NCBI GenBank assembly: GCA_019241645.1
Contig: JAFAWQ010000038.1
Location: 1 to 64,000 of the forward strand
DNA length: 64,000 nucleotides
Reading direction: 5' to 3'
Origin: Alphaproteobacteria bacterium
Lineage (GTDB): Bacteria; Pseudomonadota; Alphaproteobacteria; Micropepsales; Micropepsaceae
Below, piece by piece: positions 1 through 64,000 of this stretch. How positions within the stretch are numbered: the stretch's first letter is position 1; each line of letters opens with the position of its first letter. The notes beneath the pieces are model-generated. The model had not been told where the DNA came from. It saw only the letters and a program-made list of their open reading frames with translations, and searched no databases. The position numbers and the translations under genes are program-made.

Positions 1-177
1 GCCGGGGCCGGGGCCGACTTCATAGATCGTCGTGTTTTCCAGCGGCCCCGCGGCGCGGGCGATGCGCCGCGTGAGATTGAGATCGAAGAGAAAATTCTGA
101 CCCAGGGATTTCTTGGCGCCGAGGCCGTGCTGGGCGATCACCTCCCGCAGCGGCGGCAGATTGTCAGCCGCGGGCAT
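1..177 (-). CDS. rsmA: 16S rRNA dimethyladenosine transferase RsmA (KsgA), N-terminal part
   Basis: Partial gene cut by the window edge; the first 59 residues are present. It reads LGQNFLFD and later YEVGPGPG, the conserved N-terminal helix and the S-adenosylmethionine-binding motif I of the KsgA/RsmA family, which dimethylates two adjacent adenosines near the 3' end of 16S rRNA during 30S assembly. The ATG at 177 lies inside the end of pdxA (14-bp overlap), so it is translated as the last visible member of the leftward lpt-surA-pdxA operon. The order pdxA-rsmA after surA and lptD is the classical proteobacterial arrangement. The catalytic NPPY region is outside the window. Confidence 0.95.
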
Positions 178-1141
178 CGGCCAGCCGCGCGGCGAGCTTT
201 ATGGCGGCGATCATGCTGCGCGGATCGGCCTTGCCGGAGCGTGCAATATCGAGGGCCGTGCCGTGATCGGGCGAGGTGCGCACGATCGGCAGGCCAAGCG
301 TGACATTCACCGCTTCCCAGAATGCAAGGGTCTTCAGAGGGATCAGCGCCTGGTCGTGATACATGCACAGTGCCGCGTCATATCGCGCGCGCGCTTCGGC
401 ATGAAACATGGTGTCGGCCGGCAACGGCCCCAGGACTTGCGCGCCGCTGCCGCGCAAGGCCGCGATGGCCGGGGCGATGGTGTCGCGCTCCTCGTGGCCC
501 AGCTCGGCATCTTCCCCGGCATGCGGATTGAGTCCGGAGACCGCGAGCCGCGGGTTGGCGATGCCGAAATCGCGGCGCAGCCCGGCGAGCACGATCTCGC
601 CGGTTTCCACGATGGCGGTTTGCGTAATCGCGCGCGGCACCTCGGCCAGCGGCAGATGGATGGTGAGCGGCACGACGCGCAGATCGCCGCCTGCCAGCAT
701 CATCACCGCGCGGTCCGCGCCGGTGATTTTCGCGAGATATTCCGTGTGTCCCGCATATTCGAAACCACCCTGCATCAGTGCGGCCTTGTGGATCGGCGCG
801 GTGATGACGGCCGCGGCGGCGCCGTTGCGCGCCAGTGCCACGGCCTCATCGATGGCGTCGACGACGGCGCGGGTGTTTTCCGGGAACGCGTTGCCGGGCG
901 CGCGCGGCTTTGCGGCCGCATGCGTCTCGATGATCGCATCGCTGGGGACTTTGCCGCAGGCGAGAAACACCAGCGGATCGCCCACCAGCTTCAGGTGGCG
1001 ATCTCCGACAGCGCCATTCAACGCATGGTAAGCCGCGATCGCCACTTCCGGCCCGACGCCGGACGGCTCACCCATGGTGATGAGAAGCGGGCCGTCCGCC
1101 GCGATGGGTTCAGCGAATCGAGGCCGATGAGGACTTGGCAT
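164..1141 (-). CDS. pdxA: 4-hydroxythreonine-4-phosphate dehydrogenase PdxA
   Basis: 325 residues, normal length for the family. It oxidises 4-phosphohydroxy-L-threonine in the DXP-dependent pathway of pyridoxal phosphate synthesis, in the cytoplasm. Visible hallmarks are the N-terminal [12 protein letters not shown] segment, the metal-ligand histidine contexts NPHAGE and MYHDQALIP, and the C-terminal [12 protein letters not shown] block. The start at 1141 lies inside the 3' end of surA (32-bp overlap) and the stop overlaps rsmA, so the three genes are translationally linked. Nothing is missing or unusual in the protein. Confidence 0.96.
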
Positions 1142-2555
1142 TCCTCAGCCCTCTTTGTTCTGCGGTCTCCACGTTGGCGACGCGACGCAAATCGCGCAGA
1201 TAGCGCCGGGCGAACACCGCCATCTGCTCCTGATAGAGCTGTTCTTCCACGTCGTCCTTGGTCGGCATTTTGAACACTTCGATCTTGGGCGCCGCCTTGT
1301 CGCAGCGCACGATCAGCTCGACTCCCGCCGCGGACTGAAACGGCACGGTGCTTTGTCCCGGCGGCGCTTTGGAGATGGCATTGCGGATCTCCGGGCTCAA
1401 ACTCGAGAGCTGCATCTTGCCGAGATTGAAATACATCGCGCCTTTCATGCGCGAAACCATCTGCTGCAGCGTGTCGCATCCGGCGATGTGCTCGCGCAGC
1501 ACGACCGCCGCCTTGTAGGCATTCTCCAGCAGAGCCTTCGCAGGCTTGGGGCCGATGGGAAGAAGAACGCGCGCCAGCGGCATCACGTTGGGATCGGCAT
1601 TGGCCGGCTGCTCCGCGGGGTCGGGAACCTTGGTTCCGGCAGGCTCGATCCGCTGACGCAGGAAGAGAAGATAGTAGCCGCCGGAGGCCTTGATCGGTCC
1701 GTTGACTTCGCCCGTATGCATTTTCTCCAACGCCGCATTCAGCTCCGGCACCAGCTGACCATCCTGCACGACACCCAGATCGCCACCGGCTGCGGCGGTC
1801 GGGTTCTGGCTGAACTGGCGGGCGATGGCATCGAACGGCGCCCCGGCGCGGATCTGATCGAGCAGGCCCTGCATCGTCTTCTGCACCTGCGGATCCTGCT
1901 CGGGACTGTCCACCGCCTGGAAGATTTCCGCGACGCGGTAGTGTGGCTTGTCGGCGCCGGCGGTAACGCGCTTCAACTGCGCATCGATCGCTTCCGGCGT
2001 AATTGTCACCTTATCGGCGTACTCGCTCTGAACGGTTTTCGTCCACGCCAGTTGCGCGGCGATCTGGCTGCGGAAGGTCGCCATATCCACCTTGGCATTG
2101 GCGAGCAGTTTCTTCACCTGTTCCATCGTGAGGTGATTGTCCTGCAGGATGTTGTTGATGGCGCGGTCCACCTCGGCACTGCCGACGGTGATGTTTTTCC
2201 TTTGTGCCTCCAGCACCTGGATGCGCTCGGTCTCCAGCTGCGTCAGGATCTGACGCGTAATCCCCTTCAGATTCTCCGCATTCGCGCGCACGCCGGTGGT
2301 GGCGAGGAACAACGAAACCCGCTGCCGCAGATCGTAGTCCGAAATAATTGAATCGTTCACCACCGCGGCCACGCCATTGCTGGCATTGTCGTTGAGAATC
2401 AGCGCCTCGGGCGTGTCCGGGCCGGGAGCGGCGGAACCGGCGGGAGCTGGGGATGCCTGCTTTGCCGTTCCGGGATTCGGGGCGGCGGCATGGACGGACA
2501 CCAGAGCCGGTGCCGAAACGGCAAGGAAAGCGAGCAGAAATTTGCGTACTGTCAT
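1110..2555 (-). CDS. surA: Periplasmic chaperone / peptidyl-prolyl isomerase SurA
   Basis: About 481 residues when started at the ATG at 2555, which gives a clean signal peptide (MTVRKFLLAF followed by a hydrophobic run and a small-residue cleavage site). An ATG 39 bases upstream would bury that signal and is less likely. A SurA N-terminal chaperone domain with VNDSIISDYDLRQRV is followed by parvulin-type PPIase segments, including GGDLGVVQDGQL. SurA escorts unfolded outer-membrane beta-barrels, including LptD, to the BAM complex. It sits directly downstream of lptD (87-bp gap) and overlaps pdxA, the usual lptD-surA-pdxA-rsmA operon. Confidence 0.94.
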   Translation of the reverse strand: MTVRKFLLAFLAVSAPALVSVHAAAPNPGTAKQASPAPAGSAAPGPDTPEALILNDNASNGVAAVVNDSIISDYDLRQRVSLFLATTGVRANAENLKGITRQILTQLETERIQVLEAQRKNITVGSAEVDRAINNILQDNHLTMEQVKKLLANAKVDMATFRSQIAAQLAWTKTVQSEYADKVTITPEAIDAQLKRVTAGADKPHYRVAEIFQAVDSPEQDPQVQKTMQGLLDQIRAGAPFDAIARQFSQNPTAAAGGDLGVVQDGQLVPELNAALEKMHTGEVNGPIKASGGYYLLFLRQRIEPAGTKVPDPAEQPANADPNVMPLARVLLPIGPKPAKALLENAYKAAVVLREHIAGCDTLQQMVSRMKGAMYFNLGKMQLSSLSPEIRNAISKAPPGQSTVPFQSAAGVELIVRCDKAAPKIEVFKMPTKDDVEEQLYQEQMAVFARRYLRDLRRVANVETAEQRGLRNAKSSSASIR

Positions 2556-2642
2556 TTCGACGATTGTTGGAGTTGCGGGGCCGTTCTTGCGCAATCTACA
2601 GCGGCGGCCGGTACGGCGACCATAAGGAAATCCGTGTCCAGT

Positions 2643-4910
2643 TCAAGGTGTTGTGAATACGTGGCGGGGGAAGAGGGACGACGGCTGCTCGCTTTGGTCG
2701 CCCGTCTTGAGCTGGAAGCGCAGCAGCACCGAGGTGGAGGGCGGTACGTTGCGGTCGCTGGTGTAGACGCGGCGATAGGCCATGGAAACGCCCAGGCATT
2801 CGTCCTCGTAGCCGACACCCAGCTCGGTATCGATCATCCGGTCATTCTCGATATCGCGGCGCGCGCCGGCAAATACGGCCCAGTGGTCGAGCAGGCCGAT
2901 GGTCGCCTGGCCGTTGATCTCCTCACGCGAGGGCAGATCGAAGGTCGGCTCCGTCTCGTCGATCTTCAGGTAGCTGACTTCGAGGACAGACCGTCCCCAA
3001 GTTGCATCCACATAAACCTCATTGCGGCGGAAACTGCCGGTGTCCTGATCGATATCGACGCGGTGGGTCAGACTGAAATGCGGCGGAAACTTGATCGTGA
3101 ACCGCCCCACGATATCCGAAGTGTGATCGGTAATGCCGACCAGCGGGCCGAAGTTTGAGTCCGGCTTCAGGCGATAAGCCTGGCCGACCAGCACCTCGGC
3201 CGAACCGCCGGACGGGAAGTATGCTGTTGCCTGGATTCCCGCATTGGCGCGCGGCCCGGTCTCGACAATGGCGTATCCCGGCAGGTGCTCGAAGCTGAGA
3301 AGATTGTTGTCGTCGAGCTCGAAGTCGGCGCTGTCTTCGTTGGGAATACCGTCCGGGTTTCCGCCATAGGGTGCGGCGATCGCCTGCAGGATCGGCGTCA
3401 CCACCACCGACGTGTCGCCGACCGTCGTTCCCGAGACGAACGGCCAACGCCAGTCGAGGGCGACATACGGAAGACCGCGGGCGATGAAACGGACTTTCTC
3501 GGGTATGGTTGGGAAATCCACCAGATTGTTATTGGTGACACGAAACACGTCGCCGCGAATGTCGGCCTGCACGGTGATCATTTGGCCATTGCTGGTCAGC
3601 AGCGGCAGTTTCCAGCTCGCTTCGGCTGTCGCGCGCTGGCTGTTCGGGCCGCTGTCGCGGCTTATCGCGGCGGTATTCGCCTCGAGCCGGAAATCGCCGC
3701 CGAAAATCTCATGCTCCGGGATGTAGGTGTATTCGATCAGCGGCAGGACGAGCGGGAAAAGCTCCTGATTGTCGGAAAGGCGCAAGCCCTGAAAGTAATA
3801 ACCCAGAATGGCGAACCGGCTGCGTCCATCGATGCCTTCGATGAACAGGTCGTTGGTCAGCCGGTCGAGGATCGAGAGATTGTAACGCTTCAGATACGTC
3901 TCGTTCGAAGTGACCTGCGCGTCGAAGCCGAAATGCCAGTTGTTGTTGCTGCCGAGCGGAATGCGGCCTGAGCCGAACAATGAGCTGTAGACCTGCGGCT
4001 CATCCCCTTCGAAACTGCCGTTCGGATTGTAGGCGATGCTGCCCTGGAGCCACATGCCCCCATTGTTCCAGCGCTGGCGATATTCTCCTTCCACAAGAAC
4101 GCCCGCTTCGGTCGTGAACATGGGCGACACGGTCATGTCCTGCGAGTCGTTGAGCGCGACGTAGACAGGCAATCTCAGCGTGGTGCCGAGGATGCTTGAG
4201 GAGCCAAGCTCCGGCACCAGCAATCCACTCTTGCGTTTTACGCTCGGATCCGGCTGGCGGAAGTATGGCGTGTAGCCGACCGGCACGCCGAACACTTCGA
4301 AGGTCGCGTCGTGGTAGATGATTTCGTGTTCGGTCTGGTTCCAGACCACTTTGGCCGCACGCACCTGCCATAGCGGTGTTCGCTGGCCGGGCTTGTTGCA
4401 GACCTTGCAGGTCGTGAACACGCCCTTCACGCCGGTGAGAATGGTGCCCTGTTTGGTTCGCGTCGCGCGAATGGAGGCAAACCGTCCGGTCTTGCCGATA
4501 AGCGCGCTGAAGCCTTCGGCCACGCCGTCGCGCATCTTGTCGGTGAGAACGGCGTGGTTCGAGAAGGCAACGCTGCCGCCCGGCTCCAGCACCGAGACAT
4601 GTCCGTCGGCGGTGGCGACGTCCTGCACCTGATCGTACGTGACCTTGTCGGCCAGCAATATGCGGCCGTTGTAGTCGATCTCGACATGCCCCTCGGCGGT
4701 GACGACGCGGCTTTCGGTGTCGTAGGTGACTTCGTCGGCGCGTATGAGCCCGGTGCCGCCCGGTTTTCCCAGCAGCGAATTCGTATCCATGGAATTGTGC
4801 GAAGTCGGCGAGGTGCGCGATGCCGCCAGAACGCTGCTTGCGGCAATCGTCATCAGCATGGCGGCGGCAAGTCGCGCGGCTCGCACCCGGTAACGCCCCT
4901 TCCATGCCAT
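2643..4910 (-). CDS. lptD: LPS-assembly outer-membrane protein LptD
   Basis: 755 residues, close to the usual 750-800. A signal peptide (cleavage near VLAASR) is followed by an OstA/LptA-like beta-jellyroll (about residues 50-170, with repeats such as VTAEGHVEIDYNG). A large C-terminal beta-barrel follows, rich in alternating aromatic residues and ending near RFQLKTG. LptD inserts lipopolysaccharide into the outer leaflet of the outer membrane. A CKVC pair near residue 170 and one Cys near the C terminus could form the disulfides needed for maturation. It lies 3 bp downstream of lptG and ahead of surA, so its export components and its chaperone are co-transcribed. Confidence 0.95.
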   Translation of the reverse strand: MAWKGRYRVRAARLAAAMLMTIAASSVLAASRTSPTSHNSMDTNSLLGKPGGTGLIRADEVTYDTESRVVTAEGHVEIDYNGRILLADKVTYDQVQDVATADGHVSVLEPGGSVAFSNHAVLTDKMRDGVAEGFSALIGKTGRFASIRATRTKQGTILTGVKGVFTTCKVCNKPGQRTPLWQVRAAKVVWNQTEHEIIYHDATFEVFGVPVGYTPYFRQPDPSVKRKSGLLVPELGSSSILGTTLRLPVYVALNDSQDMTVSPMFTTEAGVLVEGEYRQRWNNGGMWLQGSIAYNPNGSFEGDEPQVYSSLFGSGRIPLGSNNNWHFGFDAQVTSNETYLKRYNLSILDRLTNDLFIEGIDGRSRFAILGYYFQGLRLSDNQELFPLVLPLIEYTYIPEHEIFGGDFRLEANTAAISRDSGPNSQRATAEASWKLPLLTSNGQMITVQADIRGDVFRVTNNNLVDFPTIPEKVRFIARGLPYVALDWRWPFVSGTTVGDTSVVVTPILQAIAAPYGGNPDGIPNEDSADFELDDNNLLSFEHLPGYAIVETGPRANAGIQATAYFPSGGSAEVLVGQAYRLKPDSNFGPLVGITDHTSDIVGRFTIKFPPHFSLTHRVDIDQDTGSFRRNEVYVDATWGRSVLEVSYLKIDETEPTFDLPSREEINGQATIGLLDHWAVFAGARRDIENDRMIDTELGVGYEDECLGVSMAYRRVYTSDRNVPPSTSVLLRFQLKTGDQSEQPSSLFPRHVFTTP

Positions 4911-4913
4911 CGA

Positions 4914-6005
4914 TCAGCCGTCTTCCTGATGGAAAACAAGCGACATGCCAAGCAGGATCGCGGCGGAAGCCGGTGCCGCGGCTGCAAGCGGCACGGGAAG
5001 AATGCCGGAAATGCCCAGCGCCTGCGTGACATCACCCAGGAAATAGATGCCGAAGCCGCAGAGCGCGCTGTAGAGCACCACGCGTCCCATTCCGCCCAGC
5101 CGCGACAGGCGAAGCGAAAAGCTCGCGGCCATGAACACCATCGCGGCAAACAATGCCGGCATCACCAGCAGGCTGTCGAAGTACAGCTCGTAGCGGTTGG
5201 CGGAAAAGCCGGCCTGGCGGGCATTGAGAATGAATCCCGGCAAATCCCAGAACGACATGGTGTCCGGCGAAGCAAAACTTTCCTGAATGCGCGACGGCGT
5301 CAGACTGGTCGACAATTCGTAGTTGGCGCGGTGAACCGGATGCCCGTCAACGCCGCTGATCCATGCATCGCGCAACAGCCACACCCCGGGCTGAAGGGCG
5401 GCGGAGGCGGCATCGATGCGGCCTCGAAAAGCATCCTCCGCGCCATAGAGAAACACGATTACATCGTCGAGCCTGACACCCTGCTGCGAAACGCGCAGCG
5501 CATGAATCACCGATTGCTGCTCGCGATTGCCCTGACGCAACCACAGGCCATTGCGCGACACCGCGAGCTGCGAGGGCTGGTCGTGGATGTAGCGCGCTTC
5601 CAGTCCCGCGAAACGCTGCAGCAGCAGGGCCGAGAACGGCGTGAAGGCCAGCGCCGCGAAAACGCCGAGCGTGACCGCGACGGCGAGCGCGGGCGCCAGC
5701 AGGTTCCAGGCAGAAAGCCCTGCCGCCCGCACGGCGATCAGCTCCTGACTCCGGGAAAGCCGCACGAAGGTGAAGACGCCGCCGAGCAATACGGCGAACG
5801 GCAGCAGCTTGAGGCAGAGATCGGGGAGCTGCAGCAGCGCCATGCCGATCACCACCGAACTGGACACATGCTTGCCCGCTGTCTGATTGAACAGGTCGAC
5901 GATGTCGATCGAGAGCGACAGGAAGGCGAACGAGGCGAACACAATTCCAACGCCAAGCAGGAACTGCCTGCCGATGTAGCGATACAGCGTCCACGACCAG
6001 CTCAT
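4914..6005 (-). CDS. lptG: LPS export ABC transporter permease LptG
   Basis: 363 residues from the ATG at 6005. This ATG overlaps the lptF stop in an ATGA motif, which decides the start over longer upstream readings. YjgP/YjgQ family permease: three N-terminal membrane helices (starting TLYRYIGRQFLLGVG), a periplasmic beta-jellyroll, and three C-terminal helices. With LptF and the ATPase LptB (not in this window) it extracts LPS from the inner membrane and passes it to LptC/LptA/LptD. LptF, LptG and LptD are encoded consecutively here, so a single transcript supplies both ends of the export bridge. Confidence 0.93.
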   Translation of the reverse strand: MSWSWTLYRYIGRQFLLGVGIVFASFAFLSLSIDIVDLFNQTAGKHVSSSVVIGMALLQLPDLCLKLLPFAVLLGGVFTFVRLSRSQELIAVRAAGLSAWNLLAPALAVAVTLGVFAALAFTPFSALLLQRFAGLEARYIHDQPSQLAVSRNGLWLRQGNREQQSVIHALRVSQQGVRLDDVIVFLYGAEDAFRGRIDAASAALQPGVWLLRDAWISGVDGHPVHRANYELSTSLTPSRIQESFASPDTMSFWDLPGFILNARQAGFSANRYELYFDSLLVMPALFAAMVFMAASFSLRLSRLGGMGRVVLYSALCGFGIYFLGDVTQALGISGILPVPLAAAAPASAAILLGMSLVFHQEDG

Positions 6006-7138
6006 TGTGCCGCCACCGGCAGGCGAGGGCTGAACCAGAAATCCGGCCGCAGCATATCGGCACGGCGGATCTCGAGTACCGCAAGCGCTGTGCCCAGAAT
6101 CGGCAGAAGATAAAGCGCGATGGCGGCAACAGGATGTCTCACTGTCAGACCCTGCGCGCCATAACCGGCAAGCCGCAAGATGCCTGCGGCAACGGCGGCC
6201 AATGTCAGGCGCAGGGAATAGGCACTCCTGTCGCGGCGCCCGCGGGCGATGGCGGCGAGGACGATCAGGGCAAAGGCGACGCAATAAAGCGGTGCCGACA
6301 ATCGGCTGTGGGCCTCGGCAAGGTAGATGCGCCGCAGGCGTCCGCCGGGGTCTTTTGGCAGCTTCGGCCAGAACAGCTCCGAAAGAAACCGCTCACTCGT
6401 CTGGAGCGACTTGGTGCGTTGTTGTTCCGCGAATTGTTCGAGGTCGAACACGTACCGCTCGAATTTGAGAACCGAGAGCCGGCTGCCTTTCGCCGTGCGT
6501 TGTTCAACGGTTCCCTTCATCATGATGAGGCGCGGCCCGGCCGCCGTCACGGCGAGCAACCCCGCTTCGGCGAGGTAAGTTGTCGGCCGCTCCGTGCTGC
6601 GGTTGTCGTGCACGAGGATGCCGTGGATGTGCCCGTCGGGATCGAGTTCGCGGATGAACACCGTGAGACCTTTCACCGGCGTGTTGAACTTGCCCTCGCT
6701 CAGCAGGGCAGCGCCGATATCGGCGCGGATATTCATCACCTCCGCCTTCATGCTGCGCTGGCCCAGCGGCATCAGGTAGAGGGCGCAGAGATAAGTGGCG
6801 GCCATCACAATGGCGGCGGCCAGAAGGGTTGGAACAGCGAGCTGGCTGCGGCTGTAGCCGGCGGCGCTCATGACCACCAGCTCGCTTTCGACATTCAGCC
6901 TGTGCAGGCCGTACAGCGTGCCGCCGAAGAAGGCGATCGGCAGGATGATCACCAGCAGCTGCGGCAGCATCATCAGCGTGAGGTAGGCAAAGGTGGTCGC
7001 CGACTGTCCCCGGTTCACCACCAGATCCAGAAGCCGAAGCGACTGCGACAGCCAGATCACGATGGTGAGCAGGATGGTGAACAGCAGGATCGGCTGAATC
7101 AGCTGCCGAAGAACGTAGGTGGACATTCGCGGCAGCAT
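6002..7138 (-). CDS. lptF: LPS export ABC transporter permease LptF
   Basis: 378 residues; an ATG at 7126 would give 374 and begins directly at MSTYVLRQL, which is equally plausible. YjgP/YjgQ family: N-terminal helices with LLTIVIWLSQSLRLLD, the conserved coupling region ESELVVMSAAGYS, a central periplasmic jellyroll, and three C-terminal helices. It forms the inner-membrane heterodimer with LptG. This is the first gene of the leftward lptF-lptG-lptD-surA-pdxA-rsmA run. The 167-bp gap to the divergent pepA must carry the promoters, but no convincing -35/-10 pair was recognised. Confidence 0.93.
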   Translation of the reverse strand: MLPRMSTYVLRQLIQPILLFTILLTIVIWLSQSLRLLDLVVNRGQSATTFAYLTLMMLPQLLVIILPIAFFGGTLYGLHRLNVESELVVMSAAGYSRSQLAVPTLLAAAIVMAATYLCALYLMPLGQRSMKAEVMNIRADIGAALLSEGKFNTPVKGLTVFIRELDPDGHIHGILVHDNRSTERPTTYLAEAGLLAVTAAGPRLIMMKGTVEQRTAKGSRLSVLKFERYVFDLEQFAEQQRTKSLQTSERFLSELFWPKLPKDPGGRLRRIYLAEAHSRLSAPLYCVAFALIVLAAIARGRRDRSAYSLRLTLAAVAAGILRLAGYGAQGLTVRHPVAAIALYLLPILGTALAVLEIRRADMLRPDFWFSPRLPVAAQ

Positions 7139-7305
7139 TCTTCAGCACCGAGCGGGGGCGCCGGGGACGCAAGCCTCTGCGCCCTTTCGCCATTTCACGG
7201 ATATCCCTACATTACCACCTTCGAGCCGCCCTTCGGCAATCCCGAATTCGCCGCACCTGTTCATTTGCGGACGTTCGGTTCCGCAACATGACCGGGAGAT
7301 GATCC

Positions 7306-8799
7306 ATGCAGATAAGCTTTGCAGCCAAAGCGCAGGACGGCGCCGGTGTGCTGGTTGTAGGCGGGTCGGAGCGCGAGCTGCTGCCAGCCGCTGCCGCGCT
7401 CGACAAGCGGCTCGCGGGCGCCCTGCGCCGGGCCGCGGACTCCAGCCGCTTCAAGGGGCGGGTGGGTGACATGGTGGAATTGCTGGCGCCCGCCGGCCTG
7501 CCGTTCGGCCGGGTCATTCTGGCAGGGACCGGACCTGGAGCCAAATTCGATAAATCGGGCGCGGAACGGCTCGCAGCCGGGGTTGTGTCGCGGCTTCTGA
7601 CCGGCGGCGAGAAGCAGCTGACGTTTGACATCGATGTGCCCAAGGGCAGCAGGCTCAAGCCGGCGCAAGCGGCCACGCATCTGGCGATGGGCGCGCAGCT
7701 GCGCAGCTACTCCTTTCACAAGTATCGGACGAAACATCGCGACGAGCACGAGCCGACGCTGTCGGCTGTCACCGTAGTGACCGAAGACGCCGCGGCTGCG
7801 CGCAAATCGTGGGAGCGGATGCGCGCCGTTGCCGACGGCGTGTTCCTAGCACGCGATCTGGTCAACGAACCGCCCAATGTGATGTCGCCGCAGGAGTTCG
7901 CGGCGCGGGCACGCGCCTTGTCGAAACTCGGCGTCAAGGTCGAAGTGCTGGGCGAAGCGGAAATGCGCAAGCTCGGCATGAATGCGTTGCTCGGCGTGGG
8001 GCAGGGCAGCGAACGCGAAAGCCAGCTCGTGGTGATGCAGTGGAACGGCGGACGCAAGAAGGATGAACCTATTGCATTTGTCGGCAAAGGCGTGTGCTTC
8101 GATTCTGGCGGCCTCTCGCTCAAGACCGGCGCCGGAATGATGGGCATGAAGGGCGACATGGGCGGTGCCGCGGCCGTCACCGGCACCATGCATGCGCTGG
8201 CCGCGCGGAAGGCGCGCGTCAATGCCGTTGGCATTCTCGGGCTGGTCGAGAACATGCCGGACGGCAAGGCGCAGCGTCCGGATGACGTGGTGATTTCGGC
8301 GTCCGGACAAACCATCGAAATCCTCAACACCGACGCGGAAGGCCGCCTCGTTCTGGCGGACGCGCTATGGTACGCGCAGACCAAGTTCAAGCCGCGCTTT
8401 GTGATCGATCTGGCGACGCTCACAGGCGCCATTTTGGTCGCGTTAGGGCTCGAGCATGCCGGACTGTTCTCGAACGACGACAAGCTGGCCGATCGCATCC
8501 AGCAGGCCGGACGTGAAGTGGGCGAGGTCGTCTGGCGGCTGCCGCTCCACGATGCCTATGACAAGATGCTGAAATCGAAGATCGCCGACATGAAAAACAT
8601 TTCCGGCGTGACGCATGGCGGTTCCATCGTGGCGGCGCAATTCCTCCAGCGCTTCATCGACAAGACGCCGTGGGCGCATCTCGATATCGCCGGCGTGGCC
8701 TGGCAGGACGGCGAACAGAAGCCGCTGTCGCCTGGCTGGGGCGTGGGCTGGGGCGTGCGCATTCTCGACCGCTTGGTTGCGGACCATTACGAGAAGTGA
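7306..8799 (+). CDS. pepA: Leucyl aminopeptidase (M17) PepA
   Basis: 497 residues, typical length. The C-terminal catalytic domain shows the M17 signature NTDAEGRLVLADAL and the metal/substrate region VGKGVCFDSGGLSLK. It is a cytosolic two-metal exopeptidase that removes N-terminal residues; in some bacteria it also binds DNA. The ATG at 7306 follows a good ribosome site (gggagatgatcc). It diverges from lptF, a common neighbourhood in Proteobacteria, and is followed by a small secreted protein and holC with overlapping ends, suggesting one transcript. Confidence 0.96.
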   Translation: MQISFAAKAQDGAGVLVVGGSERELLPAAAALDKRLAGALRRAADSSRFKGRVGDMVELLAPAGLPFGRVILAGTGPGAKFDKSGAERLAAGVVSRLLTGGEKQLTFDIDVPKGSRLKPAQAATHLAMGAQLRSYSFHKYRTKHRDEHEPTLSAVTVVTEDAAAARKSWERMRAVADGVFLARDLVNEPPNVMSPQEFAARARALSKLGVKVEVLGEAEMRKLGMNALLGVGQGSERESQLVVMQWNGGRKKDEPIAFVGKGVCFDSGGLSLKTGAGMMGMKGDMGGAAAVTGTMHALAARKARVNAVGILGLVENMPDGKAQRPDDVVISASGQTIEILNTDAEGRLVLADALWYAQTKFKPRFVIDLATLTGAILVALGLEHAGLFSNDDKLADRIQQAGREVGEVVWRLPLHDAYDKMLKSKIADMKNISGVTHGGSIVAAQFLQRFIDKTPWAHLDIAGVAWQDGEQKPLSPGWGVGWGVRILDRLVADHYEK

Positions 8800-9299
8800 G
8801 GACGTTTCGCACAATTGTTTGTGCCGGCGCGCTGCTCCTCTCGGTGAGTGCGGCGGCGGAAATGGCGCCGCTCGATCCGCGCGACGGCGCGATACTCAGT
8901 GGCGAAGTCAGTAAAGGACTTTTGCATCAGTGCAGCCGCGGGGCGCCTACAAATGTGACGGGAACCTGGACGCCGGACCGTCAGCAGATCGTGGAGCTGG
9001 AGAAAGGCTTGCCGGCGGCACTTGCTGCGGAACCGTCGCACGGCCGCGAGCTTGGCTCGATCAAGACGTTCAGGCGCCAGTACGCGGGCTTTATGCTCGG
9101 CTCGCGCCGCATCATCTATGTGAATGCCTTTCCGTCCGAGATTGGCGGCCCGAACAAGGATGGGCCGCCGGCCGCCCGGACTTTCGATTGGCGCAAGCAG
9201 CCGGAGATTGTTTGCGATGGCGGGCCGGCCTTCTTCGGGGTGGAATATGATCCCGCGCCGAAGGCCTTCCAGCACTTCGAGTTCAACGGCTTGCTCTGA
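8796..9299 (+). CDS. Small secreted protein of unknown function between pepA and holC
   Basis: 167 residues from the GTG at 8796, whose GTGA overlaps the pepA stop; this coupling and the resulting signal peptide (TIVCAGALLLSVSAAAEM) decide the start. The mature part contains two or three cysteines, a conserved-looking segment GFMLGSRRIIYVNAF and a C-terminal FFGVEYDP block. I do not recognise a named family. The stop overlaps the holC ATG (TGATG). Its position inside a housekeeping operon suggests co-expression but gives no direct function; a periplasmic protein encoded between an aminopeptidase and a replication subunit is odd. Confidence 0.75.
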   Translation: MRTFRTIVCAGALLLSVSAAAEMAPLDPRDGAILSGEVSKGLLHQCSRGAPTNVTGTWTPDRQQIVELEKGLPAALAAEPSHGRELGSIKTFRRQYAGFMLGSRRIIYVNAFPSEIGGPNKDGPPAARTFDWRKQPEIVCDGGPAFFGVEYDPAPKAFQHFEFNGLL

Positions 9300-9763
9300 T
9301 GACGGAAGTTCTCTTCTATCATCTGGAGCGCCGCTCGCTGGAAGACATTCTGCCCGGACTGGTGGAGCGGACTCTCGAGCGCAAATGGCGCGCCCTCATC
9401 AAATGCGAATCCGCGGATCGCGCGGCCGCGCTCGACACATTGCTGTGGACCTATGACGACCAGAGCTTCCTGCCGCACGCGCAACTGGGCGATGGCGAGC
9501 CGATGGACCAGCCGGTGCTTCTGACGGTCGAGAACGAGAACGCCAACAAGGCCGATGTGCTGTTTCTTGTGGGCGGTGCCGAGCCGCCGGACTGGAACGG
9601 GGAGCAAGCCCAATCTCTTTCCCGTATTGTGATGCTGTTCGACGGCCGGGACGAGGAAGCGCTCGCTTCCGCGCGGAAGGCCTGGAGCGAAGCGAAGGGC
9701 GGAGGCCACGAGGTGACCTACTGGAAGCAATCGTCGGCCGGCAAATGGGAAAAGCAGGCGTGA
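9299..9763 (+). CDS. holC: DNA polymerase III chi subunit HolC
   Basis: 154 residues, normal length. It starts MTEVLFYHLERRSLED and carries the HolC fold features: KWRALIKC, the LLWTYDDQSFLPHAQ segment and PVLLTVENENANKADVLFLV. The chi subunit bridges the clamp loader (through psi) to single-stranded-DNA-binding protein during replication. pepA followed closely by holC is a frequent proteobacterial pair; here one small secreted-protein gene intervenes and all three overlap. No unusual residues were noted. Confidence 0.94.
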   Translation: MTEVLFYHLERRSLEDILPGLVERTLERKWRALIKCESADRAAALDTLLWTYDDQSFLPHAQLGDGEPMDQPVLLTVENENANKADVLFLVGGAEPPDWNGEQAQSLSRIVMLFDGRDEEALASARKAWSEAKGGGHEVTYWKQSSAGKWEKQA

Positions 9764-9813
9764 ACACCTCGCACATCCGCGTACGGTTGCTGTGGGAGGC
9801 GTTATAAAGCCGC

Positions 9814-10557
9814 ATGTCTCTCTACTATCCCGGCATCGTCGTTCTCCTCATCCAGTTCGCCTTCGCGGCGCATGTCATCCGCAGCGGACGCTCGTATTTC
9901 TGGATTCTGCCGATCATGTTCCTGCCGCTGATCGGCTGCATCGCCTATCTGATCTTCGCGATGGTTCCCGACATGGCGCGCAGCGACACCGCCCGCCGCT
10001 TCGCCGACGATGTGGTGAATACCGTCGATCCGGGACGTGGCTATCGCGAGAAGAAGAAGCAGGTGGAGCTGGTCGGTTCCGGCCAGGCCAAGAAAGAGCT
10101 GGCGCAGGAATGCGTCAAGCGTGGTTATTTTCAGGATGCCATCGATCTCTATCAGAGCGCGATGCAGGGCGGCTTCGAAAACGATCCATCCTATCTGCAT
10201 GGTCTCGCGCGCGCGAAGCTGTTGGCGGGCGATGGCGCCGGTGCGCAGGCCACCTACGAAAAACTAAAAGCAGCCGATCCGGTCGCATTCAACGCGGACG
10301 CCGAACTGGACTATGCTCGCGCGCTGGCATTGCAGGGCAAGAACGACGAAGCGCTGCTGCAGTACGAACGCGTGCTGCCCAAATATCCCGGGGAGGAGGC
10401 GCGTTGCCGCTATGCGCTGTTCCTGCAGAAAGTCGGACAGAAGGAGCGGGCGCAGCGCGTGTTCCGCGAAGTGGTGGAGTCCGTGCGTGGCGCGCCGTCC
10501 TACTACCGCAGCCGCCAGCGCGAATGGGTGAAGATCGCCCGCCAGAATTTGGGTTGA
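9814..10557 (+). CDS. Membrane-anchored TPR protein with PLDc_N-like N terminus
   Basis: 247 residues. Two N-terminal membrane spans (about residues 5-20 and 28-50, LPIMFLPLIGCIAYLIF) resemble the short phospholipase-D N-terminal (PLDc_N) hairpin. They are followed by a cytosolic stretch of tetratricopeptide-like helices from about residue 90 (KRGYFQDAIDLYQSAM, GKNDEALLQYERVLPKYP). TPR arrays usually mediate protein contacts, so a scaffolding role at the inner membrane is inferred. It lies 50 bp after holC in the same orientation and could be the last gene of that transcript. Confidence 0.8.
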   Translation: MSLYYPGIVVLLIQFAFAAHVIRSGRSYFWILPIMFLPLIGCIAYLIFAMVPDMARSDTARRFADDVVNTVDPGRGYREKKKQVELVGSGQAKKELAQECVKRGYFQDAIDLYQSAMQGGFENDPSYLHGLARAKLLAGDGAGAQATYEKLKAADPVAFNADAELDYARALALQGKNDEALLQYERVLPKYPGEEARCRYALFLQKVGQKERAQRVFREVVESVRGAPSYYRSRQREWVKIARQNLG

Positions 10558-10632
10558 TGTGGCCGAAATATTTGCAACAAACAGGCAACCGGTGTTGGAT
10601 GGATGCGCCAAAATGTCGTGCAAGTGAATGAA

Positions 10633-11808
10633 ATGAGAAGCGCCCGGGAAAAGTCTTCTTTTGGCTTGTTGTGCGCCGTCTTTGCGATTGCTGCCTTATT
10701 CTCCATCGACTGTGCCGACGCGGGTCCGTCCTTTCAGATTTTGACCAACTTGGATGGCAGCAATGGCTCCATCCCGGTTGGCGGCACTCCTGCATTGGAC
10801 AACGAGGGCAATGTCTTTCTCCCGGTGCGTCACGGCGGCCTCAATAATATGGGCACAGTGGTGAGGGTTTCTCCCCGTCATCCTACGAAAGTGATCCATA
10901 CTTTTGACGGCAAGGACGGCAATAGCCCGCAGGGTGGCTTGTTGTACGATTCGTCGACAGGAACATTCTTCGGCACCACGACTGCTGGCGGGCTTGAAGA
11001 TTGTGACTGCGGAGTCTTGTACTCAATCGACTCCAGCGGCAAGGAAACTGTGCTGCATCGTTTCGACGGGGTTCAGGACGGATCATTTCCTGTCGACGCA
11101 CCGAGTCGCGATCACCGCGGCAATTTGTATGGCGTCGCCCGATACGGCGGTGCCGGCGGTCAAGATAGCGGAACCGTGTGGAAAAGGGCCTTCAAGGGCG
11201 GGTTCAAAATTCTTCACGCCTTCAGCGGCGGCGATGGCGCAAATCCGGCTGCCGGGCTGTTAGACGGGAAAAAAGGCTTGTTCTATGGCACCACAGTGTC
11301 GGGAGGCGCACACAATGCCGGCACGGTGTTTTCGATTTCGACGGGTGGGACTTTCACCACACTTCATAGCTTTGATGCAGAGAGCGACGGCGCGAGCCCC
11401 TATGCCACGCCGATCCAGGACAAACTCGGCAACCTGTACGGCACGGCCGTTGCCGGCGGGCCGGGCGGCGGGGGCACCATCTACAAGTTGGCCCCGGACG
11501 GTACGTTCACGGTCATCCACGCCTTCTCCAACGATCTCAACGGCGATTTTCCGCAAACCAGTTTGGTTCTGGTCAAAGGCAAACTTTACGGAACGACGGA
11601 CTATTACGGCGATCCCAGCTGCGGCTGCGGCACGGTGTTTGAGGCTGGCATGGATGGAACCTTGAACGTGCTCCATACCTTCACAGGCAAGCCCGATGGC
11701 TTTTATCCTTTCTCAGGGCTGACGCGCGGGCCGAACGGCTATCTGTATGGCGACACCGAGTTAGGTGGAACGGGCGACCAAGGCACAATCTATCGTATCA
11801 AACGCTAA
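10633..11808 (+). CDS. Secreted seven-repeat GloVer-type protein (probable beta-propeller)
   Basis: 391 residues from the ATG at 10633, which gives a signal peptide ending near SIDCADAG; an ATG 30 bases upstream is possible. Seven repeats of about 45-50 residues carry the pattern LYGTT..GG..GTVF....G...LH.F...DG..P (for example FYGTTVSGGAHNAGTVF). This is the GloVer repeat of choice-of-anchor proteins, and seven repeats fit a seven-bladed propeller. No catalytic site is visible; a binding or surface role is inferred. Its stop overlaps the end of the convergent ABC-F gene by 4 bp. Confidence 0.82.
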   Translation: MRSAREKSSFGLLCAVFAIAALFSIDCADAGPSFQILTNLDGSNGSIPVGGTPALDNEGNVFLPVRHGGLNNMGTVVRVSPRHPTKVIHTFDGKDGNSPQGGLLYDSSTGTFFGTTTAGGLEDCDCGVLYSIDSSGKETVLHRFDGVQDGSFPVDAPSRDHRGNLYGVARYGGAGGQDSGTVWKRAFKGGFKILHAFSGGDGANPAAGLLDGKKGLFYGTTVSGGAHNAGTVFSISTGGTFTTLHSFDAESDGASPYATPIQDKLGNLYGTAVAGGPGGGGTIYKLAPDGTFTVIHAFSNDLNGDFPQTSLVLVKGKLYGTTDYYGDPSCGCGTVFEAGMDGTLNVLHTFTGKPDGFYPFSGLTRGPNGYLYGDTELGGTGDQGTIYRIKR

Positions 11809-13685
11809 GCATCAAACTTCATCTCGCGCTCGTATTGTTCGTTCGCCGCAACCCAGCGGGATTCCGCGGCATCGAGCTTGCGCTTTGCTTCCGCCCGTTT
11901 CTTGGAGACTGCGCTGCCTTTTGCAGGATCGTGCAGAAACAGCAGCGGGTCGGCGAGCGCGGCATCGAACTTCGCCAGTTCGGCGGTGAGCGCGGCGATG
12001 TGGCGCTCCTCGATGTCGATCTTGTCCTTCAGCGGCTTGAGCTTCTGCCGCCGCTCCGCTGCTTCGCGCCGCGCATCTTCCTTGGATTGTTTCGGAGCCG
12101 GTTCCTCGCGTTCGCGCAGATCGCCGCCTGCCAACAGGAATCGCTTGTAGTCTTCCAGATCGCCGTCGAACGGCTCGACGCGGCCGTTTGCAACCAGCCA
12201 CAGCCGGTCCACTGTCCCCTCGATCAGCCGCCGGTCATGGCTGACGAGGATGACGGCGCCTTCGAAATCGTTCAGCGCCGTCAGCAACTCCTCGCGCGCA
12301 TCGATGTCGAGATGGTTGGTCGGTTCGTCGAGGATCAGCAGGTTCGGCGAATCCAGCACCGCCAGCGCCAGCATCAGCCGCGCGCGCTCGCCGCCGGAGA
12401 GCTGCCCAACCTTCGTCAGCGCCTTGTCCGCGGTGAGCCCGATGGAGCCTAGCTTGGTGCGCAGCTGCTGCTCGGTCAGTTTCGGCCGCAGCCGCGCCAG
12501 GGTTTGCACCGATGTAATATGCGGGTCGAGCTCTTCCAGCTGATGCTGCGCGAAATAACCGGGATGAAGCTTCCTGGCGCGCACGGTCTCGCCGCCCATC
12601 AATTGCAGCTTCTCCGCCAGCAGCTTGGCGAAGGTTGATTTGCCGTTGCCGTTCTTGCCGAGCAGCGCGATGCGGTCGTCCGGGTCGATGCGCAAGGTGA
12701 TGTCGGAAAGGATCGGTTTGCCCGCCTCATAACCGACAGACGCCTTGCTGAAGGTCACGAGCGGCGGGCTGGCGTTCAGCGGCTTGGGCAGCTGAATGGG
12801 GGCGATATATTCGTCCGGCGGCACTTCCACCTTCTGCAGGCGTTCGAGCATCTTCATGCGGCTTTGAGCCTGGCGCGCCTTCGTGGCCTTCGCCTTGAAG
12901 CGATCGACGAAGGCCTGCATGTGCTGGCGCGCGGCCTCCTGCTTCTTGGCGAAGGCAGCGTCATTGGCGCGGCGCATCGCGCGCGTCTCGGCGAAGGTGT
13001 CGTAATTGCCGGTGTAGAGCGTGAGCTTCTGGTATTCGAGATGGAGAATGAACTCGGCCAAGGTGTTGAGCAGGTCGCGGTCGTGACTGACGATCAGCAC
13101 CGTACCGCGATAGCGGCGCAGATAATCTTCCAGCCACAGCACGCCTTCGAGATCGAGATAGTTGGTGGGCTCGTCCAGCAGCAGCAGATCGGGCGCGGCG
13201 AACAGCACGCCGGCGAGCGCCACGCGCATGCGCCAGCCGCCGGAGAATTCGCGGCAAGGCCTTAGTTGATCCTCGGCAGAGAATCCGAGTCCGGCGAGGA
13301 TGGACGCCGCGCGCGCCGGGGCGGAATAGGCGTCGATGGCATCGAGCCGGTGATGAATGTCGCCGAGTTTGTGCGGATCGTCTTCGGTGTCCGCCGCCGC
13401 CAGCAAATGCGTGCGCTCTTTGTCGGCGGCGAGCACGGTGTCGATCAGGCTGGCGTCGCTCGACGGCGCCTCCTGCGCTACCGAGCCGATGCGCCAGCTT
13501 CCCGGAATGCGCACCTCGCCGTCATCGGCGTGCAATTGATCGAGAATCAGCTTCAGCAAGGTCGTCTTGCCGGCACCGTTGCGCCCGACAAGGCCCACGC
13601 GCCTTCCCGCAGGCAGGCTCGCGCTTGCGCCCTTCAGGATTTCGCGCCCGGCAATGCGGACGGTGACATTGTCGATCACCAGCAT
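11805..13685 (-). CDS. ABC-F family ATPase (Uup/YheS-like)
   Basis: 626 residues with two ATP-binding cassettes and no membrane spans. Walker A motifs are GRNGAGKTT (about residue 34) and GKNGNGKST; signature motifs are FSGGWRMRVALAG and LSGGERARLMLA; both Walker B motifs end in LLLDEPTN or LILDEPTN. The P-site linker (KKQEAARQHMQAFVDRFKAKA) and a charged C-terminal coiled coil point to the YheS/Uup branch of ABC-F proteins, which act on the ribosome rather than in transport. The substrate or ribosomal state is not predictable. It is a single gene between two convergent or divergent neighbours. Confidence 0.92.
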   Translation of the reverse strand: MLVIDNVTVRIAGREILKGASASLPAGRRVGLVGRNGAGKTTLLKLILDQLHADDGEVRIPGSWRIGSVAQEAPSSDASLIDTVLAADKERTHLLAAADTEDDPHKLGDIHHRLDAIDAYSAPARAASILAGLGFSAEDQLRPCREFSGGWRMRVALAGVLFAAPDLLLLDEPTNYLDLEGVLWLEDYLRRYRGTVLIVSHDRDLLNTLAEFILHLEYQKLTLYTGNYDTFAETRAMRRANDAAFAKKQEAARQHMQAFVDRFKAKATKARQAQSRMKMLERLQKVEVPPDEYIAPIQLPKPLNASPPLVTFSKASVGYEAGKPILSDITLRIDPDDRIALLGKNGNGKSTFAKLLAEKLQLMGGETVRARKLHPGYFAQHQLEELDPHITSVQTLARLRPKLTEQQLRTKLGSIGLTADKALTKVGQLSGGERARLMLALAVLDSPNLLILDEPTNHLDIDAREELLTALNDFEGAVILVSHDRRLIEGTVDRLWLVANGRVEPFDGDLEDYKRFLLAGGDLREREEPAPKQSKEDARREAAERRQKLKPLKDKIDIEERHIAALTAELAKFDAALADPLLFLHDPAKGSAVSKKRAEAKRKLDAAESRWVAANEQYEREMKFDA

Positions 13686-13762
13686 GCGCGGTTCTTAGCA
13701 TGGCTTGCCGCGCCGCAAAGCCGCCCCTATAAACCGCGCGCTTTCCCAAATTGGAGACTTGA

Positions 13763-14185
13763 ATGCCGCTGGAGCAGACGCTTTCCATCATTAAGCCGGA
13801 CGCCACGCGGCGCAACATCACCGGCGAAATCGTCGCGCGATTCGAGAAGGCGGGCTTGCGCGTGGTGGCGCAGAAGCGGCTGACGCTTTCCACGGCGCAG
13901 GCGGAAGCCTTCTACAACGTGCACAAGGCGCGGCCGTTCTTCAAAAGCCTGGTGGAATTCATGACCAGCGGCCCGGTGGTGGTGCAGGTGCTGGAGGGCG
14001 AAAACGCCATCGCCAAAAATCGCGAGGTGATGGGCGCGACGGATCCCTCGAAGGCGGACGCCGGCACCATCCGCAAGGATTTCGCCGAGTCCATTGAGGC
14101 CAATTCGGTGCATGGCTCCGATGCGCCGGAAACGGCGAAGAACGAAATCCGCTTCTTCTTCTGCGACCTCGAAATCGTCGGCTGA
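13763..14185 (+). CDS. ndk: Nucleoside diphosphate kinase
   Basis: 140 residues, the standard size. It exchanges the terminal phosphate between nucleoside tri- and diphosphates through a phospho-histidine. The active-site block [10 protein letters not shown] places the catalytic histidine at residue 117, and the N terminus [13 protein letters not shown] is typical. The ATG at 13763 follows a suitable spacer. The stop overlaps the start of the next short-chain dehydrogenase (TGATG), so the two are likely co-translated. Upstream, the ABC-F gene is divergent with a 77-bp gap that should contain both promoters. Confidence 0.97.
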
Positions 14186-15048
14186 TGGATTACGCGCCCG
14201 GCGCGATGCGCGACAAGGTGGTCGTCATCACCGGCGCCACCTCCGGCATCGGCGAGGTGGCGGCGGACCGGCTGGCGCAGAAAGGCGGGCGGATTGTTTT
14301 CGTCGCACGGGACCGCGAGCGCGGCGCGGAGATGCGCAAGCATCTGCGCGCCATTGCCGGCCATACCGATCACACAGTCCACCACGCGGACCTGACACAG
14401 CTTTCCGAGATGAAGAGCGTGGCGCAGGAGATTGCCGCCAGCGAGCCGCAGATCGACGTCCTCATCAACAATGCCGGCGCGATCTATGCCCGCAGACAGG
14501 TCACGGAAGATGGACTTGAGCGCACTTTCGCCCTCAACCACCTATCCTATTTCGTGCTCACCAATATTCTGCTCGATCGGCTGAGGGCCACGCCAGGCGC
14601 GCGCATCGTCTCGACGTCGTCCAACGCGCACAACCGCGAGACCGTCGATTTCGACGACCTGCAATCGGCGCGCCGCTATGCGGGTTTCCGCGTTTACGGC
14701 CGCACCAAGCTGATGAACATCCTGTTCACCCGGGAGCTGGCGAAACGGCTGGCGGGCACCGGTGTCACCGCCAATTGTTTGCATCCCGGATTTGTCGCCA
14801 CGCGCTTCGGCGACGAGAGCGGCCGGTTGATGTCATGGGGCGTGCGCGTCGCGAAGCATATCGCGCTGACGCCGGAGCAAGGCGCCGAAACCATCATCCA
14901 TCTCGCCTCGTCGCCGGCGGTGGAAGGCCAGACCGGCGGCTATTACTATCGGAACAGGCTCACGGCGCCGTCGCGCCAGGCGCAGGACGATGTTGCCGCC
15001 AAGCGCCTGTGGGATGTTTCCGCAAAGCTTTCGGGCGTGGGATTCTAA
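14185..15048 (+). CDS. Short-chain dehydrogenase/reductase (retinol-dehydrogenase-like)
   Basis: 287 residues, classical SDR. The cofactor motif TGATSGIG is at residues 16-23, NNAG at 95-98, catalytic Ser near 144-146 and YGRTK at 171-175. The middle segment NHLSYFVLTNILLDRL and the overall length are typical of the RDH11-14/WW-domain-oxidoreductase-like subgroup, which is often NADP-dependent. The substrate cannot be read from sequence. It is coupled to ndk by a 1-bp overlap. An intact catalytic tetrad is visible. Confidence 0.9.
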   Translation: MDYAPGAMRDKVVVITGATSGIGEVAADRLAQKGGRIVFVARDRERGAEMRKHLRAIAGHTDHTVHHADLTQLSEMKSVAQEIAASEPQIDVLINNAGAIYARRQVTEDGLERTFALNHLSYFVLTNILLDRLRATPGARIVSTSSNAHNRETVDFDDLQSARRYAGFRVYGRTKLMNILFTRELAKRLAGTGVTANCLHPGFVATRFGDESGRLMSWGVRVAKHIALTPEQGAETIIHLASSPAVEGQTGGYYYRNRLTAPSRQAQDDVAAKRLWDVSAKLSGVGF

Positions 15049-15108
15049 GGCTGGAGCACTGTGTTCTCGACGCCGCATTGGATGAAGTCCCGGGTGCGAT
15101 TTTGTCGG

Positions 15109-15426
15109 TTACTCGTCCCTGACGTTGCGCAGAATTCTTTCGTAATCGCGGCCGCCGTAAAAGATTCTGACGATGACCACCTCTGACCGCTTCACCTGGA
15201 AGGCGATGGCGGCGCAGCGTTCGAAGCCGACGATCCTCAGCCCGGGTCTTATGTCGTCGCGAGAGGTGCCGCGCCGAGGTGCAGTGCGGAGCGCCATGCA
15301 GGCGCTTTCCATTCTGGCAATGTAGTCGCCTGCAATTTTTCGCCCCGACTGCTCCGCGATGTAGTCGTAAAGCCCGCGCAAATCCTGTTCGGCCATCGGC
15401 CGGAACACGACCCCGTACGTTTTCAC
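15109..15426 (-). CDS. parE: ParE/RelE-superfamily toxin
   Basis: 105 residues. It has the ParE-type order: FRPMAEQDLRGLYDYIAEQSG at the N terminus, then ARMESACMAL, and the C-terminal strands LRIVGFERCAAIAFQV and VVIVRIFYGGRDYERIL. Family members poison DNA gyrase (ParE) or cleave mRNA (RelE); the sequence fits the ParE branch better because of the long first helix pair and the RIFYGGRD ending. It starts within the stop of the upstream antitoxin gene (4-bp overlap), the usual type II arrangement with the antitoxin first. Confidence 0.9.
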   Translation of the reverse strand: MKTYGVVFRPMAEQDLRGLYDYIAEQSGRKIAGDYIARMESACMALRTAPRRGTSRDDIRPGLRIVGFERCAAIAFQVKRSEVVIVRIFYGGRDYERILRNVRDE

Positions 15427-15692
15427 GCCTTTTTGCGCCGCGACCGTTCATGACGGCGGCGCAGCGTGGAAAACACCTGTTCTGCAGGAATGCTGGGCCG
15501 AGGATCGTTGAGGGACCGATCGATTTCTTCGCGTAGAACGCTCCGGATGGCGTCGTCTTCCCGGTCCAGGGCGCGCACAGCAGCGCGCAAGACCTCGCTC
15601 GCCGATGCATAGCTTCCCGAGCGCACCCGGGAATCCACCCGCTCCTTGAGATCACCCAACGTGACGGTCAGCGGCGAACTCGTTCGGGCCAT
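15423..15692 (-). CDS. parD: ParD-family ribbon-helix-helix antitoxin
   Basis: 89 residues. The N-terminal half (LTVTLGDLKERVDSRVRSG, then YASASEVLRAAVRAL) is a ribbon-helix-helix DNA-binding domain of the CC2985/ParD type. The basic C-terminal tail, with RRRHERSRRKK, would wrap the toxin. It precedes parE with an ATGA-type 4-bp overlap. An inverted repeat (15709-15721) sits just upstream of its ATG and is the likely autoregulatory operator. In this family the antitoxin represses its own promoter, more strongly when bound to toxin. Confidence 0.9.
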   Translation of the reverse strand: MARTSSPLTVTLGDLKERVDSRVRSGSYASASEVLRAAVRALDREDDAIRSVLREEIDRSLNDPRPSIPAEQVFSTLRRRHERSRRKKA

Positions 15693-15708
15693 GGTGTAGT
15701 TCCTGTGA

Positions 15709-15721
15709 ATGACAGTGTCAT
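15709..15721. promoter_or_regulatory. Inverted repeat upstream of parDE (probable operator)
   Basis: Two 6-bp arms, ATGACA and TGTCAT, flank one central base and lie 17-29 bp ahead of the parD start codon. Position and symmetry fit a ParD binding site. The AT-rich stretch beside it (caatttagtat on the minus strand) could be the -10 region, but no clear -35 was identified. Confidence 0.5.
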
Positions 15722-15753
15722 ACTAAATTGTTGATAAACGCAAGCTGAGCTGG

Positions 15754-15852
15754 ATGCTTATCGCGGGCAGACCAGTTCAGAATCGCAAGCTGCAGCTCAA
15801 GGATCAGATCGCCCGCGTTGAAGACGCTCTGCTGCCGGACATCACTGCGTAG
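15754..15852 (+). pseudogene. Remnant of a DUF465 (YdcH-like) gene
   Basis: A 32-codon reading frame ends RKLQLKDQIARVEDALLPDI and stops at 15850-15852. The last 22 residues match the C terminus of the complete DUF465 protein at 47849-48055 (RKLQLKDQIARIEDALLPDI) with a single conservative change within the compared stretch. The first 45 or so residues of the family are absent, and the short unrelated start has no good ribosome site. It therefore looks like the 3' end of a duplicated or recombined copy, stranded between parDE and the next operon, although a translated mini-protein is not excluded. Confidence 0.7.
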
Positions 15853-15936
15853 GCGAACAAGATTAGAGTCTTCGATCGGACTTTCGCCGCCTCACAACCT
15901 TAGATATAATCCGCAATATCAGGGCAGGGGGGATCC

Positions 15937-16413
15937 ATGGAACCCGGTAATGAAGCTGGCGGCGCTCCCGCCGCAACCGTGCAACATGCCGAGCCAGACG
16001 CGAAACCAAATTTCGGTCTGGCGATTGTCGCAGGTATTGCGGTCGCGGTGTTGGGCGCCGTGCTGTGGGCGTTCGTGACGGTTGTCAGCGGCTACGAGCT
16101 GGGGCTGATGGCGATCGCAATCGGCTTTCTGGTCGGGCAGGCGATCCGTTTTGCCGGAAAGGGAACGGACAAACGATTCGGCTATCTCGGCGCTGTGTGC
16201 GCTTTGGCCGGCTGCCTCCTCGGCAATTACCTGAGCGCGATAGCGTTCTTTGCGAAAGCGCAGGGCCTCGATCTCATGCAGGTGATCGGAATTCTTGATC
16301 CTGATTTGTCGCAAAAACTCATGACGGCCACCTTCAGCGCCATGGATCTGCTCTTCTATGCCATCGCGATCTACGAAGGTTTCAAGTTTTCGACTGAACA
16401 GCGCGCGCAATGA
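15937..16413 (+). CDS. Small multi-span membrane protein of unknown function
   Basis: 158 residues. After a polar N-terminal 26 residues there are four hydrophobic segments: about 27-50 (LAIVAGIAVAVLGAVLWAFV), 52-72, 82-105 and a last one near 130-150 (FSAMDLLFYAIAIYEGF). No named family is recognised. Its stop overlaps the start of the DUF2167 gene by 4 bp, and that gene in turn overlaps an M50 protease gene, so the three are a tightly coupled operon. A role as a membrane partner of the other two is inferred from this context only. Confidence 0.78.
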   Translation: MEPGNEAGGAPAATVQHAEPDAKPNFGLAIVAGIAVAVLGAVLWAFVTVVSGYELGLMAIAIGFLVGQAIRFAGKGTDKRFGYLGAVCALAGCLLGNYLSAIAFFAKAQGLDLMQVIGILDPDLSQKLMTATFSAMDLLFYAIAIYEGFKFSTEQRAQ

Positions 16414-17357
16414 GCTACGCAATAGGAACACCACGTTTCTTCCTTGCGAGCATCCTGCATGCATTTTTGTTCTTCGCCATGGCGGAGTTCTGTCCTGCTG
16501 CGATTGCCGCAGATTCGAAGCCGTCGGAATATGCGACGATGCTTCAGAGAGAAGGAAAAATAGGACCGCAAGACATCATGCTGCGGGATCAAGCGAAACT
16601 GAACCTGCCGATCCAATACGCCTTTTTGCCGGAGGCAGCTGCAAGAAATTTCATGCAACGGCTGGGAAACCGCACGGATGAAAACTTTCTCGGGATTATT
16701 CTTCCGCAGAACGAAAGCAACTGGTTCTCCATTTTGGAGTTCTACCCTTCCGGGTACATCAAGGACGAGGAGGGAAAGGATATCGATGCCGACGCCATGC
16801 TGCGGGATATCCGCGAAAATACCGAGGAAGGAAACAAGGTCCGCAAGGCCCGGGGAATACACGAAATGGAGGTTCTCGGCTGGATCGAGAAGCCGCATTA
16901 TGACCGGCTTACCCATCGCCTGATCTGGTCGATTTCCGCGCGCGACAAGGGTGACACGAAGAACAGCATTATCAATTACAAGACGCTGTTGCTTGGCCGC
17001 CAAGGCTACATTGCGATGGTGTTGGTGACTGACCTGAAAATGATCGAAGCGCAGAAGCCGATTGCTTCGCTCCTTCTGTCGAAGCTAAGTTTCGTCGGAG
17101 GCAAGCGCTATACTGATTTCAATCCGTCGACTGATCGGGTCGCGGAATATGGGATTGCAGCCCTGATCGGTGGGGTCGTGGCGCACAAGTTGGGGTTCTT
17201 CGCACTGGCAGCCGCCTTTCTCGCAAAATCCGCAAAATTTCTTATCCTTGTTGCCGCAGGTGCATTTGCGGCTGCTGGCAAATGGCTCCGCCGCAAAAAG
17301 CAAGGCGCGGCGCCGCAAGCTGAACCGGTGGACGCGACGGCGCCGCCGCCAACCTGA
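16410..17357 (+). CDS. DUF2167 membrane-anchored protein
   Basis: 315 residues: a signal-like N terminus, a large extracytoplasmic domain and C-terminal hydrophobic segments (about 245-290, GIAALIGGVVAHKLGFFALA onward). The domain shows DUF2167 hallmarks: LEFYPSGYIKDEEGKDIDAD, NKVRKARGIHEMEVLGWIEK and PHYDRLTHRLIWSI. The biochemical function of DUF2167 is not established to my knowledge. It overlaps its upstream membrane-protein gene by 4 bp and the downstream site-2 protease gene by 1 bp; the protease is therefore a candidate processing partner. The tail ends in a Pro/Ala-rich stretch. Confidence 0.87.
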   Translation: MSYAIGTPRFFLASILHAFLFFAMAEFCPAAIAADSKPSEYATMLQREGKIGPQDIMLRDQAKLNLPIQYAFLPEAAARNFMQRLGNRTDENFLGIILPQNESNWFSILEFYPSGYIKDEEGKDIDADAMLRDIRENTEEGNKVRKARGIHEMEVLGWIEKPHYDRLTHRLIWSISARDKGDTKNSIINYKTLLLGRQGYIAMVLVTDLKMIEAQKPIASLLLSKLSFVGGKRYTDFNPSTDRVAEYGIAALIGGVVAHKLGFFALAAAFLAKSAKFLILVAAGAFAAAGKWLRRKKQGAAPQAEPVDATAPPPT

Positions 17358-18070
17358 TGATCAAACTTCTCCTCGCGATATTCGCGGCCGCGAAGGCCGG
17401 AAAAATCCTCACGACGGCCGGTACGATGCTGATTTCCGTCGGCGCGTATGCGCTGCTCTATGGCTGGCGATATGCCACCGGCCTGGTCTTGCTGATCTTT
17501 GTCCACGAAATGGGGCACTTCGTTGCCGCGCGCCAAAAGGGACTCGAAGTTGGCGCGCCCACATTCATTCCTTTCGTCGGCGCATGGGTGGCGCTCAAGG
17601 ATACGCCGATGAACGTGCAGACGGAGGCATATGTCGGGTTGGCCGGTCCCCTTGTCGGAAGCGTGGGCGCCCTGTTGTGTTACTTCCTGGCGCGCGCTTA
17701 CGGCAGTCCGCTGCTGCTCGCGCTGGCGTATGCTGGATTTTTTATAAATTTGTTCAATCTCATTCCACTGTCGCCATTCGACGGCGGCAGGATTACGGCG
17801 ATTCTTTCACCGCGCGTATGGCTTGTCGGGGCGCCAATGCTTCTCGCGCTCTTTCTGTGGCGTCCCAGCCCGCTGCTGGTCGTAATGGCAATCTTGGCAG
17901 CGCCACAGGTGATGAAGGCATTCCGATACAATCCCGCTGCTCCCGAAAATGCGGGTTACTATGCGAGCACGCCAGAGGACAAACTTGTCTACGCGACGAT
18001 GTACATTGGGCTCGCGGCGTTTCTTGCGATCATGTCCTACGATACAAAAGCGATGATCGAGCCTGGCTAA
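17357..18070 (+). CDS. Site-2 protease family (M50) intramembrane metalloprotease
   Basis: 237 residues, almost all membrane helices. The zinc motif HEMGH is at residues 50-54 inside the second span, and the second conserved motif reads FNLIPLSPFDGGRI, equivalent to the NPDG site that supplies the aspartate ligand. There is no PDZ domain, so it belongs to the compact M50 group rather than RseP. Such enzymes cut transmembrane segments of partner proteins. It is the last gene of a three-gene operon with DUF2167, and its stop overlaps the end of a convergent M48 protease gene by 4 bp. Confidence 0.9.
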   Translation: MIKLLLAIFAAAKAGKILTTAGTMLISVGAYALLYGWRYATGLVLLIFVHEMGHFVAARQKGLEVGAPTFIPFVGAWVALKDTPMNVQTEAYVGLAGPLVGSVGALLCYFLARAYGSPLLLALAYAGFFINLFNLIPLSPFDGGRITAILSPRVWLVGAPMLLALFLWRPSPLLVVMAILAAPQVMKAFRYNPAAPENAGYYASTPEDKLVYATMYIGLAAFLAIMSYDTKAMIEPG

Positions 18071-19611
18071 GCTTTGCCTGCCGCCTTCTTGCAGGCGTCG
18101 GTGAGTTCGTCGATGTCGTATTTCTTGCATTGCGGCACCAGCGCTTCGGCCTCGCTCTGGCGGCCCGCGCCTTTGAGAACGGTAATGCGCTTGGGCAGCA
18201 GCACCGGCGAATTCTCGAAGCGCACCACCGCGCGATCCATCAGCGCCTGCGCTTTGGGATAATCGCCGCGACCGATGTAGATATCGGTCAACCGGGAATA
18301 GACTTCCCAAGAGGGCTCCGGCCCGTTCGCCGCTTTCACCAGCGCGGCCTCCGACAGCGCGTTCTGGCGATCCAGCTCGTAATACTCCGCCGCCACGAAC
18401 TGTGTGTAGGCGTGGTCGGCCGTGGGATTGGCGGTGGACGAGGCGACATACAATTTCGCCGAAGTTGGACTGCCCTGCGAACGGTCCGCCACATAGGCAG
18501 CGGCGTTCTCCGCCAGCGTGTAATGCGCCATCAGCGCCGTCAGATGCGGCTTGAGCGATGATTTGCTCGTTGCACTCCACGGCAGCGGAGTCGGGTTCAC
18601 CATCGCCGCGTTGCGATATTCGCGGAAGGCATAGGCGCTGATCAGATCCTCGCGCACTCTTGCCGGGTGATGCGAGGTCGCATCTTCCGCCATGCTGTCG
18701 ACCGCCTCATCGAAAGCGAAAATGGCGATGTCGGCGATCTGGTCGTTGCTGGGCGCGCTGCCGCTAAGGATGCTGCCCAGCGCGCCGGCGCCGAGGCTCA
18801 ATCCCCTCGCCACACTGTCGCCGCCGCCGCCGGAATTCTTCTTCGCAGCAGCGCGCGCTTCGGCCGCTGCCGCGGCCGCTGCCGCTTCCTGCACCGCCAG
18901 CTTGTCCATTACCGAGAGCGCGGCTTGCGGATCGTAGCCCGCCTTCACCACCAGATCGAAGCCGAGCGCGTCGGCCGCATCTTCCTCGCCGCGCTCCATT
19001 TGCGGCATCAGCACGTTGGCGCTGAGCTTCGCCAGATGCTGCGCCACATCGAGGCCGCGCATGATGTTGTCGCCGGTCTGACCGCCGGCGATGAAGGCCG
19101 CGGATTTCGCCATCGTGTCGACGGCGCCGCCGTTCACCACGGAATAATACTGCGCTTTCTTGAACCAGTTCTTCGCCTGGTGCTTGTAGATGGCGTGCGC
19201 CACTTCGTGGCCAAGCACGAAGGCCAGCTCGTCCTCGTTTTCCAGAAGTTCGAGCAGGCCGACCGTGACGATCAACGTGCCGTCCGGTGTGCATTCGCCG
19301 GTGAACTCCGGCGCCGCCAGCACGCGCACCTGGGGATGAAACGATGGCGGCATCTTCACATTGACGAGCAGGCGCGCCAGCACGCCTTGCGCGTAGGATT
19401 GCAGCTGCGGCGACGGCACGAAGCCTTGCGCGCGCGCACGCAAGATTCCCAGCGCCAGCGGCCGGCCCGACAAGACGTCTGTATAGTCAGTCGATACGGA
19501 GACTTGCGACAATGCGGTGCCGCGGCTGGGATAACCGTCCCCAGCGCTCGCCAGCGCGGATGTGGTGGCGAGCAGCGCGCCTGCCAGTGTCACGAAAGTA
19601 GCCGGGCGCAT
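18067..19611 (-). CDS. Periplasmic M48 metalloprotease with C-terminal TPR-like region
   Basis: 514 residues from the ATG at 19611, which gives a signal peptide (MRPATFVTLAGALLATTSAL). The zinc site HEVAH is at residues 135-139 and the third-ligand motif EDAAD at 210-214, matching the BepA/LoiP class of M48 peptidases. An alanine-rich linker near residues 245-260 is followed by helical repeats in the last 150 residues (ALVKAANGPEPSWEVYSRL, RGDYPKAQALMDRAVVRF). BepA-like enzymes act in outer-membrane protein quality control; that role here is by analogy. It is the third gene after CHASE2 and SH3-like genes with 1-4 bp overlaps. Confidence 0.9.
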   Translation of the reverse strand: MRPATFVTLAGALLATTSALASAGDGYPSRGTALSQVSVSTDYTDVLSGRPLALGILRARAQGFVPSPQLQSYAQGVLARLLVNVKMPPSFHPQVRVLAAPEFTGECTPDGTLIVTVGLLELLENEDELAFVLGHEVAHAIYKHQAKNWFKKAQYYSVVNGGAVDTMAKSAAFIAGGQTGDNIMRGLDVAQHLAKLSANVLMPQMERGEEDAADALGFDLVVKAGYDPQAALSVMDKLAVQEAAAAAAAAEARAAAKKNSGGGGDSVARGLSLGAGALGSILSGSAPSNDQIADIAIFAFDEAVDSMAEDATSHHPARVREDLISAYAFREYRNAAMVNPTPLPWSATSKSSLKPHLTALMAHYTLAENAAAYVADRSQGSPTSAKLYVASSTANPTADHAYTQFVAAEYYELDRQNALSEAALVKAANGPEPSWEVYSRLTDIYIGRGDYPKAQALMDRAVVRFENSPVLLPKRITVLKGAGRQSEAEALVPQCKKYDIDELTDACKKAAGKA

Positions 19612-20009
19612 CAATTCGCTCCCTTCTTTGGACAACCCTCGCCCAGACCGCGCGTCGCGCCCGCTTTCTGGTCGTTGCTGCCCATCGCGAGGTTGCGGCA
19701 GACGGCCGGCAGCTTTCCGGAGAAGCGGTATTTCACCATGTAGGGCGGCACCCAGTATTTGCCGCCGTTGACGTTCACCTGCAGCATGAAGTTCGGCGCG
19801 CGGCCGCTGATCGGCGTGCAGGCGGGGAATTTCCCCTGTTCCATCGTCATCACCTTCTTGCCGGTCGGCGCGTCGAAGAGATCGACTTCCGGCGTGCGCG
19901 CGCTGAGCACGACGTCGCCGCTGGTGGTGCTGCAATCCTCTGTCGACGCTATCGCCGACGATGACACCGCGATAAGCGCCGCGCCGAAACAAATTCCAAT
20001 CCCTTTCAT
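19611..20009 (-). CDS. Small secreted SH3-like, cysteine-containing protein
   Basis: 132 residues with a signal peptide (MKGIGICFGAALIAVSSSAIA). The mature protein has four cysteines and a central segment VDLFDAPTGKKVMTMEQGKF, then GGKYWVPPYMVKYRF. The pattern of short strands resembles a bacterial SH3 domain; this is a structural guess, not a firm family call. The ATG overlaps the CHASE2 stop by 4 bp and the stop overlaps the M48 protease ATG by 1 bp. A periplasmic adaptor between the membrane CHASE2 protein and the protease is an inference from that order. Confidence 0.72.
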   Translation of the reverse strand: MKGIGICFGAALIAVSSSAIASTEDCSTTSGDVVLSARTPEVDLFDAPTGKKVMTMEQGKFPACTPISGRAPNFMLQVNVNGGKYWVPPYMVKYRFSGKLPAVCRNLAMGSNDQKAGATRGLGEGCPKKGAN

Positions 20010-21565
20010 GTCACCCGTTCCTCTGCCGCGTCGAGAGCCGGACCCGGAGCAGCCTGGAGCTGCCCGCCCGCCACATGATGCAAATATCCCCAGATCGAAT
20101 CCGGCAGTCCCACAAGGAGCATCGCCGCCAGCTCGACCGACACGAACACGACCTCGACCCAGTTGGCGACCGAAAGACCGGCGGAGCGAGTCAGTAGCAG
20201 CCCTACCCCAAGCGCCAGCCCGAAGGCGAGATAGTGCCAGACTTTTTCCACCGCCTTGTCGAAGAAATACTCGAAGGTGACGCTGCGCTCGCGCGCCGGC
20301 TCGCAGAGTTTAAGCCGCTTGCGCCGCACGCTGCGCCAGTGAATCAGCGAGAGAATGAGGATGACCGGGATGGTGGCGACGATCTGCACCAGATTGCCGT
20401 CCACCGGCTTGCCGCCGAGAGAGATGGCGTTCTGGAACGGGTGGCCGCGGAAGGTGATGAGATTGTCCATCGCCATGGCATGCACGAACACACCCGGCAG
20501 CAGATCGTTTACCGGCGTGTAGACGCGGTCCTGCGCCCCCTGCAGCGCGCCGCCGTAGAAGATGACGCGGTTGGTCGCCATCTTCACGACGTCTTTGTCG
20601 TCCGGCTGCAGCAGCATTCCGTCGACGGGAAATTCCGCGGTGTAGGGGCAGGGGCTCTTCACCACGCTGGTGTTGAAAAAGGCGAGATACCAGCGGCGGA
20701 GCAGATTCATGTCCTCGAAACAGGAGTGGGAGTCGCCGCTTGCATCGGAGCGGGTGATCCAGTGGTTCTCGGGCGCCGTGCGTGTGCCCCACACCAGCTC
20801 CATCATGTCGTTCACCGGCGCCGGCGGATATTTCTTGCCGTAGAGATCGCGATAGACGCGCAGCGCCAGCGACGGACAATTGCCTTGCGCATCGGGATTC
20901 TGGTTGAAGCAGCGGCCGGTGGCATTGTACTGACGCGCCACGCCGGAATTGATCGGGATCGACGGATCGATGACCGGCACGCCAGTTTTCGCAAGCTCCG
21001 GCCGCAGCGGGTTCTCACCGTAAGGCAGATCGATGCCGCCTTCGAAATAGATCGGCACGCCTGCCTTGCGGTAGCGGCCGATCTCCGCGACGAGATCCTT
21101 CAGCGTTTCATCGGGACGCGAATCCACGAACAGGAAATCGACCACCACGGCTTTCGGCTTGTACTGCAGCAGTGCATCCAGCACGCGGGCGTGATCGCCA
21201 TATTTCCACGGCCACGGCGAGTTGAGCGTGTGCAGCGTGTTCTCGTCGACGATGGCGACGGAGACATTGTCGCGGCCTTCGGTGCCATAGAAATATGGCC
21301 CGGTGATCAGCAGGTCCGAAACATCCTGCGAATAGCGCTGCACCAGATCGCTGAAGCCGAACGGGTTCATCCAGATCTGGAAGGTGGAGATGGTCACCAG
21401 CACCGCCACCATGAACCAGTAGGGCACGCCGAGCCGCAGGCATTCCATGTCGTCGCGGTTGGGCCGCCTGGCGCGCGCGATGGCGCCGCTCATGCGTTTG
21501 GTGGGTTGTCCCTGAGGCGCCGTCATTCTCTGGCCGAAAACGAAGGCGGCCGGTTCACGCCCCAT
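20006..21565 (-). CDS. CHASE2-domain transmembrane protein without output domain
   Basis: 519 residues (starts at 21526 or 21493 would be shorter and are possible). After one N-terminal span near residue 50 comes a large extracytoplasmic CHASE2 domain: VAIVDENTLHTLNSPWPWKY, AVVVDFLFVDSRPDE, and near residue 330 NRVIFYGGALQGAQDRVYTP followed by LPGVFVHAMAMDNLI. Three C-terminal spans follow (about 395-415, 448-466, 472-495). CHASE2 is usually a sensor input for kinases or cyclases; no kinase, cyclase or HAMP domain is present here. It leads a three-gene operon with a secreted SH3-like protein and an M48 protease. Confidence 0.88.
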   Translation of the reverse strand: MGREPAAFVFGQRMTAPQGQPTKRMSGAIARARRPNRDDMECLRLGVPYWFMVAVLVTISTFQIWMNPFGFSDLVQRYSQDVSDLLITGPYFYGTEGRDNVSVAIVDENTLHTLNSPWPWKYGDHARVLDALLQYKPKAVVVDFLFVDSRPDETLKDLVAEIGRYRKAGVPIYFEGGIDLPYGENPLRPELAKTGVPVIDPSIPINSGVARQYNATGRCFNQNPDAQGNCPSLALRVYRDLYGKKYPPAPVNDMMELVWGTRTAPENHWITRSDASGDSHSCFEDMNLLRRWYLAFFNTSVVKSPCPYTAEFPVDGMLLQPDDKDVVKMATNRVIFYGGALQGAQDRVYTPVNDLLPGVFVHAMAMDNLITFRGHPFQNAISLGGKPVDGNLVQIVATIPVILILSLIHWRSVRRKRLKLCEPARERSVTFEYFFDKAVEKVWHYLAFGLALGVGLLLTRSAGLSVANWVEVVFVSVELAAMLLVGLPDSIWGYLHHVAGGQLQAAPGPALDAAEERVT

Positions 21566-21669
21566 GCGAAGAACGCCGCCTGTCCTGGCAAGCTTCTACA
21601 CCTGTGTCATTCCGAGCAAAAGAAGCGGCGTGACCAAGCGTCAACCGATCGCTAATGCAGGTTGACAAC

Positions 21670-21686
21670 GGCACCATAATGGTGCC
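21670..21686. promoter_or_regulatory. Palindromic operator upstream of mqsRA
   Basis: A 17-bp inverted repeat, GGCACCATAATGGTGCC, has two 8-bp perfect arms and one central base. It ends 12 bp before the GTG chosen for mqsR and is preceded at 21662 by TTGACA, a perfect -35 hexamer. Toxin-antitoxin operons of this class are repressed by antitoxin binding such palindromes, so this is the likely MqsA site. Confidence 0.65.
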
Positions 21687-21698
21687 AGTTTGGCCGCT

Positions 21699-22004
21699 GT
21701 GGAAAAGCGCCGCCCGACCTTTCGGCTTGACCGATTTCGGGAGGTTTGCGGCGATCCGCGTCGATTGGCAGTCACCCGTTCGGCGTTGTCGGATGCGCTG
21801 TCGTCGGGATTTGCGCGAGAAGACATGGCAGCAGTCGTTCGCTCGATCAAGCCGTCGCAGTTCTACAAATCGATGACGAGTTTCGCCGATAGCCACCGAT
21901 GGCAAGATGTCTATCACGTGCCGTGGAACGGGATGGTTCTCTACATCAAGTTCACCGACGACACGCTGACGGAGTTCACGGTGCTCTCGTTCAAGGAGCG
22001 TTGA
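21699..22004 (+). CDS. mqsR: MqsR-family mRNA interferase toxin
   Basis: 101 residues from the GTG at 21699, which reproduces the family N terminus (VEKRRPTFRL, compare MEKR in E. coli MqsR); a TTG at 21690 would add three residues. The core IKPSQFYKSMTSFADSHRWQ, DVYHVPWNGMVLYIKF and the ending LSFKER match MqsR throughout, including the K, Q and Y positions of the RelE-like active site. MqsR cleaves mRNA, preferring GCU in E. coli. The toxin gene precedes the antitoxin gene, the usual inverted order of mqsRA, with no gap between them. Confidence 0.9.
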   Translation: MEKRRPTFRLDRFREVCGDPRRLAVTRSALSDALSSGFAREDMAAVVRSIKPSQFYKSMTSFADSHRWQDVYHVPWNGMVLYIKFTDDTLTEFTVLSFKER

Positions 22005-22418
22005 ATGGCAAGGACGAAAATTCATCCGGTGACCGGCGCGACACTACGGCGCGATGTGCGGCCGTATACGGTGCGTTACGGCGGACGAACACTTACCGTC
22101 GATCTGCCGGGTTGGTATCCGGAGGATAACGGTGAGAGTCTGCATATGGGCCGGGACATGCAGGCGAGCGACGAAGCGCTGAAAGAGTTGCGATCCATTG
22201 TCGGCGATTCGATGCGCCCAGCAGAGGTTCGGGCTATTCGCCTCCGGCTGAAGCTGTCGCAGCGCAAGGCCGGAGACATTCTCGGCGGCGGGCCGCGCGC
22301 ATTCCAGAAATACGAGTCGGGTGAAGTAGCGGTCAGCCGGCCGATGGCGCAATTGCTTCGACTGCTGGATCGCGATCCCGCACGCTTGAAGGAGTTGAAT
22401 GCACAGGCCGCCGAATAG
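22005..22418 (+). CDS. mqsA: MqsA-type antitoxin lacking the zinc-ribbon cysteines
   Basis: 137 residues. The C-terminal helix-turn-helix is clear: EVRAIRLRLKLSQRKAGDIL, then GGGPRAFQKYESGEVAVSRP, closely matching MqsA (GGG..AF.RYE.G). The N-terminal half (GATLRRDVRPYTVRYGGRTL) keeps the strand pattern of the toxin-binding domain, but the whole protein contains no cysteine, so the CxxC...CxxC zinc site of E. coli MqsA is gone. It follows mqsR directly. It probably represses the operon through the palindrome at 21670-21686. Confidence 0.88.
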   Translation: MARTKIHPVTGATLRRDVRPYTVRYGGRTLTVDLPGWYPEDNGESLHMGRDMQASDEALKELRSIVGDSMRPAEVRAIRLRLKLSQRKAGDILGGGPRAFQKYESGEVAVSRPMAQLLRLLDRDPARLKELNAQAAE

Positions 22419-22844
22419 CTAGCGGCTGAATTTTTCCGAAAGGATGATCGAGGAGACAGTGCGGGTCACGCCGTGCGCGCGGCCGATACGGTCCAGCGCG
22501 GCGTCGATCTTGGCAGGAGTCTCCGCTTCTACATTGGCCACCATGTCAAAAGCGCCCGACACCGCGCACAATGAGCGCACCTCCGGCATCCTCTTGAGTT
22601 CCGTGGCGACGCGCTCGGCCTGCTTGGGATCGGCGGTAATCATCACCACGGCCCGCAGCCGGCGCGGTTCCCCGGCATCGGCGAGCCGAACGGTGTAGCC
22701 ACGAATCAGCCCTTCGCGCTCCAGCCGCGCGATACGCTCCTGCACGGTGGAGCGCGCCAGCCCCAGCTTGCGGGCGAGCGAGGCGGTCGGCTCCCGCGCG
22801 TTGGCCTTGAGCAGGGCAATGAGCTTGGAGTCGGCGTCGCGCAT
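22419..22844 (-). CDS. Lrp/AsnC family transcriptional regulator
   Basis: 141 residues. The N-terminal winged helix-turn-helix (SKLIALLKANAREPTASLAR, KLGLARSTVQERIARLEREG) is followed by the RAM effector-binding domain (RAVVMITADPKQAERV, VCAVSGAFDMVANVE-like). Members respond to amino acids and form octamers that wrap DNA. It is divergent from the saccharopine dehydrogenase gene, and three TCCGGCG-type inverted repeats lie immediately upstream of its start, so it probably controls both itself and that gene, with lysine or a derivative as the likely ligand. Its 3' end abuts the convergent mqsA. Confidence 0.92.
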   Translation of the reverse strand: MRDADSKLIALLKANAREPTASLARKLGLARSTVQERIARLEREGLIRGYTVRLADAGEPRRLRAVVMITADPKQAERVATELKRMPEVRSLCAVSGAFDMVANVEAETPAKIDAALDRIGRAHGVTRTVSSIILSEKFSR

Positions 22845-22850
22845 TCCGGA

Positions 22851-22916
22851 TCAGGCGTTTTGCCGGACCATCCGGCGATTCGCCGGACTATAGCGCAACT
22901 TCCGGCGCTTCGCCGC
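22851..22916. promoter_or_regulatory. Three inverted-repeat sites between lrp-like gene and saccharopine dehydrogenase
   Basis: The middle site (22871-22887) is a perfect repeat, TCCGGCGA-T-TCGCCGGA. Imperfect versions lie on either side: 22851-22867 and about 22901-22916 (TCCGGCG..CGCCG). Centres are roughly 20 and 29 bp apart. The phased array and its place directly upstream of an Lrp-family start codon fit cooperative Lrp binding. This is inferred; no footprint can be read from sequence. Confidence 0.55.
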
Positions 22917-22948
22917 CTCCTTTTCAATGCTGTTCCATCGCACACTGT

Positions 22949-23044
22949 CGTCATCACCCGGTCGCGCGACACAGCGCGGTCCGGGTGACCCATTTTACGG
23001 TCGAGCAAAGAAATTGGGTCGCCCGCACGAGGCGGGCGATGACG
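22949..23044. repeat. Palindromic intergenic repeat element (REP/MITE-like)
   Basis: A 96-bp element with outer arms CGTCATCACCCG and CGGGCGATGACG (one mismatch). Two internal hairpins are present, one built from TCACCCGG (22954) with CCGGGTGA (22981) and one from GCCCGC (23021) with GCGGGC. The layout matches the short palindromic repeats scattered through many alphaproteobacterial genomes. It ends 22 bp before the saccharopine dehydrogenase start, so it lies in that gene's leader. Confidence 0.65.
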
Positions 23045-23066
23045 AACAGGAGAGGACGGTGGCGCC

Positions 23067-24146
23067 ATGAAGAACGTTTTGCTTGTCGGCGGCGGGAAGA
23101 TCGGCGTCGCCATCACGGAATTCCTGTCGCAGTCCGGCGATTATAAGGTCACCGTGGCGGACCGCGATCCGGCTAGCCTGGCGCGCATGCCTTCGGACGA
23201 CAACGTCACCCTGCGCGAGATCGACATTCTCTCCCGTGATTTCTTCTCCGCCGTCGAAGGCCACGACATCGTGCTGTCGGCGACGCCGTATCACCTCACC
23301 GCGAAGGTGGCCGAGGCCTGCAAGCAGGGCGGCGCGCACTATCTCGATCTTACCGAAGATGTGGAATCGACCCGCACCATCAAGAAACTGTCGGACGGCG
23401 CGAACACGGCCTTCGTTCCGCAATGCGGGCTGGCGCCGGGTTTCATTTCCATCGTCGCCTACGATCTTGCCAGGAAATTCGACAAGCTGCGCGACGTGCA
23501 GATGCGCGTCGGCGCGCTGCCGGTGTTTCCGCACAACGCGCTGAAATACAATCTCACTTGGTCGACCGATGGCCTCATCAACGAATACTGCAACCCCTGC
23601 GAATCCATCCGCGACGGCGTGCTGGTGGAAGTCCCGGCGCTCGAGGAGCTGGAGCAGTTCACCCTCGATGGCGTCGAGTACGAAGCCTTCAACACCTCGG
23701 GCGGACTTGGCACCCTGTGCGATACGCTTGCCGGCAAGGTGGAGAATCTGAACTACAAGACGGCGCGCTATCCCGGCCACCGCGACATCATCAAGCTGCT
23801 GGTGCGCGACCTGCATCTCGGGACCCGCCGCACCATCTTCAAGGACGTGCTGGAGACGGCGATTCCCATCACCTATCAGGATGTGGTGCTGGTGTTCGTC
23901 ACAGTATCGGGCTGGATCAACGGCCATCTGACGCAGGAGAGCTACGCCAAGAAGATCTACGCGCAGACAGTCGGCGGCCGTTTGATGAGCGCCATCCAGA
24001 TCACTACGGCGTGCGGCATCTGTGCGATGTGCGACCTGCTGGTGGAAGGCAAGCTGCCGCAATCAGGCTTCGTGCGGCAGGAGGAAGCAAAGCTGTCCGA
24101 TTTCCTCGCCAACCGCTTCGGCCGCTATTACGGGCAAGAGAAGTAA
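23067..24146 (+). CDS. Saccharopine dehydrogenase (Lys9-type)
   Basis: 359 residues. The N-terminal Rossmann fold starts NVLLVGGGKIGVAITEFLSQ, followed by DIVLSATPYHLTAKVAEAC and HYLDLTEDVEST, all typical of the saccharopine dehydrogenase family. The substrate domain includes VPQCGLAPGFISIVAYDLA. The expected reaction is oxidation of saccharopine to glutamate and 2-aminoadipate semialdehyde. The divergent Lrp-type regulator and an aldehyde dehydrogenase of the aminoadipate-semialdehyde class at 29089 support lysine catabolism. A carboxynorspermidine-type activity is the main alternative. Its leader contains a palindromic repeat element. Confidence 0.88.
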   Translation: MKNVLLVGGGKIGVAITEFLSQSGDYKVTVADRDPASLARMPSDDNVTLREIDILSRDFFSAVEGHDIVLSATPYHLTAKVAEACKQGGAHYLDLTEDVESTRTIKKLSDGANTAFVPQCGLAPGFISIVAYDLARKFDKLRDVQMRVGALPVFPHNALKYNLTWSTDGLINEYCNPCESIRDGVLVEVPALEELEQFTLDGVEYEAFNTSGGLGTLCDTLAGKVENLNYKTARYPGHRDIIKLLVRDLHLGTRRTIFKDVLETAIPITYQDVVLVFVTVSGWINGHLTQESYAKKIYAQTVGGRLMSAIQITTACGICAMCDLLVEGKLPQSGFVRQEEAKLSDFLANRFGRYYGQEK

Positions 24147-24229
24147 AGCGCGCCAAGCATCGGACGGTGGCATGGATTCTCGCCGAAAATAGGAAGATGC
24201 TTGCCTCAGCGTTCCGTTAGGGGTGCAAC

Positions 24230-25234
24230 ATGATTGCGCATCGGACTGAAGACACGCGAAATGTTATCGTTGCGAGGCGTGCGTTCCGGCACGCGTTTGT
24301 TTTTCTTGCGGCAGCGCTGGCCTTGCCGACGGCCCTGCGTGCCGAGCAATTCACAATTTTCGATGTTCCAGACAGCGTCGGCACCTTCCCGCAAAGCATC
24401 AACGCCAAATCGGCGGTCACGGGGTTCTCGGTGGATGTGAACGGCATTGCGCACGGATTCGTGCGCGCGGCGGACGGAACAATTGTGTCGTTCAAAGCGA
24501 ACGATCCGGTCAGCATCAACGCGACGGGCTGGACCGCCGGCACCTTCGGCAGCCAGGCTTTCCTGCGAAGTCCCCAAGGCAAAATCAAAAAATTCGAAGT
24601 CAAGAAGCAAATCACCGGCGCGACCGCGACCAACGACGACGAGCAGGTTATCGGCGACACCACCGATGGCGATGGAATCACGCCCGGTCTCTTCCGGGAT
24701 GCCGACGGCACGATCACCGTGTTCGACGCCCCGGACTCACCGCAACAAACTGTACCCATCGCACTCAACAAGGACGGAACCGCGGCCGGCTACTTTGTCG
24801 ACAGCGAAGGCAGGGACCACGGTTTCGTGCGACTGAGCGACGGTTCCATCCAGGCATTCGATCCCTCACACTCGAAGGACACGCTGGCGCTGGGCATCAA
24901 TGCAAGCGGCCAGGTCACCGGCAACTATGTCGTGAACAACGTCGAGACCGGCTTTCTTCGGGAGGCAAACGGGAAAATCAAAACCTTCCGCGTGCCGGGT
25001 GCCGTGAACGGCACGCTGGCCGGCGCGATCAACAAACACGGCGTCATTGCCGGCTCCTGCCTGGATGACACGACAAGGCACGGTTTCCTGCGATTGGCGG
25101 ACGGCACCTTCGTGCAATTCGATGCACCGGGGGCGACACAAGGCACGAACCCCGTGGCACTCAACGATTCCGATGTGACGGTAGGTTTCTTTTTCGACGA
25201 TAAGGGCGGGCACGGGTTCCTCCGGACGCCCTGA
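24230..25234 (+). CDS. Secreted HAF-repeat protein
   Basis: 334 residues. A signal peptide (FVFLAAALALPTALRAEQF) is followed by about seven repeats of 40 residues containing the HGF(V/L)R..DG motif (HGFVRAADG, QAFLRSPQG, HGFVRLSDG, TGFLREANG, HGFLRLADG, then a final HGFLRTP), with G.(V/A)(T/I)G.....G in between. This is the HAF-type extracellular repeat. Seven repeats again suggest a beta-propeller. No enzymatic motif is seen. It stands alone, 83 bp after the saccharopine dehydrogenase and ahead of a PNPOx-like gene. Confidence 0.82.
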   Translation: MIAHRTEDTRNVIVARRAFRHAFVFLAAALALPTALRAEQFTIFDVPDSVGTFPQSINAKSAVTGFSVDVNGIAHGFVRAADGTIVSFKANDPVSINATGWTAGTFGSQAFLRSPQGKIKKFEVKKQITGATATNDDEQVIGDTTDGDGITPGLFRDADGTITVFDAPDSPQQTVPIALNKDGTAAGYFVDSEGRDHGFVRLSDGSIQAFDPSHSKDTLALGINASGQVTGNYVVNNVETGFLREANGKIKTFRVPGAVNGTLAGAINKHGVIAGSCLDDTTRHGFLRLADGTFVQFDAPGATQGTNPVALNDSDVTVGFFFDDKGGHGFLRTP

Positions 25235-25306
25235 GCGGCCTCATAGGCGGGAACGGTGATGCATCCCAATCGTTTTCTGCGAGCCGAGATGTTTCAAGGA
25301 AAAGAA

Positions 25307-25783
25307 ATGGCAGAGGATCATGTCGCCCGCGCCTGGGAACTGATGGAAAGAATCCGCACCTGCATGCTCGTCACCTGGGATGGCCAGGCGCAGCGCGCAC
25401 GTCCCATGTCGGCGATCGTCAAGCGTGAGGAGCATGCGGTCTATTTTCTGACCGATGTGCGGCAGCCTTTCGTGGATCAGCTCCAACGCTATCCTACCAT
25501 CACGCTCGCCTTTGCCGATATCGGCGCCGAGAAATACGTCACCGCATCGGGCCGCGGCGCGGTTTCGGACGACCGCGCAAAGATCAAGGAATTATGGTCT
25601 CCTTACTCGAAGGCGTGGTTCGACTCTTCGGACGATCCAAATATCCGTGTACTGACGTTCTCCCCGGAAGAGGCCGAGTTGTGGGACATGCCCGGGCGGT
25701 TCATGACCTCCGTGAAGATGCTGGCTGCCGCGGCGACCAACACGCGGCCCAATCTGGGCGACACGGCGAAAGTGGAACTCTGA
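25307..25783 (+). CDS. Pyridoxamine 5'-phosphate oxidase-like flavoprotein (general stress protein 26 type)
   Basis: 158 residues from the ATG at 25307, preceded by aaggaaaagaa; an upstream ATG at 25256 lacks such a site. The split-barrel fold is visible in RTCMLVTWDGQAQRARPMSA, VYFLTDVRQPFVDQL and PTITLAFADIGAEKYVTASG, followed by the helical segment IKELWSPYSKAWF common in general stress protein 26 relatives. These bind flavin nucleotides; the physiological substrate is unknown. It is unlikely to be true PdxH because the substrate-binding C terminus is absent. It converges on chrA, whose end abuts it. Confidence 0.85.
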   Translation: MAEDHVARAWELMERIRTCMLVTWDGQAQRARPMSAIVKREEHAVYFLTDVRQPFVDQLQRYPTITLAFADIGAEKYVTASGRGAVSDDRAKIKELWSPYSKAWFDSSDDPNIRVLTFSPEEAELWDMPGRFMTSVKMLAAAATNTRPNLGDTAKVEL

Positions 25784-27214
25784 TCAAATGTGCCCGCTGG
25801 CGAAATAGAAACCGAGCCCGGCGAGACAACTTGCCGCCAGCACCGGAATCATTCCGGCCTTGAATCGCAAGATGGCGACCATGGCCGCAGCCGCGATCAA
25901 AACCGCCGCCCAGTTCACGCTCGACCACACCGGTAGATCAAGCGACAATCCGAACGCGTGCACGGGATGCATGTGTGCGAACAGCGTGTGCAGCGCGAAC
26001 CACACCGCAAGATTGAGGATTACGCCGACAACCGCGGCGGTTACCGCAGACAGCGCCGCATTCAAAGCGCGATTGCCGATCAGCGCTTCGACATAAGGCC
26101 CGCCGGCAAACACCCAGATGAAGGGCGGCACGAAGGTCGACCACATCGCCAGCGCGCCGCCGAGAATTCCCGCCATGGTGGGCGTCAGCACTCCCGGATC
26201 GCGAAACGCCGCCATGAAACCCACGAACTGCACCACGCTGATGAGCGGCCCGGGCGTGGTTTCGGCAAAGCCCAGACCCACCAGCATCTCGCCCGGCTTC
26301 AGCCAGTGATAATATTCGACCGCCTGCTGGGCCATGTAGGCAAGCACGGCATAGGCGCCGCCGAACGTCACCACTGCCATCTTGCTGTTGAAGGCGGCGA
26401 TAGCGGTGAAGACGTTGTTTGGTCCGAGCGTGAGCGCGAGCAGCACGAGCGGACCAAGCCAGATGGCTCCTCCGATCAGCACAGCCTTGAGCAATCGGCC
26501 CAAGGAGGGCCGTAAATGCTCCGGCACGCCGCGCGCGAACACCGCATCGATATGGGCCGGCGGACCGGTTTCGCCCCTCGCGGCGCCATGCCCGCCGCCG
26601 CTCTTGAACCAGGCAAGGCCGGCACGATTGCCGAGATAGCCGATCAGCGCTGCGCCCAGCACGATCAACGGAAACGGAACGGCGAAGGCAAAGATCGCCA
26701 CGAACGCGAGCGCGGCGATCAGAACGAGTCCACGATTCTTCAGAGCGCGCTTGCCGACGCGCATCACTGCTTCGAGAACGACGGCAAGCACGGCGGCCTT
26801 TAGTCCGAAGAACAGCGCCTGCACCGCGCCGACATGCCCGAACTTTGCGTAGATCAAGCTCAATGCAGTGAGGGCGACAAGTCCGGGCAGCACAAACAAC
26901 ACGCCGGCGATAAGTCCGCCGCGCACGCGATGCAGCAGCCAGCCGATATAGATGGCGAGTTCGTGCGCCTCGGGCCCCGGCAGCAGCATGCAGTAATTGA
27001 GCGCATGCAGGAATCGCGTCTCGCCGATCCAGCGCTTTTCCTCGACCAGGATGCGATGCATCACTGCGATTTGCCCGGCCGGACCGCCGAAGCTCAGCGC
27101 CGCCACCCGCGCCCAGGTGCGGACGGCTTCGCCAAACGGAACCGGCGCGATGCCTGCGTTCGCTTCAATGTCTCGATTTTCCACGGATGGATTTGGGTTC
27201 GATTCCTCAGACAT
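25784..27214 (-). CDS. chrA: Chromate efflux transporter ChrA
   Basis: 476 residues from the ATG at 27214, which is preceded on its strand by GGAGGAG at good spacing. It is a long-form ChrA with two homologous CHR halves. The first half has VAALSFGGPAGQIAVMHR, EEKRWIGETRFLHALNYC and MLLPGPEAHELAIYIGW; the second has AVVTFGGAYAVLAYMAQQ, KPGEMLVGLGFAETTPGP and LISVVQFVGF. About twelve membrane spans are expected. It exports chromate using the proton gradient in characterised homologues. It stands alone; no chrB regulator is seen next to it. Confidence 0.94.
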   Translation of the reverse strand: MSEESNPNPSVENRDIEANAGIAPVPFGEAVRTWARVAALSFGGPAGQIAVMHRILVEEKRWIGETRFLHALNYCMLLPGPEAHELAIYIGWLLHRVRGGLIAGVLFVLPGLVALTALSLIYAKFGHVGAVQALFFGLKAAVLAVVLEAVMRVGKRALKNRGLVLIAALAFVAIFAFAVPFPLIVLGAALIGYLGNRAGLAWFKSGGGHGAARGETGPPAHIDAVFARGVPEHLRPSLGRLLKAVLIGGAIWLGPLVLLALTLGPNNVFTAIAAFNSKMAVVTFGGAYAVLAYMAQQAVEYYHWLKPGEMLVGLGFAETTPGPLISVVQFVGFMAAFRDPGVLTPTMAGILGGALAMWSTFVPPFIWVFAGGPYVEALIGNRALNAALSAVTAAVVGVILNLAVWFALHTLFAHMHPVHAFGLSLDLPVWSSVNWAAVLIAAAAMVAILRFKAGMIPVLAASCLAGLGFYFASGHI

Positions 27215-27489
27215 GTCCAGACTCCTCCGGCGCACACATGCGCAGGTGAAGCAGCGCTTGGACGAACGATCGTCTGACGGGGAGCCCGCACCCCCGATTT
27301 GCAGAAGCTATCGATAACGCCGACGCCGCTCAAGCCCGCGCCCGCGCGGTCGCTCACTCCACTGTAGGCGCGAATTCGGAACAACATTGTTAGGCGGACG
27401 TTCGCAGAATAGGCCGCATCCCGCCAAACGAGTGGAGGAAAACATGTCCGGCACACGAATGGTTATTGCGGGTGCAAGTTGGAATTGAA

Positions 27490-27951
27490 GTGAACCGCAA
27501 GCGCTCTCACCTCCCGCTGGTCGGCATTCTGATATGCAATGGCGTGTTGACGGGGTGCGGCCTGCCCAAGGACCCGGACGGCACGACTGAACGCATCCTA
27601 TCTAGCCATATCATGCGTGTAGGCGGCACGGAGAATCCGCCTTGGTTGTGGTTTGAAAGCGATACACCCCGAGGCCACGATGCCTCTCTTGTCCAGCGCT
27701 TCGCCTCGCAAATGCACGCGCGCATCGTGTGGACGCGCGGAAGCGAGTCGGTACTGCTCGAAAAGCTCGCGAATGGAAAACTGGATGTTGCCATCGGCGG
27801 TTTCACATCCGATTCACCCTGGGCGGATGCGCTAGGAACGAGTCATGCCTACGCGGGCGAACACATCATGTTCACGGCGCCTGGGGAAAACCAGCTGCTC
27901 CTGCAGCTCGATACGTTCCTTGCAGGTTCCCATCGCGAGCCCGCGACGTGA
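27490..27951 (+). CDS. Small solute-binding-like lipoprotein (single-lobe SBP_bac_3 type)
   Basis: 153 residues from the GTG at 27490. The N terminus ends in a lipobox, LTGC, at the expected place. The mature part resembles the first lobe of family-3 solute-binding proteins: IMRVGGTENPPWLWF, GHDASLVQRFASQMHARIVW, LEKLANGKLDVAIGGFTSDS. It then ends with FTAPGENQLLLQLDTFLAG, which looks like the last strand and helix of such proteins, so the second lobe appears to be missing. A 14-codon reading frame with a strong TGGAGGA site (27444-27488) ends one base before the GTG. The stop overlaps the CDF gene start (GTGA). Confidence 0.75.
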   Translation: MNRKRSHLPLVGILICNGVLTGCGLPKDPDGTTERILSSHIMRVGGTENPPWLWFESDTPRGHDASLVQRFASQMHARIVWTRGSESVLLEKLANGKLDVAIGGFTSDSPWADALGTSHAYAGEHIMFTAPGENQLLLQLDTFLAGSHREPAT

Positions 27952-28919
27952 GCGATCCCAATGGCCCCCACCGTCAAGGCTTAGAGGAAGACTTGCGTCG
28001 CGTGCGCCGGCTGGAATGGCTGAATATCGCCTATCTGTTCACATCCATCACATTTCTCGTACTGGTTATGTCCGGTTCGCAGGCGTTGAAAACGGAATTC
28101 GTTGGAGATGCCCTCGGTCTGATAGCGCCAACCCTGTTCCTAGTCGGCGGAAAGATCAGCGCGAGAAAGCCGGACAAGGAATACCCCTTCGGTTATGAGC
28201 GGGCTGTTGCGGTTGGAAACCTTGGCGCGGCACTCGCGTTGCTGGCGGTTGGCCTCTATCTCTTCGCAGATGCAGCGCTGAAGCTCGTTCGCCTGGAGCG
28301 CCCGATCATCGGCGGAATGGAACTGTTCGGACACGTCGTCTGGATAGGCTGGCTTGCTGTTCCGGCGCTCATGTGGTGCGCCATACCCGCATACTTTTTC
28401 GGGCGGACGAAACAGAAGCTCGCCGAGCGCATCCACGATAAGGTCCTCGCCTCGGATGCAGAAACGAGCGCGGCCAATTGGAAGAGCGCCGCGGCGGCAG
28501 TCGTTGGCATTTTCGGTGTTGCGCTGGGTTACTGGTGGGCGGATGCCGTTGCAGCGCTTTTCATCTCGCTGGAGATTGTTCACAGCGGCTGGGACGAACT
28601 CACGCACGCCTTGGGCGATCTGATTGACCGGCGTCCGCGCATGCTCGGCAACAAGGAAGTTGATCCGCTTCCCGAGAAACTGACACAATTCATAAAGCAG
28701 CAGGATTGGATCGAAGACGCGGTGGTTCGAGTTCGGGAAAGAGGGAGAGAGCTTGAGGCGGAAGCGGTTATCGTGCCGAGCGAGGATGCAGGCTTGCCTT
28801 CACGCCTTGAGGCGCTTTCGCGCGATGCGCGCATGCTCGACGAGCGTCTTCGTCACCTCGGCATCATGCCGGTTCGGAATATTCCCGTTGAGCTTAATAG
28901 CGTCCGGGCCGAACGATAG
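27948..28919 (+). CDS. Cation diffusion facilitator (CDF) family protein, non-canonical metal site
   Basis: 323 residues from the GTG at 27948, coupled to the lipoprotein gene by a GTGA overlap. Six spans and a cytoplasmic C-terminal domain fit the CDF family: KEYPFGYERAVAVGNLGAAL and GYWWADAVAALFISLEIVHS are characteristic. The metal-binding residues of the family are not conserved: the second-span DxxxD appears as GDALGLI (only one Asp), and the fifth-span HxxxD as ANWKSAAA. The transported ion, or even transport itself, is therefore uncertain. An inverted repeat after the stop (28977-29006) may terminate the transcript. Confidence 0.82.
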   Translation: MSDPNGPHRQGLEEDLRRVRRLEWLNIAYLFTSITFLVLVMSGSQALKTEFVGDALGLIAPTLFLVGGKISARKPDKEYPFGYERAVAVGNLGAALALLAVGLYLFADAALKLVRLERPIIGGMELFGHVVWIGWLAVPALMWCAIPAYFFGRTKQKLAERIHDKVLASDAETSAANWKSAAAAVVGIFGVALGYWWADAVAALFISLEIVHSGWDELTHALGDLIDRRPRMLGNKEVDPLPEKLTQFIKQQDWIEDAVVRVRERGRELEAEAVIVPSEDAGLPSRLEALSRDARMLDERLRHLGIMPVRNIPVELNSVRAER

Positions 28920-28976
28920 CGCAGGTCCGCTTGCCTGATGTTGGAAATTCCCGGTTGGAGGCTTATATCAGTGTCC

Positions 28977-29006
28977 GGGAGTGCGGTTCCCTTGGGCCGC
29001 GCTCCC
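28977..29006 (+). terminator. Strong hairpin after the CDF gene (terminator or leader hairpin)
   Basis: A 10-bp stem, GGGAGTGCGG with CCGCGCTCCC (one G.T pair), has a 10-base loop and is followed by gttgtgttt. It lies 57 bp after the CDF stop and 82 bp before the aldehyde dehydrogenase start. A weak TTGGAA/TATATC promoter-like pair just upstream (28941-28969) means it could instead be a hairpin in the leader of the dehydrogenase mRNA. Confidence 0.45.
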
Positions 29007-29088
29007 GTTGTGTTTCAAGACCGCGTCCGGGGGGAGGGGGGGTGCGCGGCTTCGTGAAAACGACCACACTTTATTTTGGGGCATTGCG

Positions 29089-30579
29089 ATGAAGGCTGAC
29101 GAGATATTGAGAGAATTTGGCGTCGAGACAAACCGCGGGGATTGGGCTGTCCACTCCCCCGTCGACGGCGCGGAGATCGGGCGCGTGGCGTTCGATGACG
29201 CTGCCAGTATCGAGCGCAAGATCGCGCAATCCGTCGAAGCCTTTCGTGCCTGGCGCACGGTGCCGGCGCCGCGCCGCGGCGAACTGGTGCGCCTGCTGGG
29301 GGAAGAGCTGCGCGCCAACAAGGAAGCGCTAGGCCGCCTCGTCAGCCTCGAAGCCGGCAAGATCCTGCAGGAGGGCCTGGGCGAAGTGCAGGAGATGATC
29401 GACATCTGCGATTTCGCCGTCGGCCTCTCGCGCCAGCTCTACGGCCTCACCATCGCCAGCGAACGGCCGGGCCATCGCATGATGGAGACGTGGCATCCCG
29501 TCGGGCCCGTGGCGATCATTTCCGCCTTCAACTTTCCTGTCGCGGTGTGGAGCTGGAACGCGGCGCTGGCGCTGGTGTGCGGCGACTCTGTTTTATGGAA
29601 GCCGAGCGAGAAGACACCGCTCACCGCTTTGGCGACGCAGGCGCTGTTCGAACGCGCGGTGAAAAAATTCGGCGATGCGCCGGCCAATCTTTCGCAGATC
29701 ATTTTAGGTTTGCGCGAAGCTGGCGAAGCGCTGGCGAAAGACGCGCGCATTCCCGTGGTGAGCGCCACCGGCTCCACGCGCATGGGCAAGGCGCTGGCGC
29801 CGGTAGTGGCGGAGCGCCTCGGTCGTTCGCTGCTGGAGCTCGGCGGCAACAACGCCATGATCGTGGCGCCGAGCGCCAAGCTCGATCTCGCGGTGCGCGC
29901 CATTCTGTTCAGCGCCGTTGGCACCTGCGGCCAGCGCTGCACATCGTTGCGGCGATTGTTCGTACACGAATCGATTTACGATTCGCTCGTGGCACAGCTG
30001 AAATCGGTGTACGCCACGCTGCCCATCGGCAGCCCGCTGGAGAGCGGCACATTGGTCGGCCCGCTGATCGACAAGGCCGCGTTCGAAGGCATGGAAGCGT
30101 CGCTGGCGCAAGCGCGGGACGAAGGCGGCAAGATCACCGGCGGAGGCCGCACGCTCGCAGATAGATTCCCCAACGCCTATTACGTGAAGCCCGCCATCGC
30201 GGAGATGCCGGAGCAGCGCGCCATCGTCTGCCACGAAACTTTTGCGCCGATCCTCTACGTGATGCGCTATGCGAAATTCGAAGACGTACTGGCAAAGCAC
30301 AACGCCGTGCCGCAAGGCCTGTCGTCGTGCATCTTCACGCAGGATGTGCAGGAGGCGGAGCGCTTCGTCGCGGCCGCGGGCTCCGATTGCGGCATCGCCA
30401 ATGTGAACATCGGGCCAAGCGGTGCGGAGATTGGCGGCGCCTTTGGCGGCGAGAAGGAAACCGGCGGCGGGCGCGAATCCGGCTCGGATTCCTGGAAGGC
30501 GTACATGCGCCGCCAGACCGCGACCATCAACTACTCCGACGCGCTGCCGCTGGCGCAGGGCATCAAGTTCACGGTGTAA
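29089..30579 (+). CDS. ALDH7-type aldehyde dehydrogenase (probable 2-aminoadipate-semialdehyde dehydrogenase)
   Basis: 496 residues from the ATG at 29089. NAD-dependent aldehyde dehydrogenase with catalytic Cys284 (GTCGQRCTSLRRLFV), Glu250 (LLELGGNN), Asn148 (SAFNFPVAVW) and Lys171. The GQRCTSLRRL form and the ending KAYMRRQTATINYS are those of the ALDH7/antiquitin group, which oxidises 2-aminoadipate semialdehyde (in equilibrium with piperideine-6-carboxylate) in lysine breakdown. That fits the saccharopine dehydrogenase 5 kb upstream on the same strand. The gene stands alone; a degenerate short repeat follows its stop. Confidence 0.92.
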   Translation: MKADEILREFGVETNRGDWAVHSPVDGAEIGRVAFDDAASIERKIAQSVEAFRAWRTVPAPRRGELVRLLGEELRANKEALGRLVSLEAGKILQEGLGEVQEMIDICDFAVGLSRQLYGLTIASERPGHRMMETWHPVGPVAIISAFNFPVAVWSWNAALALVCGDSVLWKPSEKTPLTALATQALFERAVKKFGDAPANLSQIILGLREAGEALAKDARIPVVSATGSTRMGKALAPVVAERLGRSLLELGGNNAMIVAPSAKLDLAVRAILFSAVGTCGQRCTSLRRLFVHESIYDSLVAQLKSVYATLPIGSPLESGTLVGPLIDKAAFEGMEASLAQARDEGGKITGGGRTLADRFPNAYYVKPAIAEMPEQRAIVCHETFAPILYVMRYAKFEDVLAKHNAVPQGLSSCIFTQDVQEAERFVAAAGSDCGIANVNIGPSGAEIGGAFGGEKETGGGRESGSDSWKAYMRRQTATINYSDALPLAQGIKFTV

Positions 30580-30583
30580 AGAA

Positions 30584-30643
30584 GCGAATAGTGAGTAGCG
30601 AATAGCGAATAGAGGCTGCACGACTTCGCCACTCGCCATTCGC
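30584..30643. repeat. Degenerate GCGAATAG repeat with inverted partner
   Basis: Three copies of GCGAATAG (30584, 30598, 30605) with a related TGAGTAGC between them are followed at about 30630-30643 by CACTCGCCATTCGC, roughly the reverse complement of the same pattern. It begins 4 bp after the aldehyde dehydrogenase stop. Similar heptamer-like arrays are common between genes in alphaproteobacteria; it can fold as an imperfect hairpin. Confidence 0.55.
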
Positions 30644-30692
30644 TTCGGCGAACCGGTACCTATATCTGAACGAACCGATGTCGGAGGCGACG

Positions 30693-30926
30693 ATGTTCCA
30701 CTTCTGGCCGTTCTGGTTTTTCTGGCCGTTTCACGGCTTCCTTACATTGCTGCTGATCATTGTGATCGTGGTGCTGATCTTTCATCATCAGACCAATCCT
30801 TTTGCCCATACGGCCGGAACAGTGGCGAGCCGCTCCGAGGCCCTGGCAATTCTTGAAGCCCGTTACGCCAGGGGCGAGATCCAGCGTGACGAATATCTGC
30901 AGAAAAAGGCCGATCTCGGCGGCTGA
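30693..30926 (+). CDS. Small SHOCT-domain membrane protein
   Basis: 77 residues from the ATG at 30693, chosen because GGAGG lies five bases before it; an ATG at 30678 would place that site inside the gene. The N terminus is aromatic-rich (FHFWPFWFFWPFHGF), then one membrane span (LTLLLIIVIVVLIFHH). The C terminus carries a SHOCT motif (AILEARYARGEIQRDEYLQK). SHOCT helices occur in many small membrane-tethered proteins and are thought to mediate oligomer contacts. The specific function is unknown. Confidence 0.85.
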   Translation: MFHFWPFWFFWPFHGFLTLLLIIVIVVLIFHHQTNPFAHTAGTVASRSEALAILEARYARGEIQRDEYLQKKADLGG

Positions 30927-31019
30927 ACCGCCGCCGTTAACTATTTCTTAAGCATATGCTTTAACCGGCGCCGGGCGCCCGCGAAGCTTCTCGCGACGCT
31001 TCACGGATGTGCGCGAGCA

Positions 31020-31232
31020 ATGCCGAAAAACGTGGCGCAATGGACAGGCCTCGCGGTCACCAGCATCATCGTTTTCGGCTGCGACCCGGACGTTCTCTAC
31101 GCGCTGCCGCTGGGCATCATGGCCGGCGCGACAGCCAGCCTCGTGGTCGCGCTCGATGACCGGGTGCGGGCCTTTCGCGAAGCGCGTATCCGGCCAGCGG
31201 TATTGCGCGAGCCTTCGGTTTCGTCTCCATAG
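31020..31232 (+). CDS. Small hypothetical membrane protein
   Basis: 70 residues. Two short hydrophobic segments (GLAVTSIIVFGCDPD and LYALPLGIMAGATASLVVAL) suggest two membrane spans, followed by a charged tail (DDRVRAFREARI). No family is recognised. It lies between the SHOCT gene and the Nudix gene on the same strand. The leader contains a 12-bp palindrome, AAGCATATGCTT (30950-30961). Codon pattern and a plausible start support it as a real gene, but only moderately. Confidence 0.5.
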   Translation: MPKNVAQWTGLAVTSIIVFGCDPDVLYALPLGIMAGATASLVVALDDRVRAFREARIRPAVLREPSVSSP

Positions 31233-31259
31233 CAGCCGCAACTTCAGCGGCCCGCAACG

Positions 31260-31718
31260 ATGGCGGCACGGCGCTCTCGATTGCTGCCCTGGCTTCTCGC
31301 CTACAAGGCGTTGCGCACGCCGGTCGCTTTCGGCGTGACCGCAATTCTAGAAGATGCAGGCGGCCGCATTCTGCTGGTGCGTCAGCGCTATTCGCCGGGC
31401 TGGCATTTGCCGGGTGGCGGCGTCGATCGCGGCGAGCCGCCGGCTGAAGCCATCATTCGCGAACTGCAGGAGGAAGTCGGCTTACAGTCTTGGGCCGCGC
31501 CGGTGCTGCATGCGCTTTACACCCGCGCGGTCGGGGTCACGACGAACGTCGTGGCGTTGTACCGCGTTGGGGACGCGGTGATTTCCTTCCGACCCAATCG
31601 CGAGATTGCGGAGATCCTCTGGGCCGATCCGCACACGCCGCCCGATGACGCGACGCCGGCCACCTTGCGACGCTTCGCCGAACTGGTGGGAGGCGCGACG
31701 CCGACTCCATATTGGTGA
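31260..31718 (+). CDS. Nudix hydrolase
   Basis: 152 residues. The Nudix box is complete: GGGVDRGEPPAEAIIRELQE followed by EVGL (pattern GX5EX7REUXEEXGU, about residues 58-80). Nudix enzymes hydrolyse nucleoside diphosphates linked to another group, using magnesium at the box glutamates. The N terminus has a basic, hydrophobic start (RRSRLLPWLLAYKALRTPV). The substrate cannot be told from the sequence. It is followed at 54 bp by a GNAT acetyltransferase. Confidence 0.88.
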   Translation: MAARRSRLLPWLLAYKALRTPVAFGVTAILEDAGGRILLVRQRYSPGWHLPGGGVDRGEPPAEAIIRELQEEVGLQSWAAPVLHALYTRAVGVTTNVVALYRVGDAVISFRPNREIAEILWADPHTPPDDATPATLRRFAELVGGATPTPYW

Positions 31719-31772
31719 CCTTGCCATTTGCCGCGGCAGAGCCTAGGCGGCGAACATTCGGGGAGTAGGAAA

Positions 31773-32324
31773 TTGTCCAGTGCGGCGGCAGAGTGGATGA
31801 TCGAGCCCGAGCGGCCGGAACATAGCGCGGTAGTCGAAGCACTTGTCGCCAAAGTCTTTGGACCGGGCCGGTTTGCGAAATCGGCTTATCGTCTGCGCGA
31901 AGGCGTCGATCCGGTTGCGGAGTTGAGCTTTATCGCTGTCGAGAACGGAAATTTGCGCGGCTCAGTTCGCTTCTGGCCAATTCTTGTCGGCGAGCAGCCG
32001 GTGTTGCTGCTCGGTCCACTGGCGGTCGAATCCGATCAGCGCGGCCGCGGCAAAGGCATCGCGCTTATGCAACGCGGGATCGATGAAGCGCGAAGGCTCG
32101 GCCATCGCGCTATCATTCTGGTCGGCGATCCGCCTTACTATGCGCGCGTGGGCTTCGCACCGCTACCCAACAGCAGCGTCAAATTCCCCGGGCCGGTGGA
32201 CAAAGGCCGCATCCTCGGATTGGCGCTGGCAGAGGGCGCGCTGGAATCTCTGCAAGGCAATGTCGCCCGAGCGCGTATCGACCATCCGGTCTGCGCGGCG
32301 TCCGCGCCTGTCGGACCGCGCTAG
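31773..32324 (+). CDS. GNAT family N-acetyltransferase
   Basis: 183 residues if started at the TTG at 31773 behind GGGGAGTAGGAAA; the ATG at 31797 is an alternative that removes eight residues. The acetyl-CoA fold is visible: LLLGPLAVESDQRGRGKGIA (motif A, Q/RxxGxG/A), LMQRGIDEARRLGHRAIILV and PPYYARVGFAP. It resembles the YhbS-type single-domain N-acetyltransferases. The acceptor is unknown. The 3' end overlaps the convergent cluster gene at 32321 by 4 bp. Confidence 0.85.
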   Translation: MSSAAAEWMIEPERPEHSAVVEALVAKVFGPGRFAKSAYRLREGVDPVAELSFIAVENGNLRGSVRFWPILVGEQPVLLLGPLAVESDQRGRGKGIALMQRGIDEARRLGHRAIILVGDPPYYARVGFAPLPNSSVKFPGPVDKGRILGLALAEGALESLQGNVARARIDHPVCAASAPVGPR

Positions 32325-34393
32325 CGGCTTTCAAGGCGCCAGGCGAGCAGCAGTGTTCCGATGAGCAGAACCAGGGCCAGCCAGGGCGGCAGCAGGGGCG
32401 TCTGCTCGACGCTGGTGGTGCGATAGACGTGGTTACGGCGAAGGCCAATCCAGCCATTTCCTGAGGCGGTATCGCCGGGATCGACACGGCGGATATCCGG
32501 CACGCCGACATCGGCGAGCCAGAGCACCGAACCGCCGCTCGCTTCCGCTGGGCCTTTCAGAATCGCGTCGGTCGCCCGCATGTCGGCGACTTCTTTCGGG
32601 TTGAGCGGTCCGGCAGCGGTGACCGCGTTGAGCGTGCCGTCTGTCAGGCGATAAAGCCCGAGTTCGGTCGCGTTCGCGCTCGCGCGCCACACACCCGGCT
32701 CGACGCGGCGCAGGTCGAGCGTGAGCTTGCGTCCCGAGGGATAGGTAAGCGTCACCGGTTTTGCCTGCGGCGCCATGGTGTGACGCTCCACCGCGATCTG
32801 GCCGTTTATGATGGTGGCGGAGAGCCGTTCCTCCTCCAGCTCGGGTTCCTTCATCAGCCAGTGCGCAAGGCGGCGCAGCAATTCCGCCTGCGGGCCGCCG
32901 CCTTCGAAGCCGCGCGCCCACAGCCATTCCTGATCGGAGAGAAATTCCGCCACCCGTCCTTTCTTGACCCTATCGAGCACGAGCAACGGCCGATTGTCCG
33001 GCCCGGCCATCACGGTTTCGCCGGACACTTTCGAGGTGCCGACGATCCGGAACCATCGGCCCCAGCCGGGCGTCTTTCCGCCGCTATTGGCGCCGGGAAG
33101 ATCGCGCGTGACCGGATGCGCGAAACCCGCGTCCGTCACCAGCGGTTTGAATGGCTGCGTGATGACGTCCCCGGTCGGCTGCGCCGGCAGCACGGCCGCC
33201 AGCGGCGTGCGATAGATGCTCAGCTGATCGGCGAACTCCGGCCCAGAGGCGATCAGCAACGCCCCGCCATTCTCCACATAACGCGCGATGTTCTCGAAAT
33301 AGGCGAGCGGAATGAGCGACAGCCCGCCGCCCGTATTGCAGCGGTCGAAGATGACGAGATCGAACTGGTTGAGCTTCTGCACGAAAAGTTCGCGCGTGGG
33401 AAAAGCGATCAGCGACAGCTCGGTGATGGGCGTCGCGTCCTGCTTGTCCGGCGGCCGCAGAATCGTGAAATGGATGAGATCGACCGACGGGTCCGCCTTC
33501 AGCAGCGAGCGCCACACCCGCTCGCCCGCGTGGGGCTCTCCGGATACCAGCAGTACGCGCAAACGGTCGCGCACGCCGGTGATCGGGATCACGGCGCGAT
33601 TGTTCTCCAGCGTTAGCTCTGCCGACCCGGGCTTGGCCTCGATTTCGAGGACGTTCTCACCGGCATGGGTGATGGGAACGTGAAGGAGCGCCGTCTTGCC
33701 CAGCTGGATTTCGCGTGTTCCGGCATACACGCCGTCTATCCGCAGAATGATATCGGCCGTCGATTGTCCCTGTGCGCCGAAATCGTCCTCGCGCAGGGTG
33801 ATCTCGGCATCCTGCCCAACGATCGTGAATCGCGACGCGCTCACGATCGTGAGCTTTCGGTCGCGCTCGTCATGCCGCCCGGCGATCATAGCGTGCAACG
33901 GTGCGTTGATGGCGAGTTTGCCTTTTGCCGGCGTATCGTGAACCTCGCCATCCGTAATGGCGATGACGCCGGCAACACGCTCCGGCGGTGCCGTGGCCAG
34001 GGCGCTCTGGATGGCCGCGAACAATTGCGTCCCGGTGTCATCGCCGCGCCGAGTCGTCACCTCGGCACGCCGCACTTCCAGCGATTTGTCAGAGGCAAGT
34101 CGCTTGCGCAGCTGCTCGGCCGCCCTATCCGCCTGGAGGCGGCGGTCTCGCACATCCATGCTCTGGGAGTGATCGACGACAAGCGCCACCACGTCGGGAA
34201 GGTCCTGCCGCGCTTCGCGCACGATCAGCGGATTGGCCAGCGCCAGCAGCACGATCGCCAAAGCCAGGCCGCGCGCCCAGGCGGCCGGCGCGCGGAGTGC
34301 AAAAGCCGCCGCTGTGACTACTGCTGCCGCCGCTATCAGCAGCCCCAACAGCGCAAGCGAAACATGCGGTGCGAAATCGATGCTGTCGTGCAT
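32321..34393 (-). CDS. Membrane protein with vWA-like and glutamine-amidotransferase-like domains (MoxR/DUF58/DUF4159 cluster)
   Basis: 690 residues. Two N-terminal spans (about 12-50) precede a von Willebrand-A-like region with VALVVDHSQSMDVRDR (MIDAS-like DxSxS replaced by DHSQS) and GVIAITDGEVHD. A beta-sandwich region follows, then a class-I glutamine-amidotransferase-like fold (LLVSGEPHAGERVWRSLL, YVENGGALLIASGPEF) without an obvious catalytic Cys-His-Glu set, and a C-terminal span. It is the fourth gene after MoxR, DUF58 and DUF4159, with a 6-bp gap, and probably forms a membrane complex with them. The biochemical role of this cluster is not settled. Confidence 0.85.
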   Translation of the reverse strand: MHDSIDFAPHVSLALLGLLIAAAAVVTAAAFALRAPAAWARGLALAIVLLALANPLIVREARQDLPDVVALVVDHSQSMDVRDRRLQADRAAEQLRKRLASDKSLEVRRAEVTTRRGDDTGTQLFAAIQSALATAPPERVAGVIAITDGEVHDTPAKGKLAINAPLHAMIAGRHDERDRKLTIVSASRFTIVGQDAEITLREDDFGAQGQSTADIILRIDGVYAGTREIQLGKTALLHVPITHAGENVLEIEAKPGSAELTLENNRAVIPITGVRDRLRVLLVSGEPHAGERVWRSLLKADPSVDLIHFTILRPPDKQDATPITELSLIAFPTRELFVQKLNQFDLVIFDRCNTGGGLSLIPLAYFENIARYVENGGALLIASGPEFADQLSIYRTPLAAVLPAQPTGDVITQPFKPLVTDAGFAHPVTRDLPGANSGGKTPGWGRWFRIVGTSKVSGETVMAGPDNRPLLVLDRVKKGRVAEFLSDQEWLWARGFEGGGPQAELLRRLAHWLMKEPELEEERLSATIINGQIAVERHTMAPQAKPVTLTYPSGRKLTLDLRRVEPGVWRASANATELGLYRLTDGTLNAVTAAGPLNPKEVADMRATDAILKGPAEASGGSVLWLADVGVPDIRRVDPGDTASGNGWIGLRRNHVYRTTSVEQTPLLPPWLALVLLIGTLLLAWRLESR

Positions 34394-34399
34394 GCGCCG

Positions 34400-37126
34400 C
34401 TAACGTCCCATGCGTTCCAGCAGCGCCGGCGCGTGCACCTGGTCGGTCTTGTAGTTGCCGGTAAGCGCATACATGACCACGTTGACGCCGAAGCGCACCG
34501 CAAGCTCGCGCTGTTGATCGCCGCCGGCGACATCGGCGATGGGCTGACCGCTGGCATCGACGGCCCAGGCCGCCGCCCAATCGTTGCCGCCGATGATGAC
34601 CGGCGAAACATTGTCGCCTCCACGCGCCGGCGACACGCGGGCATCTGGATCGGGCGGCGGCAGCGCCTCCAGCCAGACTTTTCCGCCATCCCAGCGGCCA
34701 GGAAAATCCTGCAGCAGATAGAACGATTTGCGCAGCACGTGATCCGGAGGCACCGGCTGCAGCGGCGGCACGTCGAGCTTGCCGATCAGGCGCCGCAGGG
34801 CCTGCTGTCCGGGGCCGTTGCCTCCTGCGCCTGACGATTGGTCGCGGGTATCGATCAGAATGGTTCCACCGTTGCGCATGTAATCCGAGAGCTTGACGAG
34901 CGCTCTGGGCGACAGATCGCGCTCGCGCGGGTCAATCGGCCAATAGATCAGCGGGAAGAACGCCAGTTCGTCCCTGTCGAGATCGACGCCGACTGGCTCC
35001 TTGGGATCGTAGGAGGTGCGTGCCTTGAGGTAGAGGCCGAGACCGGTGAGGCCGGCTTTGCTCATCTGGTCCACGTCGCCGACGCCGGTAATCACATAGG
35101 CAAGGCGGGTATCGAGAGCTGCTTCGCGATCCAGATCGGAAGCTCGCGCAGAAAGGAAATCCGGCGCGCCAGGCAACAGCAAGAGGACGGCCGTTCCCGG
35201 GACCAGCCAGCGGCGGGCGTTGGCCAGATAGCCGCGCAGCCACAATGAAACGATGCCGTCCGCCAGCAAAAGCAAAAGCGCAATCGCCAGCAGCCAGGGC
35301 TGCAAATCCATCGCTGCGGCGCTGCTGTAAGCACGGATCGGCGCGCCGATGTCGCCAAGGGGCTTCAATTGCATGTCCGCGTCGACCGCGTTGAGCGCAC
35401 GTTCGCTTCCCTGGATGCCATAGAACCCGGGCGGATGGCTGGCGGAAGGTTTCGCGCTCACGATCTGCGCGCCACGCAGCGGCAGCACATCCGCGGGGGG
35501 TTTCTGCAGCCGGCCGAATCCATCGAGCGTCGCGAGCGGCGGCAGAACGGTCGCCGAGTTGAAGCCGACGTCGCCCGGATGCGCTCCGCCGCCAAGCAAC
35601 AGCAAGCGGCGCAACATGTCCACATAGAGGCCCGAAAGCGGCAATGACGACCACGCTGGCCCCGCGGTCACATGAAACAGGATGAGCCATCCTTTTCCGC
35701 GCGGCGCCGCCGTGACCAGGGGCGTTCCATCCGCGAGACGGGCCCAGGTATGCCCGCCCAACTCGACGGACGGTTCGGCCAGCACCTGCCGCGAGATTGT
35801 GACATCGCGCGGCACCGCAAGGCCGCGGAACGGACTTGCGTCGGGAAACGACGCCAAACGCTGCGGCGAGGCCCAGGCCAGCGCGCCGCCCAGATATCGC
35901 CCTCCAGTGCGCAACTTCACAGGAATGATATCGTCCACCGCTTCGGTCATGCGGCCGCCGGCAAAGCGAATGAGTACGCCGCCGTCGCTCAGGAACTTCA
36001 CCATGCGATCGCGATCGGAACCGGCGATCCTTCCGACATCAGCCAGGACGATTACCGACACGTTTCGGTCGAGCGCGTCTCCGATCGTCCCCTTATGCAG
36101 ATCGGCATAGGGCGAAAGCGCCCGCTCTAGATAATAGATGTCGGATAGCAGCGGCTGTTCGCTTTGCGCATTGCTCGCCGAAACCAGTCCTACCGCCCGG
36201 CGTTTGGCGCTGGCATCGAGCAATCGAACCGCACCGGCCGAATCCTCGTTGGCGATCGCAAGGCGTTGCGTTTGATTGCGCAATTCCAGCGGCAATCGCA
36301 GCTTCGCCGATGCCGTGTCATGACCGGCGGCAAAGCGGAAAGGCGCGGTGGCGAGGATCTCTCCGCGGCTGCCCAGCGCCAGCACATTGCCACGGCGCCC
36401 CCCCATTCCACCGGCGCGGGCGATGGAGGTCGCGAATCCATCCACCTCGTTGCGTTCCGGCCTAAGCGCCAGCGGCAGTCTGCCGACCGTGTCCCCCATC
36501 ACGTTGAGATGGCCGATTCTGGAGAGAGCCCGCGCGGTGGCACTCGCATCGCCGTAATCAAGGCCATCGCTCAGCCAGACAATGTCCGGAGGAGTGCTGA
36601 AATGCGAGGCTGCCAGCACCGCTGCCGCCTTCTTTCGATCGGGCAGCCACGGCTCCGGGACCAGGCCGCGCGCCGAGCGCATCGCTTTTCCGGAGTCCAT
36701 CAGCGTGACCGCCGGCGCACGATCCGCCGCCGTCGGGACGATGGCGACAGGGCGGCCGGGCCCCGATGCATTCGTCAGCGCGTCAGTGATTGCCGTCTGC
36801 CGATCGGCCCAGGCGTGGGCGGAGGTCCAGCCATTGTCGACGAACAGCACAAGCGGGCCGGATCCGGGTGAAGCTCCTCCGCCCAGAATCGGGCCGGCCA
36901 GCGCGACAATGATCAGCGCGGCAACGATTATCCGCAGAAGCAACAGCCACCATGGGGTGTGCGCGGGCGTCTGCTCGGTTGCCCTCAGTCCATGCAGAAG
37001 CCTTAGCGGTGGAAAGGCCACGCGGCGTGGCGCGGGCGGGGTGACGCGCAGAAGCCACCAGATTAGCGGCAGAACGACCAGGCCGGCCAGAATCCACGAT
37101 GTGGCGAAACTCAAACTCGCGAACAT
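34400..37126 (-). CDS. BatA-N / DUF4159 membrane protein
   Basis: 908 residues. The N terminus is a BatA-type segment (FASLSFATSWILAGLVVLPL, then WWLLLLRIIVAALIIVALAG) with two spans. The middle has vWA-like strands, and two further spans lie near residues 610-660. The last 220 residues are DUF4159: VITGVGDVDQMSKAGL, RDELAFFPLIYWPID and YMRNGGTILIDTRDQSS. It lies between DUF58 (1-bp gap) and the amidotransferase-like gene. Together with MoxR this is a conserved alphaproteobacterial cluster that resembles the Bat aerotolerance arrangement; the substrate of the MoxR chaperone here is unknown. Confidence 0.88.
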   Translation of the reverse strand: MFASLSFATSWILAGLVVLPLIWWLLRVTPPAPRRVAFPPLRLLHGLRATEQTPAHTPWWLLLLRIIVAALIIVALAGPILGGGASPGSGPLVLFVDNGWTSAHAWADRQTAITDALTNASGPGRPVAIVPTAADRAPAVTLMDSGKAMRSARGLVPEPWLPDRKKAAAVLAASHFSTPPDIVWLSDGLDYGDASATARALSRIGHLNVMGDTVGRLPLALRPERNEVDGFATSIARAGGMGGRRGNVLALGSRGEILATAPFRFAAGHDTASAKLRLPLELRNQTQRLAIANEDSAGAVRLLDASAKRRAVGLVSASNAQSEQPLLSDIYYLERALSPYADLHKGTIGDALDRNVSVIVLADVGRIAGSDRDRMVKFLSDGGVLIRFAGGRMTEAVDDIIPVKLRTGGRYLGGALAWASPQRLASFPDASPFRGLAVPRDVTISRQVLAEPSVELGGHTWARLADGTPLVTAAPRGKGWLILFHVTAGPAWSSLPLSGLYVDMLRRLLLLGGGAHPGDVGFNSATVLPPLATLDGFGRLQKPPADVLPLRGAQIVSAKPSASHPPGFYGIQGSERALNAVDADMQLKPLGDIGAPIRAYSSAAAMDLQPWLLAIALLLLLADGIVSLWLRGYLANARRWLVPGTAVLLLLPGAPDFLSARASDLDREAALDTRLAYVITGVGDVDQMSKAGLTGLGLYLKARTSYDPKEPVGVDLDRDELAFFPLIYWPIDPRERDLSPRALVKLSDYMRNGGTILIDTRDQSSGAGGNGPGQQALRRLIGKLDVPPLQPVPPDHVLRKSFYLLQDFPGRWDGGKVWLEALPPPDPDARVSPARGGDNVSPVIIGGNDWAAAWAVDASGQPIADVAGGDQQRELAVRFGVNVVMYALTGNYKTDQVHAPALLERMGR

Positions 37127-37948
37127 TCAACCCGTCCGCCGCTCAGCTTCGCCACCGATTGCCGAGTATAGCGCGAGCAGCGCAAGCGCCGGCCTGTTGT
37201 CGGTGCGATGCGCAAGATAGGTCCAGCCCAACCGCCGCGCCAAGGTCGAGACCTCTTCGCCATGCGCAATGAATCGCTCGCGGTAGCTTTCCCTTACAAA
37301 CTCCGCGCGCCCGAACAATTCCGATTGCGACTGGCCGAGCCACTCGAACCGTGTCCGTCCCTCGAAGGGAAAGTCTTCTTCAGCCGGGTCGATGATATGC
37401 ACGAGGTGGCCGCAGGCACCTGCGCTCGAAAGACGGTTAAGCGCGGCTTCGATGTCCGCGCGCGGGGAGAGAAAATCGCTCAGCCAGACAATCTGCGCAT
37501 TTCGGCCGAACGGTGCATCCGGCGGCAAGGCCGTCTCTTGCGCCGGCGCCTCTGCCATGACTTCGGCGATGCGCGGCAGCGCGGTGCGCCCGGACCATGG
37601 ACGCTCACCGCGACCCAACAGCGCCACCCGTTCGCCGCCGCGCAGGAGAAGCGAGCTCAAGGCCAGCGCCAGCACCGTTGCCCGGCCGCATTTGGTGATT
37701 TCCGCGAGCGGCGATTTGTACTGCATCGTGGCGGAGGCGTCGCGCCAGAACCACACGGCCTGCGCCGCTTCCCACTCCCGTTCGCGCACGAAGAGATGCT
37801 GCGACTTTGCCGACTGCCTCCAGTCAATCGCGGAGGCAGGATCTTCCGACGCATAGCGGCGAAACTGCCAGAAGCTTTCGCCCATCCCGGCCCGCCGCCG
37901 TCCGTGCACGCCGAGGCTCACAGAAGCCGCAAGCCGTTCCGCCTCCAC
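37127..37948 (-). CDS. DUF58 domain protein (5' end problematic)
   Basis: 273 residues from the GTG at 37948. The core is typical DUF58: GVHGRRRAGMGESFWQFRRY, DWRQSAKSQHLFVREREWEA and DASATMQYKSPLAEITK. Conserved family sequence clearly continues upstream of this GTG in the same frame (codons for NPLQQQAEHIAAALPPLL at 37949-38002), yet no ATG, GTG or TTG occurs there. A GTG overlapping the moxR stop (38043-38041) is in a different frame and meets a stop at about 38002. Either a rare start codon is used or a 1-base frameshift is present. It lies between moxR and the DUF4159 gene. Confidence 0.85.
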   Translation of the reverse strand: MEAERLAASVSLGVHGRRRAGMGESFWQFRRYASEDPASAIDWRQSAKSQHLFVREREWEAAQAVWFWRDASATMQYKSPLAEITKCGRATVLALALSSLLLRGGERVALLGRGERPWSGRTALPRIAEVMAEAPAQETALPPDAPFGRNAQIVWLSDFLSPRADIEAALNRLSSAGACGHLVHIIDPAEEDFPFEGRTRFEWLGQSQSELFGRAEFVRESYRERFIAHGEEVSTLARRLGWTYLAHRTDNRPALALLALYSAIGGEAERRTG

Positions 37949-38039
37949 GAGCAGCGGCGGTAGAGCTGCTGCAATGTGCTCTGCCTGTTGCTGAAGGGGA
38001 TTCAGTCTGGCGATGGCCGACTCCAGTCCGGCTGGCTTG

Positions 38040-39062
38040 TCACAGATATGTGCGGCACAGCCGGTCGATCACACTCGATATCGTCGCGCCTTCGGAGCGC
38101 GCTGCGAAGTTCAGTGCCATCCGGTGGCGAAGCACGGGGTGCGCCAGCGACTCGACATCGTCCGTCGACGGCGCGAAGCGGCCATCGATCAAGGCTCTGG
38201 CGCGGATCGCGAGCATGAACGCCTGGCTGGCACGGGGCCCCGGTCCCCACGAGATCAGCTTGCGCAGTTCCGCATCTCCGGACTGGTCCGGGCGTGCGGC
38301 GCGCACCAGGCGCAGCACAGCGTCGACTACCTTCTCCCCGACCGGCAATCGCCGGACGAAGTGCTGCGCTTCCATGAGATCGGCCGGCGTGCAGATCGGA
38401 TGCGCCGGCTCCTCATCCCCGAAAGTGGTGGCAATCAGCATGCGCCGCTCGGCGTCTTCATCCGGATAGTCAACGTCGATCTGCAACAGAAAGCGGTCGA
38501 GCTGGGCTTCCGGCAACGGATAGGTGCCTTCGTGCTCCAGTGGATTTTGCGTCGCGAACACGTGAAATGGCGTCGGCAGATTGTATCGCTCGCCAGCAAC
38601 GGTGACGTAACGCTCCTGCATCGCTTGCAACAACGCGGACTGCGTGCGCGGGCTGGCACGGTTGATTTCATCCGCCATCAACAGCTGTGCGAATACCGGC
38701 CCGTGAATGAAGCGAAAGGCTCGGCGGCCTGTCTCGCCTTCCTCCAACACCTCCGAGCCGACTATATCTGCCGGCATCAAGTCTGGCGTAAATTGAATCC
38801 GCTTCCAGTCGAGGCCGAGCACAATGCCCAGCGTTTCGACGAGGCGCGTCTTGGCGAGACCCGGAACGCCAACCAGCAACCCATGCCCGGCCGCCAGTAA
38901 CGTGACGAGGGTTTGATCGATCACATCGCGCTGTCCGACGATGACCTGCTCGATGGCCGCGCGCACCTGGCCGAACCGCTCGGAGACCGTTCGCACTTGT
39001 GCCACGGCATCGGCTTCGAGCGCCGTTTCGGTTTCGCGCGCGACTGTCATGACATCGTTCAT
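38040..39062 (-). CDS. MoxR-family AAA+ ATPase
   Basis: 340 residues from the ATG at 39062 (or 39050). The P-loop is GVPGLAKTRLVE, Walker B is LLMADEINRASPRTQSALLQ, sensor 1 lies in HVFATQNPLEHEGTYPLPEA and sensor 2 in GPGPRASQAFMLAIRA. MoxR ATPases work as chaperones for vWA-containing partner proteins; here DUF58, DUF4159 and a vWA-like protein follow directly. It is the first gene of the leftward cluster. The 266-bp gap to the divergent Nudix gene should contain the promoter; I see no distinct site in it. Confidence 0.93.
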   Translation of the reverse strand: MNDVMTVARETETALEADAVAQVRTVSERFGQVRAAIEQVIVGQRDVIDQTLVTLLAAGHGLLVGVPGLAKTRLVETLGIVLGLDWKRIQFTPDLMPADIVGSEVLEEGETGRRAFRFIHGPVFAQLLMADEINRASPRTQSALLQAMQERYVTVAGERYNLPTPFHVFATQNPLEHEGTYPLPEAQLDRFLLQIDVDYPDEDAERRMLIATTFGDEEPAHPICTPADLMEAQHFVRRLPVGEKVVDAVLRLVRAARPDQSGDAELRKLISWGPGPRASQAFMLAIRARALIDGRFAPSTDDVESLAHPVLRHRMALNFAARSEGATISSVIDRLCRTYL

Positions 39063-39328
39063 TCTACATACGCTTTTGATTCGTTGTGGCCTGACGGCGC
39101 ACTGGGGGCTGCTGAGACCGCGTCTCGTCTTCATGGCACCCGGATGGGCGGGTCCGCAACCGGGATCGACGGCCATGCCGGCGGGCCGGCCGCACAAGGC
39201 CGTGAAATCCGCCGGAATTACGGTGTTGTCACGTCCCAAAGCGGAATCAATGTTGCCGATCGTGGAAGGGGCCTGATGTCCGCGCGCCAAATCCCCGGGG
39301 CCCTGTATTCTTGCTTCTGGAGTCGCAA

Positions 39329-39976
39329 GTGAGTCTTCCGCCAGAAATAATGCGAGACCTGATGGGCGGGCATATCGATTCGCTCAAAGGGCGATTGCTG
39401 CCCGAGCCGCCGCGCCTCTCACTGCAGCCAACGCGCAGCGACTATGATCTCAATCCCGATGTCCGCCCGCGCGGAGAAAGGCAACTCGCGCCCGCGGCGG
39501 TGGTGATCCCGATTGTATCGCGCAGCGAGCCAACCATTCTCTTCACCCGCCGGACGCGGCATTTGTCGCGCCATGCCGGCCAGGTGAGCTTCCCAGGCGG
39601 CCGTCTGCATGCAGACGATTCATCCCTGATAGCAACCGCCTTGCGCGAAACGGAAGAAGAAACCGGAATTGCGCCGGAGTTTATTACTGTCGCGGGATTT
39701 CTGGATTGCTACGAAACCGGCACCGGCTTCGCTATTCTTCCAGTGGTGGGGCTGCTGCGCGAGGGTTTCGCTGTCGTGCCCGATCCCAATGAAGTGGAAG
39801 AAGTCTTCGAGGTGCCGCTGGCCTTTCTCCTCGATCCCGCGAGCCGGCAGCGCCGCAGCATGGAATGGCAGGGGCGCAAGCGGGAATTCTACGCCTTCGA
39901 CTACGGTTCGCATCATATCTGGGGGGCGACAGCGGGGATTCTGGTGAATTTTGCCGATAGAGTGCGCGGAGAATGA
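39329..39976 (+). CDS. Nudix CoA pyrophosphatase (NudL/YeaB-like)
   Basis: 215 residues from the GTG at 39329, placed seven bases after GGAG. The Nudix box GGRLHADDSSLIATALRETE followed by EETGI is complete, and the preceding HAGQVSFPGG is the UPF0035/CoA-pyrophosphatase signature. These enzymes hydrolyse coenzyme A to 3'-phosphoadenosine 5'-phosphate and 4'-phosphopantetheine. It overlaps DUF6111 by 4 bp, which in turn overlaps cca, a known alphaproteobacterial gene string. Confidence 0.92.
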   Translation: MSLPPEIMRDLMGGHIDSLKGRLLPEPPRLSLQPTRSDYDLNPDVRPRGERQLAPAAVVIPIVSRSEPTILFTRRTRHLSRHAGQVSFPGGRLHADDSSLIATALRETEEETGIAPEFITVAGFLDCYETGTGFAILPVVGLLREGFAVVPDPNEVEEVFEVPLAFLLDPASRQRRSMEWQGRKREFYAFDYGSHHIWGATAGILVNFADRVRGE

Positions 39977-40245
39977 TTCGGATTCTGCTGCTTCGCGCGC
40001 TGCTGTTTGCGGTGCCGTTCGCGATCTACGGCGCCTATCTTCTGTTGTCGCGCGCCCGATCCATCGTGCCGGATCACGACACGCCGTGGACGGCGCTTTT
40101 CATCAGCGGGCTCGCGCTGGTGGCGGCGAGTTTCATTTACGTGGGACTGACCGAGGGCGAAAGCACGAAAGGACGTTATGTGCCACCGCATGCCGTGAAC
40201 GGAAAGATCGTTCCGGGACATGTGGAAAAAGATCGCTCGCCATGA
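39973..40245 (+). CDS. DUF6111 family membrane protein
   Basis: 90 residues with two membrane spans: ILLLRALLFAVPFAIYGAYL and ALFISGLALVAASFIYVGL. The C terminus contains GRYVPPHAVNGKIVPGHVE, a conserved tail of the DUF6111 family. Function is unknown. It is sandwiched between the CoA pyrophosphatase and the CCA-adding enzyme with 4-bp overlaps on both sides, so it is translated with them. The spans and tail are intact. Confidence 0.85.
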   Translation: MIRILLLRALLFAVPFAIYGAYLLLSRARSIVPDHDTPWTALFISGLALVAASFIYVGLTEGESTKGRYVPPHAVNGKIVPGHVEKDRSP

Positions 40246-41480
40246 GACTCGATCCGGCGCGCGAACAATGGATGACGGCGCCGGAAACGGGCACCGTCAT
40301 GCGGGCACTGACGGCAGACGGCGGTGCGGCGCGTTTTGTCGGTGGCGCCGTGCGCAACGCGCTGATGCACCGGCCGGTAACGGACATCGATATCGCGACG
40401 CCGCTGCTGCCCGACGAGGTAACGCGTCGGCTGCAGGCAGCCGGACTCGGCGCCGTGCCCACAGGTATTGAGCACGGCACCGTCACCGCCATCGCCAATG
40501 GCAAGCCCTACGAAATCACCACTTTGCGCCGCGACGTGACGACCGATGGAAGGCGGGCGACGGTGGCTTTTACGAACGACTGGAAAGAAGACGCGTCCCG
40601 CCGCGACTTCACCATGAACGCGCTCTACGCCTCCGGCGATGGTGAAGTGTTCGATTTCTTCGGCGGCATTGCAGACCTTCAAGCGGGCCGCGTGCGCTTC
40701 GTGGGCGATCCGGTCACGCGCATCCTCGAGGACTATCTGCGAATTCTTCGCCTGTTCCGATTCCACGCCTGGTATGGAAGCGGCGACATTGACGCGGATG
40801 CGCTTCATGCGGCGACACACGAAAAAGCAGGACTGGCCAAGCTCTCGGGGGAGCGAATCCAAAAGGAATTGTTGCGGCTGCTGAAAGCCGACAATTCCAC
40901 CGCCATGATCCGAGCTATGGTCGACTCCGGGATTTTAGCGGAAATTCTGCCGGTAGAGCCAAATTCGAGCCGCTTGGAAAATCTCATTTCCACAGACCGT
41001 GCCCATGGATATGCAACCGATCCGCTTCTGCGCCTGGCGGCCATGTTGCCGGACGACGCTGCCGCCGCTGAGGCTGTCGCCGCCAGACTAAAACTCTCGA
41101 ACAACGACGCCGAACGCTTGCGGGATCTTTGCGGCGCAACGGAGTATATCGGCGCCGCCTTGTCGCCACGGGAGACGAGAGCATTGCTCTATCGGCTAGG
41201 CACGCAGCGCTTTAAAGATCGCGCGCACCTGCGCTGGGCGGCCAGCAGCGATTCGAATGCCGCTCCTTGGCAGGCGCTTCTGGAAGCCGCCGATCACTGG
41301 CGGCGGCCCACCTTTCCATTGCGTGGGCACGATGTGATTGCCTTGGGACTCGATCCCGGCCCGCAAATCGGCCGTCTACTGTCTGAAGTCGAAAAGTGGT
41401 GGATCGAATCCGACTTCAAGCCGGACAGAGCTGCCCTGCTTGCACACCTGAAAGCCATCGCAGCGGACAGCGGCCATTGA
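40242..41480 (+). CDS. cca: CCA tRNA nucleotidyltransferase
   Basis: 412 residues from the ATG at 40242, which overlaps the DUF6111 stop (ATGA). Class II nucleotidyltransferase head: ARFVGGAVRNALMHRPVTDI and DIAT provide the GG...DxD catalytic motif, followed by RRDFTMNALY, the EDxxR motif ILEDYLRILRLFRFHAWYG and the neck region GERIQKELLRLL. It adds or repairs the CCA end of tRNAs. Its last 65 bp overlap the 3' end of the convergent terC gene, an unusually long tail overlap. Confidence 0.94.
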   Translation: MRLDPAREQWMTAPETGTVMRALTADGGAARFVGGAVRNALMHRPVTDIDIATPLLPDEVTRRLQAAGLGAVPTGIEHGTVTAIANGKPYEITTLRRDVTTDGRRATVAFTNDWKEDASRRDFTMNALYASGDGEVFDFFGGIADLQAGRVRFVGDPVTRILEDYLRILRLFRFHAWYGSGDIDADALHAATHEKAGLAKLSGERIQKELLRLLKADNSTAMIRAMVDSGILAEILPVEPNSSRLENLISTDRAHGYATDPLLRLAAMLPDDAAAAEAVAARLKLSNNDAERLRDLCGATEYIGAALSPRETRALLYRLGTQRFKDRAHLRWAASSDSNAAPWQALLEAADHWRRPTFPLRGHDVIALGLDPGPQIGRLLSEVEKWWIESDFKPDRAALLAHLKAIAADSGH

Positions 41481-42159
41481 TTCCGGCTTCCGCCGCGACA
41501 GCGCTTGCTCGCACCACCATATGCGCCTCGCGATCCTGAGCGTGAACGATTTCCCAGCCGCCCACCCAGACCATGCGCACCGCGACGTACAGCACGATCA
41601 ATAGGCCGGCATAGCTGATCCACGGATGACGCTGCAGCAGATTTGCGATCATCGCGGCCGCCACGCCCATCAACGCAATCGACAGCAGCAGGCCGATCGT
41701 AAGCACCCAAACGTGATCCATCGCCGCGCCGGCCACGGCGAGCACGTTGTCGAGCGACATGGAAATGTCGGCCAGCGCCACCTGAACGATGGCCTTGCGC
41801 ATCGGCAGCCCTTCCGAAGCAGCCTCGGGCCCACCGGCCTCGCGCATCGCCTGAAGGTCGATGCGTTCCGCTTCGGCATGCCGGATCTCGCGATAGAGCC
41901 GCCAGGAAACCCAAAGCAATAAAAGGCCGCCCGCGAACATCAGTCCGATAACCTGAAGAAGCGTGGCGGTAATCAGCGCCAGCACGATCCGCAGCACCAC
42001 AGCAACGACGAGCGCCCAGAAAATGACGCGCTTACGGCTGGCCTTGGGCACGCGCGCGGCCACCATGCCGATGACCAGCGCGTTATCGCCGGCCAGCACG
42101 ATATCGATAAGAATGACCTGCAATAGGGCGGCGAATGCCGGCGACAGGAAATCAAACAA
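41416..42159 (-). CDS. TerC family integral membrane protein (YjbE-like)
   Basis: 247 residues with seven predicted spans. TerC features are clear: LIDIVLAGDNALVIGMVAAR with the Asp-Asn pair in the first span and VALADISMSLDNVLAVAG in the fourth, the two conserved acidic sites. Members are implicated in metal (manganese) export or membrane-associated metal handling. The C-terminal 25 residues are encoded in the region that also encodes the end of cca on the other strand, so that tail may be a neutral extension. hemF lies 18 bp upstream on the same strand. Confidence 0.9.
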   Translation of the reverse strand: MFDFLSPAFAALLQVILIDIVLAGDNALVIGMVAARVPKASRKRVIFWALVVAVVLRIVLALITATLLQVIGLMFAGGLLLLWVSWRLYREIRHAEAERIDLQAMREAGGPEAASEGLPMRKAIVQVALADISMSLDNVLAVAGAAMDHVWVLTIGLLLSIALMGVAAAMIANLLQRHPWISYAGLLIVLYVAVRMVWVGGWEIVHAQDREAHMVVRASAVAAEAGINGRCPLRWLSGVQAGQLCPA

Positions 42160-42177
42160 GGGGACGCCCGCTTGAAC

Positions 42178-43038
42178 TCACGGCCAGCGAACCGTGGGAG
42201 GCAGGCTCATCAGAATGGCGTCCACATTTCCTCCCGTCTTGAGCCCGAACTGCGTGCCGCGGTCGTAGAGCAGGTTGAACTCCGCATAGCGACCCCGGCG
42301 CATCAGCTGGTGTTCGCGTTCGGCTTCGGTCCAAAGCTGCGCCATCCGCCTTCGAACGATTTGGGGGTAGATGTCCAGAAATGCCAGACCCACATCCTTG
42401 GTGAAGGCGAAATCCGCGTCCCAGGCTCCGGAGTCCAGATAGTCGAAAAAGATGCCGCCGGCCCCGCGAGGTTCATTCCGGTGCGGCAGGAAGAAGTATT
42501 CGTCGCACCATTGCTTAAAGCGCGGGTAGTAGCTCGCGTCGTGACGCCCGCAGGTTTGTTGAAGGGCGGCATGAAAATAGCTCGCGTCCTCCTCGTTAGG
42601 GACCATTGGCGTGAGGTCGGTGCCGCCGCCGAACCAGGATTTGGTGGTCACGATGTGGCGGGTATTCATGTGAACCGCTGGCACGTGTGGATTCCGAGGG
42701 TGCGCCACCACGGAGATTCCACTGGCCCAAAAGCGCGGATCTTCGGCCGCGCCTGGAATTTGCTTTGCGAACTCAGGCGCAAATTTGCCGTACACCGTTG
42801 AAATATTGACCCCGGCCTTTTCGAACACCCGTCCGCGCAAGATACTGGTCTCGCCGCCGCCGCAATCCTCAGCGTACTCGGCCGGCCGCAGCCACTGCTT
42901 TCGCTCGAAAGTGCCGGGTGACAGATCAGCCAATGGCCCATTCTGTTCGCGCTCGATTTCTTCAAAGGCCGCGCAAATCCGATCCCGCAGTTCGGCGAAC
43001 CATGATGCCGCGGCGGTTTTTTTCAGGGTCGAACTCAC
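42178..43038 (-). CDS. hemF: Oxygen-dependent coproporphyrinogen III oxidase HemF
   Basis: 286 residues from the GTG at 43038. It has the HemF blocks [54 protein letters not shown], and near the C terminus [20 protein letters not shown]. It converts coproporphyrinogen III to protoporphyrinogen IX with oxygen, pointing to aerobic heme synthesis; heme is needed by the nearby cytochrome bc1 genes. It is divergent from a toxin-antitoxin operon, with a 66-bp gap that holds that operon's palindrome. Confidence 0.96.
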
Positions 43039-43073
43039 GGGGAATGGGACCGAAATTGACTGCCCTCAATGAG

Positions 43074-43089
43074 TATAGTATATACTATA
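43074..43089. promoter_or_regulatory. Perfect 16-bp palindrome upstream of the DUF7662-PIN operon
   Basis: TATAGTATATACTATA is self-complementary over all 16 bases and ends 15 bp before the ATG at 43105, just ahead of the ribosome site aaagga. It overlaps an AT-rich stretch that would serve as the -10 region, so binding there would block transcription. This is the natural position for an autoregulatory antitoxin operator. Confidence 0.7.
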
Positions 43090-43104
43090 GTAAAAGGAAA
43101 TATC

Positions 43105-43584
43105 ATGTCGAAGTACCAGCCACTGGCGGAATTTTTGAAGAGGTCATCCGCCTCTCAAGTGCCTATGACTTTCGCGGAAGTCGAGGCCTTGCTGGGCACG
43201 CGCTTGCCGGTTTCGGCCTACGAACATCCCGCGTGGTGGGCCAACGACGCGGGCAAGAGCCATGTCCAGGCCAAAGCGTGGCTGTCGGCGGGATACGAAA
43301 CTGGCCAGGTCGACAAGCATGGGAAGAAGCTCGTGTTCCAGCGCGTCGCGCAGCGATCCGGCATAGCAGAGGATGCGCGCGAATTCATGCATCCGGAAAA
43401 CGGCGGCGAAAAAAAGCTCGAACGGCACCCGCTAATCGGCTGCATGAAAGGCACCTTTACCATTGAGCCCGGATACGATCTGACAAGTCCAATCTTCACC
43501 GATGAAGAATGGGCGGAGATTGAAAAGGAGATGGAAGAAGATTGGGACCAGATCGAACAAGGCATGACCAGTCATAAGGGATGA
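43105..43584 (+). CDS. Probable antitoxin with DUF7662-like N-terminal domain
   Basis: 159 residues from the ATG at 43105, preceded by aaagga. The N-terminal 75 residues (KYQPLAEFLKRSSASQVPMT, EVEALLGTRLPVSAYEHPAW, HVQAKAWLSAGYETGQVD) resemble the small DUF7662 family often found alone. The C-terminal 50 residues (RHPLIGCMKGTFTIEPGYDL, then very acidic EEWAEIEKEMEEDWDQ) look like the toxin-neutralising tail of antitoxins. The gene overlaps a PIN-toxin gene by 4 bp and has a palindromic operator, so an antitoxin role is well supported by context. The DUF7662 identification is from memory. Confidence 0.75.
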   Translation: MSKYQPLAEFLKRSSASQVPMTFAEVEALLGTRLPVSAYEHPAWWANDAGKSHVQAKAWLSAGYETGQVDKHGKKLVFQRVAQRSGIAEDAREFMHPENGGEKKLERHPLIGCMKGTFTIEPGYDLTSPIFTDEEWAEIEKEMEEDWDQIEQGMTSHKG

Positions 43585-43994
43585 AACGGCCCTTCCTGCT
43601 TGATACGTGCGCCGCGCTTTGGATTGTGGCTGAAGAGATGTCACAGACCGTGGCCGACGCGCTCACGGAATCGCGCCATAGCGGTTTGCTGACTTATGTA
43701 TCCCCTATTACGGCTTGGGAGATCGGAATTCTGGCGCGCAAAGGGCGGTTCAAGTCGCGGCACGCACCCCAGCGATGGTTTGAAATCTTGATGGAAACAC
43801 CGGGCGCCGCGCTTGCGGAACTAACACCTGCGGTGTTGATGGAATCCTCGTTTCTGCCGGGCCTCATCCACGGTGATCCTTTTGATCGCGTTATCGCGGC
43901 CACCGCTCGTGAATACGATTTTATAGTCGTGACGCGGGATCGCGCGCTTCTGCACTATGCTCAGCAAGGCTATCTTAGCGTGTTCAAGTGTTAG
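43581..43994 (+). CDS. PIN-domain toxin (VapC-like)
   Basis: 137 residues. The acidic PIN residues are present: Asp in FLLDTCAALW (residue 8), Glu in SPITAWEIGILARKG, and the pair in HGDPFDRVIAATAREYDF with VVTRD at the end. The spacing matches the VapC-like subgroup whose members cleave RNA with magnesium. It starts inside the stop of the upstream antitoxin gene (ATGA). No gap or truncation is seen. The downstream 169 bp before petA contain a short GCGGCA hairpin but no clear terminator. Confidence 0.9.
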   Translation: MKRPFLLDTCAALWIVAEEMSQTVADALTESRHSGLLTYVSPITAWEIGILARKGRFKSRHAPQRWFEILMETPGAALAELTPAVLMESSFLPGLIHGDPFDRVIAATAREYDFIVVTRDRALLHYAQQGYLSVFKC

Positions 43995-44163
43995 GGTGGT
44001 TCAGATCATCGCGATCATGGTGGGATTTGTGCGGCATCGTGCCGCGACGACCCTCTAGGCCCAAGCCACTATTTTGCGCCCGCAAATCGGCTTGCGCAGG
44101 ATTTTCCGGGGGCTGCGCGGTCCATCTCGTCCTCCCGGGGCGCCTGATTTTAGGGTGATATCC

Positions 44164-44718
44164 TTGGCAACCACGACAGCGGCCGAGCCGACACGCCGCG
44201 ACTTCATCCATATTGCGACGGCAGCCGCGGGCGGCGTGGGCGCTCTGGCCCTTGCCTGGCCATTGATCGACCAGATGAATCCCTCGGCCTCGGTTCTGGC
44301 GCTGTCGTCTGTCGAGTTCGATCTGGCGCCGGTGCAGGAAGGGCAGCAGGTCACGGTGATGTGGCGCGGCAAGCCGGTGTTTGTGCGCCATCGTACGCCA
44401 AAGGAGATCGCCGAGGCTCGCGCAGTTCCTGTTGCCAGCTTGCCCGACCCTCTGGCGCGAAATCTTAATTTGCCGGAAAGCGCCCAAGCGACCGATCAAG
44501 ATCGCGCCACCAAGCCGGAATGGCTGATCCTCATCGGCATCTGCACCCATCTTGGCTGCATTCCGCTCAACAATCAGGGCGATTTCGGCGGCTATCTCTG
44601 CCCTTGCCACGGTTCGCAATACGACACCGCCGGCCGGATCCGCAGGGGGCCAGCCCCGGAGAACCTGGCTGTGCCGCCCTACGCGTTCCTCTCCCCCACC
44701 CGCATCAAGATCGGCTGA
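44164..44718 (+). CDS. petA: Ubiquinol-cytochrome c reductase iron-sulfur (Rieske) subunit
   Basis: 184 residues from the TTG at 44164, the start that gives the normal Rieske N terminus with a twin-arginine motif ([15 protein letters not shown]) and the single membrane anchor; upstream readings are longer without support. The cluster-binding motifs are CTHLGC and CPCHGS, with [17 protein letters not shown] after them. It carries electrons from ubiquinol to cytochrome c1 in complex III. It is the first gene of petABC, with a 10-bp gap to the cytochrome b gene. Confidence 0.95.
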
Positions 44719-44728
44719 GGAGAGACAC

Positions 44729-46012
44729 ATGGCCGGACATTCGACCTACGTCCCGAAGACGGGCTTCACCCGGTGGCTCGACGCGCGCCTGCCGATCCTG
44801 CGGTTCGCGAACGATACGATGACGACGTTCCCCACGCCGCGAAATCTGAATTTCTGGTATTCGTTCGGCGGCATCCTCACCTTCATGCTCGGCATCCAGA
44901 TCGTCACCGGCATCGTGCTGGCGATGCATTACGTGCCAAGCGCCGACAAGGCCTTCGATTCCGTCGAAAGCATCATGCGCGACGTCAATTATGGCTGGCT
45001 GCTGCGCTACATGCATTCGAACGGCGCGTCGTTCTTCTTCCTCGCCGTGTATCTGCACATCTTCCGCGGGCTCTACTATGGCTCGTACAAAGCGCCGCGC
45101 GAGATCCTCTGGATTATCGGCGTGCTCATCTATGTTCTGATGATCGCGACCGCGTTCCTTGGCTACACCCTGCCGTGGGGCCAGATGTCGTTCTGGGCCG
45201 CCACCGTCATCACCAATCTGTTCAGCTCCATCGACCAAATCCTGCCGCATGCCGGGACAGCGATCACCGAGTGGCTGTGGGGCGGCTTCGCGGTCGGCGA
45301 TCCCACGCTCAACCGCTTCTTCTCGCTGCATTATCTGTTGCCGTTCGTGATCGCCGGGCTGGTGGTGCTGCACATCTGGGCGCTGCACGTGCCCGGCAAC
45401 AACAACCCGCTCGGCATCGACGTGAAAGGCCCGCAGGACACCGTGCCGTTCCACCCGTATTACACGGCGAAAGACCTCTTCTATCTTCTCCTGTTCGTCA
45501 TCCTGTACGCGGTGGTTGTATTCTATCTGCCGAACGCGCTGGTGGAGCCCGACAATTACGTGCCCGCCAATCCGCTGGTGACGCCGCCGGAAATCGTGCC
45601 GGAATGGTACCTGCTGCCGTTCTACGCGATGCTGCGCTCGATCCCGCAGAAGCTGATCGGCGTGATCGTGCTGTTCGGCGCATTGATCACGCTGGTGTTC
45701 GTGCCTTGGCTCGATACCTCGCGCGTGCGCTCCATGCGGTTCCGTCCGTTGGCGAAGCAGTTCTTCTGGGCGCTGGTTGTCGATTGCGTGCTGCTGGGTT
45801 ACCTCGGCGCGCACCGGCCTGACGCGGTCTTCCCCGGCACAAGCATTCCGATGCTGCCTTTCGCGCGGCTCGGCACGGCGTACTACTACGCCTATTTCTG
45901 GCTGGTGCTTCCGCTGCTCGGGCTGATCGAAACGCCGAAGCCCCTGCCTGCCACCATTGCGACCTCCGTCACCGGCACTGGTGTCGAGCAGGTCAACGCA
46001 CCAGCCGAGTGA
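44729..46012 (+). CDS. petB: Cytochrome b subunit of the bc1 complex
   Basis: 427 residues from the ATG at 44729 behind gaggagaga. Both heme-binding histidine pairs are in place ([20 protein letters not shown] and SLHYLLPF with [16 protein letters not shown]). The Qo-site motif [16 protein letters not shown] contains PEWY, and [19 protein letters not shown] is also present. Full-length, with eight spans and no fusion to cytochrome c1, unlike the fused fbcH form of some relatives. It overlaps the reading preceding petC by a few bases. Confidence 0.97.
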
Positions 46013-46020
46013 GGTCGATC

Positions 46021-46824
46021 ATGCGCTTTGCCCGGTTGGCTCTTGCTCTCGGTATGATGCTCGGCGCGGGCGCCGCGCACGCGAAAATCGACACCGACCC
46101 GCTGCCGCCGAAGAAGCCCGGCTGGTCCTTCGATGGGCCGTTCGGGATGTACGACCGCGCGGCCCTTCAGCGCGGCTTTCAGGTCTACAAGGAAGTCTGC
46201 TCCGCCTGTCACAGTCTGAACCGCGTATCGTTTGCCGCGATGTCGTCGGGGGATGGCGGCCACGGTTTCTTCACCGGACCGGAAGTGAAGGCGATCGCGG
46301 CCGGCTACAAGATCCCGGCGGGCCCGAACGACAAAGGCGAGACGACGGATGCCAACGGCACGCCGCTGACACGACCAGGCATCGTTGCCGATCATTTCCC
46401 GCCGCCGTTTCCGAATGAGCAGGCGGCGCGCACGGCCAACAATGGCGCCCTGCCGCCGGACCTTTCGGTGATTACGAAGGCGCGGGCCGGCGGCGCGGAT
46501 TACGTCTATTCGATCCTTACCGGATTCCACGAGAAGCCGCCGGCCGGCTTCACGGTGCTGCCGGGCAAATATTTCAATCCGTATTTCAACGGCTGGAACA
46601 TCTCCATGCCCCCGCCGCTATCGCCGAACCAGGTGACGTATGCCGACAAGACGAATGCCACCGTCGACCAGATGGCGCATGACGTGGTGACGTTCCTGTC
46701 GTGGGCGGCAGAGCCGACGCTGGAAGACCGCCACCGCATCGGCTTCGGCGTGATGCTGTTCCTGCTCGCCTTTGCCGGCCTTGCGTACCTCTCCTACCGC
46801 CGTATCTGGGCCGATATTCATTGA
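46021..46824 (+). CDS. petC: Cytochrome c1 subunit of the bc1 complex
   Basis: 267 residues from the ATG at 46021 (a GTG at 46009 would add four). Signal peptide ends at GAAHAK. The heme-c site is CSACHS, the axial methionine lies in NISMPPPLS, and a single C-terminal anchor (GFGVMLFLLAFAGLAYLSYR) holds it in the membrane. It passes electrons from the Rieske protein to soluble or membrane cytochrome c. It is the last gene of petABC. A palindromic repeat begins exactly at its stop codon. Confidence 0.96.
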   Translation: MRFARLALALGMMLGAGAAHAKIDTDPLPPKKPGWSFDGPFGMYDRAALQRGFQVYKEVCSACHSLNRVSFAAMSSGDGGHGFFTGPEVKAIAAGYKIPAGPNDKGETTDANGTPLTRPGIVADHFPPPFPNEQAARTANNGALPPDLSVITKARAGGADYVYSILTGFHEKPPAGFTVLPGKYFNPYFNGWNISMPPPLSPNQVTYADKTNATVDQMAHDVVTFLSWAAEPTLEDRHRIGFGVMLFLLAFAGLAYLSYRRIWADIH

Positions 46825-46866
46825 TCATCCTTCGTGGCCGCGTTTCACGCGGCACCTCAGGATGAT
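46824..46866. repeat. REP-like hairpin directly after petC
   Basis: Outer arms ATCATCCT and AGGATGAT and inner arms GGCCGCGT / ACGCGGC around a ttc loop form a long imperfect hairpin. It starts on the last base of the petC stop codon. The sequence type (cctcaggatgatg) is a common dispersed repeat in alphaproteobacteria. It has no T-tract, so it is more likely to stabilise the petABC mRNA end than to terminate transcription. Confidence 0.65.
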
Positions 46867-46890
46867 GCGATTGATCCCCATCCGCTGTTT

Positions 46891-46936
46891 GCGTCATGGT
46901 GAGGCGCGAGCGAAGCGAGCTTCGAACCAATGACGC
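46891..46936. repeat. REP-like inverted repeat containing the mtnP start codon
   Basis: Arms GCGTCATGGT (46891-46900) and ACCAATGACGC (46926-46936) are complementary except for one extra base, and the interior (gcgagcgaagcgagcttcg) is itself partly palindromic. The right arm contains the ATG at 46930 used by mtnP. It resembles the dispersed catggtgag...ctcaccatg type of alphaproteobacterial repeat. Confidence 0.6.
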
Positions 46937-47805
46937 GTACAGTTCTCGGCATCATCGGCGGCAGCGGTGTGTATGACATCGCGGGGCTCGAGAACGCGTA
47001 TTGGAACCGCGTTGAAAGCCCGTGGGGCGAGCCGTCTGACGAATTGCTGTTCGGCACGCTCGCCGGCGTCGAGATGGTGTTCCTGCCGCGTCACGGCCGC
47101 GGCCACGTCCATTCGCCGACCTCGATCAACTACCGCGCCAACATCGATGCGCTGAAGCGTGCCGGCGTGACCGACGTGATTTCGGTCTCCGCCTGCGGCT
47201 CGTTCAAGGAAGAACTGGCGCCCGGCACCTTCGTGATGGTGGACCAGTTCATCGATCGCACTCACGCCCGCGAGAAGAGCTTCTTCGGGCCGGGATTTGT
47301 TGCGCATGTCTCTATGGCGCATCCGGTCTGCCTGAAGCTCACCAATGCGCTCTACGAAGCGGCACAGGAGGCAGGCATCCGCAGCGCCAAAGGCGGCACC
47401 TATCTGGCGATGGAGGGACCGCAATTTTCGACGCTTGCGGAGTCCAATCTCTACCGCTCCTGGGGCTGCAGCGTGATCGGCATGACGGCGATGCCGGAGG
47501 CCAAACTCGCGCGCGAAGCAGAACTGCCCTACGCGCTGGTCGCCATGGTGACGGATTACGATTGCTGGCGCGCCGATCACGATGCGGTCACGGTCGAGCA
47601 GGTCATTCGTGTGCTGATGGCCAACGCGGAAAACGCGCGCCGCCTGGTCTGCGCCGTGGCGCCGAAGCTGGGGCCCGAGCGCGCCCCATCGCCGCTCGGC
47701 ATCGAGCACGTTCTCGACACCGCGCTGATCACCGCGCCGGAGAAACGCGATCCCCAGCTGTTCGCAAAGCTCGATGCCGTCGCCGGCCGGGTGTTGAATC
47801 GCTGA
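46930..47805 (+). CDS. mtnP: S-methyl-5'-thioadenosine phosphorylase
   Basis: 291 residues. Clear MTAP/PNP type II features: IIGGSGVYDIAGLENA, FLPRHGRGHVHSPTSINYRA, the phosphate and purine sites in YLAMEGPQFSTLAESNLYRS and VIGMTAMPEAKLAREAELPY, and VTDYDCWR. It splits methylthioadenosine, a by-product of polyamine synthesis, into adenine and methylthioribose-1-phosphate. The ATG at 46930 is inside the right arm of an inverted repeat and has no visible ribosome-binding site; no other start gives the conserved N terminus. Confidence 0.95.
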   Translation: MTRTVLGIIGGSGVYDIAGLENAYWNRVESPWGEPSDELLFGTLAGVEMVFLPRHGRGHVHSPTSINYRANIDALKRAGVTDVISVSACGSFKEELAPGTFVMVDQFIDRTHAREKSFFGPGFVAHVSMAHPVCLKLTNALYEAAQEAGIRSAKGGTYLAMEGPQFSTLAESNLYRSWGCSVIGMTAMPEAKLAREAELPYALVAMVTDYDCWRADHDAVTVEQVIRVLMANAENARRLVCAVAPKLGPERAPSPLGIEHVLDTALITAPEKRDPQLFAKLDAVAGRVLNR

Positions 47806-47848
47806 CATGCACCGTCACGAGCGCAGGGCGCGGCAATCGTTTACCGGT

Positions 47849-48055
47849 TCACGCGATAATATCGGGCAGCAGGGCGTCTTCGATGCGGGCGATCTGGTCC
47901 TTGAGTTGGAGTTTGCGCTTTTTCAGCCGCGTGATCTGCAGCTGATCCTTCACGCCTTGCTCGCCCATCGCCTCGATCGCAGTGTCGAGATCGCGATGCT
48001 CCTGCATCAGCGCCGCGAGCTTGGCGCGCAGAGCCTGCTCACCCGTTTCGATCAT
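47849..48055 (-). CDS. DUF465 (YdcH-like) small coiled-coil protein
   Basis: 68 residues, all helical and charged. The C-terminal LKKRKLQLKDQIARIEDALL is the characteristic DUF465 ending; the N-terminal helix is GEQALRAKLAALMQEHRDLD. Members are short anti-parallel coiled coils of unknown function, abundant in alphaproteobacteria. The start overlaps the end of ubiX by 17 bp, so it is co-transcribed. A partial copy of its last 22 codons is present at 15754-15852, and a second, more distant DUF465 gene lies at 48776. Confidence 0.9.
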   Translation of the reverse strand: MIETGEQALRAKLAALMQEHRDLDTAIEAMGEQGVKDQLQITRLKKRKLQLKDQIARIEDALLPDIIA

Positions 48056-48674
48056 CCCCGGCCTTGCCCCTGCGCCGCCCCTTGGTCAGGTCTTCGCCCC
48101 AGCGCCGCATCGGCCAAGTATATCCCAGAATATCGAGCATGCGGCCCACCATCTGATCCACCAGATCGGAAATCGATTTTGGCTCGGCATAGAACGCCGG
48201 CACCGGCGGCAGGATGACGGCGCCGATCTCGGCTAGATCTGTCAGTGTGCGCAGATGCCCGAGATGCAGCGGCGATTCCCGCACCAGCAGGATAAGCGGG
48301 CGCCGTTCCTTCAGGGTCACGTCGGCGGCGCGGGTGAGCAGGTTTGTGGTCACGCCCGTCGCAATCTCCGACATCGTGCGCACGGAGCACGGGGCCACGA
48401 CCATGGCGGCGGTCTTGAAGCTGCCCGACGCGATCGGCGCGCCGATATCGTCGATCCGGTAGGCCTGATCGGCTTTGGCCATGACCTGCTTGGGACCGAA
48501 TCGGGTCTCGTAGCCGATGGTCATCTCGCCGGGCTTGGTGATGACCAGGTGCGATTCGGCGCCGACCTCCTTCAGGGCTTCGAGCAGCCTTATGCCATAG
48601 GCCACGCCGGAGGCACCGCTGATCCCCACGACAATTCGCGGTTTCCCGTCATTTTGCGGCACCGAAGGCATCAC
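48039..48674 (-). CDS. ubiX: Flavin prenyltransferase UbiX
   Basis: 211 residues. Hallmarks are IVVGISGASGVAYGIRLLEA at the N terminus (phosphate/flavin binding), GSFKTAAMVVAPCSVRTMSE and ATGVTTNLLTRAADVTLKER, and RPLILLVRESPLHLGHL. UbiX makes the prenylated FMN cofactor needed by the UbiD decarboxylase in ubiquinone synthesis; it is not itself a decarboxylase. No ubiD is in the window. It is followed by a DUF465 gene with a 17-bp overlap. The last 15 residues are a charged extension (GRRRGKAGDDRNG). Confidence 0.95.
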   Translation of the reverse strand: MMPSVPQNDGKPRIVVGISGASGVAYGIRLLEALKEVGAESHLVITKPGEMTIGYETRFGPKQVMAKADQAYRIDDIGAPIASGSFKTAAMVVAPCSVRTMSEIATGVTTNLLTRAADVTLKERRPLILLVRESPLHLGHLRTLTDLAEIGAVILPPVPAFYAEPKSISDLVDQMVGRMLDILGYTWPMRRWGEDLTKGRRRGKAGDDRNG

Positions 48675-48775
48675 GATTTCTTAACAGCGTTGAAGGGATG
48701 GGTGGAAGGGGCAGGTGACAGACTCGATCTTTGGTGTTCTAATTCGGGCCGTCTTCAACCGGTGAGGTGCGAGAT

Positions 48776-48949
48776 ATGATGATGGACGGGCATATCCAGG
48801 AGCTCAATGACAAGCATAAGCAACTCGAAGAACAGATAGAAGCCGAAATGGCGAATCCGGACTGGGATGAAGTCAGGGTCGCCGCGCTCAAGAAAGAAAA
48901 ACTCCGCATTAAAGACGAAATGGAGCGCCTGCGAAGCAGCGTACACTAG
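48776..48949 (+). CDS. Second DUF465 (YdcH-like) small protein
   Basis: 57 residues from the ATG at 48776 (several ATG codons follow each other; a GTG at 48767 would add three). The sequence (HIQELNDKHKQLEEQIEAEM, then ALKKEKLRIKDEMERL) has the DUF465 pattern of a hairpin of two helices with LKKEKLRIKDE near the C terminus. It is divergent from ubiX and its own DUF465 neighbour. Function unknown. Two DUF465 genes flanking ubiX, in opposite orientations, are visible within 1.1 kb. Confidence 0.88.
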   Translation: MMMDGHIQELNDKHKQLEEQIEAEMANPDWDEVRVAALKKEKLRIKDEMERLRSSVH

Positions 48950-49162
48950 CTTCGCTTCAGCCCGTTCGCTTTCTTCAGTACGCCGCGTGCAGACGCCCGG
49001 CGTGGCCTCTGAACTTTTTTCCCAGGACAGCGAAGCGGCCGGCTCAGCCCGGGCCCGATTCGCGGTCATAATCTATACTAGCTTTGTAGACTTAGTCGTG
49101 TATTGTGCTGCCGCCGCATTCGGTGAAGCCGATATCCCCCTTGAAGCCAGCTGACCGCGGCG

Positions 49163-49186
49163 GGGAGGCGCTGTGAGGCGTCTCCC
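49163..49186. other. Leader hairpin upstream of the small gene at 49215
   Basis: A 9-bp stem, GGGAGGCGC paired with GCGTCTCCC (one G.T), around a 6-base loop ends 28 bp before the ATG at 49215. It sits in a 265-bp non-coding interval (48950-49214) in which no other gene was recognised. It could shape translation of the downstream mRNA, but no known riboswitch or thermometer class is evident. Confidence 0.35.
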
Positions 49187-49214
49187 ACTCATAGAATCGC
49201 AGGGGAGTAAGTAC

Positions 49215-49418
49215 ATGTTCAGAGTAGAGTGGCTCAGGAACGGCGTTCGTGTTGACGGTCAGGCGATGTTCGGAGACACAGCCAAAGAGGTATTGCATCA
49301 GGCGCGGCGCGAAGCCTGGCGGCTCGCGCATCAGGGAAATTGCCCTGACACCATCCGCATTACCGAGGCGGACGCTGAGGCGCCCCTGGTGGCGAGGATC
49401 GAGCGCTTCGCCGCATGA
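49215..49418 (+). CDS. Small hypothetical protein
   Basis: 67 residues from the ATG at 49215, behind caggggagtaagtac. The sequence FRVEWLRNGVRVDGQAMFGD, then AKEVLHQARREAWRLAHQ and DTIRITEADAEAP, is soluble, mixed alpha/beta, without a recognised family. It could fold as a small beta-alpha-beta unit. It is followed by a two-span membrane protein on the same strand. Confidence that it is a real gene rests on the good ribosome site, clean termination and normal codon pattern. Confidence 0.65.
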   Translation: MFRVEWLRNGVRVDGQAMFGDTAKEVLHQARREAWRLAHQGNCPDTIRITEADAEAPLVARIERFAA

Positions 49419-49430
49419 TGGTGCAGGGTC

Positions 49431-49613
49431 GTGTCGCGACACATTGAAATTGCCGCGGCTGTGACGTTGTGGGCGGCGGGCGTGATGGCGCTCGTTTTGA
49501 AGCACACAATGCCGCCCGCCAGCTTTTTCGAATTGGCGCAGGCCATCTACGTATGCCTTGCCGTGGGCATTCTGGCGGCGATGGCGTGGCGGAGATACAG
49601 CGCAAAATCCTAG
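49431..49613 (+). CDS. Two-span small membrane protein
   Basis: 60 residues from the GTG at 49431. Two hydrophobic segments are visible: IEIAAAVTLWAAGVMALVL and AQAIYVCLAVGILAAMAW, with a short polar turn (KHTMPPASFFEL) and a basic C terminus (RRYSAKS). It may be a small inner-membrane protein; no family recognised. It follows the hypothetical gene at 49215 by 12 bp and may be co-transcribed with it. It converges on the MFS gene. Confidence 0.55.
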   Translation: MSRHIEIAAAVTLWAAGVMALVLKHTMPPASFFELAQAIYVCLAVGILAAMAWRRYSAKS

Positions 49614-49637
49614 CGAGAAGGACCTAGCGTAGGGAGT

Positions 49638-50933
49638 TCACAAGCTTACGCTATCCGCCGCTTCCGTTGCGGACTGAAGGGGCGCGAAATGTTGCCGCGC
49701 GCGCGTCAGCAACAGCGCCGCCAGCGCCAGCATCAACCCTGCCGTGAGGAACGCGGCCCCGGGAAAATAGACCGGCGCATCTTTCCCCGTGAAATACGAG
49801 AAGATGTTCGTCAGCAGCACCGGCGCCGCGATGGAGGTGACGCCGCCGACGCTCGCCAGCGCGCCTTGCACTTCACCCTGTTCGTTCATGGGCACCCGCC
49901 GCGAGATGATGCCGTTCATCGCCGGCATGACGAGTCCCATCATCGCCCACACCAGCATCCACGGATACATCTGCCAGCCGGCCGTTGAGAAGGCGTAGCC
50001 CGCGAAGCCGATGGCGCCGCACATCAATCCGATATAGGCGGCGCGCGCCTCGCCCAGTTTCGGAATGAGGACGCGGGTGAGAAACCCGAACACCATCGCC
50101 ATGACGATGCCGAGAAAGGCCAGCGACAGGCCGACATCGCGCGGCGTCCAGTGAAACTTCAGATACACATAGAAGCTCCAGATCACCGGATTGGCATCAT
50201 GCGCCAGCCGCATCAGCACATAGACGCCCGCGAAGCCGAGCACCGCCGGATGGCGGCGGATGGCAAGCAGCGCGCCGAGCGGATTGGCGCGCCACAGCTC
50301 GAACTTGCGCCGCTTCTCCGGCGGCAGCGATTCTTTCAGCACGAACAGGCCGAACAGCGCATTGGCCACCGACAATCCGGCGGAGACGAAAAACGGCAGG
50401 CGGGTGCCGAAATCGCCGAGCAGGCCGCCGATCGCAGGCCCGGCCACGAAGCCGATGCCGAACGCGGCGCCGACCAGTCCGAAATTCGCCGCGCGCTTTT
50501 CCGGCGGCGTCACGTCGGCGATATACGCATTGGCGGTGACGTAAGCCGCACCGCAGATGCCGGAAAGAATGCGGCCGATGAACAGCCACCAGATGGTCGG
50601 CGCCAGCCCGGTGATCAGGTAATCTATGCCAAGCCCCAGCAGTGAAACGATCAGCACCGGCCGCCGCCCGAAGCGGTCGCTCAGATTTCCGATCAGCGGC
50701 GAGAACAGAAACAGCATGGCGGAGAAGGCCGTGGCGAGCCAGCCACCCCACCATGCCGCCTCGCTCATCGCCAGCGCGCCGGTGCCGGTGTGGCTGGTGA
50801 GTTCGGCGATCAGCCGCGGCGCCACCGGGATGATGATGCCGAGCCCCATCGTATCGACGAACATGGTGATGAAGATGAAGACGAGCGCGAGCCGGTTCGT
50901 CTGCGCGGGAGCTGTTTCGGTGTCCGCATTCAT
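49638..50933 (-). CDS. MFS transporter of the Tet(A)-like DHA1 family
   Basis: 431 residues from the ATG at 50933; an in-frame upstream extension to 51029 is less likely. Twelve spans. Motif A is LIGNLSDRFGRRPVLIVSLL between spans 2 and 3, and motif C is in GAAFGIGFVAGPAIGGLLGD; together with GMNGIISRRVPMNEQGEVQG-like text near span 10 (PAMNGIISRRVPMNEQGEVQ) this matches the TCR/Tet branch of drug:proton antiporters. The real substrate is unknown, and tetracycline resistance should not be assumed. It is divergent from the NTF2-like secreted protein at 51059, with no adjacent TetR-type regulator. Confidence 0.88.
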   Translation of the reverse strand: MNADTETAPAQTNRLALVFIFITMFVDTMGLGIIIPVAPRLIAELTSHTGTGALAMSEAAWWGGWLATAFSAMLFLFSPLIGNLSDRFGRRPVLIVSLLGLGIDYLITGLAPTIWWLFIGRILSGICGAAYVTANAYIADVTPPEKRAANFGLVGAAFGIGFVAGPAIGGLLGDFGTRLPFFVSAGLSVANALFGLFVLKESLPPEKRRKFELWRANPLGALLAIRRHPAVLGFAGVYVLMRLAHDANPVIWSFYVYLKFHWTPRDVGLSLAFLGIVMAMVFGFLTRVLIPKLGEARAAYIGLMCGAIGFAGYAFSTAGWQMYPWMLVWAMMGLVMPAMNGIISRRVPMNEQGEVQGALASVGGVTSIAAPVLLTNIFSYFTGKDAPVYFPGAAFLTAGLMLALAALLLTRARQHFAPLQSATEAADSVSL

Positions 50934-51058
50934 GGGTGCGCACGCTGGCGGGGAATCGCCTGGTGCCTTTGCCCGTGAAACCGCCCGCTCGCAAGCGTCC
51001 GCTATTGCAACGGACCTGCGCATGCCCAATCTCTCTATCGATCACGAGGGAGATTGTC

Positions 51059-51619
51059 ATGGTCCGGATGCCGCTCGCGGTTGTTGCTGGCGCGATGCTC
51101 ATTGCCGCCGCCGCGCAAGCCGGCCCGACGCTCAAAGGCGCGCCGCAGCATCATCTGACGCCGGGGCCGGCGCAGACCGAGGAGCTGACGGCGGCGATCG
51201 CCAAGGCCGATGCCGCGCTGTTCCATGAGGTGTTCGTCCGCTGCGATCCCATCACCACCGCCGCCATGCTCACGGACGATTTCCGCTTCGTGCACGACAA
51301 GGAGGGCGAGCAGTCGCGCGTGCAGTTCATCCGCGATCTCAACGGCCATTGCCGGCGGCTGAAATCGGGCGAGGATTTCGCGGCGCGCCGCGAGCTGGTG
51401 GAGGGATCGCTCGAGGTCTGGCCCATCAACAAATATGGCGCGCTGGAAATCGGCACCCACCGCTTCTATGCGCAGCTGCGGGGCAAGCCGGAGCAGCTCA
51501 CTGAAACCGGCCGGTTCATGATCCTGTGGAAGAAGGAAGGCAGCGATTGGAAGATGGCCGAGATCACTAGCGCATGGGTAATGTTGAGAGTCATGCCGTC
51601 GGCCTTAAAAACACGGTAG
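51059..51619 (+). CDS. Secreted NTF2-like (DUF4440-type) protein with replaced C-terminal end
   Basis: 186 residues. Signal peptide MVRMPLAVVAGAMLIAAAAQ, cleaved near AQAGP. The fold elements AAIAKADAALFHEVFVRCDP, AMLTDDFRFVHDKEGEQS, the strand YGALEIGTHRFYAQ and FMILWKKEGSDWKMAEIT are those of the SnoaL/DUF4440 (NTF2-like) family. The last 15 or so residues (after AEITSAW) come from sequence that belongs to the neighbouring, opposite-strand beta-helix gene, so the natural C terminus seems to have been lost at a junction near 51570. Function is unknown; the core domain could still fold. Confidence 0.75.
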   Translation: MVRMPLAVVAGAMLIAAAAQAGPTLKGAPQHHLTPGPAQTEELTAAIAKADAALFHEVFVRCDPITTAAMLTDDFRFVHDKEGEQSRVQFIRDLNGHCRRLKSGEDFAARRELVEGSLEVWPINKYGALEIGTHRFYAQLRGKPEQLTETGRFMILWKKEGSDWKMAEITSAWVMLRVMPSALKTR

Positions 51620-52215
51620 TCGTCGCTGCCGCCAACTCCGTTGGAGGCGTTGGTGCCCCCGCAGGTCAGATGCACATTGCCGGGAATTTTGATCTGTACG
51701 GTGTTGTCCACAATGACGCCGCCGCCCGTGTTGACGACGGCAATCAGGTTCTGCAGCGGCGGACTGTTGTTCTGTAGGCCAGCCGCAACGTTCATGCACG
51801 TTTGTAGTACAAGTCCATCGTCATGGCTACCATCACCATAAACTCCGCATTGCCGCGCATCGGCAACGCCGTTCAAACCAAAATTCTTCCGGAAGAAACA
51901 GTTACCTACTGTGTCTTTAATTAGCGTAGCGCCATTAGCGCTGTAGTTTGAACAGTTAGGATCGGTCGAGACAACACGATCAAAGTCTCCCCCACCCACG
52001 CAAAGGCTTTGCGACGCATTGCTGTGATAGCAGGCAACCGAAATCTTTGCATACTGAACGGCCGAATAGTTGCCTGTGTGAAGCACATCGATCGAAGACA
52101 CAACGGTTCGGCAAGTGTCAATGAAGCCAGTGCAATTTGCGGCTCGGCCCTGAGTGAGCGGCACGACGAGGCACAAAAAAAAGATAACAGGCGCTATTCT
52201 CGCAGACGCGCGCAT
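51466..52215 (-). pseudogene. Truncated secreted right-handed beta-helix (pectate-lyase-like) protein
   Basis: Reading frame of 249 codons from the ATG at 52215 (signal peptide SARIAPVIFFLCLVVPLTQG). After a cysteine-rich N-terminal segment, the text GVADARQCGVYGDGSHDDGL, then VLQTCMNVAAG, is the start of a Pectate_lyase_3-type beta-helix. Only about 60 residues of helix follow; the frame then runs antisense through the NTF2-like gene (after TLNIT, near 51570), giving a nonsense tail. The remaining several hundred residues of a normal beta-helix are missing. It lies 43 bp downstream of a GLUG-repeat gene on the same strand. Confidence 0.75.
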
Positions 52216-52258
52216 CAGCAGTTCCCCGGTTTCAATTTGGCGTAGCCCAAAGCCTTCG

Positions 52259-53686
52259 CTACTTTGGCGGTATCGCCAAAAGATATGGGAATCCACCGTT
52301 GACTTTCGGCTTTATGCCCCAATTTTTCGAATCAAAGCCGTGGGGTAATTCTGCCTGAAGTTGTTTTGTGGTCAAGCCTTCGATTCCGGGGTCATCCTTC
52401 TTGTTAGCCGCGCCTTGGGACGCGTCGCTCACTCCCATGTCCAGGTCCCAGTAAGCAGCGCTTATGCGGCCGGCGTCCGCATTGTCGTAGCCCACAAGCC
52501 CTCCCGATGTGCTGCTTGGGGTTATTTCTCCGGCTGCGTAAGAGGCTGTAATATTGCTTACCGTCTCATTTCGGCCGACGAGGCCGCCGAAGTAAGAACC
52601 GTCGCCGGCAATGCCGATTTTCACCCCACTTCGCGCGAAGCTGTTGCTAATGGTTCCCTCATTGTCTCCGACCAATCCTCCGACGTTCGAAAAGTCACTG
52701 TCACGAAGCGCGACTGGACCGAGTGCATAAGAAGAAGCTATGGAGCCGCGATTATTGTAGCCTACCAAACCACCTTCAAATGTTGCACGACCGCTAAGCC
52801 TAACGTCCGCGTAGGAATACCTTACAGAACCACCATTTCCCCCTAGCAGTCCCCCTAAATTTCCGACCGCTCCTTTGGCTCTCCCAGCTGTATGGCATCG
52901 GCTGATCGTCCCCAAATTGCCTCCGGCAAGTAGCCCCAGACTCAAAGCTTGTGTCGCGTGCATGTCGGCGTCCAAAACACCGAGGTGCCGGATTGTCCCA
53001 TCCGTCGTCACAAAAAAGAACAGACCATATAGGCTGTTGCCTGTGGTCCGGATGGAAAGCTTTGAAATCGCATTTCCCAGTCCGTCAACCGTGCCGGCGA
53101 ACTCGGTTGAAATAGGTGATGCGGCATACGTCCCATCCTTCGACGCATCGTAAGGTTTTGCCAACGCGTAGAAGCCCGAGGGGTTGGCGGCGATGGCGGC
53201 GGCGAGACTCTTGATGGTGTAAACCAGCTTGTACTTCTGCCCGTCGATGACGAGGCTGCTCTTCTTGTCCCAGAACTGCACGCTGCCGCGCTCCGGCACG
53301 ACGATGAACTCGCCAGACTTGTTCCTGGGATTGCCGTTGTCGTTGGTGACGATTGTGAGCGCGCCTTGCCCCATGACCGTCACCGGCTTGTTGATCGTCA
53401 CCGATTGCTGCGCGTCGAGGGTCAGCCTGCTGGTGCTGCTCCACGTCAGCGGGTGATCAATGGCGATGTCTTTCGCAAGGCGGCCTGTTTTCACCGCCAC
53501 GTCGGAACTCGCTAGCATCGATTGCAGCTCGCCGACATTGAGCACCGCTTTCTGCGCCGTTGCGGTACACACGCCGCCATCGCAGCTCATGTTGCTGGTG
53601 GGCCTGTTGTTTATCTCCACATTCGCCCGCGCTGCGCCTGCCAGCACCACAAGCGAAACGCCTGCCAACAGCATCCTGCCTGTCAT
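52259..53686 (-). CDS. Secreted GLUG-repeat protein (adhesin-like)
   Basis: 475 residues from the ATG at 53686, preceded on its strand by GGAGG. Signal peptide TGRMLLAGVSLVVLAGAARA. The first half resembles the N terminus of secretion-domain/adhesin proteins (AIDHPLTWSSTSRLTLDAQQ, INKPVTVMGQGALTIVTND). The second half has repeated GLUG motifs: NLGGLLGGN, FEGGLVGYNN, NVGGLVGDNEG, YFGGLVGRNE, SGGLVGYDN, each followed by .I.(N/S)S(Y/F)A. GLUG repeats occur in large surface proteins. The 5' part is clearly more GC-rich than the repeat part, suggesting a mosaic origin. Confidence 0.82.
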   Translation of the reverse strand: MTGRMLLAGVSLVVLAGAARANVEINNRPTSNMSCDGGVCTATAQKAVLNVGELQSMLASSDVAVKTGRLAKDIAIDHPLTWSSTSRLTLDAQQSVTINKPVTVMGQGALTIVTNDNGNPRNKSGEFIVVPERGSVQFWDKKSSLVIDGQKYKLVYTIKSLAAAIAANPSGFYALAKPYDASKDGTYAASPISTEFAGTVDGLGNAISKLSIRTTGNSLYGLFFFVTTDGTIRHLGVLDADMHATQALSLGLLAGGNLGTISRCHTAGRAKGAVGNLGGLLGGNGGSVRYSYADVRLSGRATFEGGLVGYNNRGSIASSYALGPVALRDSDFSNVGGLVGDNEGTISNSFARSGVKIGIAGDGSYFGGLVGRNETVSNITASYAAGEITPSSTSGGLVGYDNADAGRISAAYWDLDMGVSDASQGAANKKDDPGIEGLTTKQLQAELPHGFDSKNWGIKPKVNGGFPYLLAIPPK

Positions 53687-53864
53687 GGCACCGCCTCCTT
53701 CAACCACCAGCGGAATATACACCGGGTCGCGGCCATCCCCAGACCGCGCAATTTTCCTTCCCTTTCCGGTCCGGCCCGGCTAGAAGGCCGGTCTTCCCTG
53801 AATGATTTGGTGTTCAAGGAAGGACGGGTCCGCCGAAAGCGCCCCGCCCGGAAAGGAAAGATTC

Positions 53865-54545
53865 ATGGCTGCCAACCTCCCCCCTCTGATGCCGAAGGCC
53901 ACCGCCGTCTGGCTGATCGACAACACCACGCTCACCTTCGAGCAGATCGCCGAATTCTGCGGCCTCCATCCGCTGGAGGTGAAAGGCATCGCCGATGAGG
54001 ACGTCGCCAAGGGGATCAAGGGGCAGGATCCGGTCACCTCCGGCCAGTTGACGCGCGAGGCCATCGAAGCGGCGGAGAAAGACCAGACCAAGCGCCTCAA
54101 GATGGCGGCGCCCAAGCACAAGATGCCGGCCGTCAAGCTCAAAAAGGCGCCGCGCTACACGCCGGTCTCCAAGCGGCAGGACAAGCCCGACGCCGTGTAC
54201 TGGATCCTGCGCAACCATCCCGAGTTTGCCGATGCCGACATCATTAAGCTGATCGGTACCACCAAGGCGACGATCCAGAAAATTCGCGAGCGCTCGCACT
54301 GGAATGCGGCGGCCATCAAGGCTGTCGACCCGGTGACTTTGGGGCTTTGCTCGCAGCTGGAGCTGGATCTCGCGGTGACACGCGCCAACGAGAAGCGCGA
54401 GCGGCAAGTGAAGAAGACCGAGAAGCGCGGCGAGCGCCTGCGCCCGATCGAGGAAAGCCTCGGTCACGCTGCCGCGGACCACGACGTTGCCGAAGCGCCG
54501 GATTCCGAAGGCGCCGCCGCCGAACCGGAAACCACAGAGCCCTAA
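53865..54545 (+). CDS. trcR: Cell-cycle transcriptional regulator TrcR (DUF1013)
   Basis: 226 residues from the ATG at 53865, behind aaaggaaagattc. The DUF1013 core is unmistakable: TAVWLIDNTTLTFEQIAEFC, GLHPLEVKGIADEDVAKGIK, and YWILRNHPEFADADIIKLIG, then TTKATIQKIRERSHWNA. The two segments look like helix-turn-helix units. The C-terminal 50 residues are acidic and alanine-rich. The family is confined to Alphaproteobacteria and is annotated as TrcR. It is divergent from the GLUG gene and converges on a sulfotransferase with a 4-bp tail overlap. Confidence 0.92.
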   Translation: MAANLPPLMPKATAVWLIDNTTLTFEQIAEFCGLHPLEVKGIADEDVAKGIKGQDPVTSGQLTREAIEAAEKDQTKRLKMAAPKHKMPAVKLKKAPRYTPVSKRQDKPDAVYWILRNHPEFADADIIKLIGTTKATIQKIRERSHWNAAAIKAVDPVTLGLCSQLELDLAVTRANEKRERQVKKTEKRGERLRPIEESLGHAAADHDVAEAPDSEGAAAEPETTEP

Positions 54546-55447
54546 CTCTTTAGATCGAACCCATAACGCGACGGCCACTCGCTTGCGCGTCCGCCGAACA
54601 CGTTGGCGCAAGCGAGCAGTTCATCCTTGAAATGTTCGGCCAGCACGGCTCTGGCGGTGCCGGTCATTGTCAATTTCCGGTCGCCGGCCTTGCGGTTGTA
54701 ATCAGGAGGCACGTCAGCGCGCCGCTTGTCCGGATCGGCGCCGAGGAATGCCAAGACATCGCGCAGAACGATGTCCGGCTGATTTTCGATGTCGTCGAAC
54801 AGAACGGCGCGGAAGTTCGATTGCGGCACGTGCCGCAGCCACGATTGCGCGATCTGAGTGGCGCGTGCTCCACCCGCTTTCCTCGATCGCCGGACAAACG
54901 CGGCAAACTGGGACGCGTCTTCCAGCAGCTGTGCATCGAACTTGCCGCTTCGGTGAAACACCGAGATGCGCGACCATGCACGCGCCACCGGATCGCGGAC
55001 GAGTAGCAGGATTTTGGCCACCGGAAAGTGTTCCGCAACGGAGGCCATGACGTCGTATTCCAGACTCCAGTAAGGCGGCGTGATGTCGCCGGACAGAAGG
55101 TTCTCCTTGAAACGGAACAATCCGGCATAGCGATCCATGCTCCGGGGCTCGCCGCGGATTGACTCCGCATATTGAACAAAGCCGATATCCCGCGGATCGA
55201 TGAGTTCGCGGCGCAGCACACGCTCGCCAATTTTCCCGCCCGGCTCGCTTGCCGTCCGGTCCACCGCGCGCCGCGACCGCTGGTCGAGAAAGCTCAGCCG
55301 CGGCATGCTCTGATTGAGATACAGAAGTTCCTTGACGGGCGGCATCCAGAAATCCGGATGGCTATCGAGTTGGTCGAACAGCCAGCCCGTTCCGGCCTTG
55401 GGCATCCCGACGCAGATGAAATCCGGTCCTGTGGTTTCGATCCTCAT
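54542..55447 (-). CDS. Sulfotransferase family protein
   Basis: 301 residues from the ATG at 55447. The PAPS 5'-phosphosulfate-binding loop is ICVGMPKAGTGWLFDQLDSH near the N terminus, and the 3'-phosphate motif is LLLVRDPVARAWSRISVFHR around residue 160. The ending SEWPSRYGFDL is unremarkable. It resembles bacterial heparan-sulfate-type sulfotransferases that decorate glycans. The neighbouring divergent FkbH-type gene, GT90 gene and two more sulfotransferase genes suggest a shared surface-glycan pathway. The acceptor is unknown. Confidence 0.9.
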   Translation of the reverse strand: MRIETTGPDFICVGMPKAGTGWLFDQLDSHPDFWMPPVKELLYLNQSMPRLSFLDQRSRRAVDRTASEPGGKIGERVLRRELIDPRDIGFVQYAESIRGEPRSMDRYAGLFRFKENLLSGDITPPYWSLEYDVMASVAEHFPVAKILLLVRDPVARAWSRISVFHRSGKFDAQLLEDASQFAAFVRRSRKAGGARATQIAQSWLRHVPQSNFRAVLFDDIENQPDIVLRDVLAFLGADPDKRRADVPPDYNRKAGDRKLTMTGTARAVLAEHFKDELLACANVFGGRASEWPSRYGFDLKS

Positions 55448-55552
55448 ATCATTTACCGACAAAGCATTCGTTTTCCGTGAAACAAGCGCTTGCATGGGGA
55501 CATGCGGCCGCTAGGTTGCATCCAAGCCAAACGGTGCGAGTTGGGCGTTTCG

Positions 55553-57316
55553 ATGATTGCCAATAGGGTCAAGCTGGTTATTTGGGATCTGGACGACACC
55601 TTCTGGGAGGGAAGCCTGGAGGAAGGTGGAATCACCGCCGTCCCCGCCAATATTGAAACGGTTCGCCAACTGGCGCTTCGCGGCATCATCAGCTCGATCT
55701 GCTCGAAAAACGACTTCGAGCGCAGCAAGGCCAAGCTGGTCGAATTGGATATCTGGGATCATTTCGTGTTCCCCATCATAAGCTTCGATCCCAAGGGCTG
55801 GGCAGTTGCCGAAATGATTGCGGGCGCCGGCCTGCGCGCGGAGAATGTCCTCTTCATCGATGACAACACCCTGAATCTCGAAGAGGTCAAGTTCTTCAAC
55901 CCTGGAATCATGGCGGCGCATCCGGCGGACGTTTTGCATGTGCTTCTCGCCCATCCGCATCTGGCGGGAAAACCGGATCCGGAACTGAGCCGCCTCAACC
56001 AATACCGCTTCCTCCAGCGCAAGGTCGAAGAACGCGAAACCACCGCTCTTTCGAACGAGGAATTTCTCCGGGCGAGCAACATTCGAATCACGTTCGACTA
56101 TGATGTCGCCGGGAATTTCGACCGCGTGGTCGAACTGATCAACCGGACGAACCAGCTAAACTACACGAAAAAGCGGCTCGAAACGCCGGAGGAGCTCGAC
56201 GAGTTTCGCCAGCAACTCGAGCGTTTCGGTTATCACGCCGGATGCATCAGGGCCGCCGACAAGTACGGAGATTACGGACTGATCGGCTTTTTCCTGTTGC
56301 GTCGCCGGTCGCATATAAAGCGACTGGTCCATTTCGTATTTTCCTGCCGGACCATGCACATGGGCATCGAACAATATGTGTACGAGAAACTGGGCCGCCC
56401 CGACATCGATATTTCCCCTCCTGTTTCTTATTCTCCCGACACCCATTCCCGCATCGACTGGATAGGAGATGGCGACGGCGAAAGTGGATGGGATTCGGGC
56501 GTGGGCAGCCAGAAACTGCTGCTGCTGGGCGGCTGCGACTTACTCCAGTTGACAGCCTATTGCAGCACCAATCGCGTGGAGTTCGTCAATCGCAACGAAG
56601 GCAAATTCCGCATCCGCTATGACGATCCAGGCTTTGTGTTAAGCGACCGTGAGGCCATCCGCGCCAACAACGTAATCCGCAACATTCCAGGCTGGACCTA
56701 TGCGGATGCGCTGGCGTTCGACAAGGCGCTCGCAGATTCGGAATTGATCATGATTTCGCTGTGGTCCGGTATGAACGGTACATATCATGATGTGACAGGT
56801 GAGCTGCAAGTCCGCTTGGCCGATCCTGACGCGCGCCGCATTCGTAAGCGCGACCCCGGCTGGTTCGACGCAAATTTCCGGGAAGCACGCATGACAGATC
56901 CGGAACGGATAAAACTTGTGCTCCGCTCATTTGACGCCATCCGCGAAAGAGCGGGCAACGGCATGATTTTCCTGATCGGAAGTTGCACGCTTGGCGCGGA
57001 AAAGCAGAAGCAGGCAGATCGCCGTCGCGCATATAACGTTGCCTGCCGGAAATATTGCGCGGAGCATTCCGCGCGGTTCCGCTATGTCGATGTGGACGCT
57101 ATCGTTCCTCCCGAAACAGTGATTCGAAATTTTCACTTCAACCGCGCTGGCTACCACGCGCTTGCCCGGTACATCAGGGCTGCCGCCGATCGCGGCTTCA
57201 TGGGCAAGGTGGCAAACGATGACCGGGCAGGGTCGGCCGCTCTGTCTACGCGGCGGGGCGAAATGCCGTTTCGGGCGTCCAGGGAGAAATTCGAGCTGCT
57301 CGACTATCAGCCCTGA
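55553..57316 (+). CDS. FkbH-type HAD-IIIC protein with C-terminal SGNH-like region
   Basis: 587 residues from the ATG at 55553. N-terminal HAD-IIIC phosphatase-like domain: KLVIWDLDDTFWEGSLEEGG (DxDxT nucleophile), SICSKNDFE and VLFIDDNTLNLEEVKFFNP. Residues about 180-300 are the GNAT-like part of FkbH proteins: VVELINRTNQLNYTKKRL, KYGDYGLIGFFLL. The last 270 residues (KLLLLGGCDLLQLTAY, ending NFHFNRAGYHALARYI) resemble an SGNH-type hydrolase or acetyltransferase, but the usual GDS and DxxH are altered. FkbH proteins load glyceryl units onto carrier proteins; a role in acyl or glyceryl decoration is inferred. Confidence 0.82.
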   Translation: MIANRVKLVIWDLDDTFWEGSLEEGGITAVPANIETVRQLALRGIISSICSKNDFERSKAKLVELDIWDHFVFPIISFDPKGWAVAEMIAGAGLRAENVLFIDDNTLNLEEVKFFNPGIMAAHPADVLHVLLAHPHLAGKPDPELSRLNQYRFLQRKVEERETTALSNEEFLRASNIRITFDYDVAGNFDRVVELINRTNQLNYTKKRLETPEELDEFRQQLERFGYHAGCIRAADKYGDYGLIGFFLLRRRSHIKRLVHFVFSCRTMHMGIEQYVYEKLGRPDIDISPPVSYSPDTHSRIDWIGDGDGESGWDSGVGSQKLLLLGGCDLLQLTAYCSTNRVEFVNRNEGKFRIRYDDPGFVLSDREAIRANNVIRNIPGWTYADALAFDKALADSELIMISLWSGMNGTYHDVTGELQVRLADPDARRIRKRDPGWFDANFREARMTDPERIKLVLRSFDAIRERAGNGMIFLIGSCTLGAEKQKQADRRRAYNVACRKYCAEHSARFRYVDVDAIVPPETVIRNFHFNRAGYHALARYIRAAADRGFMGKVANDDRAGSAALSTRRGEMPFRASREKFELLDYQP

Positions 57317-57421
57317 GGGCGCTTCTTGCGGGTCGCTTCAATTTGACTCGCGCACTGACATAATTGTCTTGCCCGATCGGTGTGGACGGCTTGCGCGGGC
57401 AGGTCCGATCCGCTGTAAGGC

Positions 57422-58519
57422 ATGACCACGAAGCACCTGTTCAGTGAATTCGATATGGATCGCGAAAATTTCATTGAGACCCAGGCAAATTTCCAGTTCG
57501 GCGCTTGCACGGCGCTCTCCGACGCCGGATGGAAACCCAAGCCCAATCTGACCTTTAACCCGTCCACCGAAACAACGGAAGTGAACCAGGCACAGCGGTA
57601 TATCGCGCTTCTTGGCGAGTTGCGCGCGCATGGATTGCGGTCGCCCATCGTCGCGAAAATGGGCGATGCGATGCGCAAGCCAAATCCTTTTCCGACCTTT
57701 CAGTACAACCGCCTGCAGGGCACTGCGAATTCGATATTGTGGCCGCTCAAGCGCTTTCACGACATTGGTGTGAGAAGTTTCTGCACACTTCCCGATCCGG
57801 CCGAGCCTGCCTTGCGCGACAAGAAGCCGATCGTGTTCTGGCGCGGTGGCATGCGCGGCTTCAGCTCTCTGGAGGGCAACCTGAACGTTTCGAAGCTTCT
57901 TCAGAAATATCAGCAAGGCAAGATCGATGACGACCGATTCATCGCTCACCTTCGCACTGTCCCACGGTACGCATTCGTCTCGCGTTTTTTTGACGCCGAG
58001 GGATTCGACATTGGCCTTCGGCAGGGCGAAGGCGGACGCGGCAATATCGCGCTATGCAACGATCTTCCCGTGATTGCACGATATAACAAGGAGTTTGTGC
58101 CGCCAGCCGAGCAGCTCCAGTACAAATATCTGATTTCCATTCAGGGAAAGGACGTGGGGAGCAGCTTCGGCTGGCAGCTGGGAACCAACAGCGTCCTGCT
58201 CAAGGAAGACTACCCCTGGGAAGTCTTCTTCGATTGTCACCTGAAGGCGTGGGAACACTTCGTACCGGTGGCGCAGGACTTTTCAGACGTCCAGGAAAAG
58301 GTGGCGTGGTGCGAGGACAATCCCGCGGCATGCGAAGCCATGGTCGAGAAGCGGCATGCCATCGTCCACCTGCTTTTGGATGGCGAGGTCCGCCGCGAAG
58401 CGCTGCGGAGAGTGATCGAACGGTATGAGGATTACTACCGGCAATTCGGCGGGGATCGCGTGCTCATCGCCAACACGCGGAATAGCAGCTTTGAACGGAA
58501 AACTCAGGCTTCGCTGTAG
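57422..58519 (+). CDS. Glycosyltransferase family 90 (CAP10-like)
   Basis: 365 residues. The GT90/CAP10 core is visible: PIVFWRGGMRGFSS, SRFFDAEGFDIGLRQGEGG, LQYKYLISIQGKDVGSSFGW, QLGTNSVLLKEDYPWEVFF and AWEHFVPVAQDFSDVQEKV. Family members transfer xylose, glucose or related sugars; in bacteria they occur in LPS and capsule loci. It follows the FkbH-type gene by 105 bp on the same strand and its last 16 bp overlap a convergent sulfotransferase gene. The sugar donor cannot be predicted. Confidence 0.9.
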   Translation: MTTKHLFSEFDMDRENFIETQANFQFGACTALSDAGWKPKPNLTFNPSTETTEVNQAQRYIALLGELRAHGLRSPIVAKMGDAMRKPNPFPTFQYNRLQGTANSILWPLKRFHDIGVRSFCTLPDPAEPALRDKKPIVFWRGGMRGFSSLEGNLNVSKLLQKYQQGKIDDDRFIAHLRTVPRYAFVSRFFDAEGFDIGLRQGEGGRGNIALCNDLPVIARYNKEFVPPAEQLQYKYLISIQGKDVGSSFGWQLGTNSVLLKEDYPWEVFFDCHLKAWEHFVPVAQDFSDVQEKVAWCEDNPAACEAMVEKRHAIVHLLLDGEVRREALRRVIERYEDYYRQFGGDRVLIANTRNSSFERKTQASL

Positions 58520-59307
58520 CCCAGCCAGCGTAGCCTTTCCGTGCCAAATCGCTGCACGATGAAGTCAAAGTCGTCTGGGGTGACGATGCTGCGAACGCTA
58601 TCCAGGCGATACTTCTCGCGGTAGTCGGCAAGGGTGGCGATATCGTTCTTGGTCGCTGCATCCCGCACGATGTCGCGGTCGGGATATCTCCGTACAAGGC
58701 CGTGCCGGGCCCCGATGCGGGCAAGGAACCCGCCGACATCCTGGATAAGCTGTTCATAGAGGATGATTTCGTGGCGCACGCCCATCTCGATAAGCTTGCG
58801 ATAGCCGTCGACCTTTGCGGCGTAGAGGTCAACGACGGATGGATAAACGGGATCTTCGACATTGTCGCGTCCAGTCGGCACGAAGGGATGACGAATGAAC
58901 TCCGAAAACGTCATGCCGTCGTAGTCGAAAAAGCTGTGATACGGACGGTTCAGGAATGAAACGCTCCAGAATACCGGGTGCTTCACCAGAACCAGGAAGA
59001 GAGTTTCCGCCGCGCGGCCCGGAACCGATTGCAGATATTTCAGCGGCGGACTGGTGTGCTTCCAGCCCAAACCTTCGGGAAGCAGGCGCACGTTGCTGGC
59101 GCGGGTGTCGAAGCGGTCTTTTACTATTTTGGCGATCAGCTTGCCGTCCAACGGCTTGACCATTTGCCGGCGCTGCTTCTTCTCCTGCTTGTTTGCAGTG
59201 CCTTCAAGAAGCGGCTGCGTGAAGTTATTGCGCAGCAAATGCTCGAGGAAATTCGTTCCCGTATTGCGCTCGCCGTATAGCTTTATCTGGGCGACGGGAG
59301 GGGTCAT
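58504..59307 (-). CDS. P-loop sulfotransferase-like protein (GERNTGTN type)
   Basis: 267 residues from the ATG at 59307. The N-terminal IKLYGERNTGTNFLEHLLRN is a sulfotransferase-type phosphate-binding loop of a little-studied subgroup. LFLVLVKHPVFWSVSFLNRP is the second nucleotide-contact segment, and MTFSEFIRH, then GVRHEIILYEQLIQDVGGFL follow as in sulfotransferases. No transmembrane segment. It lies 19 bp after another sulfotransferase-like gene (59327-59959), so the two form a small leftward operon opposite GT90. Confidence 0.82.
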   Translation of the reverse strand: MTPPVAQIKLYGERNTGTNFLEHLLRNNFTQPLLEGTANKQEKKQRRQMVKPLDGKLIAKIVKDRFDTRASNVRLLPEGLGWKHTSPPLKYLQSVPGRAAETLFLVLVKHPVFWSVSFLNRPYHSFFDYDGMTFSEFIRHPFVPTGRDNVEDPVYPSVVDLYAAKVDGYRKLIEMGVRHEIILYEQLIQDVGGFLARIGARHGLVRRYPDRDIVRDAATKNDIATLADYREKYRLDSVRSIVTPDDFDFIVQRFGTERLRWLGYSEA

Positions 59308-59326
59308 GGCCGGATATCCCGCGAGC

Positions 59327-59959
59327 TCACGCCCCTTCGGCCGCCGGTCTTTCCACCCGGCGCGCTTCACGGCGCGCCTTGTCCTCTTCGGTGGTACCGG
59401 TCTTGCGATATTTGGAAGGATCGAGATGCACTTCCGGCATCGCCTCCGCAAGCTTGGCCGGCGGATCGCGCTCGATATCGAAAATGACCAGGCGATAGGG
59501 GCTGTTGGCGAAAAAGGCCTTGACCTGCTCGTGGTGGCTGTCCCAGTCCTTGCGCCAGCAATCCTGAAGGTGATCATCGCTGCTCACACCGTAATGGCGC
59601 TTCCAGTCCTGGGCGAGCTTGCCGTCCTGGTGTTGCATCCGGCTTTGGATCCATCGCTCGCGGTCACGCGTGTTCAGCAGGAACAGCGCTAAAGGAAACT
59701 CTTTGGCAAGCTCGGGATAAAGCTTGTAGCCCTCGAGCGAGTGTCCGTTCTTCATGCACTCCATGTCGGTAAAGATGTCGTAATCCTCATACCCATGGAT
59801 CAGGCTGCGGCCAGCCTTCAAATTCCGGAACATCGTTTTGGCCAGGCGGCCCTGGTCCCAATGCACGCAGCGAAATCCATTCCGCCGGAAGAGATCCCTT
59901 ATGGCGCGGGTGCCGCACTTGTTGTAGCCGATCTGAAATACTCTGGTCTGTTTTTCCAT
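59327..59959 (-). CDS. Sulfotransferase family protein
   Basis: 210 residues from the ATG at 59959. RVFQIGYNKCGTRAIRDLFR is the PAPS-binding loop with the Cys-Gly-Thr form seen in sulfotransferase-like proteins. LALFLLNTRDRERWIQSRM holds the second motif. The C terminus is charged (TTEEDKARREARRVER). It is shorter than the average sulfotransferase (about 250-300). It is the first gene of a two-gene leftward operon, and its upstream region (59960-60119) separates it from the end of a propeller-protein gene with a terminator hairpin. Confidence 0.82.
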   Translation of the reverse strand: MEKQTRVFQIGYNKCGTRAIRDLFRRNGFRCVHWDQGRLAKTMFRNLKAGRSLIHGYEDYDIFTDMECMKNGHSLEGYKLYPELAKEFPLALFLLNTRDRERWIQSRMQHQDGKLAQDWKRHYGVSSDDHLQDCWRKDWDSHHEQVKAFFANSPYRLVIFDIERDPPAKLAEAMPEVHLDPSKYRKTGTTEEDKARREARRVERPAAEGA

Positions 59960-60040
59960 CAAGTCGCCGTCCGTCCACATGCATCTGCAGCGGTTCTAAC
60001 GAAATCGCCCGTGGCTAGAACAAACCGCGGCAGCCCGGCC

Positions 60041-60062
60041 AAAATGCCTGCCTCGCAGGCAT
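60041..60062 (-). terminator. Hairpin terminator for the leftward propeller gene
   Basis: Perfect 8-bp arms ATGCCTGC and GCAGGCAT around a 3-base loop lie 58 bp after the stop of the gene at 60120-61376. Read on the minus strand, the stem is followed by a short TTTT run, the form of an intrinsic terminator. Confidence 0.6.
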
Positions 60063-60119
60063 CTTTCAACCAGGGTGAGCGACGGCTCAAGAGTCGAGAC
60101 AAGAAAGGATACCGCAGAA

Positions 60120-61376
60120 TCAGGGAAGCGGGCTTCGCCTCGATGCGGCCAGTCCATAGGCACAGACGCTTCCGCATTCCTGGTTCGCGACAAACAGCGT
60201 TCCGTCGATGATTTCCGGCGGCAGGTGATAAGCGCCGGCGCGCGGCGCGTTGCTCCAGAGAAGCGTCCCGCTCTGTGCGTCGTAAGCGCTCGCCCCTGGC
60301 GTCTGGTCGTTGCCGGCGACATACATCACGCCATTCGCAAGCGAAGGCGATGAGGCGGTGCCCGGCGCCGCCGAAAGCAGCTCGTAGCCCGTCCCCGCGT
60401 CGAGTACATGGACGTTGCCATCCGCAGCGGTGAAATAAAGGTGATTGCCGGCAACGGCGGCGGGTGCCGTGCCGCATTGTGGCGATCCATAAGTCCACAA
60501 GGGCGTTCCGTTCTTGTCGAGCGCGATCATGGCAGAGGCGCCGTTGCAGAGACTGACATAGAGGGCGCCATTCTTTCCGACCGACATGGCCGCGGCCGGT
60601 GCCCCGATTGCCTGTTTCCAGCGAAGGCTGCCGTCCGCGCGCGCGAGCGTGCAGATGCTCGTGTCGCAGCCGAAGTAAACCTGGTCTTTTCCGAAGACGA
60701 TGCCTGCGCTGGCGAAGGAGCCGCGTCCGCCGGTGGGATATGCGCCATAAAAGGCGCCGGTATCCGCATTCACAGCGATCGCGTATTCCTTTCCCCCGGC
60801 GCCACCGTTGAAATAGCCGAAGAAAATTAGCCCGCTCAATGCGAAGGCGGGTGCCGCAACCACTCCAGCTTCTGGGCTGCAGTGGCAGGGATTCGAGAAT
60901 TGCCAGGAGATTTGGCCGTTCTTCTTATGGTAGGCGCAAAGGCCGCTGTAATTGTAACCGATGTCGTCGGTAAGGCCGCACGCGCTGAAAATGCGGTGCC
61001 GCCCGACGGCCAGCATCCTGCTCATAGCTCCCACATCCGGTCCGGTATCGATCCGCCACACCGTTTCGCCCGTCTTGTAGTTGAGGTACCAGAGATCGAG
61101 GTTCTTGCCGTTGTCGCTGGGTGTGCGCGCGATGGCGTAATGATCGTTGATCACAAACGCCCTTACATCGCCGGAGAACGATCTGGCCCAATTCAGCTTC
61201 AGGTTCGCGACGTTGGCGGGGGAGAGCGTTTTTTCGCGGTCGTTGAAGCTCGTATGACCGTGATCGATGTAGGTCTGCGGCCAATCCATCGATCCTGCCT
61301 TGGCGGCGGCGGATAGCGGCAGCATCGCAAAGGTGACGAGCACCACGGCGGTATGGAACGGATTTCGTGCGGGCAT
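60120..61376 (-). CDS. Secreted PQQ-type beta-propeller protein
   Basis: 418 residues from the ATG at 61376; signal peptide FHTAVVLVTFAMLPLSAAAK. Repeats with the pattern ..Y.(L/A)(N/D)..TG...W....G follow, typical of PQQ-like/BamB propellers (LWYLNYKTGETVWRIDTG, AIAVNADTGAFYGAYPTGG, VLDAGTGYELLSAAPG, SAYDAQSGTLLWSN). The eight cysteines in HCSPEAG, CGLTDDIGYNYSGLC and others could form disulfides. Without the full PQQ-dehydrogenase catalytic residues it is probably a binding or scaffold protein. It is monocistronic with a terminator. Confidence 0.8.
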   Translation of the reverse strand: MPARNPFHTAVVLVTFAMLPLSAAAKAGSMDWPQTYIDHGHTSFNDREKTLSPANVANLKLNWARSFSGDVRAFVINDHYAIARTPSDNGKNLDLWYLNYKTGETVWRIDTGPDVGAMSRMLAVGRHRIFSACGLTDDIGYNYSGLCAYHKKNGQISWQFSNPCHCSPEAGVVAAPAFALSGLIFFGYFNGGAGGKEYAIAVNADTGAFYGAYPTGGRGSFASAGIVFGKDQVYFGCDTSICTLARADGSLRWKQAIGAPAAAMSVGKNGALYVSLCNGASAMIALDKNGTPLWTYGSPQCGTAPAAVAGNHLYFTAADGNVHVLDAGTGYELLSAAPGTASSPSLANGVMYVAGNDQTPGASAYDAQSGTLLWSNAPRAGAYHLPPEIIDGTLFVANQECGSVCAYGLAASRRSPLP

Positions 61377-61488
61377 GCCGTGCCTCACCGGGGCGGAGTA
61401 AGGTTTCTGGCGAGTTAGAAGCATAGTTCACGCCACTCACCCAAGGGCTAACCGCGCCAATCGTTTCATTCCGGGACGGCTCGCGGTC

Positions 61489-62736
61489 TCAGGACAATCG
61501 GGCAGATTCGGGATGCTCGCTGCGCGGATCGAGCTCCAGCGCGGCGGCGGTGGCCTGCGCCAGCACCGGCACCGGCGCGTAGCGTTCGCCATGCGGCGGC
61601 GAGGCGGCGGCGCGAATGCGCGTCACCGTAAACAGCGCCAAGCCCAGATGCATGACGGCCGTATACAGAAACAGCGTCGGCATGCCGAAGCGGTCGGTCA
61701 CGGAAGCGGCGATCACCGGCCCGATGACCGATGCGCTGGCGTTGATCAGCAGCAGGGTGGCCGATGCTTCGACGAACATCTCGCGCGGCAGCCTGTCGTT
61801 GGTGTGCGCAACCGAGAGTCCGTAGATCGGCAGCACCGCCATGCCGAACAGCGCCACCAGCGCCAGCGTGCCAGTCTGGCTGCGGCCGCCGAAATACCAC
61901 ATGGCGACACCCAGGGCGGCCGCGCAAAGCGAAGCGCCGGCGATGATAACGCGCCGATCCATCCGGTCCGACATTCGTCCCACCGGCACCTGGATCAGCG
62001 CGCCGCCAAGCGTGAAGGCGCTCATGAAGCCCGCGAGCAATCCGCGGGTCAGGTGCTGGTCGTGCGCGTACACAGGCAGGAATGTCCAGCACGCGGCATT
62101 GGCGAAACCCACCGCGATGCAGCCCGCCACGCCGACCGGCGAAATCGCGAACATGCGCCTGGGCCTGAGCGTGGGCACTTCCACTGCATGCGGCTGCGGC
62201 GTGCGCGTAAGCCCGAGCGGAATGAGGCAGAGCGAATAGAAAATCGCGGCGAGGATGAACAACGTCTGGCTGATCGGCCGCCCGGCAATGAAGCTCCACT
62301 GCCCGATGATCAGGCCGGTGAAGTTCACCATCAGATAGGCGGCGAAGATGCGGCCGCGCGTGGCGTTGGTGGCGCGGTCGTTCAGCCAGCTCTCGATCAC
62401 CATGTAGACGTTGGCTGCGGCGAAACCGAAGAACGCGCGCAAGACGATCCAGGCCGGCTCGCTCACCGCGAGCGACATCATCAGCGTCATGGCGGCTGCA
62501 AGGCCGGCGGCGGCGGCAAAGGTGCGGCTGTGGCCGACCCGGGCGAGCAGCCGCGGCCCCGCATAGCAGCCGGCGATGAAGCCCACGAAATAGGCCGAAC
62601 CGATCAGGCCGATGCCGAAATCCGAGAAGTGCGCTAGATGCGCGCGCACCGGCAGCAGCGTTCCTGAAAGGCCTTGGCCGGTGAGGAAGATGAGGGTGGA
62701 AAGCAGGATGGCGCCGACGGAAAGGAACTGCGACAT
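61489..62736 (-). CDS. MFS transporter (YcaD-like)
   Basis: 415 residues, twelve spans. The N-terminal half has GQGLSGTLLPVRAHLAHFSD, FVGFIAGCYAGPRLLARVGH and VYMVIESWLNDRATNATRGR; the WLNDR segment is characteristic of the YcaD-like MFS group (SWLN..). The C-terminal half includes GALIQVPVGRMSDRMDRRVI, a motif-A repeat. The substrate is unknown; relatives are often near sugar or amino acid genes. It is divergent from the antitoxin gene at 62856, with a 119-bp gap that contains the promoter palindrome. Confidence 0.85.
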   Translation of the reverse strand: MSQFLSVGAILLSTLIFLTGQGLSGTLLPVRAHLAHFSDFGIGLIGSAYFVGFIAGCYAGPRLLARVGHSRTFAAAAGLAAAMTLMMSLAVSEPAWIVLRAFFGFAAANVYMVIESWLNDRATNATRGRIFAAYLMVNFTGLIIGQWSFIAGRPISQTLFILAAIFYSLCLIPLGLTRTPQPHAVEVPTLRPRRMFAISPVGVAGCIAVGFANAACWTFLPVYAHDQHLTRGLLAGFMSAFTLGGALIQVPVGRMSDRMDRRVIIAGASLCAAALGVAMWYFGGRSQTGTLALVALFGMAVLPIYGLSVAHTNDRLPREMFVEASATLLLINASASVIGPVIAASVTDRFGMPTLFLYTAVMHLGLALFTVTRIRAAASPPHGERYAPVPVLAQATAAALELDPRSEHPESARLS

Positions 62737-62820
62737 GCGGAATGCGGCCTGCGACTCAACTGATTCTGTTCGAGACTGTAGCGCTCGCTAGCTTGCGATT
62801 GCGGCGAAATCAAAGCGGTA

Positions 62821-62849
62821 TTGACTTAGTAGCTACCGGTAGCTACTTT
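62821..62849 (+). promoter_or_regulatory. Promoter with 20-bp palindromic operator of the Phd/PIN operon
   Basis: A perfect palindrome, AGTAGCTACCGGTAGCTACT (62828-62847), lies directly after TTGACT (62821, a near-consensus -35) and spans the spacer up to a TACTTT (62844) that could act as -10 with a 17-bp spacing. It ends 8 bp before the antitoxin ATG at 62856. Binding by the antitoxin would cover the whole promoter. Confidence 0.7.
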
Positions 62850-62855
62850 GCGGGC

Positions 62856-63140
62856 ATGGACACCGTTTCGATCAAGCAGGCGAAGAACGAGTTCACCCAG
62901 CTCGCGCGCAAGGCGGAAGGGGGCGAAACCATCACGGTCACGCGCAACGGCCAGCCGGTGTGCGATATCGTTCCGCACAAGAAAAAGGGCGGCATCAACT
63001 GGGAAGCCGGCGAGAAGTTCCTGCGCGAGCGGGGAATTACCGATCCGTTTCCGTACGTGGCGCCGGATTTTGACGATCCGCTGCCGGAAGACTTCCTGCT
63101 CAAGCCGCTGCCGAAAAGGAAGCGGCGGCTGCCGAAATGA
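62856..63140 (+). CDS. Phd/YefM-type antitoxin
   Basis: 94 residues from the ATG at 62856. The N-terminal 50 residues are a Phd/YefM domain: MDTVSIKQAKNEFTQLARKA, then GETITVTRNGQPVCDIVPHK. The C terminus (NWEAGEKFLRERGI, YVAPDFDDPLPEDFL, basic PKRKRRLPK) is the toxin-binding tail. The gene overlaps the PIN toxin by 4 bp and is preceded by a palindrome-bearing promoter. It likely neutralises and co-represses with the toxin. Confidence 0.9.
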   Translation: MDTVSIKQAKNEFTQLARKAEGGETITVTRNGQPVCDIVPHKKKGGINWEAGEKFLRERGITDPFPYVAPDFDDPLPEDFLLKPLPKRKRRLPK

Positions 63141-63526
63141 GGCTGTTGCTCGATACCAACATCCTCATTCCGATCGCCCGGCGCAAAGCGACGCAGCTCA
63201 AGAATCCAATCCGCGCGGCGATTCGCGATTCTGGAAATCGGTTGTTCGTCAGCGTCGTGAGCCTATGGGAAATCGCCATCAAGTTCCGGATCGACAAGCT
63301 CGACGTGATGATCGAGGCAGCCGACCTGCCAGACTTGCTTGTTGAATTCGGAATGGGCTTGCTCGTCATCGAAGCGGCGCATGTTCTTGCCGATCTGGAA
63401 GTAGGTGTCGACACGCGCGATCCGTTCGACCGGCTGCTGCTGGCGCAATGCCAGGTGGAAAACCTGCGGCTGGTGACCGTGGACCCAAAACTCCTCACCC
63501 ACCCGCTGGCGTGGCGCACACGTTAA
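63137..63526 (+). CDS. PIN-domain toxin (VapC-like)
   Basis: 129 residues. PIN acidic residues are in place: RLLLDTNILIPIARRK (Asp6), VSVVSLWEIAIKFRIDKLDV (Glu), DTRDPFDRLLLAQCQVENLR and VTVDPKLL. Ribonuclease activity on tRNA or rRNA is expected for VapC-like members, usually with magnesium. It overlaps the antitoxin stop by 4 bp, the standard antitoxin-toxin order. It is intact in length and motif. The downstream gene is convergent with a terminator between. Confidence 0.92.
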   Translation: MRLLLDTNILIPIARRKATQLKNPIRAAIRDSGNRLFVSVVSLWEIAIKFRIDKLDVMIEAADLPDLLVEFGMGLLVIEAAHVLADLEVGVDTRDPFDRLLLAQCQVENLRLVTVDPKLLTHPLAWRTR

Positions 63527-63572
63527 GATATTCCTTAGCGTGACCGGCTGGCCGCAGCCCCCTTCGTTCAGG

Positions 63573-63610
63573 CGAAAAGAAAGGCGTGGCCGCCCCAGCA
63601 CGGCCATGCC
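63573..63610 (-). terminator. Intrinsic terminator of the leftward gene at the window edge
   Basis: Arms GGCGTGGCCG (63583-63592) and CGGCCATGCC (63601-63610) form a 10-bp stem with one mismatch and an 8-base loop. Read on the minus strand it is followed by TTTCTTTTC. It begins 7 bp after the stop of the leftward gene at 63617. Confidence 0.7.
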
Positions 63611-63616
63611 TCCCGT

Positions 63617-64000
63617 CTACTGCGCCGATATCCGGGTTGCCGATACCGTCCCGTCGGCCTGGAAAACGATATTGCCGTCAAGATCGTAGAAGGTCACGTG
63701 CAACATGCCGCTGTAGGTGTCGCCGGATAATGTTTCGGTTTCCGCCTTTGTGAAATAGCCGGTGAGCTTGTTTCCTTTGTTGTTGAAGGTCCAGCCGGTG
63801 AGGAAAACGGAAAAGCTTCCATCGTCGTTTTTCTTCCAGTCTCCAAGAAGGGCGTTCCCGGTTCGGGACGCAAAATCGACGAGCTGGGAAGACGTACCGC
63901 CCGCCTGCCATTGCGCAATCGCGTTCCTCTCGCCCCCATTGTAGGAGGCCAGCCAAGTGCCCACGATGCCTTGTGCCTTGGGCGCCCCCACATTGTGCGG
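63617..64000 (-). CDS. Partial hypothetical protein with repeated beta strands
   Basis: The gene runs out of the window; 127 codons of the C-terminal part are visible, and a GTG at 63991 lies near the edge but the frame continues. The text GIVGTWLASYNGGERNAIAQ, LLGDWKKNDDGSFSVFL, TGYFTKAETETLSGDTYSGM and VTFYDLDGNIVFQADG shows a run of amphipathic beta strands with repeated GxW, as in lipocalin-like or DUF1579-like secreted proteins; the family is not identified. A terminator follows the stop. A signal peptide, if any, is outside the window. Confidence 0.7.
   Translation of the reverse strand, partial: PHNVGAPKAQGIVGTWLASYNGGERNAIAQWQAGGTSSQLVDFASRTGNALLGDWKKNDDGSFSVFLTGWTFNNKGNKLTGYFTKAETETLSGDTYSGMLHVTFYDLDGNIVFQADGTVSATRISAQ

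Follow-up and report, generated by a model that had tools for sequence, protein, structure and literature searches.

A recurrent gene set of a CHASE2-only membrane protein, a small SH3-like protein and an M48 metalloprotease in Proteobacteria

A CHASE2 membrane protein, a small secreted SH3-like cysteine-containing protein and an M48 metalloprotease are encoded by three genes that are inherited as a set and stay adjacent over large evolutionary distances; there is good support for regarding their products as a dedicated envelope module of three proteins. In the window (i.e., the whole stretch of 64,000 nucleotides that was analyzed), the three open reading frames lie on the minus strand (21565-18067, Table 1). 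The stop codon of the CHASE2 gene overlaps the start of the small gene by 4 bp (ATGA), and the stop of the small gene overlaps the M48 start by 1 bp (TGATG). Neither RNA families nor a sigma-70-type promoter were found near the operon. The three proteins match no PADLOC model of anti-phage defence, and a reading as a defence system is rejected on this ground; a phage origin is likewise rejected, as the sole PHROG match is an unnamed one at the M48 domain.

Table 1. Positions of the three genes and their main features in the window
Feature	Position	Strand	Basis
CHASE2-only inner-membrane protein	20006..21565	-	Pfam CHASE2, E 2.1e-19; AF2 model; orthologues 50-79% identical
First membrane helix of the CHASE2 protein, residues 49-66	21368..21421	-	AF2 helix; hydrophobic in all orthologues
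CHASE2 ectodomain, Pfam-matched residues 81-376	20438..21325	-	Pfam
Cys282 and Cys306 of the CHASE2 ectodomain, predicted disulfide	20648..20722	-	Subfamily Cys pair, cassette-locus alignment
Three C-terminal membrane helices of the CHASE2 protein, residues 390-485	20111..20398	-	Pfam, AF2; no output domain after
Small secreted SH3-like protein, 132 aa	19611..20009	-	ORF; family alignments
SH3-like barrel of the small protein, residues 33-95	19725..19913	-	AF2 pLDDT >90; Foldseek bacterial SH3 matches
C-terminal Cys loop of the small protein, Cys104...TRGLGEGC126, family signature	19632..19700	-	Regular expression, 30/32 loci
M48 metalloprotease with signal peptide, 514 aa	18067..19611	-	Pfam M48, E 4.4e-18; alignments
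HEVAH zinc-binding motif, M48 residues 135-139	19195..19209	-	H135, E136 and H139 invariant, 32/32
EDAAD third zinc ligand motif, M48 residues 210-214	18970..18984	-	E210 and D214 invariant, 32/32
Active-site plug motif H-x5-R, M48 residues 314-320	18652..18672	-	R320 32/32, H314 27/32; spacing equivalent to BepA H246 and R252
TPR-like C-terminal region of M48, about residues 400-472	18196..18414	-	Sub-threshold Pfam TPR, Wzy_C_2; family profile vs TPR/PPR repeats
C-terminal Cys pair of M48, Cys495 and Cys507	18091..18129	-	31/32 loci each

Among the sampled genomes of Pseudomonadota, 32 loci have a CHASE2-only gene next to a long M48 gene, and the set is more than chance because of this recurrence. 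At 31 of them the order is constant and both genes are co-directional, separated by a gene for a small secreted protein; in the remaining one (G299) the CHASE2 gene is divergent. Carriers include Tistrella and Paroceanicella (Alphaproteobacteria), Caballeronia (Betaproteobacteria) and Photobacterium (Gammaproteobacteria), so the order is kept in three classes at about 20% identity; the Paroceanicella, Tistrella and Caballeronia records annotate it as 'CHASE2 domain-containing protein - hypothetical protein - M48'. Six further regions were found by the CHASE2-only profile alone, a search in which neighbors had played no part: five hold the whole set and one a decayed copy. An all-against-all comparison of neighbors revealed no fourth recurrent gene, as the members of the set alone recur across distant loci. 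Across the three proteins, pairwise distances are correlated (Mantel rank r 0.48-0.57, with 0 of 1000 permutations as high; 0.22-0.30 among distant loci only). A linked cassette inherited by common descent could by itself produce such a correlation.

In the genus of the window, a homologous set is present in 13 of 69 genomes and a divergent one in a 14th, while none has a part alone; the small protein likewise occurs in 13 of the 69, always inside the set. An M48 gene lies within 3 kb at 16 of the 93 CHASE2 loci of these genomes, comprising 12 window-type sets, the divergent one (G029) and three sets of other order; a contig end interrupts the 13th window-type set (G438). The three other-order sets combine the same three domain types as SH3-M48-CHASE2, and a profile of their SH3 protein gave strong matches confined to the same three genomes.

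The CHASE2 protein has 519 residues as called, although the orthologues point to Met14 (about 21526; 506 residues) as the true start. The CHASE2 match scores 70.5 bits (cut-off 26.3), and no second Pfam domain exceeds its cut-off. In the AlphaFold model (pLDDT 82.4), built from an alignment that leaves out three rows from plasmid records, the first helix (residues 49-66) is followed by the ectodomain, three helices (390-421, 429-462 and 466-485) and a tail of about 20 residues; neither Pfam nor the model contains a cyclase, kinase or other cytoplasmic output domain. The ectodomain keeps the motif HAxAxDN and W259. Cys282 and Cys306 are conserved at 30 and 31 of the 32 loci, respectively, and no equivalent pair was seen in five other CHASE2 proteins compared (L016, L017 and L040-L042). 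Within the window clade, the helices after the ectodomain include a GLSVANWVEVVF segment that hardly varies; in the CHASE2 alignment it is not conserved elsewhere. When the model was compared with solved structures, neither Foldseek nor VIA returned a strong match (best Z 5.5); the top rows (TAP, TRiC and TesA/SGNH) are weak and may reflect a common arrangement. We infer an inner-membrane receptor with a periplasm-facing ectodomain and no cytoplasmic output.

Known CHASE2 receptors, such as the Sinorhizobium cyclases CyaD1, CyaD2 and CyaK as well as kinases, share the Pfam-defined ectodomain, the N-terminal helix, the three C-terminal helices and the periplasmic input. CHASE2 cyclases have been described that become more active when a plant protein is sensed via the outer-membrane barrel NsrA (PMC13001267). 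The window protein differs from such receptors in lacking any cytoplasmic output, in its diverged ectodomain (70 bits, where the top CHASE2 proteins reach about 200) with the subfamily Cys pair, and in being a fixed partner of the small protein and M48. Cyanobacterial metacaspases with CHASE2 (e.g., Trichodesmium 638105709, PMC2853523) also link the domain to a protease, but there a caspase-type domain is fused to CHASE2, whereas the window set has a separate periplasmic zinc protease.

The M48 protease (66.2 bits in Pfam Peptidase_M48, cut-off 20.3) has both zinc-binding motifs intact. Its C-terminal region matches TPR_14 below the Pfam cut-off (E 0.014), and its family profile matches TPR/PPR repeat proteins. 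BepA (YfgC), a periplasmic M48 protease/chaperone of E. coli with a TPR domain, resembles it in the catalytic domain, the Glu zinc ligand, the H-x5-R plug spacing, the envelope location and possibly the TPR-like C-terminal part. The active-site plug of BepA bears an HPx4R-type motif with H246 and R252 (PMC7950410); in the window the sequence is HHPARVR, with His, not Pro, after the aligned His. In the window M48, HExxH and the plug His lie farther apart than in BepA by about 65 residues, and the score on NCBIfam NF052400 is 48.8 bits, as against an equivalog cut-off of 570. An assignment as the BepA orthologue is not supported, given this score and a separate BepA-like M48 in the genome, itself at 133.8 bits and under the cut-off. 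As the host genome encodes two more M48 proteins (463- and 494-residue frames) and an HtpX-like one, the module is not its sole route of envelope M48 proteolysis. LoiP and YcaL, M48 lipoproteins without the TPR part (PMC7950410), are envelope proteases too, but the window enzyme scores only 32 bits on the LoiP model (cut-off 365). The M48 is presumably soluble in the window clade, while pattern matching finds a lipobox-like sequence in many cassette M48s outside it, and in most distant relatives the enzyme is apparently a lipoprotein.

The small protein has an N-terminal signal-like stretch, four mature cysteines (Cys26, Cys64, Cys104 and Cys126) and no match to any Pfam or NCBIfam family. Residues 33-95 are modelled with high confidence as a small beta barrel, and bacterial SH3 domains are among its best PDB matches in Foldseek (E 0.2-0.7, probability about 0.95; none at E <=0.001), such weak E-values being expected given only 60 residues. 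This predicted barrel is what it may share with bacterial SH3 (SH3b) proteins; it differs from them in the lack of a Pfam SH3 match, the C-terminal Cys loop and the fixed gene context. The small proteins are homologous across classes, as hhalign comparisons between them give E-values of 3.9e-9, 4e-17 and 5.4e-11; they form one family, otherwise divergent, ending in the loop C...TRGxGxxC, although that of G773 lacks the Cys pair.

These results agree with the preliminary description as regards the overlaps of 1-4 bp, the CHASE2 membrane protein without kinase or cyclase output and the small secreted Cys-containing protein, for which the signal-like stretch, the four cysteines and the modelled barrel (its SH3 matches being weak) were found. 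The HEVAH and EDAAD sites of the periplasmic M48 are intact as described there, while the TPR-like tail appears in Pfam at sub-threshold level only.

In the preferred reading, which is plausible but falls somewhat short of probable, the three genes constitute one envelope module in which a CHASE2 receptor and an SH3-like adaptor release or direct a plugged M48. The CHASE2 ectodomain would sense something in the periplasm, with no cytoplasmic relay. The periplasm-folded SH3-like protein, closed by its C-terminal disulfide loop, would link CHASE2 to the protease as an adaptor, and M48 would be held inactive by a zinc-binding plug like that of BepA. The CHASE2/SH3-like pair would then dock on the plug or the TPR-like tail and so release M48 or direct it towards an envelope substrate; in this case CHASE2 would have proteolysis outside the cytoplasm as its output in place of cyclic nucleotides or phosphorylation. 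In favor of this reading, besides the recurrence of the set, the catalytic residues are invariant and the plug H-x5-R is mostly kept; all three proteins have conserved cysteines. Against a uniform plug mechanism, the plug His is replaced by Tyr or Thr at 5 of 32 loci in the alignment, hence the plug may not work identically everywhere.

Alternatively, CHASE2 might be a scaffold rather than a sensor, i.e., a passive inner-membrane anchor without a ligand that, together with the SH3-like protein, positions a BepA-type M48 quality-control protease/chaperone for outer-membrane or envelope protein assembly. The BepA-like catalytic domain with its TPR-like tail, the missing cytoplasmic output and the predicted lipoprotein nature of M48 in most distant relatives, as in E. 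coli YcaL and LoiP, are consistent with this unlikely arrangement. A pure anchor, however, would not be expected to keep a whole sensor ectodomain with its conserved residues, the host genome has other M48 proteins, one of them BepA-like, and, to our knowledge, most bacteria use BepA, YcaL or LoiP without a CHASE2 anchor. It is distinctly less probable that the small protein is a dedicated client or proteinaceous inhibitor of M48, its TRGLGEGC disulfide loop entering the active-site cleft to be cut or to block it, with CHASE2 reading the cut or uncut form: the loop is strongly conserved in otherwise divergent proteins and the small gene directly precedes the protease gene, but the loop is modelled at low confidence (pLDDT <50). 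Cleavage of the CHASE2 ectodomain itself by M48, signaling via the three C-terminal helices to an unlinked cytoplasmic partner, is more doubtful still. Such sensor-plus-protease logic has precedents in DegS/RseP and BlaR1/MecR1, and the GLSVANWVEVVF segment follows the ectodomain in the window clade; yet this segment is not kept beyond the clade, and neither a conserved cytoplasmic domain nor a fourth gene could serve as signal recipient. That three unrelated envelope genes are held together by mere shared synteny, as are an upstream Lrp-like regulator and a dehydrogenase gene in the window clade only, is highly improbable given the same order in three classes at such low identity, the lack of any other common neighbor and the all-or-none presence in the genus, and a chance or local neighborhood is rejected, as the set recurs in unrelated contexts.

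In the open-access PMC literature no paper combining CHASE2 with M48, with a metalloprotease or with SH3 was found; for CHASE2 and proteases, the relevant papers concern caspase homologues, mainly cyanobacterial. Within this literature the claim of the preliminary description that no system of such make-up had been described holds. Its interpretation is supported in part: the three families are neighbors not in this genome only but across the Alphaproteobacteria and, with the 32 loci, in Beta- and Gammaproteobacteria, and the only enzymatic partner of CHASE2 is indeed the protease, since a periplasmic or lipoprotein M48 is the sole recurrent adjoining enzyme. New here are the partners, undescribed so far for both CHASE2 and M48. 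As the module recurs intact in widely separated Proteobacteria and no description of it was found in the open-access literature, it may constitute an unrecognized bacterial control of envelope protein breakdown.

Until now, CHASE2 has been seen as the input domain that feeds cytoplasmic cyclases and kinases; the subfamily described here is distinct and, in three or more classes of Proteobacteria, is tied instead to an envelope protease. The small protein, a 'hypothetical protein' in three annotated records, can now be given a family signature, a fold prediction and two fixed partners. BepA-like M48 proteases are held shut by a plug whose opening trigger is poorly known; the module supplies two candidate dedicated regulators, and with three genes the question of plug opening becomes directly testable. 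More tentatively than the module mechanism itself, the set might represent a new class of signaling in diverse Proteobacteria, with a CHASE2 receptor acting wholly outside the inner membrane and a ligand acting through a disulfide-looped SH3-like adaptor and a plugged M48 on periplasmic proteolysis. If so, regulated proteolysis in the periplasm would follow directly from an environmental signal.

Although the CHASE2 protein of the window belongs to its family by domain, it lacks the cytoplasmic output feature. Its AlphaFold model (mean pLDDT 82) consists of one membrane helix, the ectodomain, three membrane helices, and about 20 further residues, which leaves no space for an output domain, in line with the preliminary description of a CHASE2 protein devoid of kinase or cyclase output. 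Alignment with orthologues suggests Met14 (about position 21526) as the true start. Across 32 loci, no variation is seen in W259, H362, A363, or N368 (numbering of the window proteins throughout), and Cys282 is retained in 30 cases and Cys306 in 31; a comparable pair is absent from five other CHASE2 proteins inspected. Overlaps of 4 bp (ATGA) with the small gene and of 1 bp (TGATG) between the small and M48 genes agree with the 1-4 bp originally reported.

Features of the window and of fetched loci
Feature	Position	Strand	Match
CHASE2 gene	21565-20006	minus	Pfam CHASE2 2.1e-19
Small secreted protein gene	20009-19611	minus	
M48 protease gene	19611-18067	minus	Pfam Peptidase_M48 4.4e-18
MqsR toxin and MqsA antitoxin genes	21690-22418	plus	8.4e-26; 8.7e-20
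Lrp/AsnC-type regulator and divergent saccharopine-dehydrogenase-like gene	22419-24146		
ParE/ParD toxin-antitoxin pair	15109-15692	minus	
Tight cluster: 158-aa unclassified protein, DUF2167 protein, M50 site-2-type protease	15937-18070	plus	DUF2167 3e-76; M50 5e-15
Tandem second M48 copy, locus L003	5592-7103		
Tandem second M48 copy, locus L044	5386-6921		
Gene after M48, Tistrella (L059)	10218-11219		NMT1/TAXI-like
Gene after M48, Paroceanicella (L056)	6956-7930		NMT1/TAXI-like
Decayed CHASE2-only copy, L063	about 5316-6608		

The protease is a member of PF01435 and an equivalog of neither BepA nor LoiP; the window's genome encodes other M48 proteins, one of them BepA-like. Of the HEVAH and EDAAD sites, described earlier as intact, H135, E136, H139, E210, and D214 are invariant across the 32 M48 proteins, as is R320; 27 of the proteins have H314, and 31 have Cys495 and Cys507. 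The H314-x5-R320 spacing equals that of the active-site plug of BepA (H246, R252; PMC7950410), an analogy suggesting that the cassette enzymes are plugged too. Most M48s outside the window clade contain a lipobox-like sequence, a pattern match only. Tandem second copies follow the first M48 gene at two loci, and genome G438 also contains a second M48 fragment.

The small protein has no family match in Pfam or NCBIfam. A small barrel is predicted with confidence for its residues 33-95, and several of the best PDB matches of this very short domain are bacterial SH3 domains, none with a significant E-value. In hhalign comparisons, the window-clade profile matches five other alpha-/betaproteobacterial proteins and a more distant one (E 4e-17) as well as the profile of the second-class (gamma) group (E 3.9e-9); the alpha-/betaproteobacterial profile, with the distant protein included, matches the latter at E 5.4e-11. 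Judging from these profiles, the small proteins of all three groups constitute one family. Its members have in common a barrel-like core and, at the C-terminus, a signature in which a Cys is followed by 6-34 residues, an [ST]xxG-like stretch, and a Cys near the end (e.g., CRNLAMGSNDQKAGATRGLGEGC in the window, CTQQTISKKSDKQVFSTHGLGEGC in Photobacterium, and CGATLAQNGAPRTGSNLGNGC in Tistrella). As a regular expression, the signature was matched at 30/32 loci; of the misses, G434 does possess the small gene, overlooked by the script, and the G773 protein lacks the cysteines.

All CHASE2 relatives found by scanning species genomes with the window protein are accompanied by the small gene, and by the M48 gene wherever the contig reaches far enough. 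The small-protein profile matches 13 of the 69 genomes of the genus, each with a CHASE2-only gene and a long M48, and the three genes are adjacent except in G438, where the contig ends; a 14th genome (G029) carries a divergent version. M48 lies within 3 kb at 16 of the 93 CHASE2 loci of the genus, all of them sets noted in these analyses, though other M48 genes may be missed at the threshold of the family profile (E 0.001). Beyond the genus, class and phylum samples were searched with CHASE2-only subfamily profiles, and the regions fetched around the matches held CHASE2, a small secreted protein, and M48. The last six regions were chosen by CHASE2 match alone and provide a test on neighbours unused in the search: the set is complete in five of them, and the sixth has a decayed copy. 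Named carriers are Photobacterium sp. DA100 (Gammaproteobacteria), Paroceanicella profunda and Tistrella mobilis (Alphaproteobacteria), and Caballeronia sp. M1242 (Betaproteobacteria); three of these records annotate a CHASE2 domain-containing protein, a hypothetical protein, and an M48 family metalloprotease or metallopeptidase. CHASE2 and M48 are co-directional at 31 of the 32 tabulated loci, CHASE2 being divergent in G299. The three families co-occur as neighbours across Alphaproteobacteria, and also in Beta- and Gammaproteobacteria, rather than in one genome only. As about 12/385 sampled genomes of the class carry it, the set is rare but broad.

When neighbour genes were compared all-against-all, set members alone recurred across distant loci. 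Between the three proteins, distances are correlated (Mantel 0.48-0.57 over all loci and 0.22-0.30 when only distant ones are compared), which shows common inheritance and says nothing of contact. Three of the 69 genus genomes (G435, G441, and G009; loci L040, L041, and L042) present a tightly packed SH3-M48-CHASE2 order. The small protein there has a weak Pfam SH3 match and no cysteine loop, the M48 is short, and the CHASE2 protein looks ordinary, with no recognised output and a cytoplasmic tail of no recognised kind. Either the same three domain types came together independently here, or the arrangement is a very distant form.

The MqsR/MqsA pair lies directly upstream of CHASE2 and is divergent from it; L002 and L003, both relatives, have no such pair, and CHASE2 there adjoins the Lrp-like regulator. 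Upstream synteny of this regulator and the saccharopine-dehydrogenase-like gene is confined to the window clade. ParE/ParD lies downstream, and a related pair stands directly behind the tandem M48 genes of L044 (genome G431). The DUF2167/M50 cluster overlaps the M48 gene by 4 bp, tail to tail; in the relatives searched, neither DUF2167 nor M50 turned up next to the set. The gene after M48 in Tistrella and Paroceanicella encodes an NMT1/TAXI-like periplasmic solute-binding protein, possibly a ligand-binding accessory in this branch. A decayed CHASE2-only copy resides on another replicon of G294 (apparently Tistrella), with no intact set.

As far as found, a link between CHASE2 and proteases has been reported only with caspase-type domains in cyanobacteria (PMC2853523). 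In the open-access literature, no paper was found that brings CHASE2 and M48 together, consistent with the initial view that no described system of this make-up is known. A dedicated three-protein envelope module is the best supported interpretation, backed by conservation, linkage, the intact active site, and the lack of any other output. Among rival explanations, there might be a passive anchor serving a quality-control protease, the small protein might be a client or inhibitor of M48, or CHASE2 itself might be cleaved. In the preferred reading, the CHASE2 protein would act as a sensing receptor, the SH3-like protein would serve as an adaptor through physical contact, and the plugged M48 would be released from its plug, with proteolysis of a putative substrate as the output of the module.
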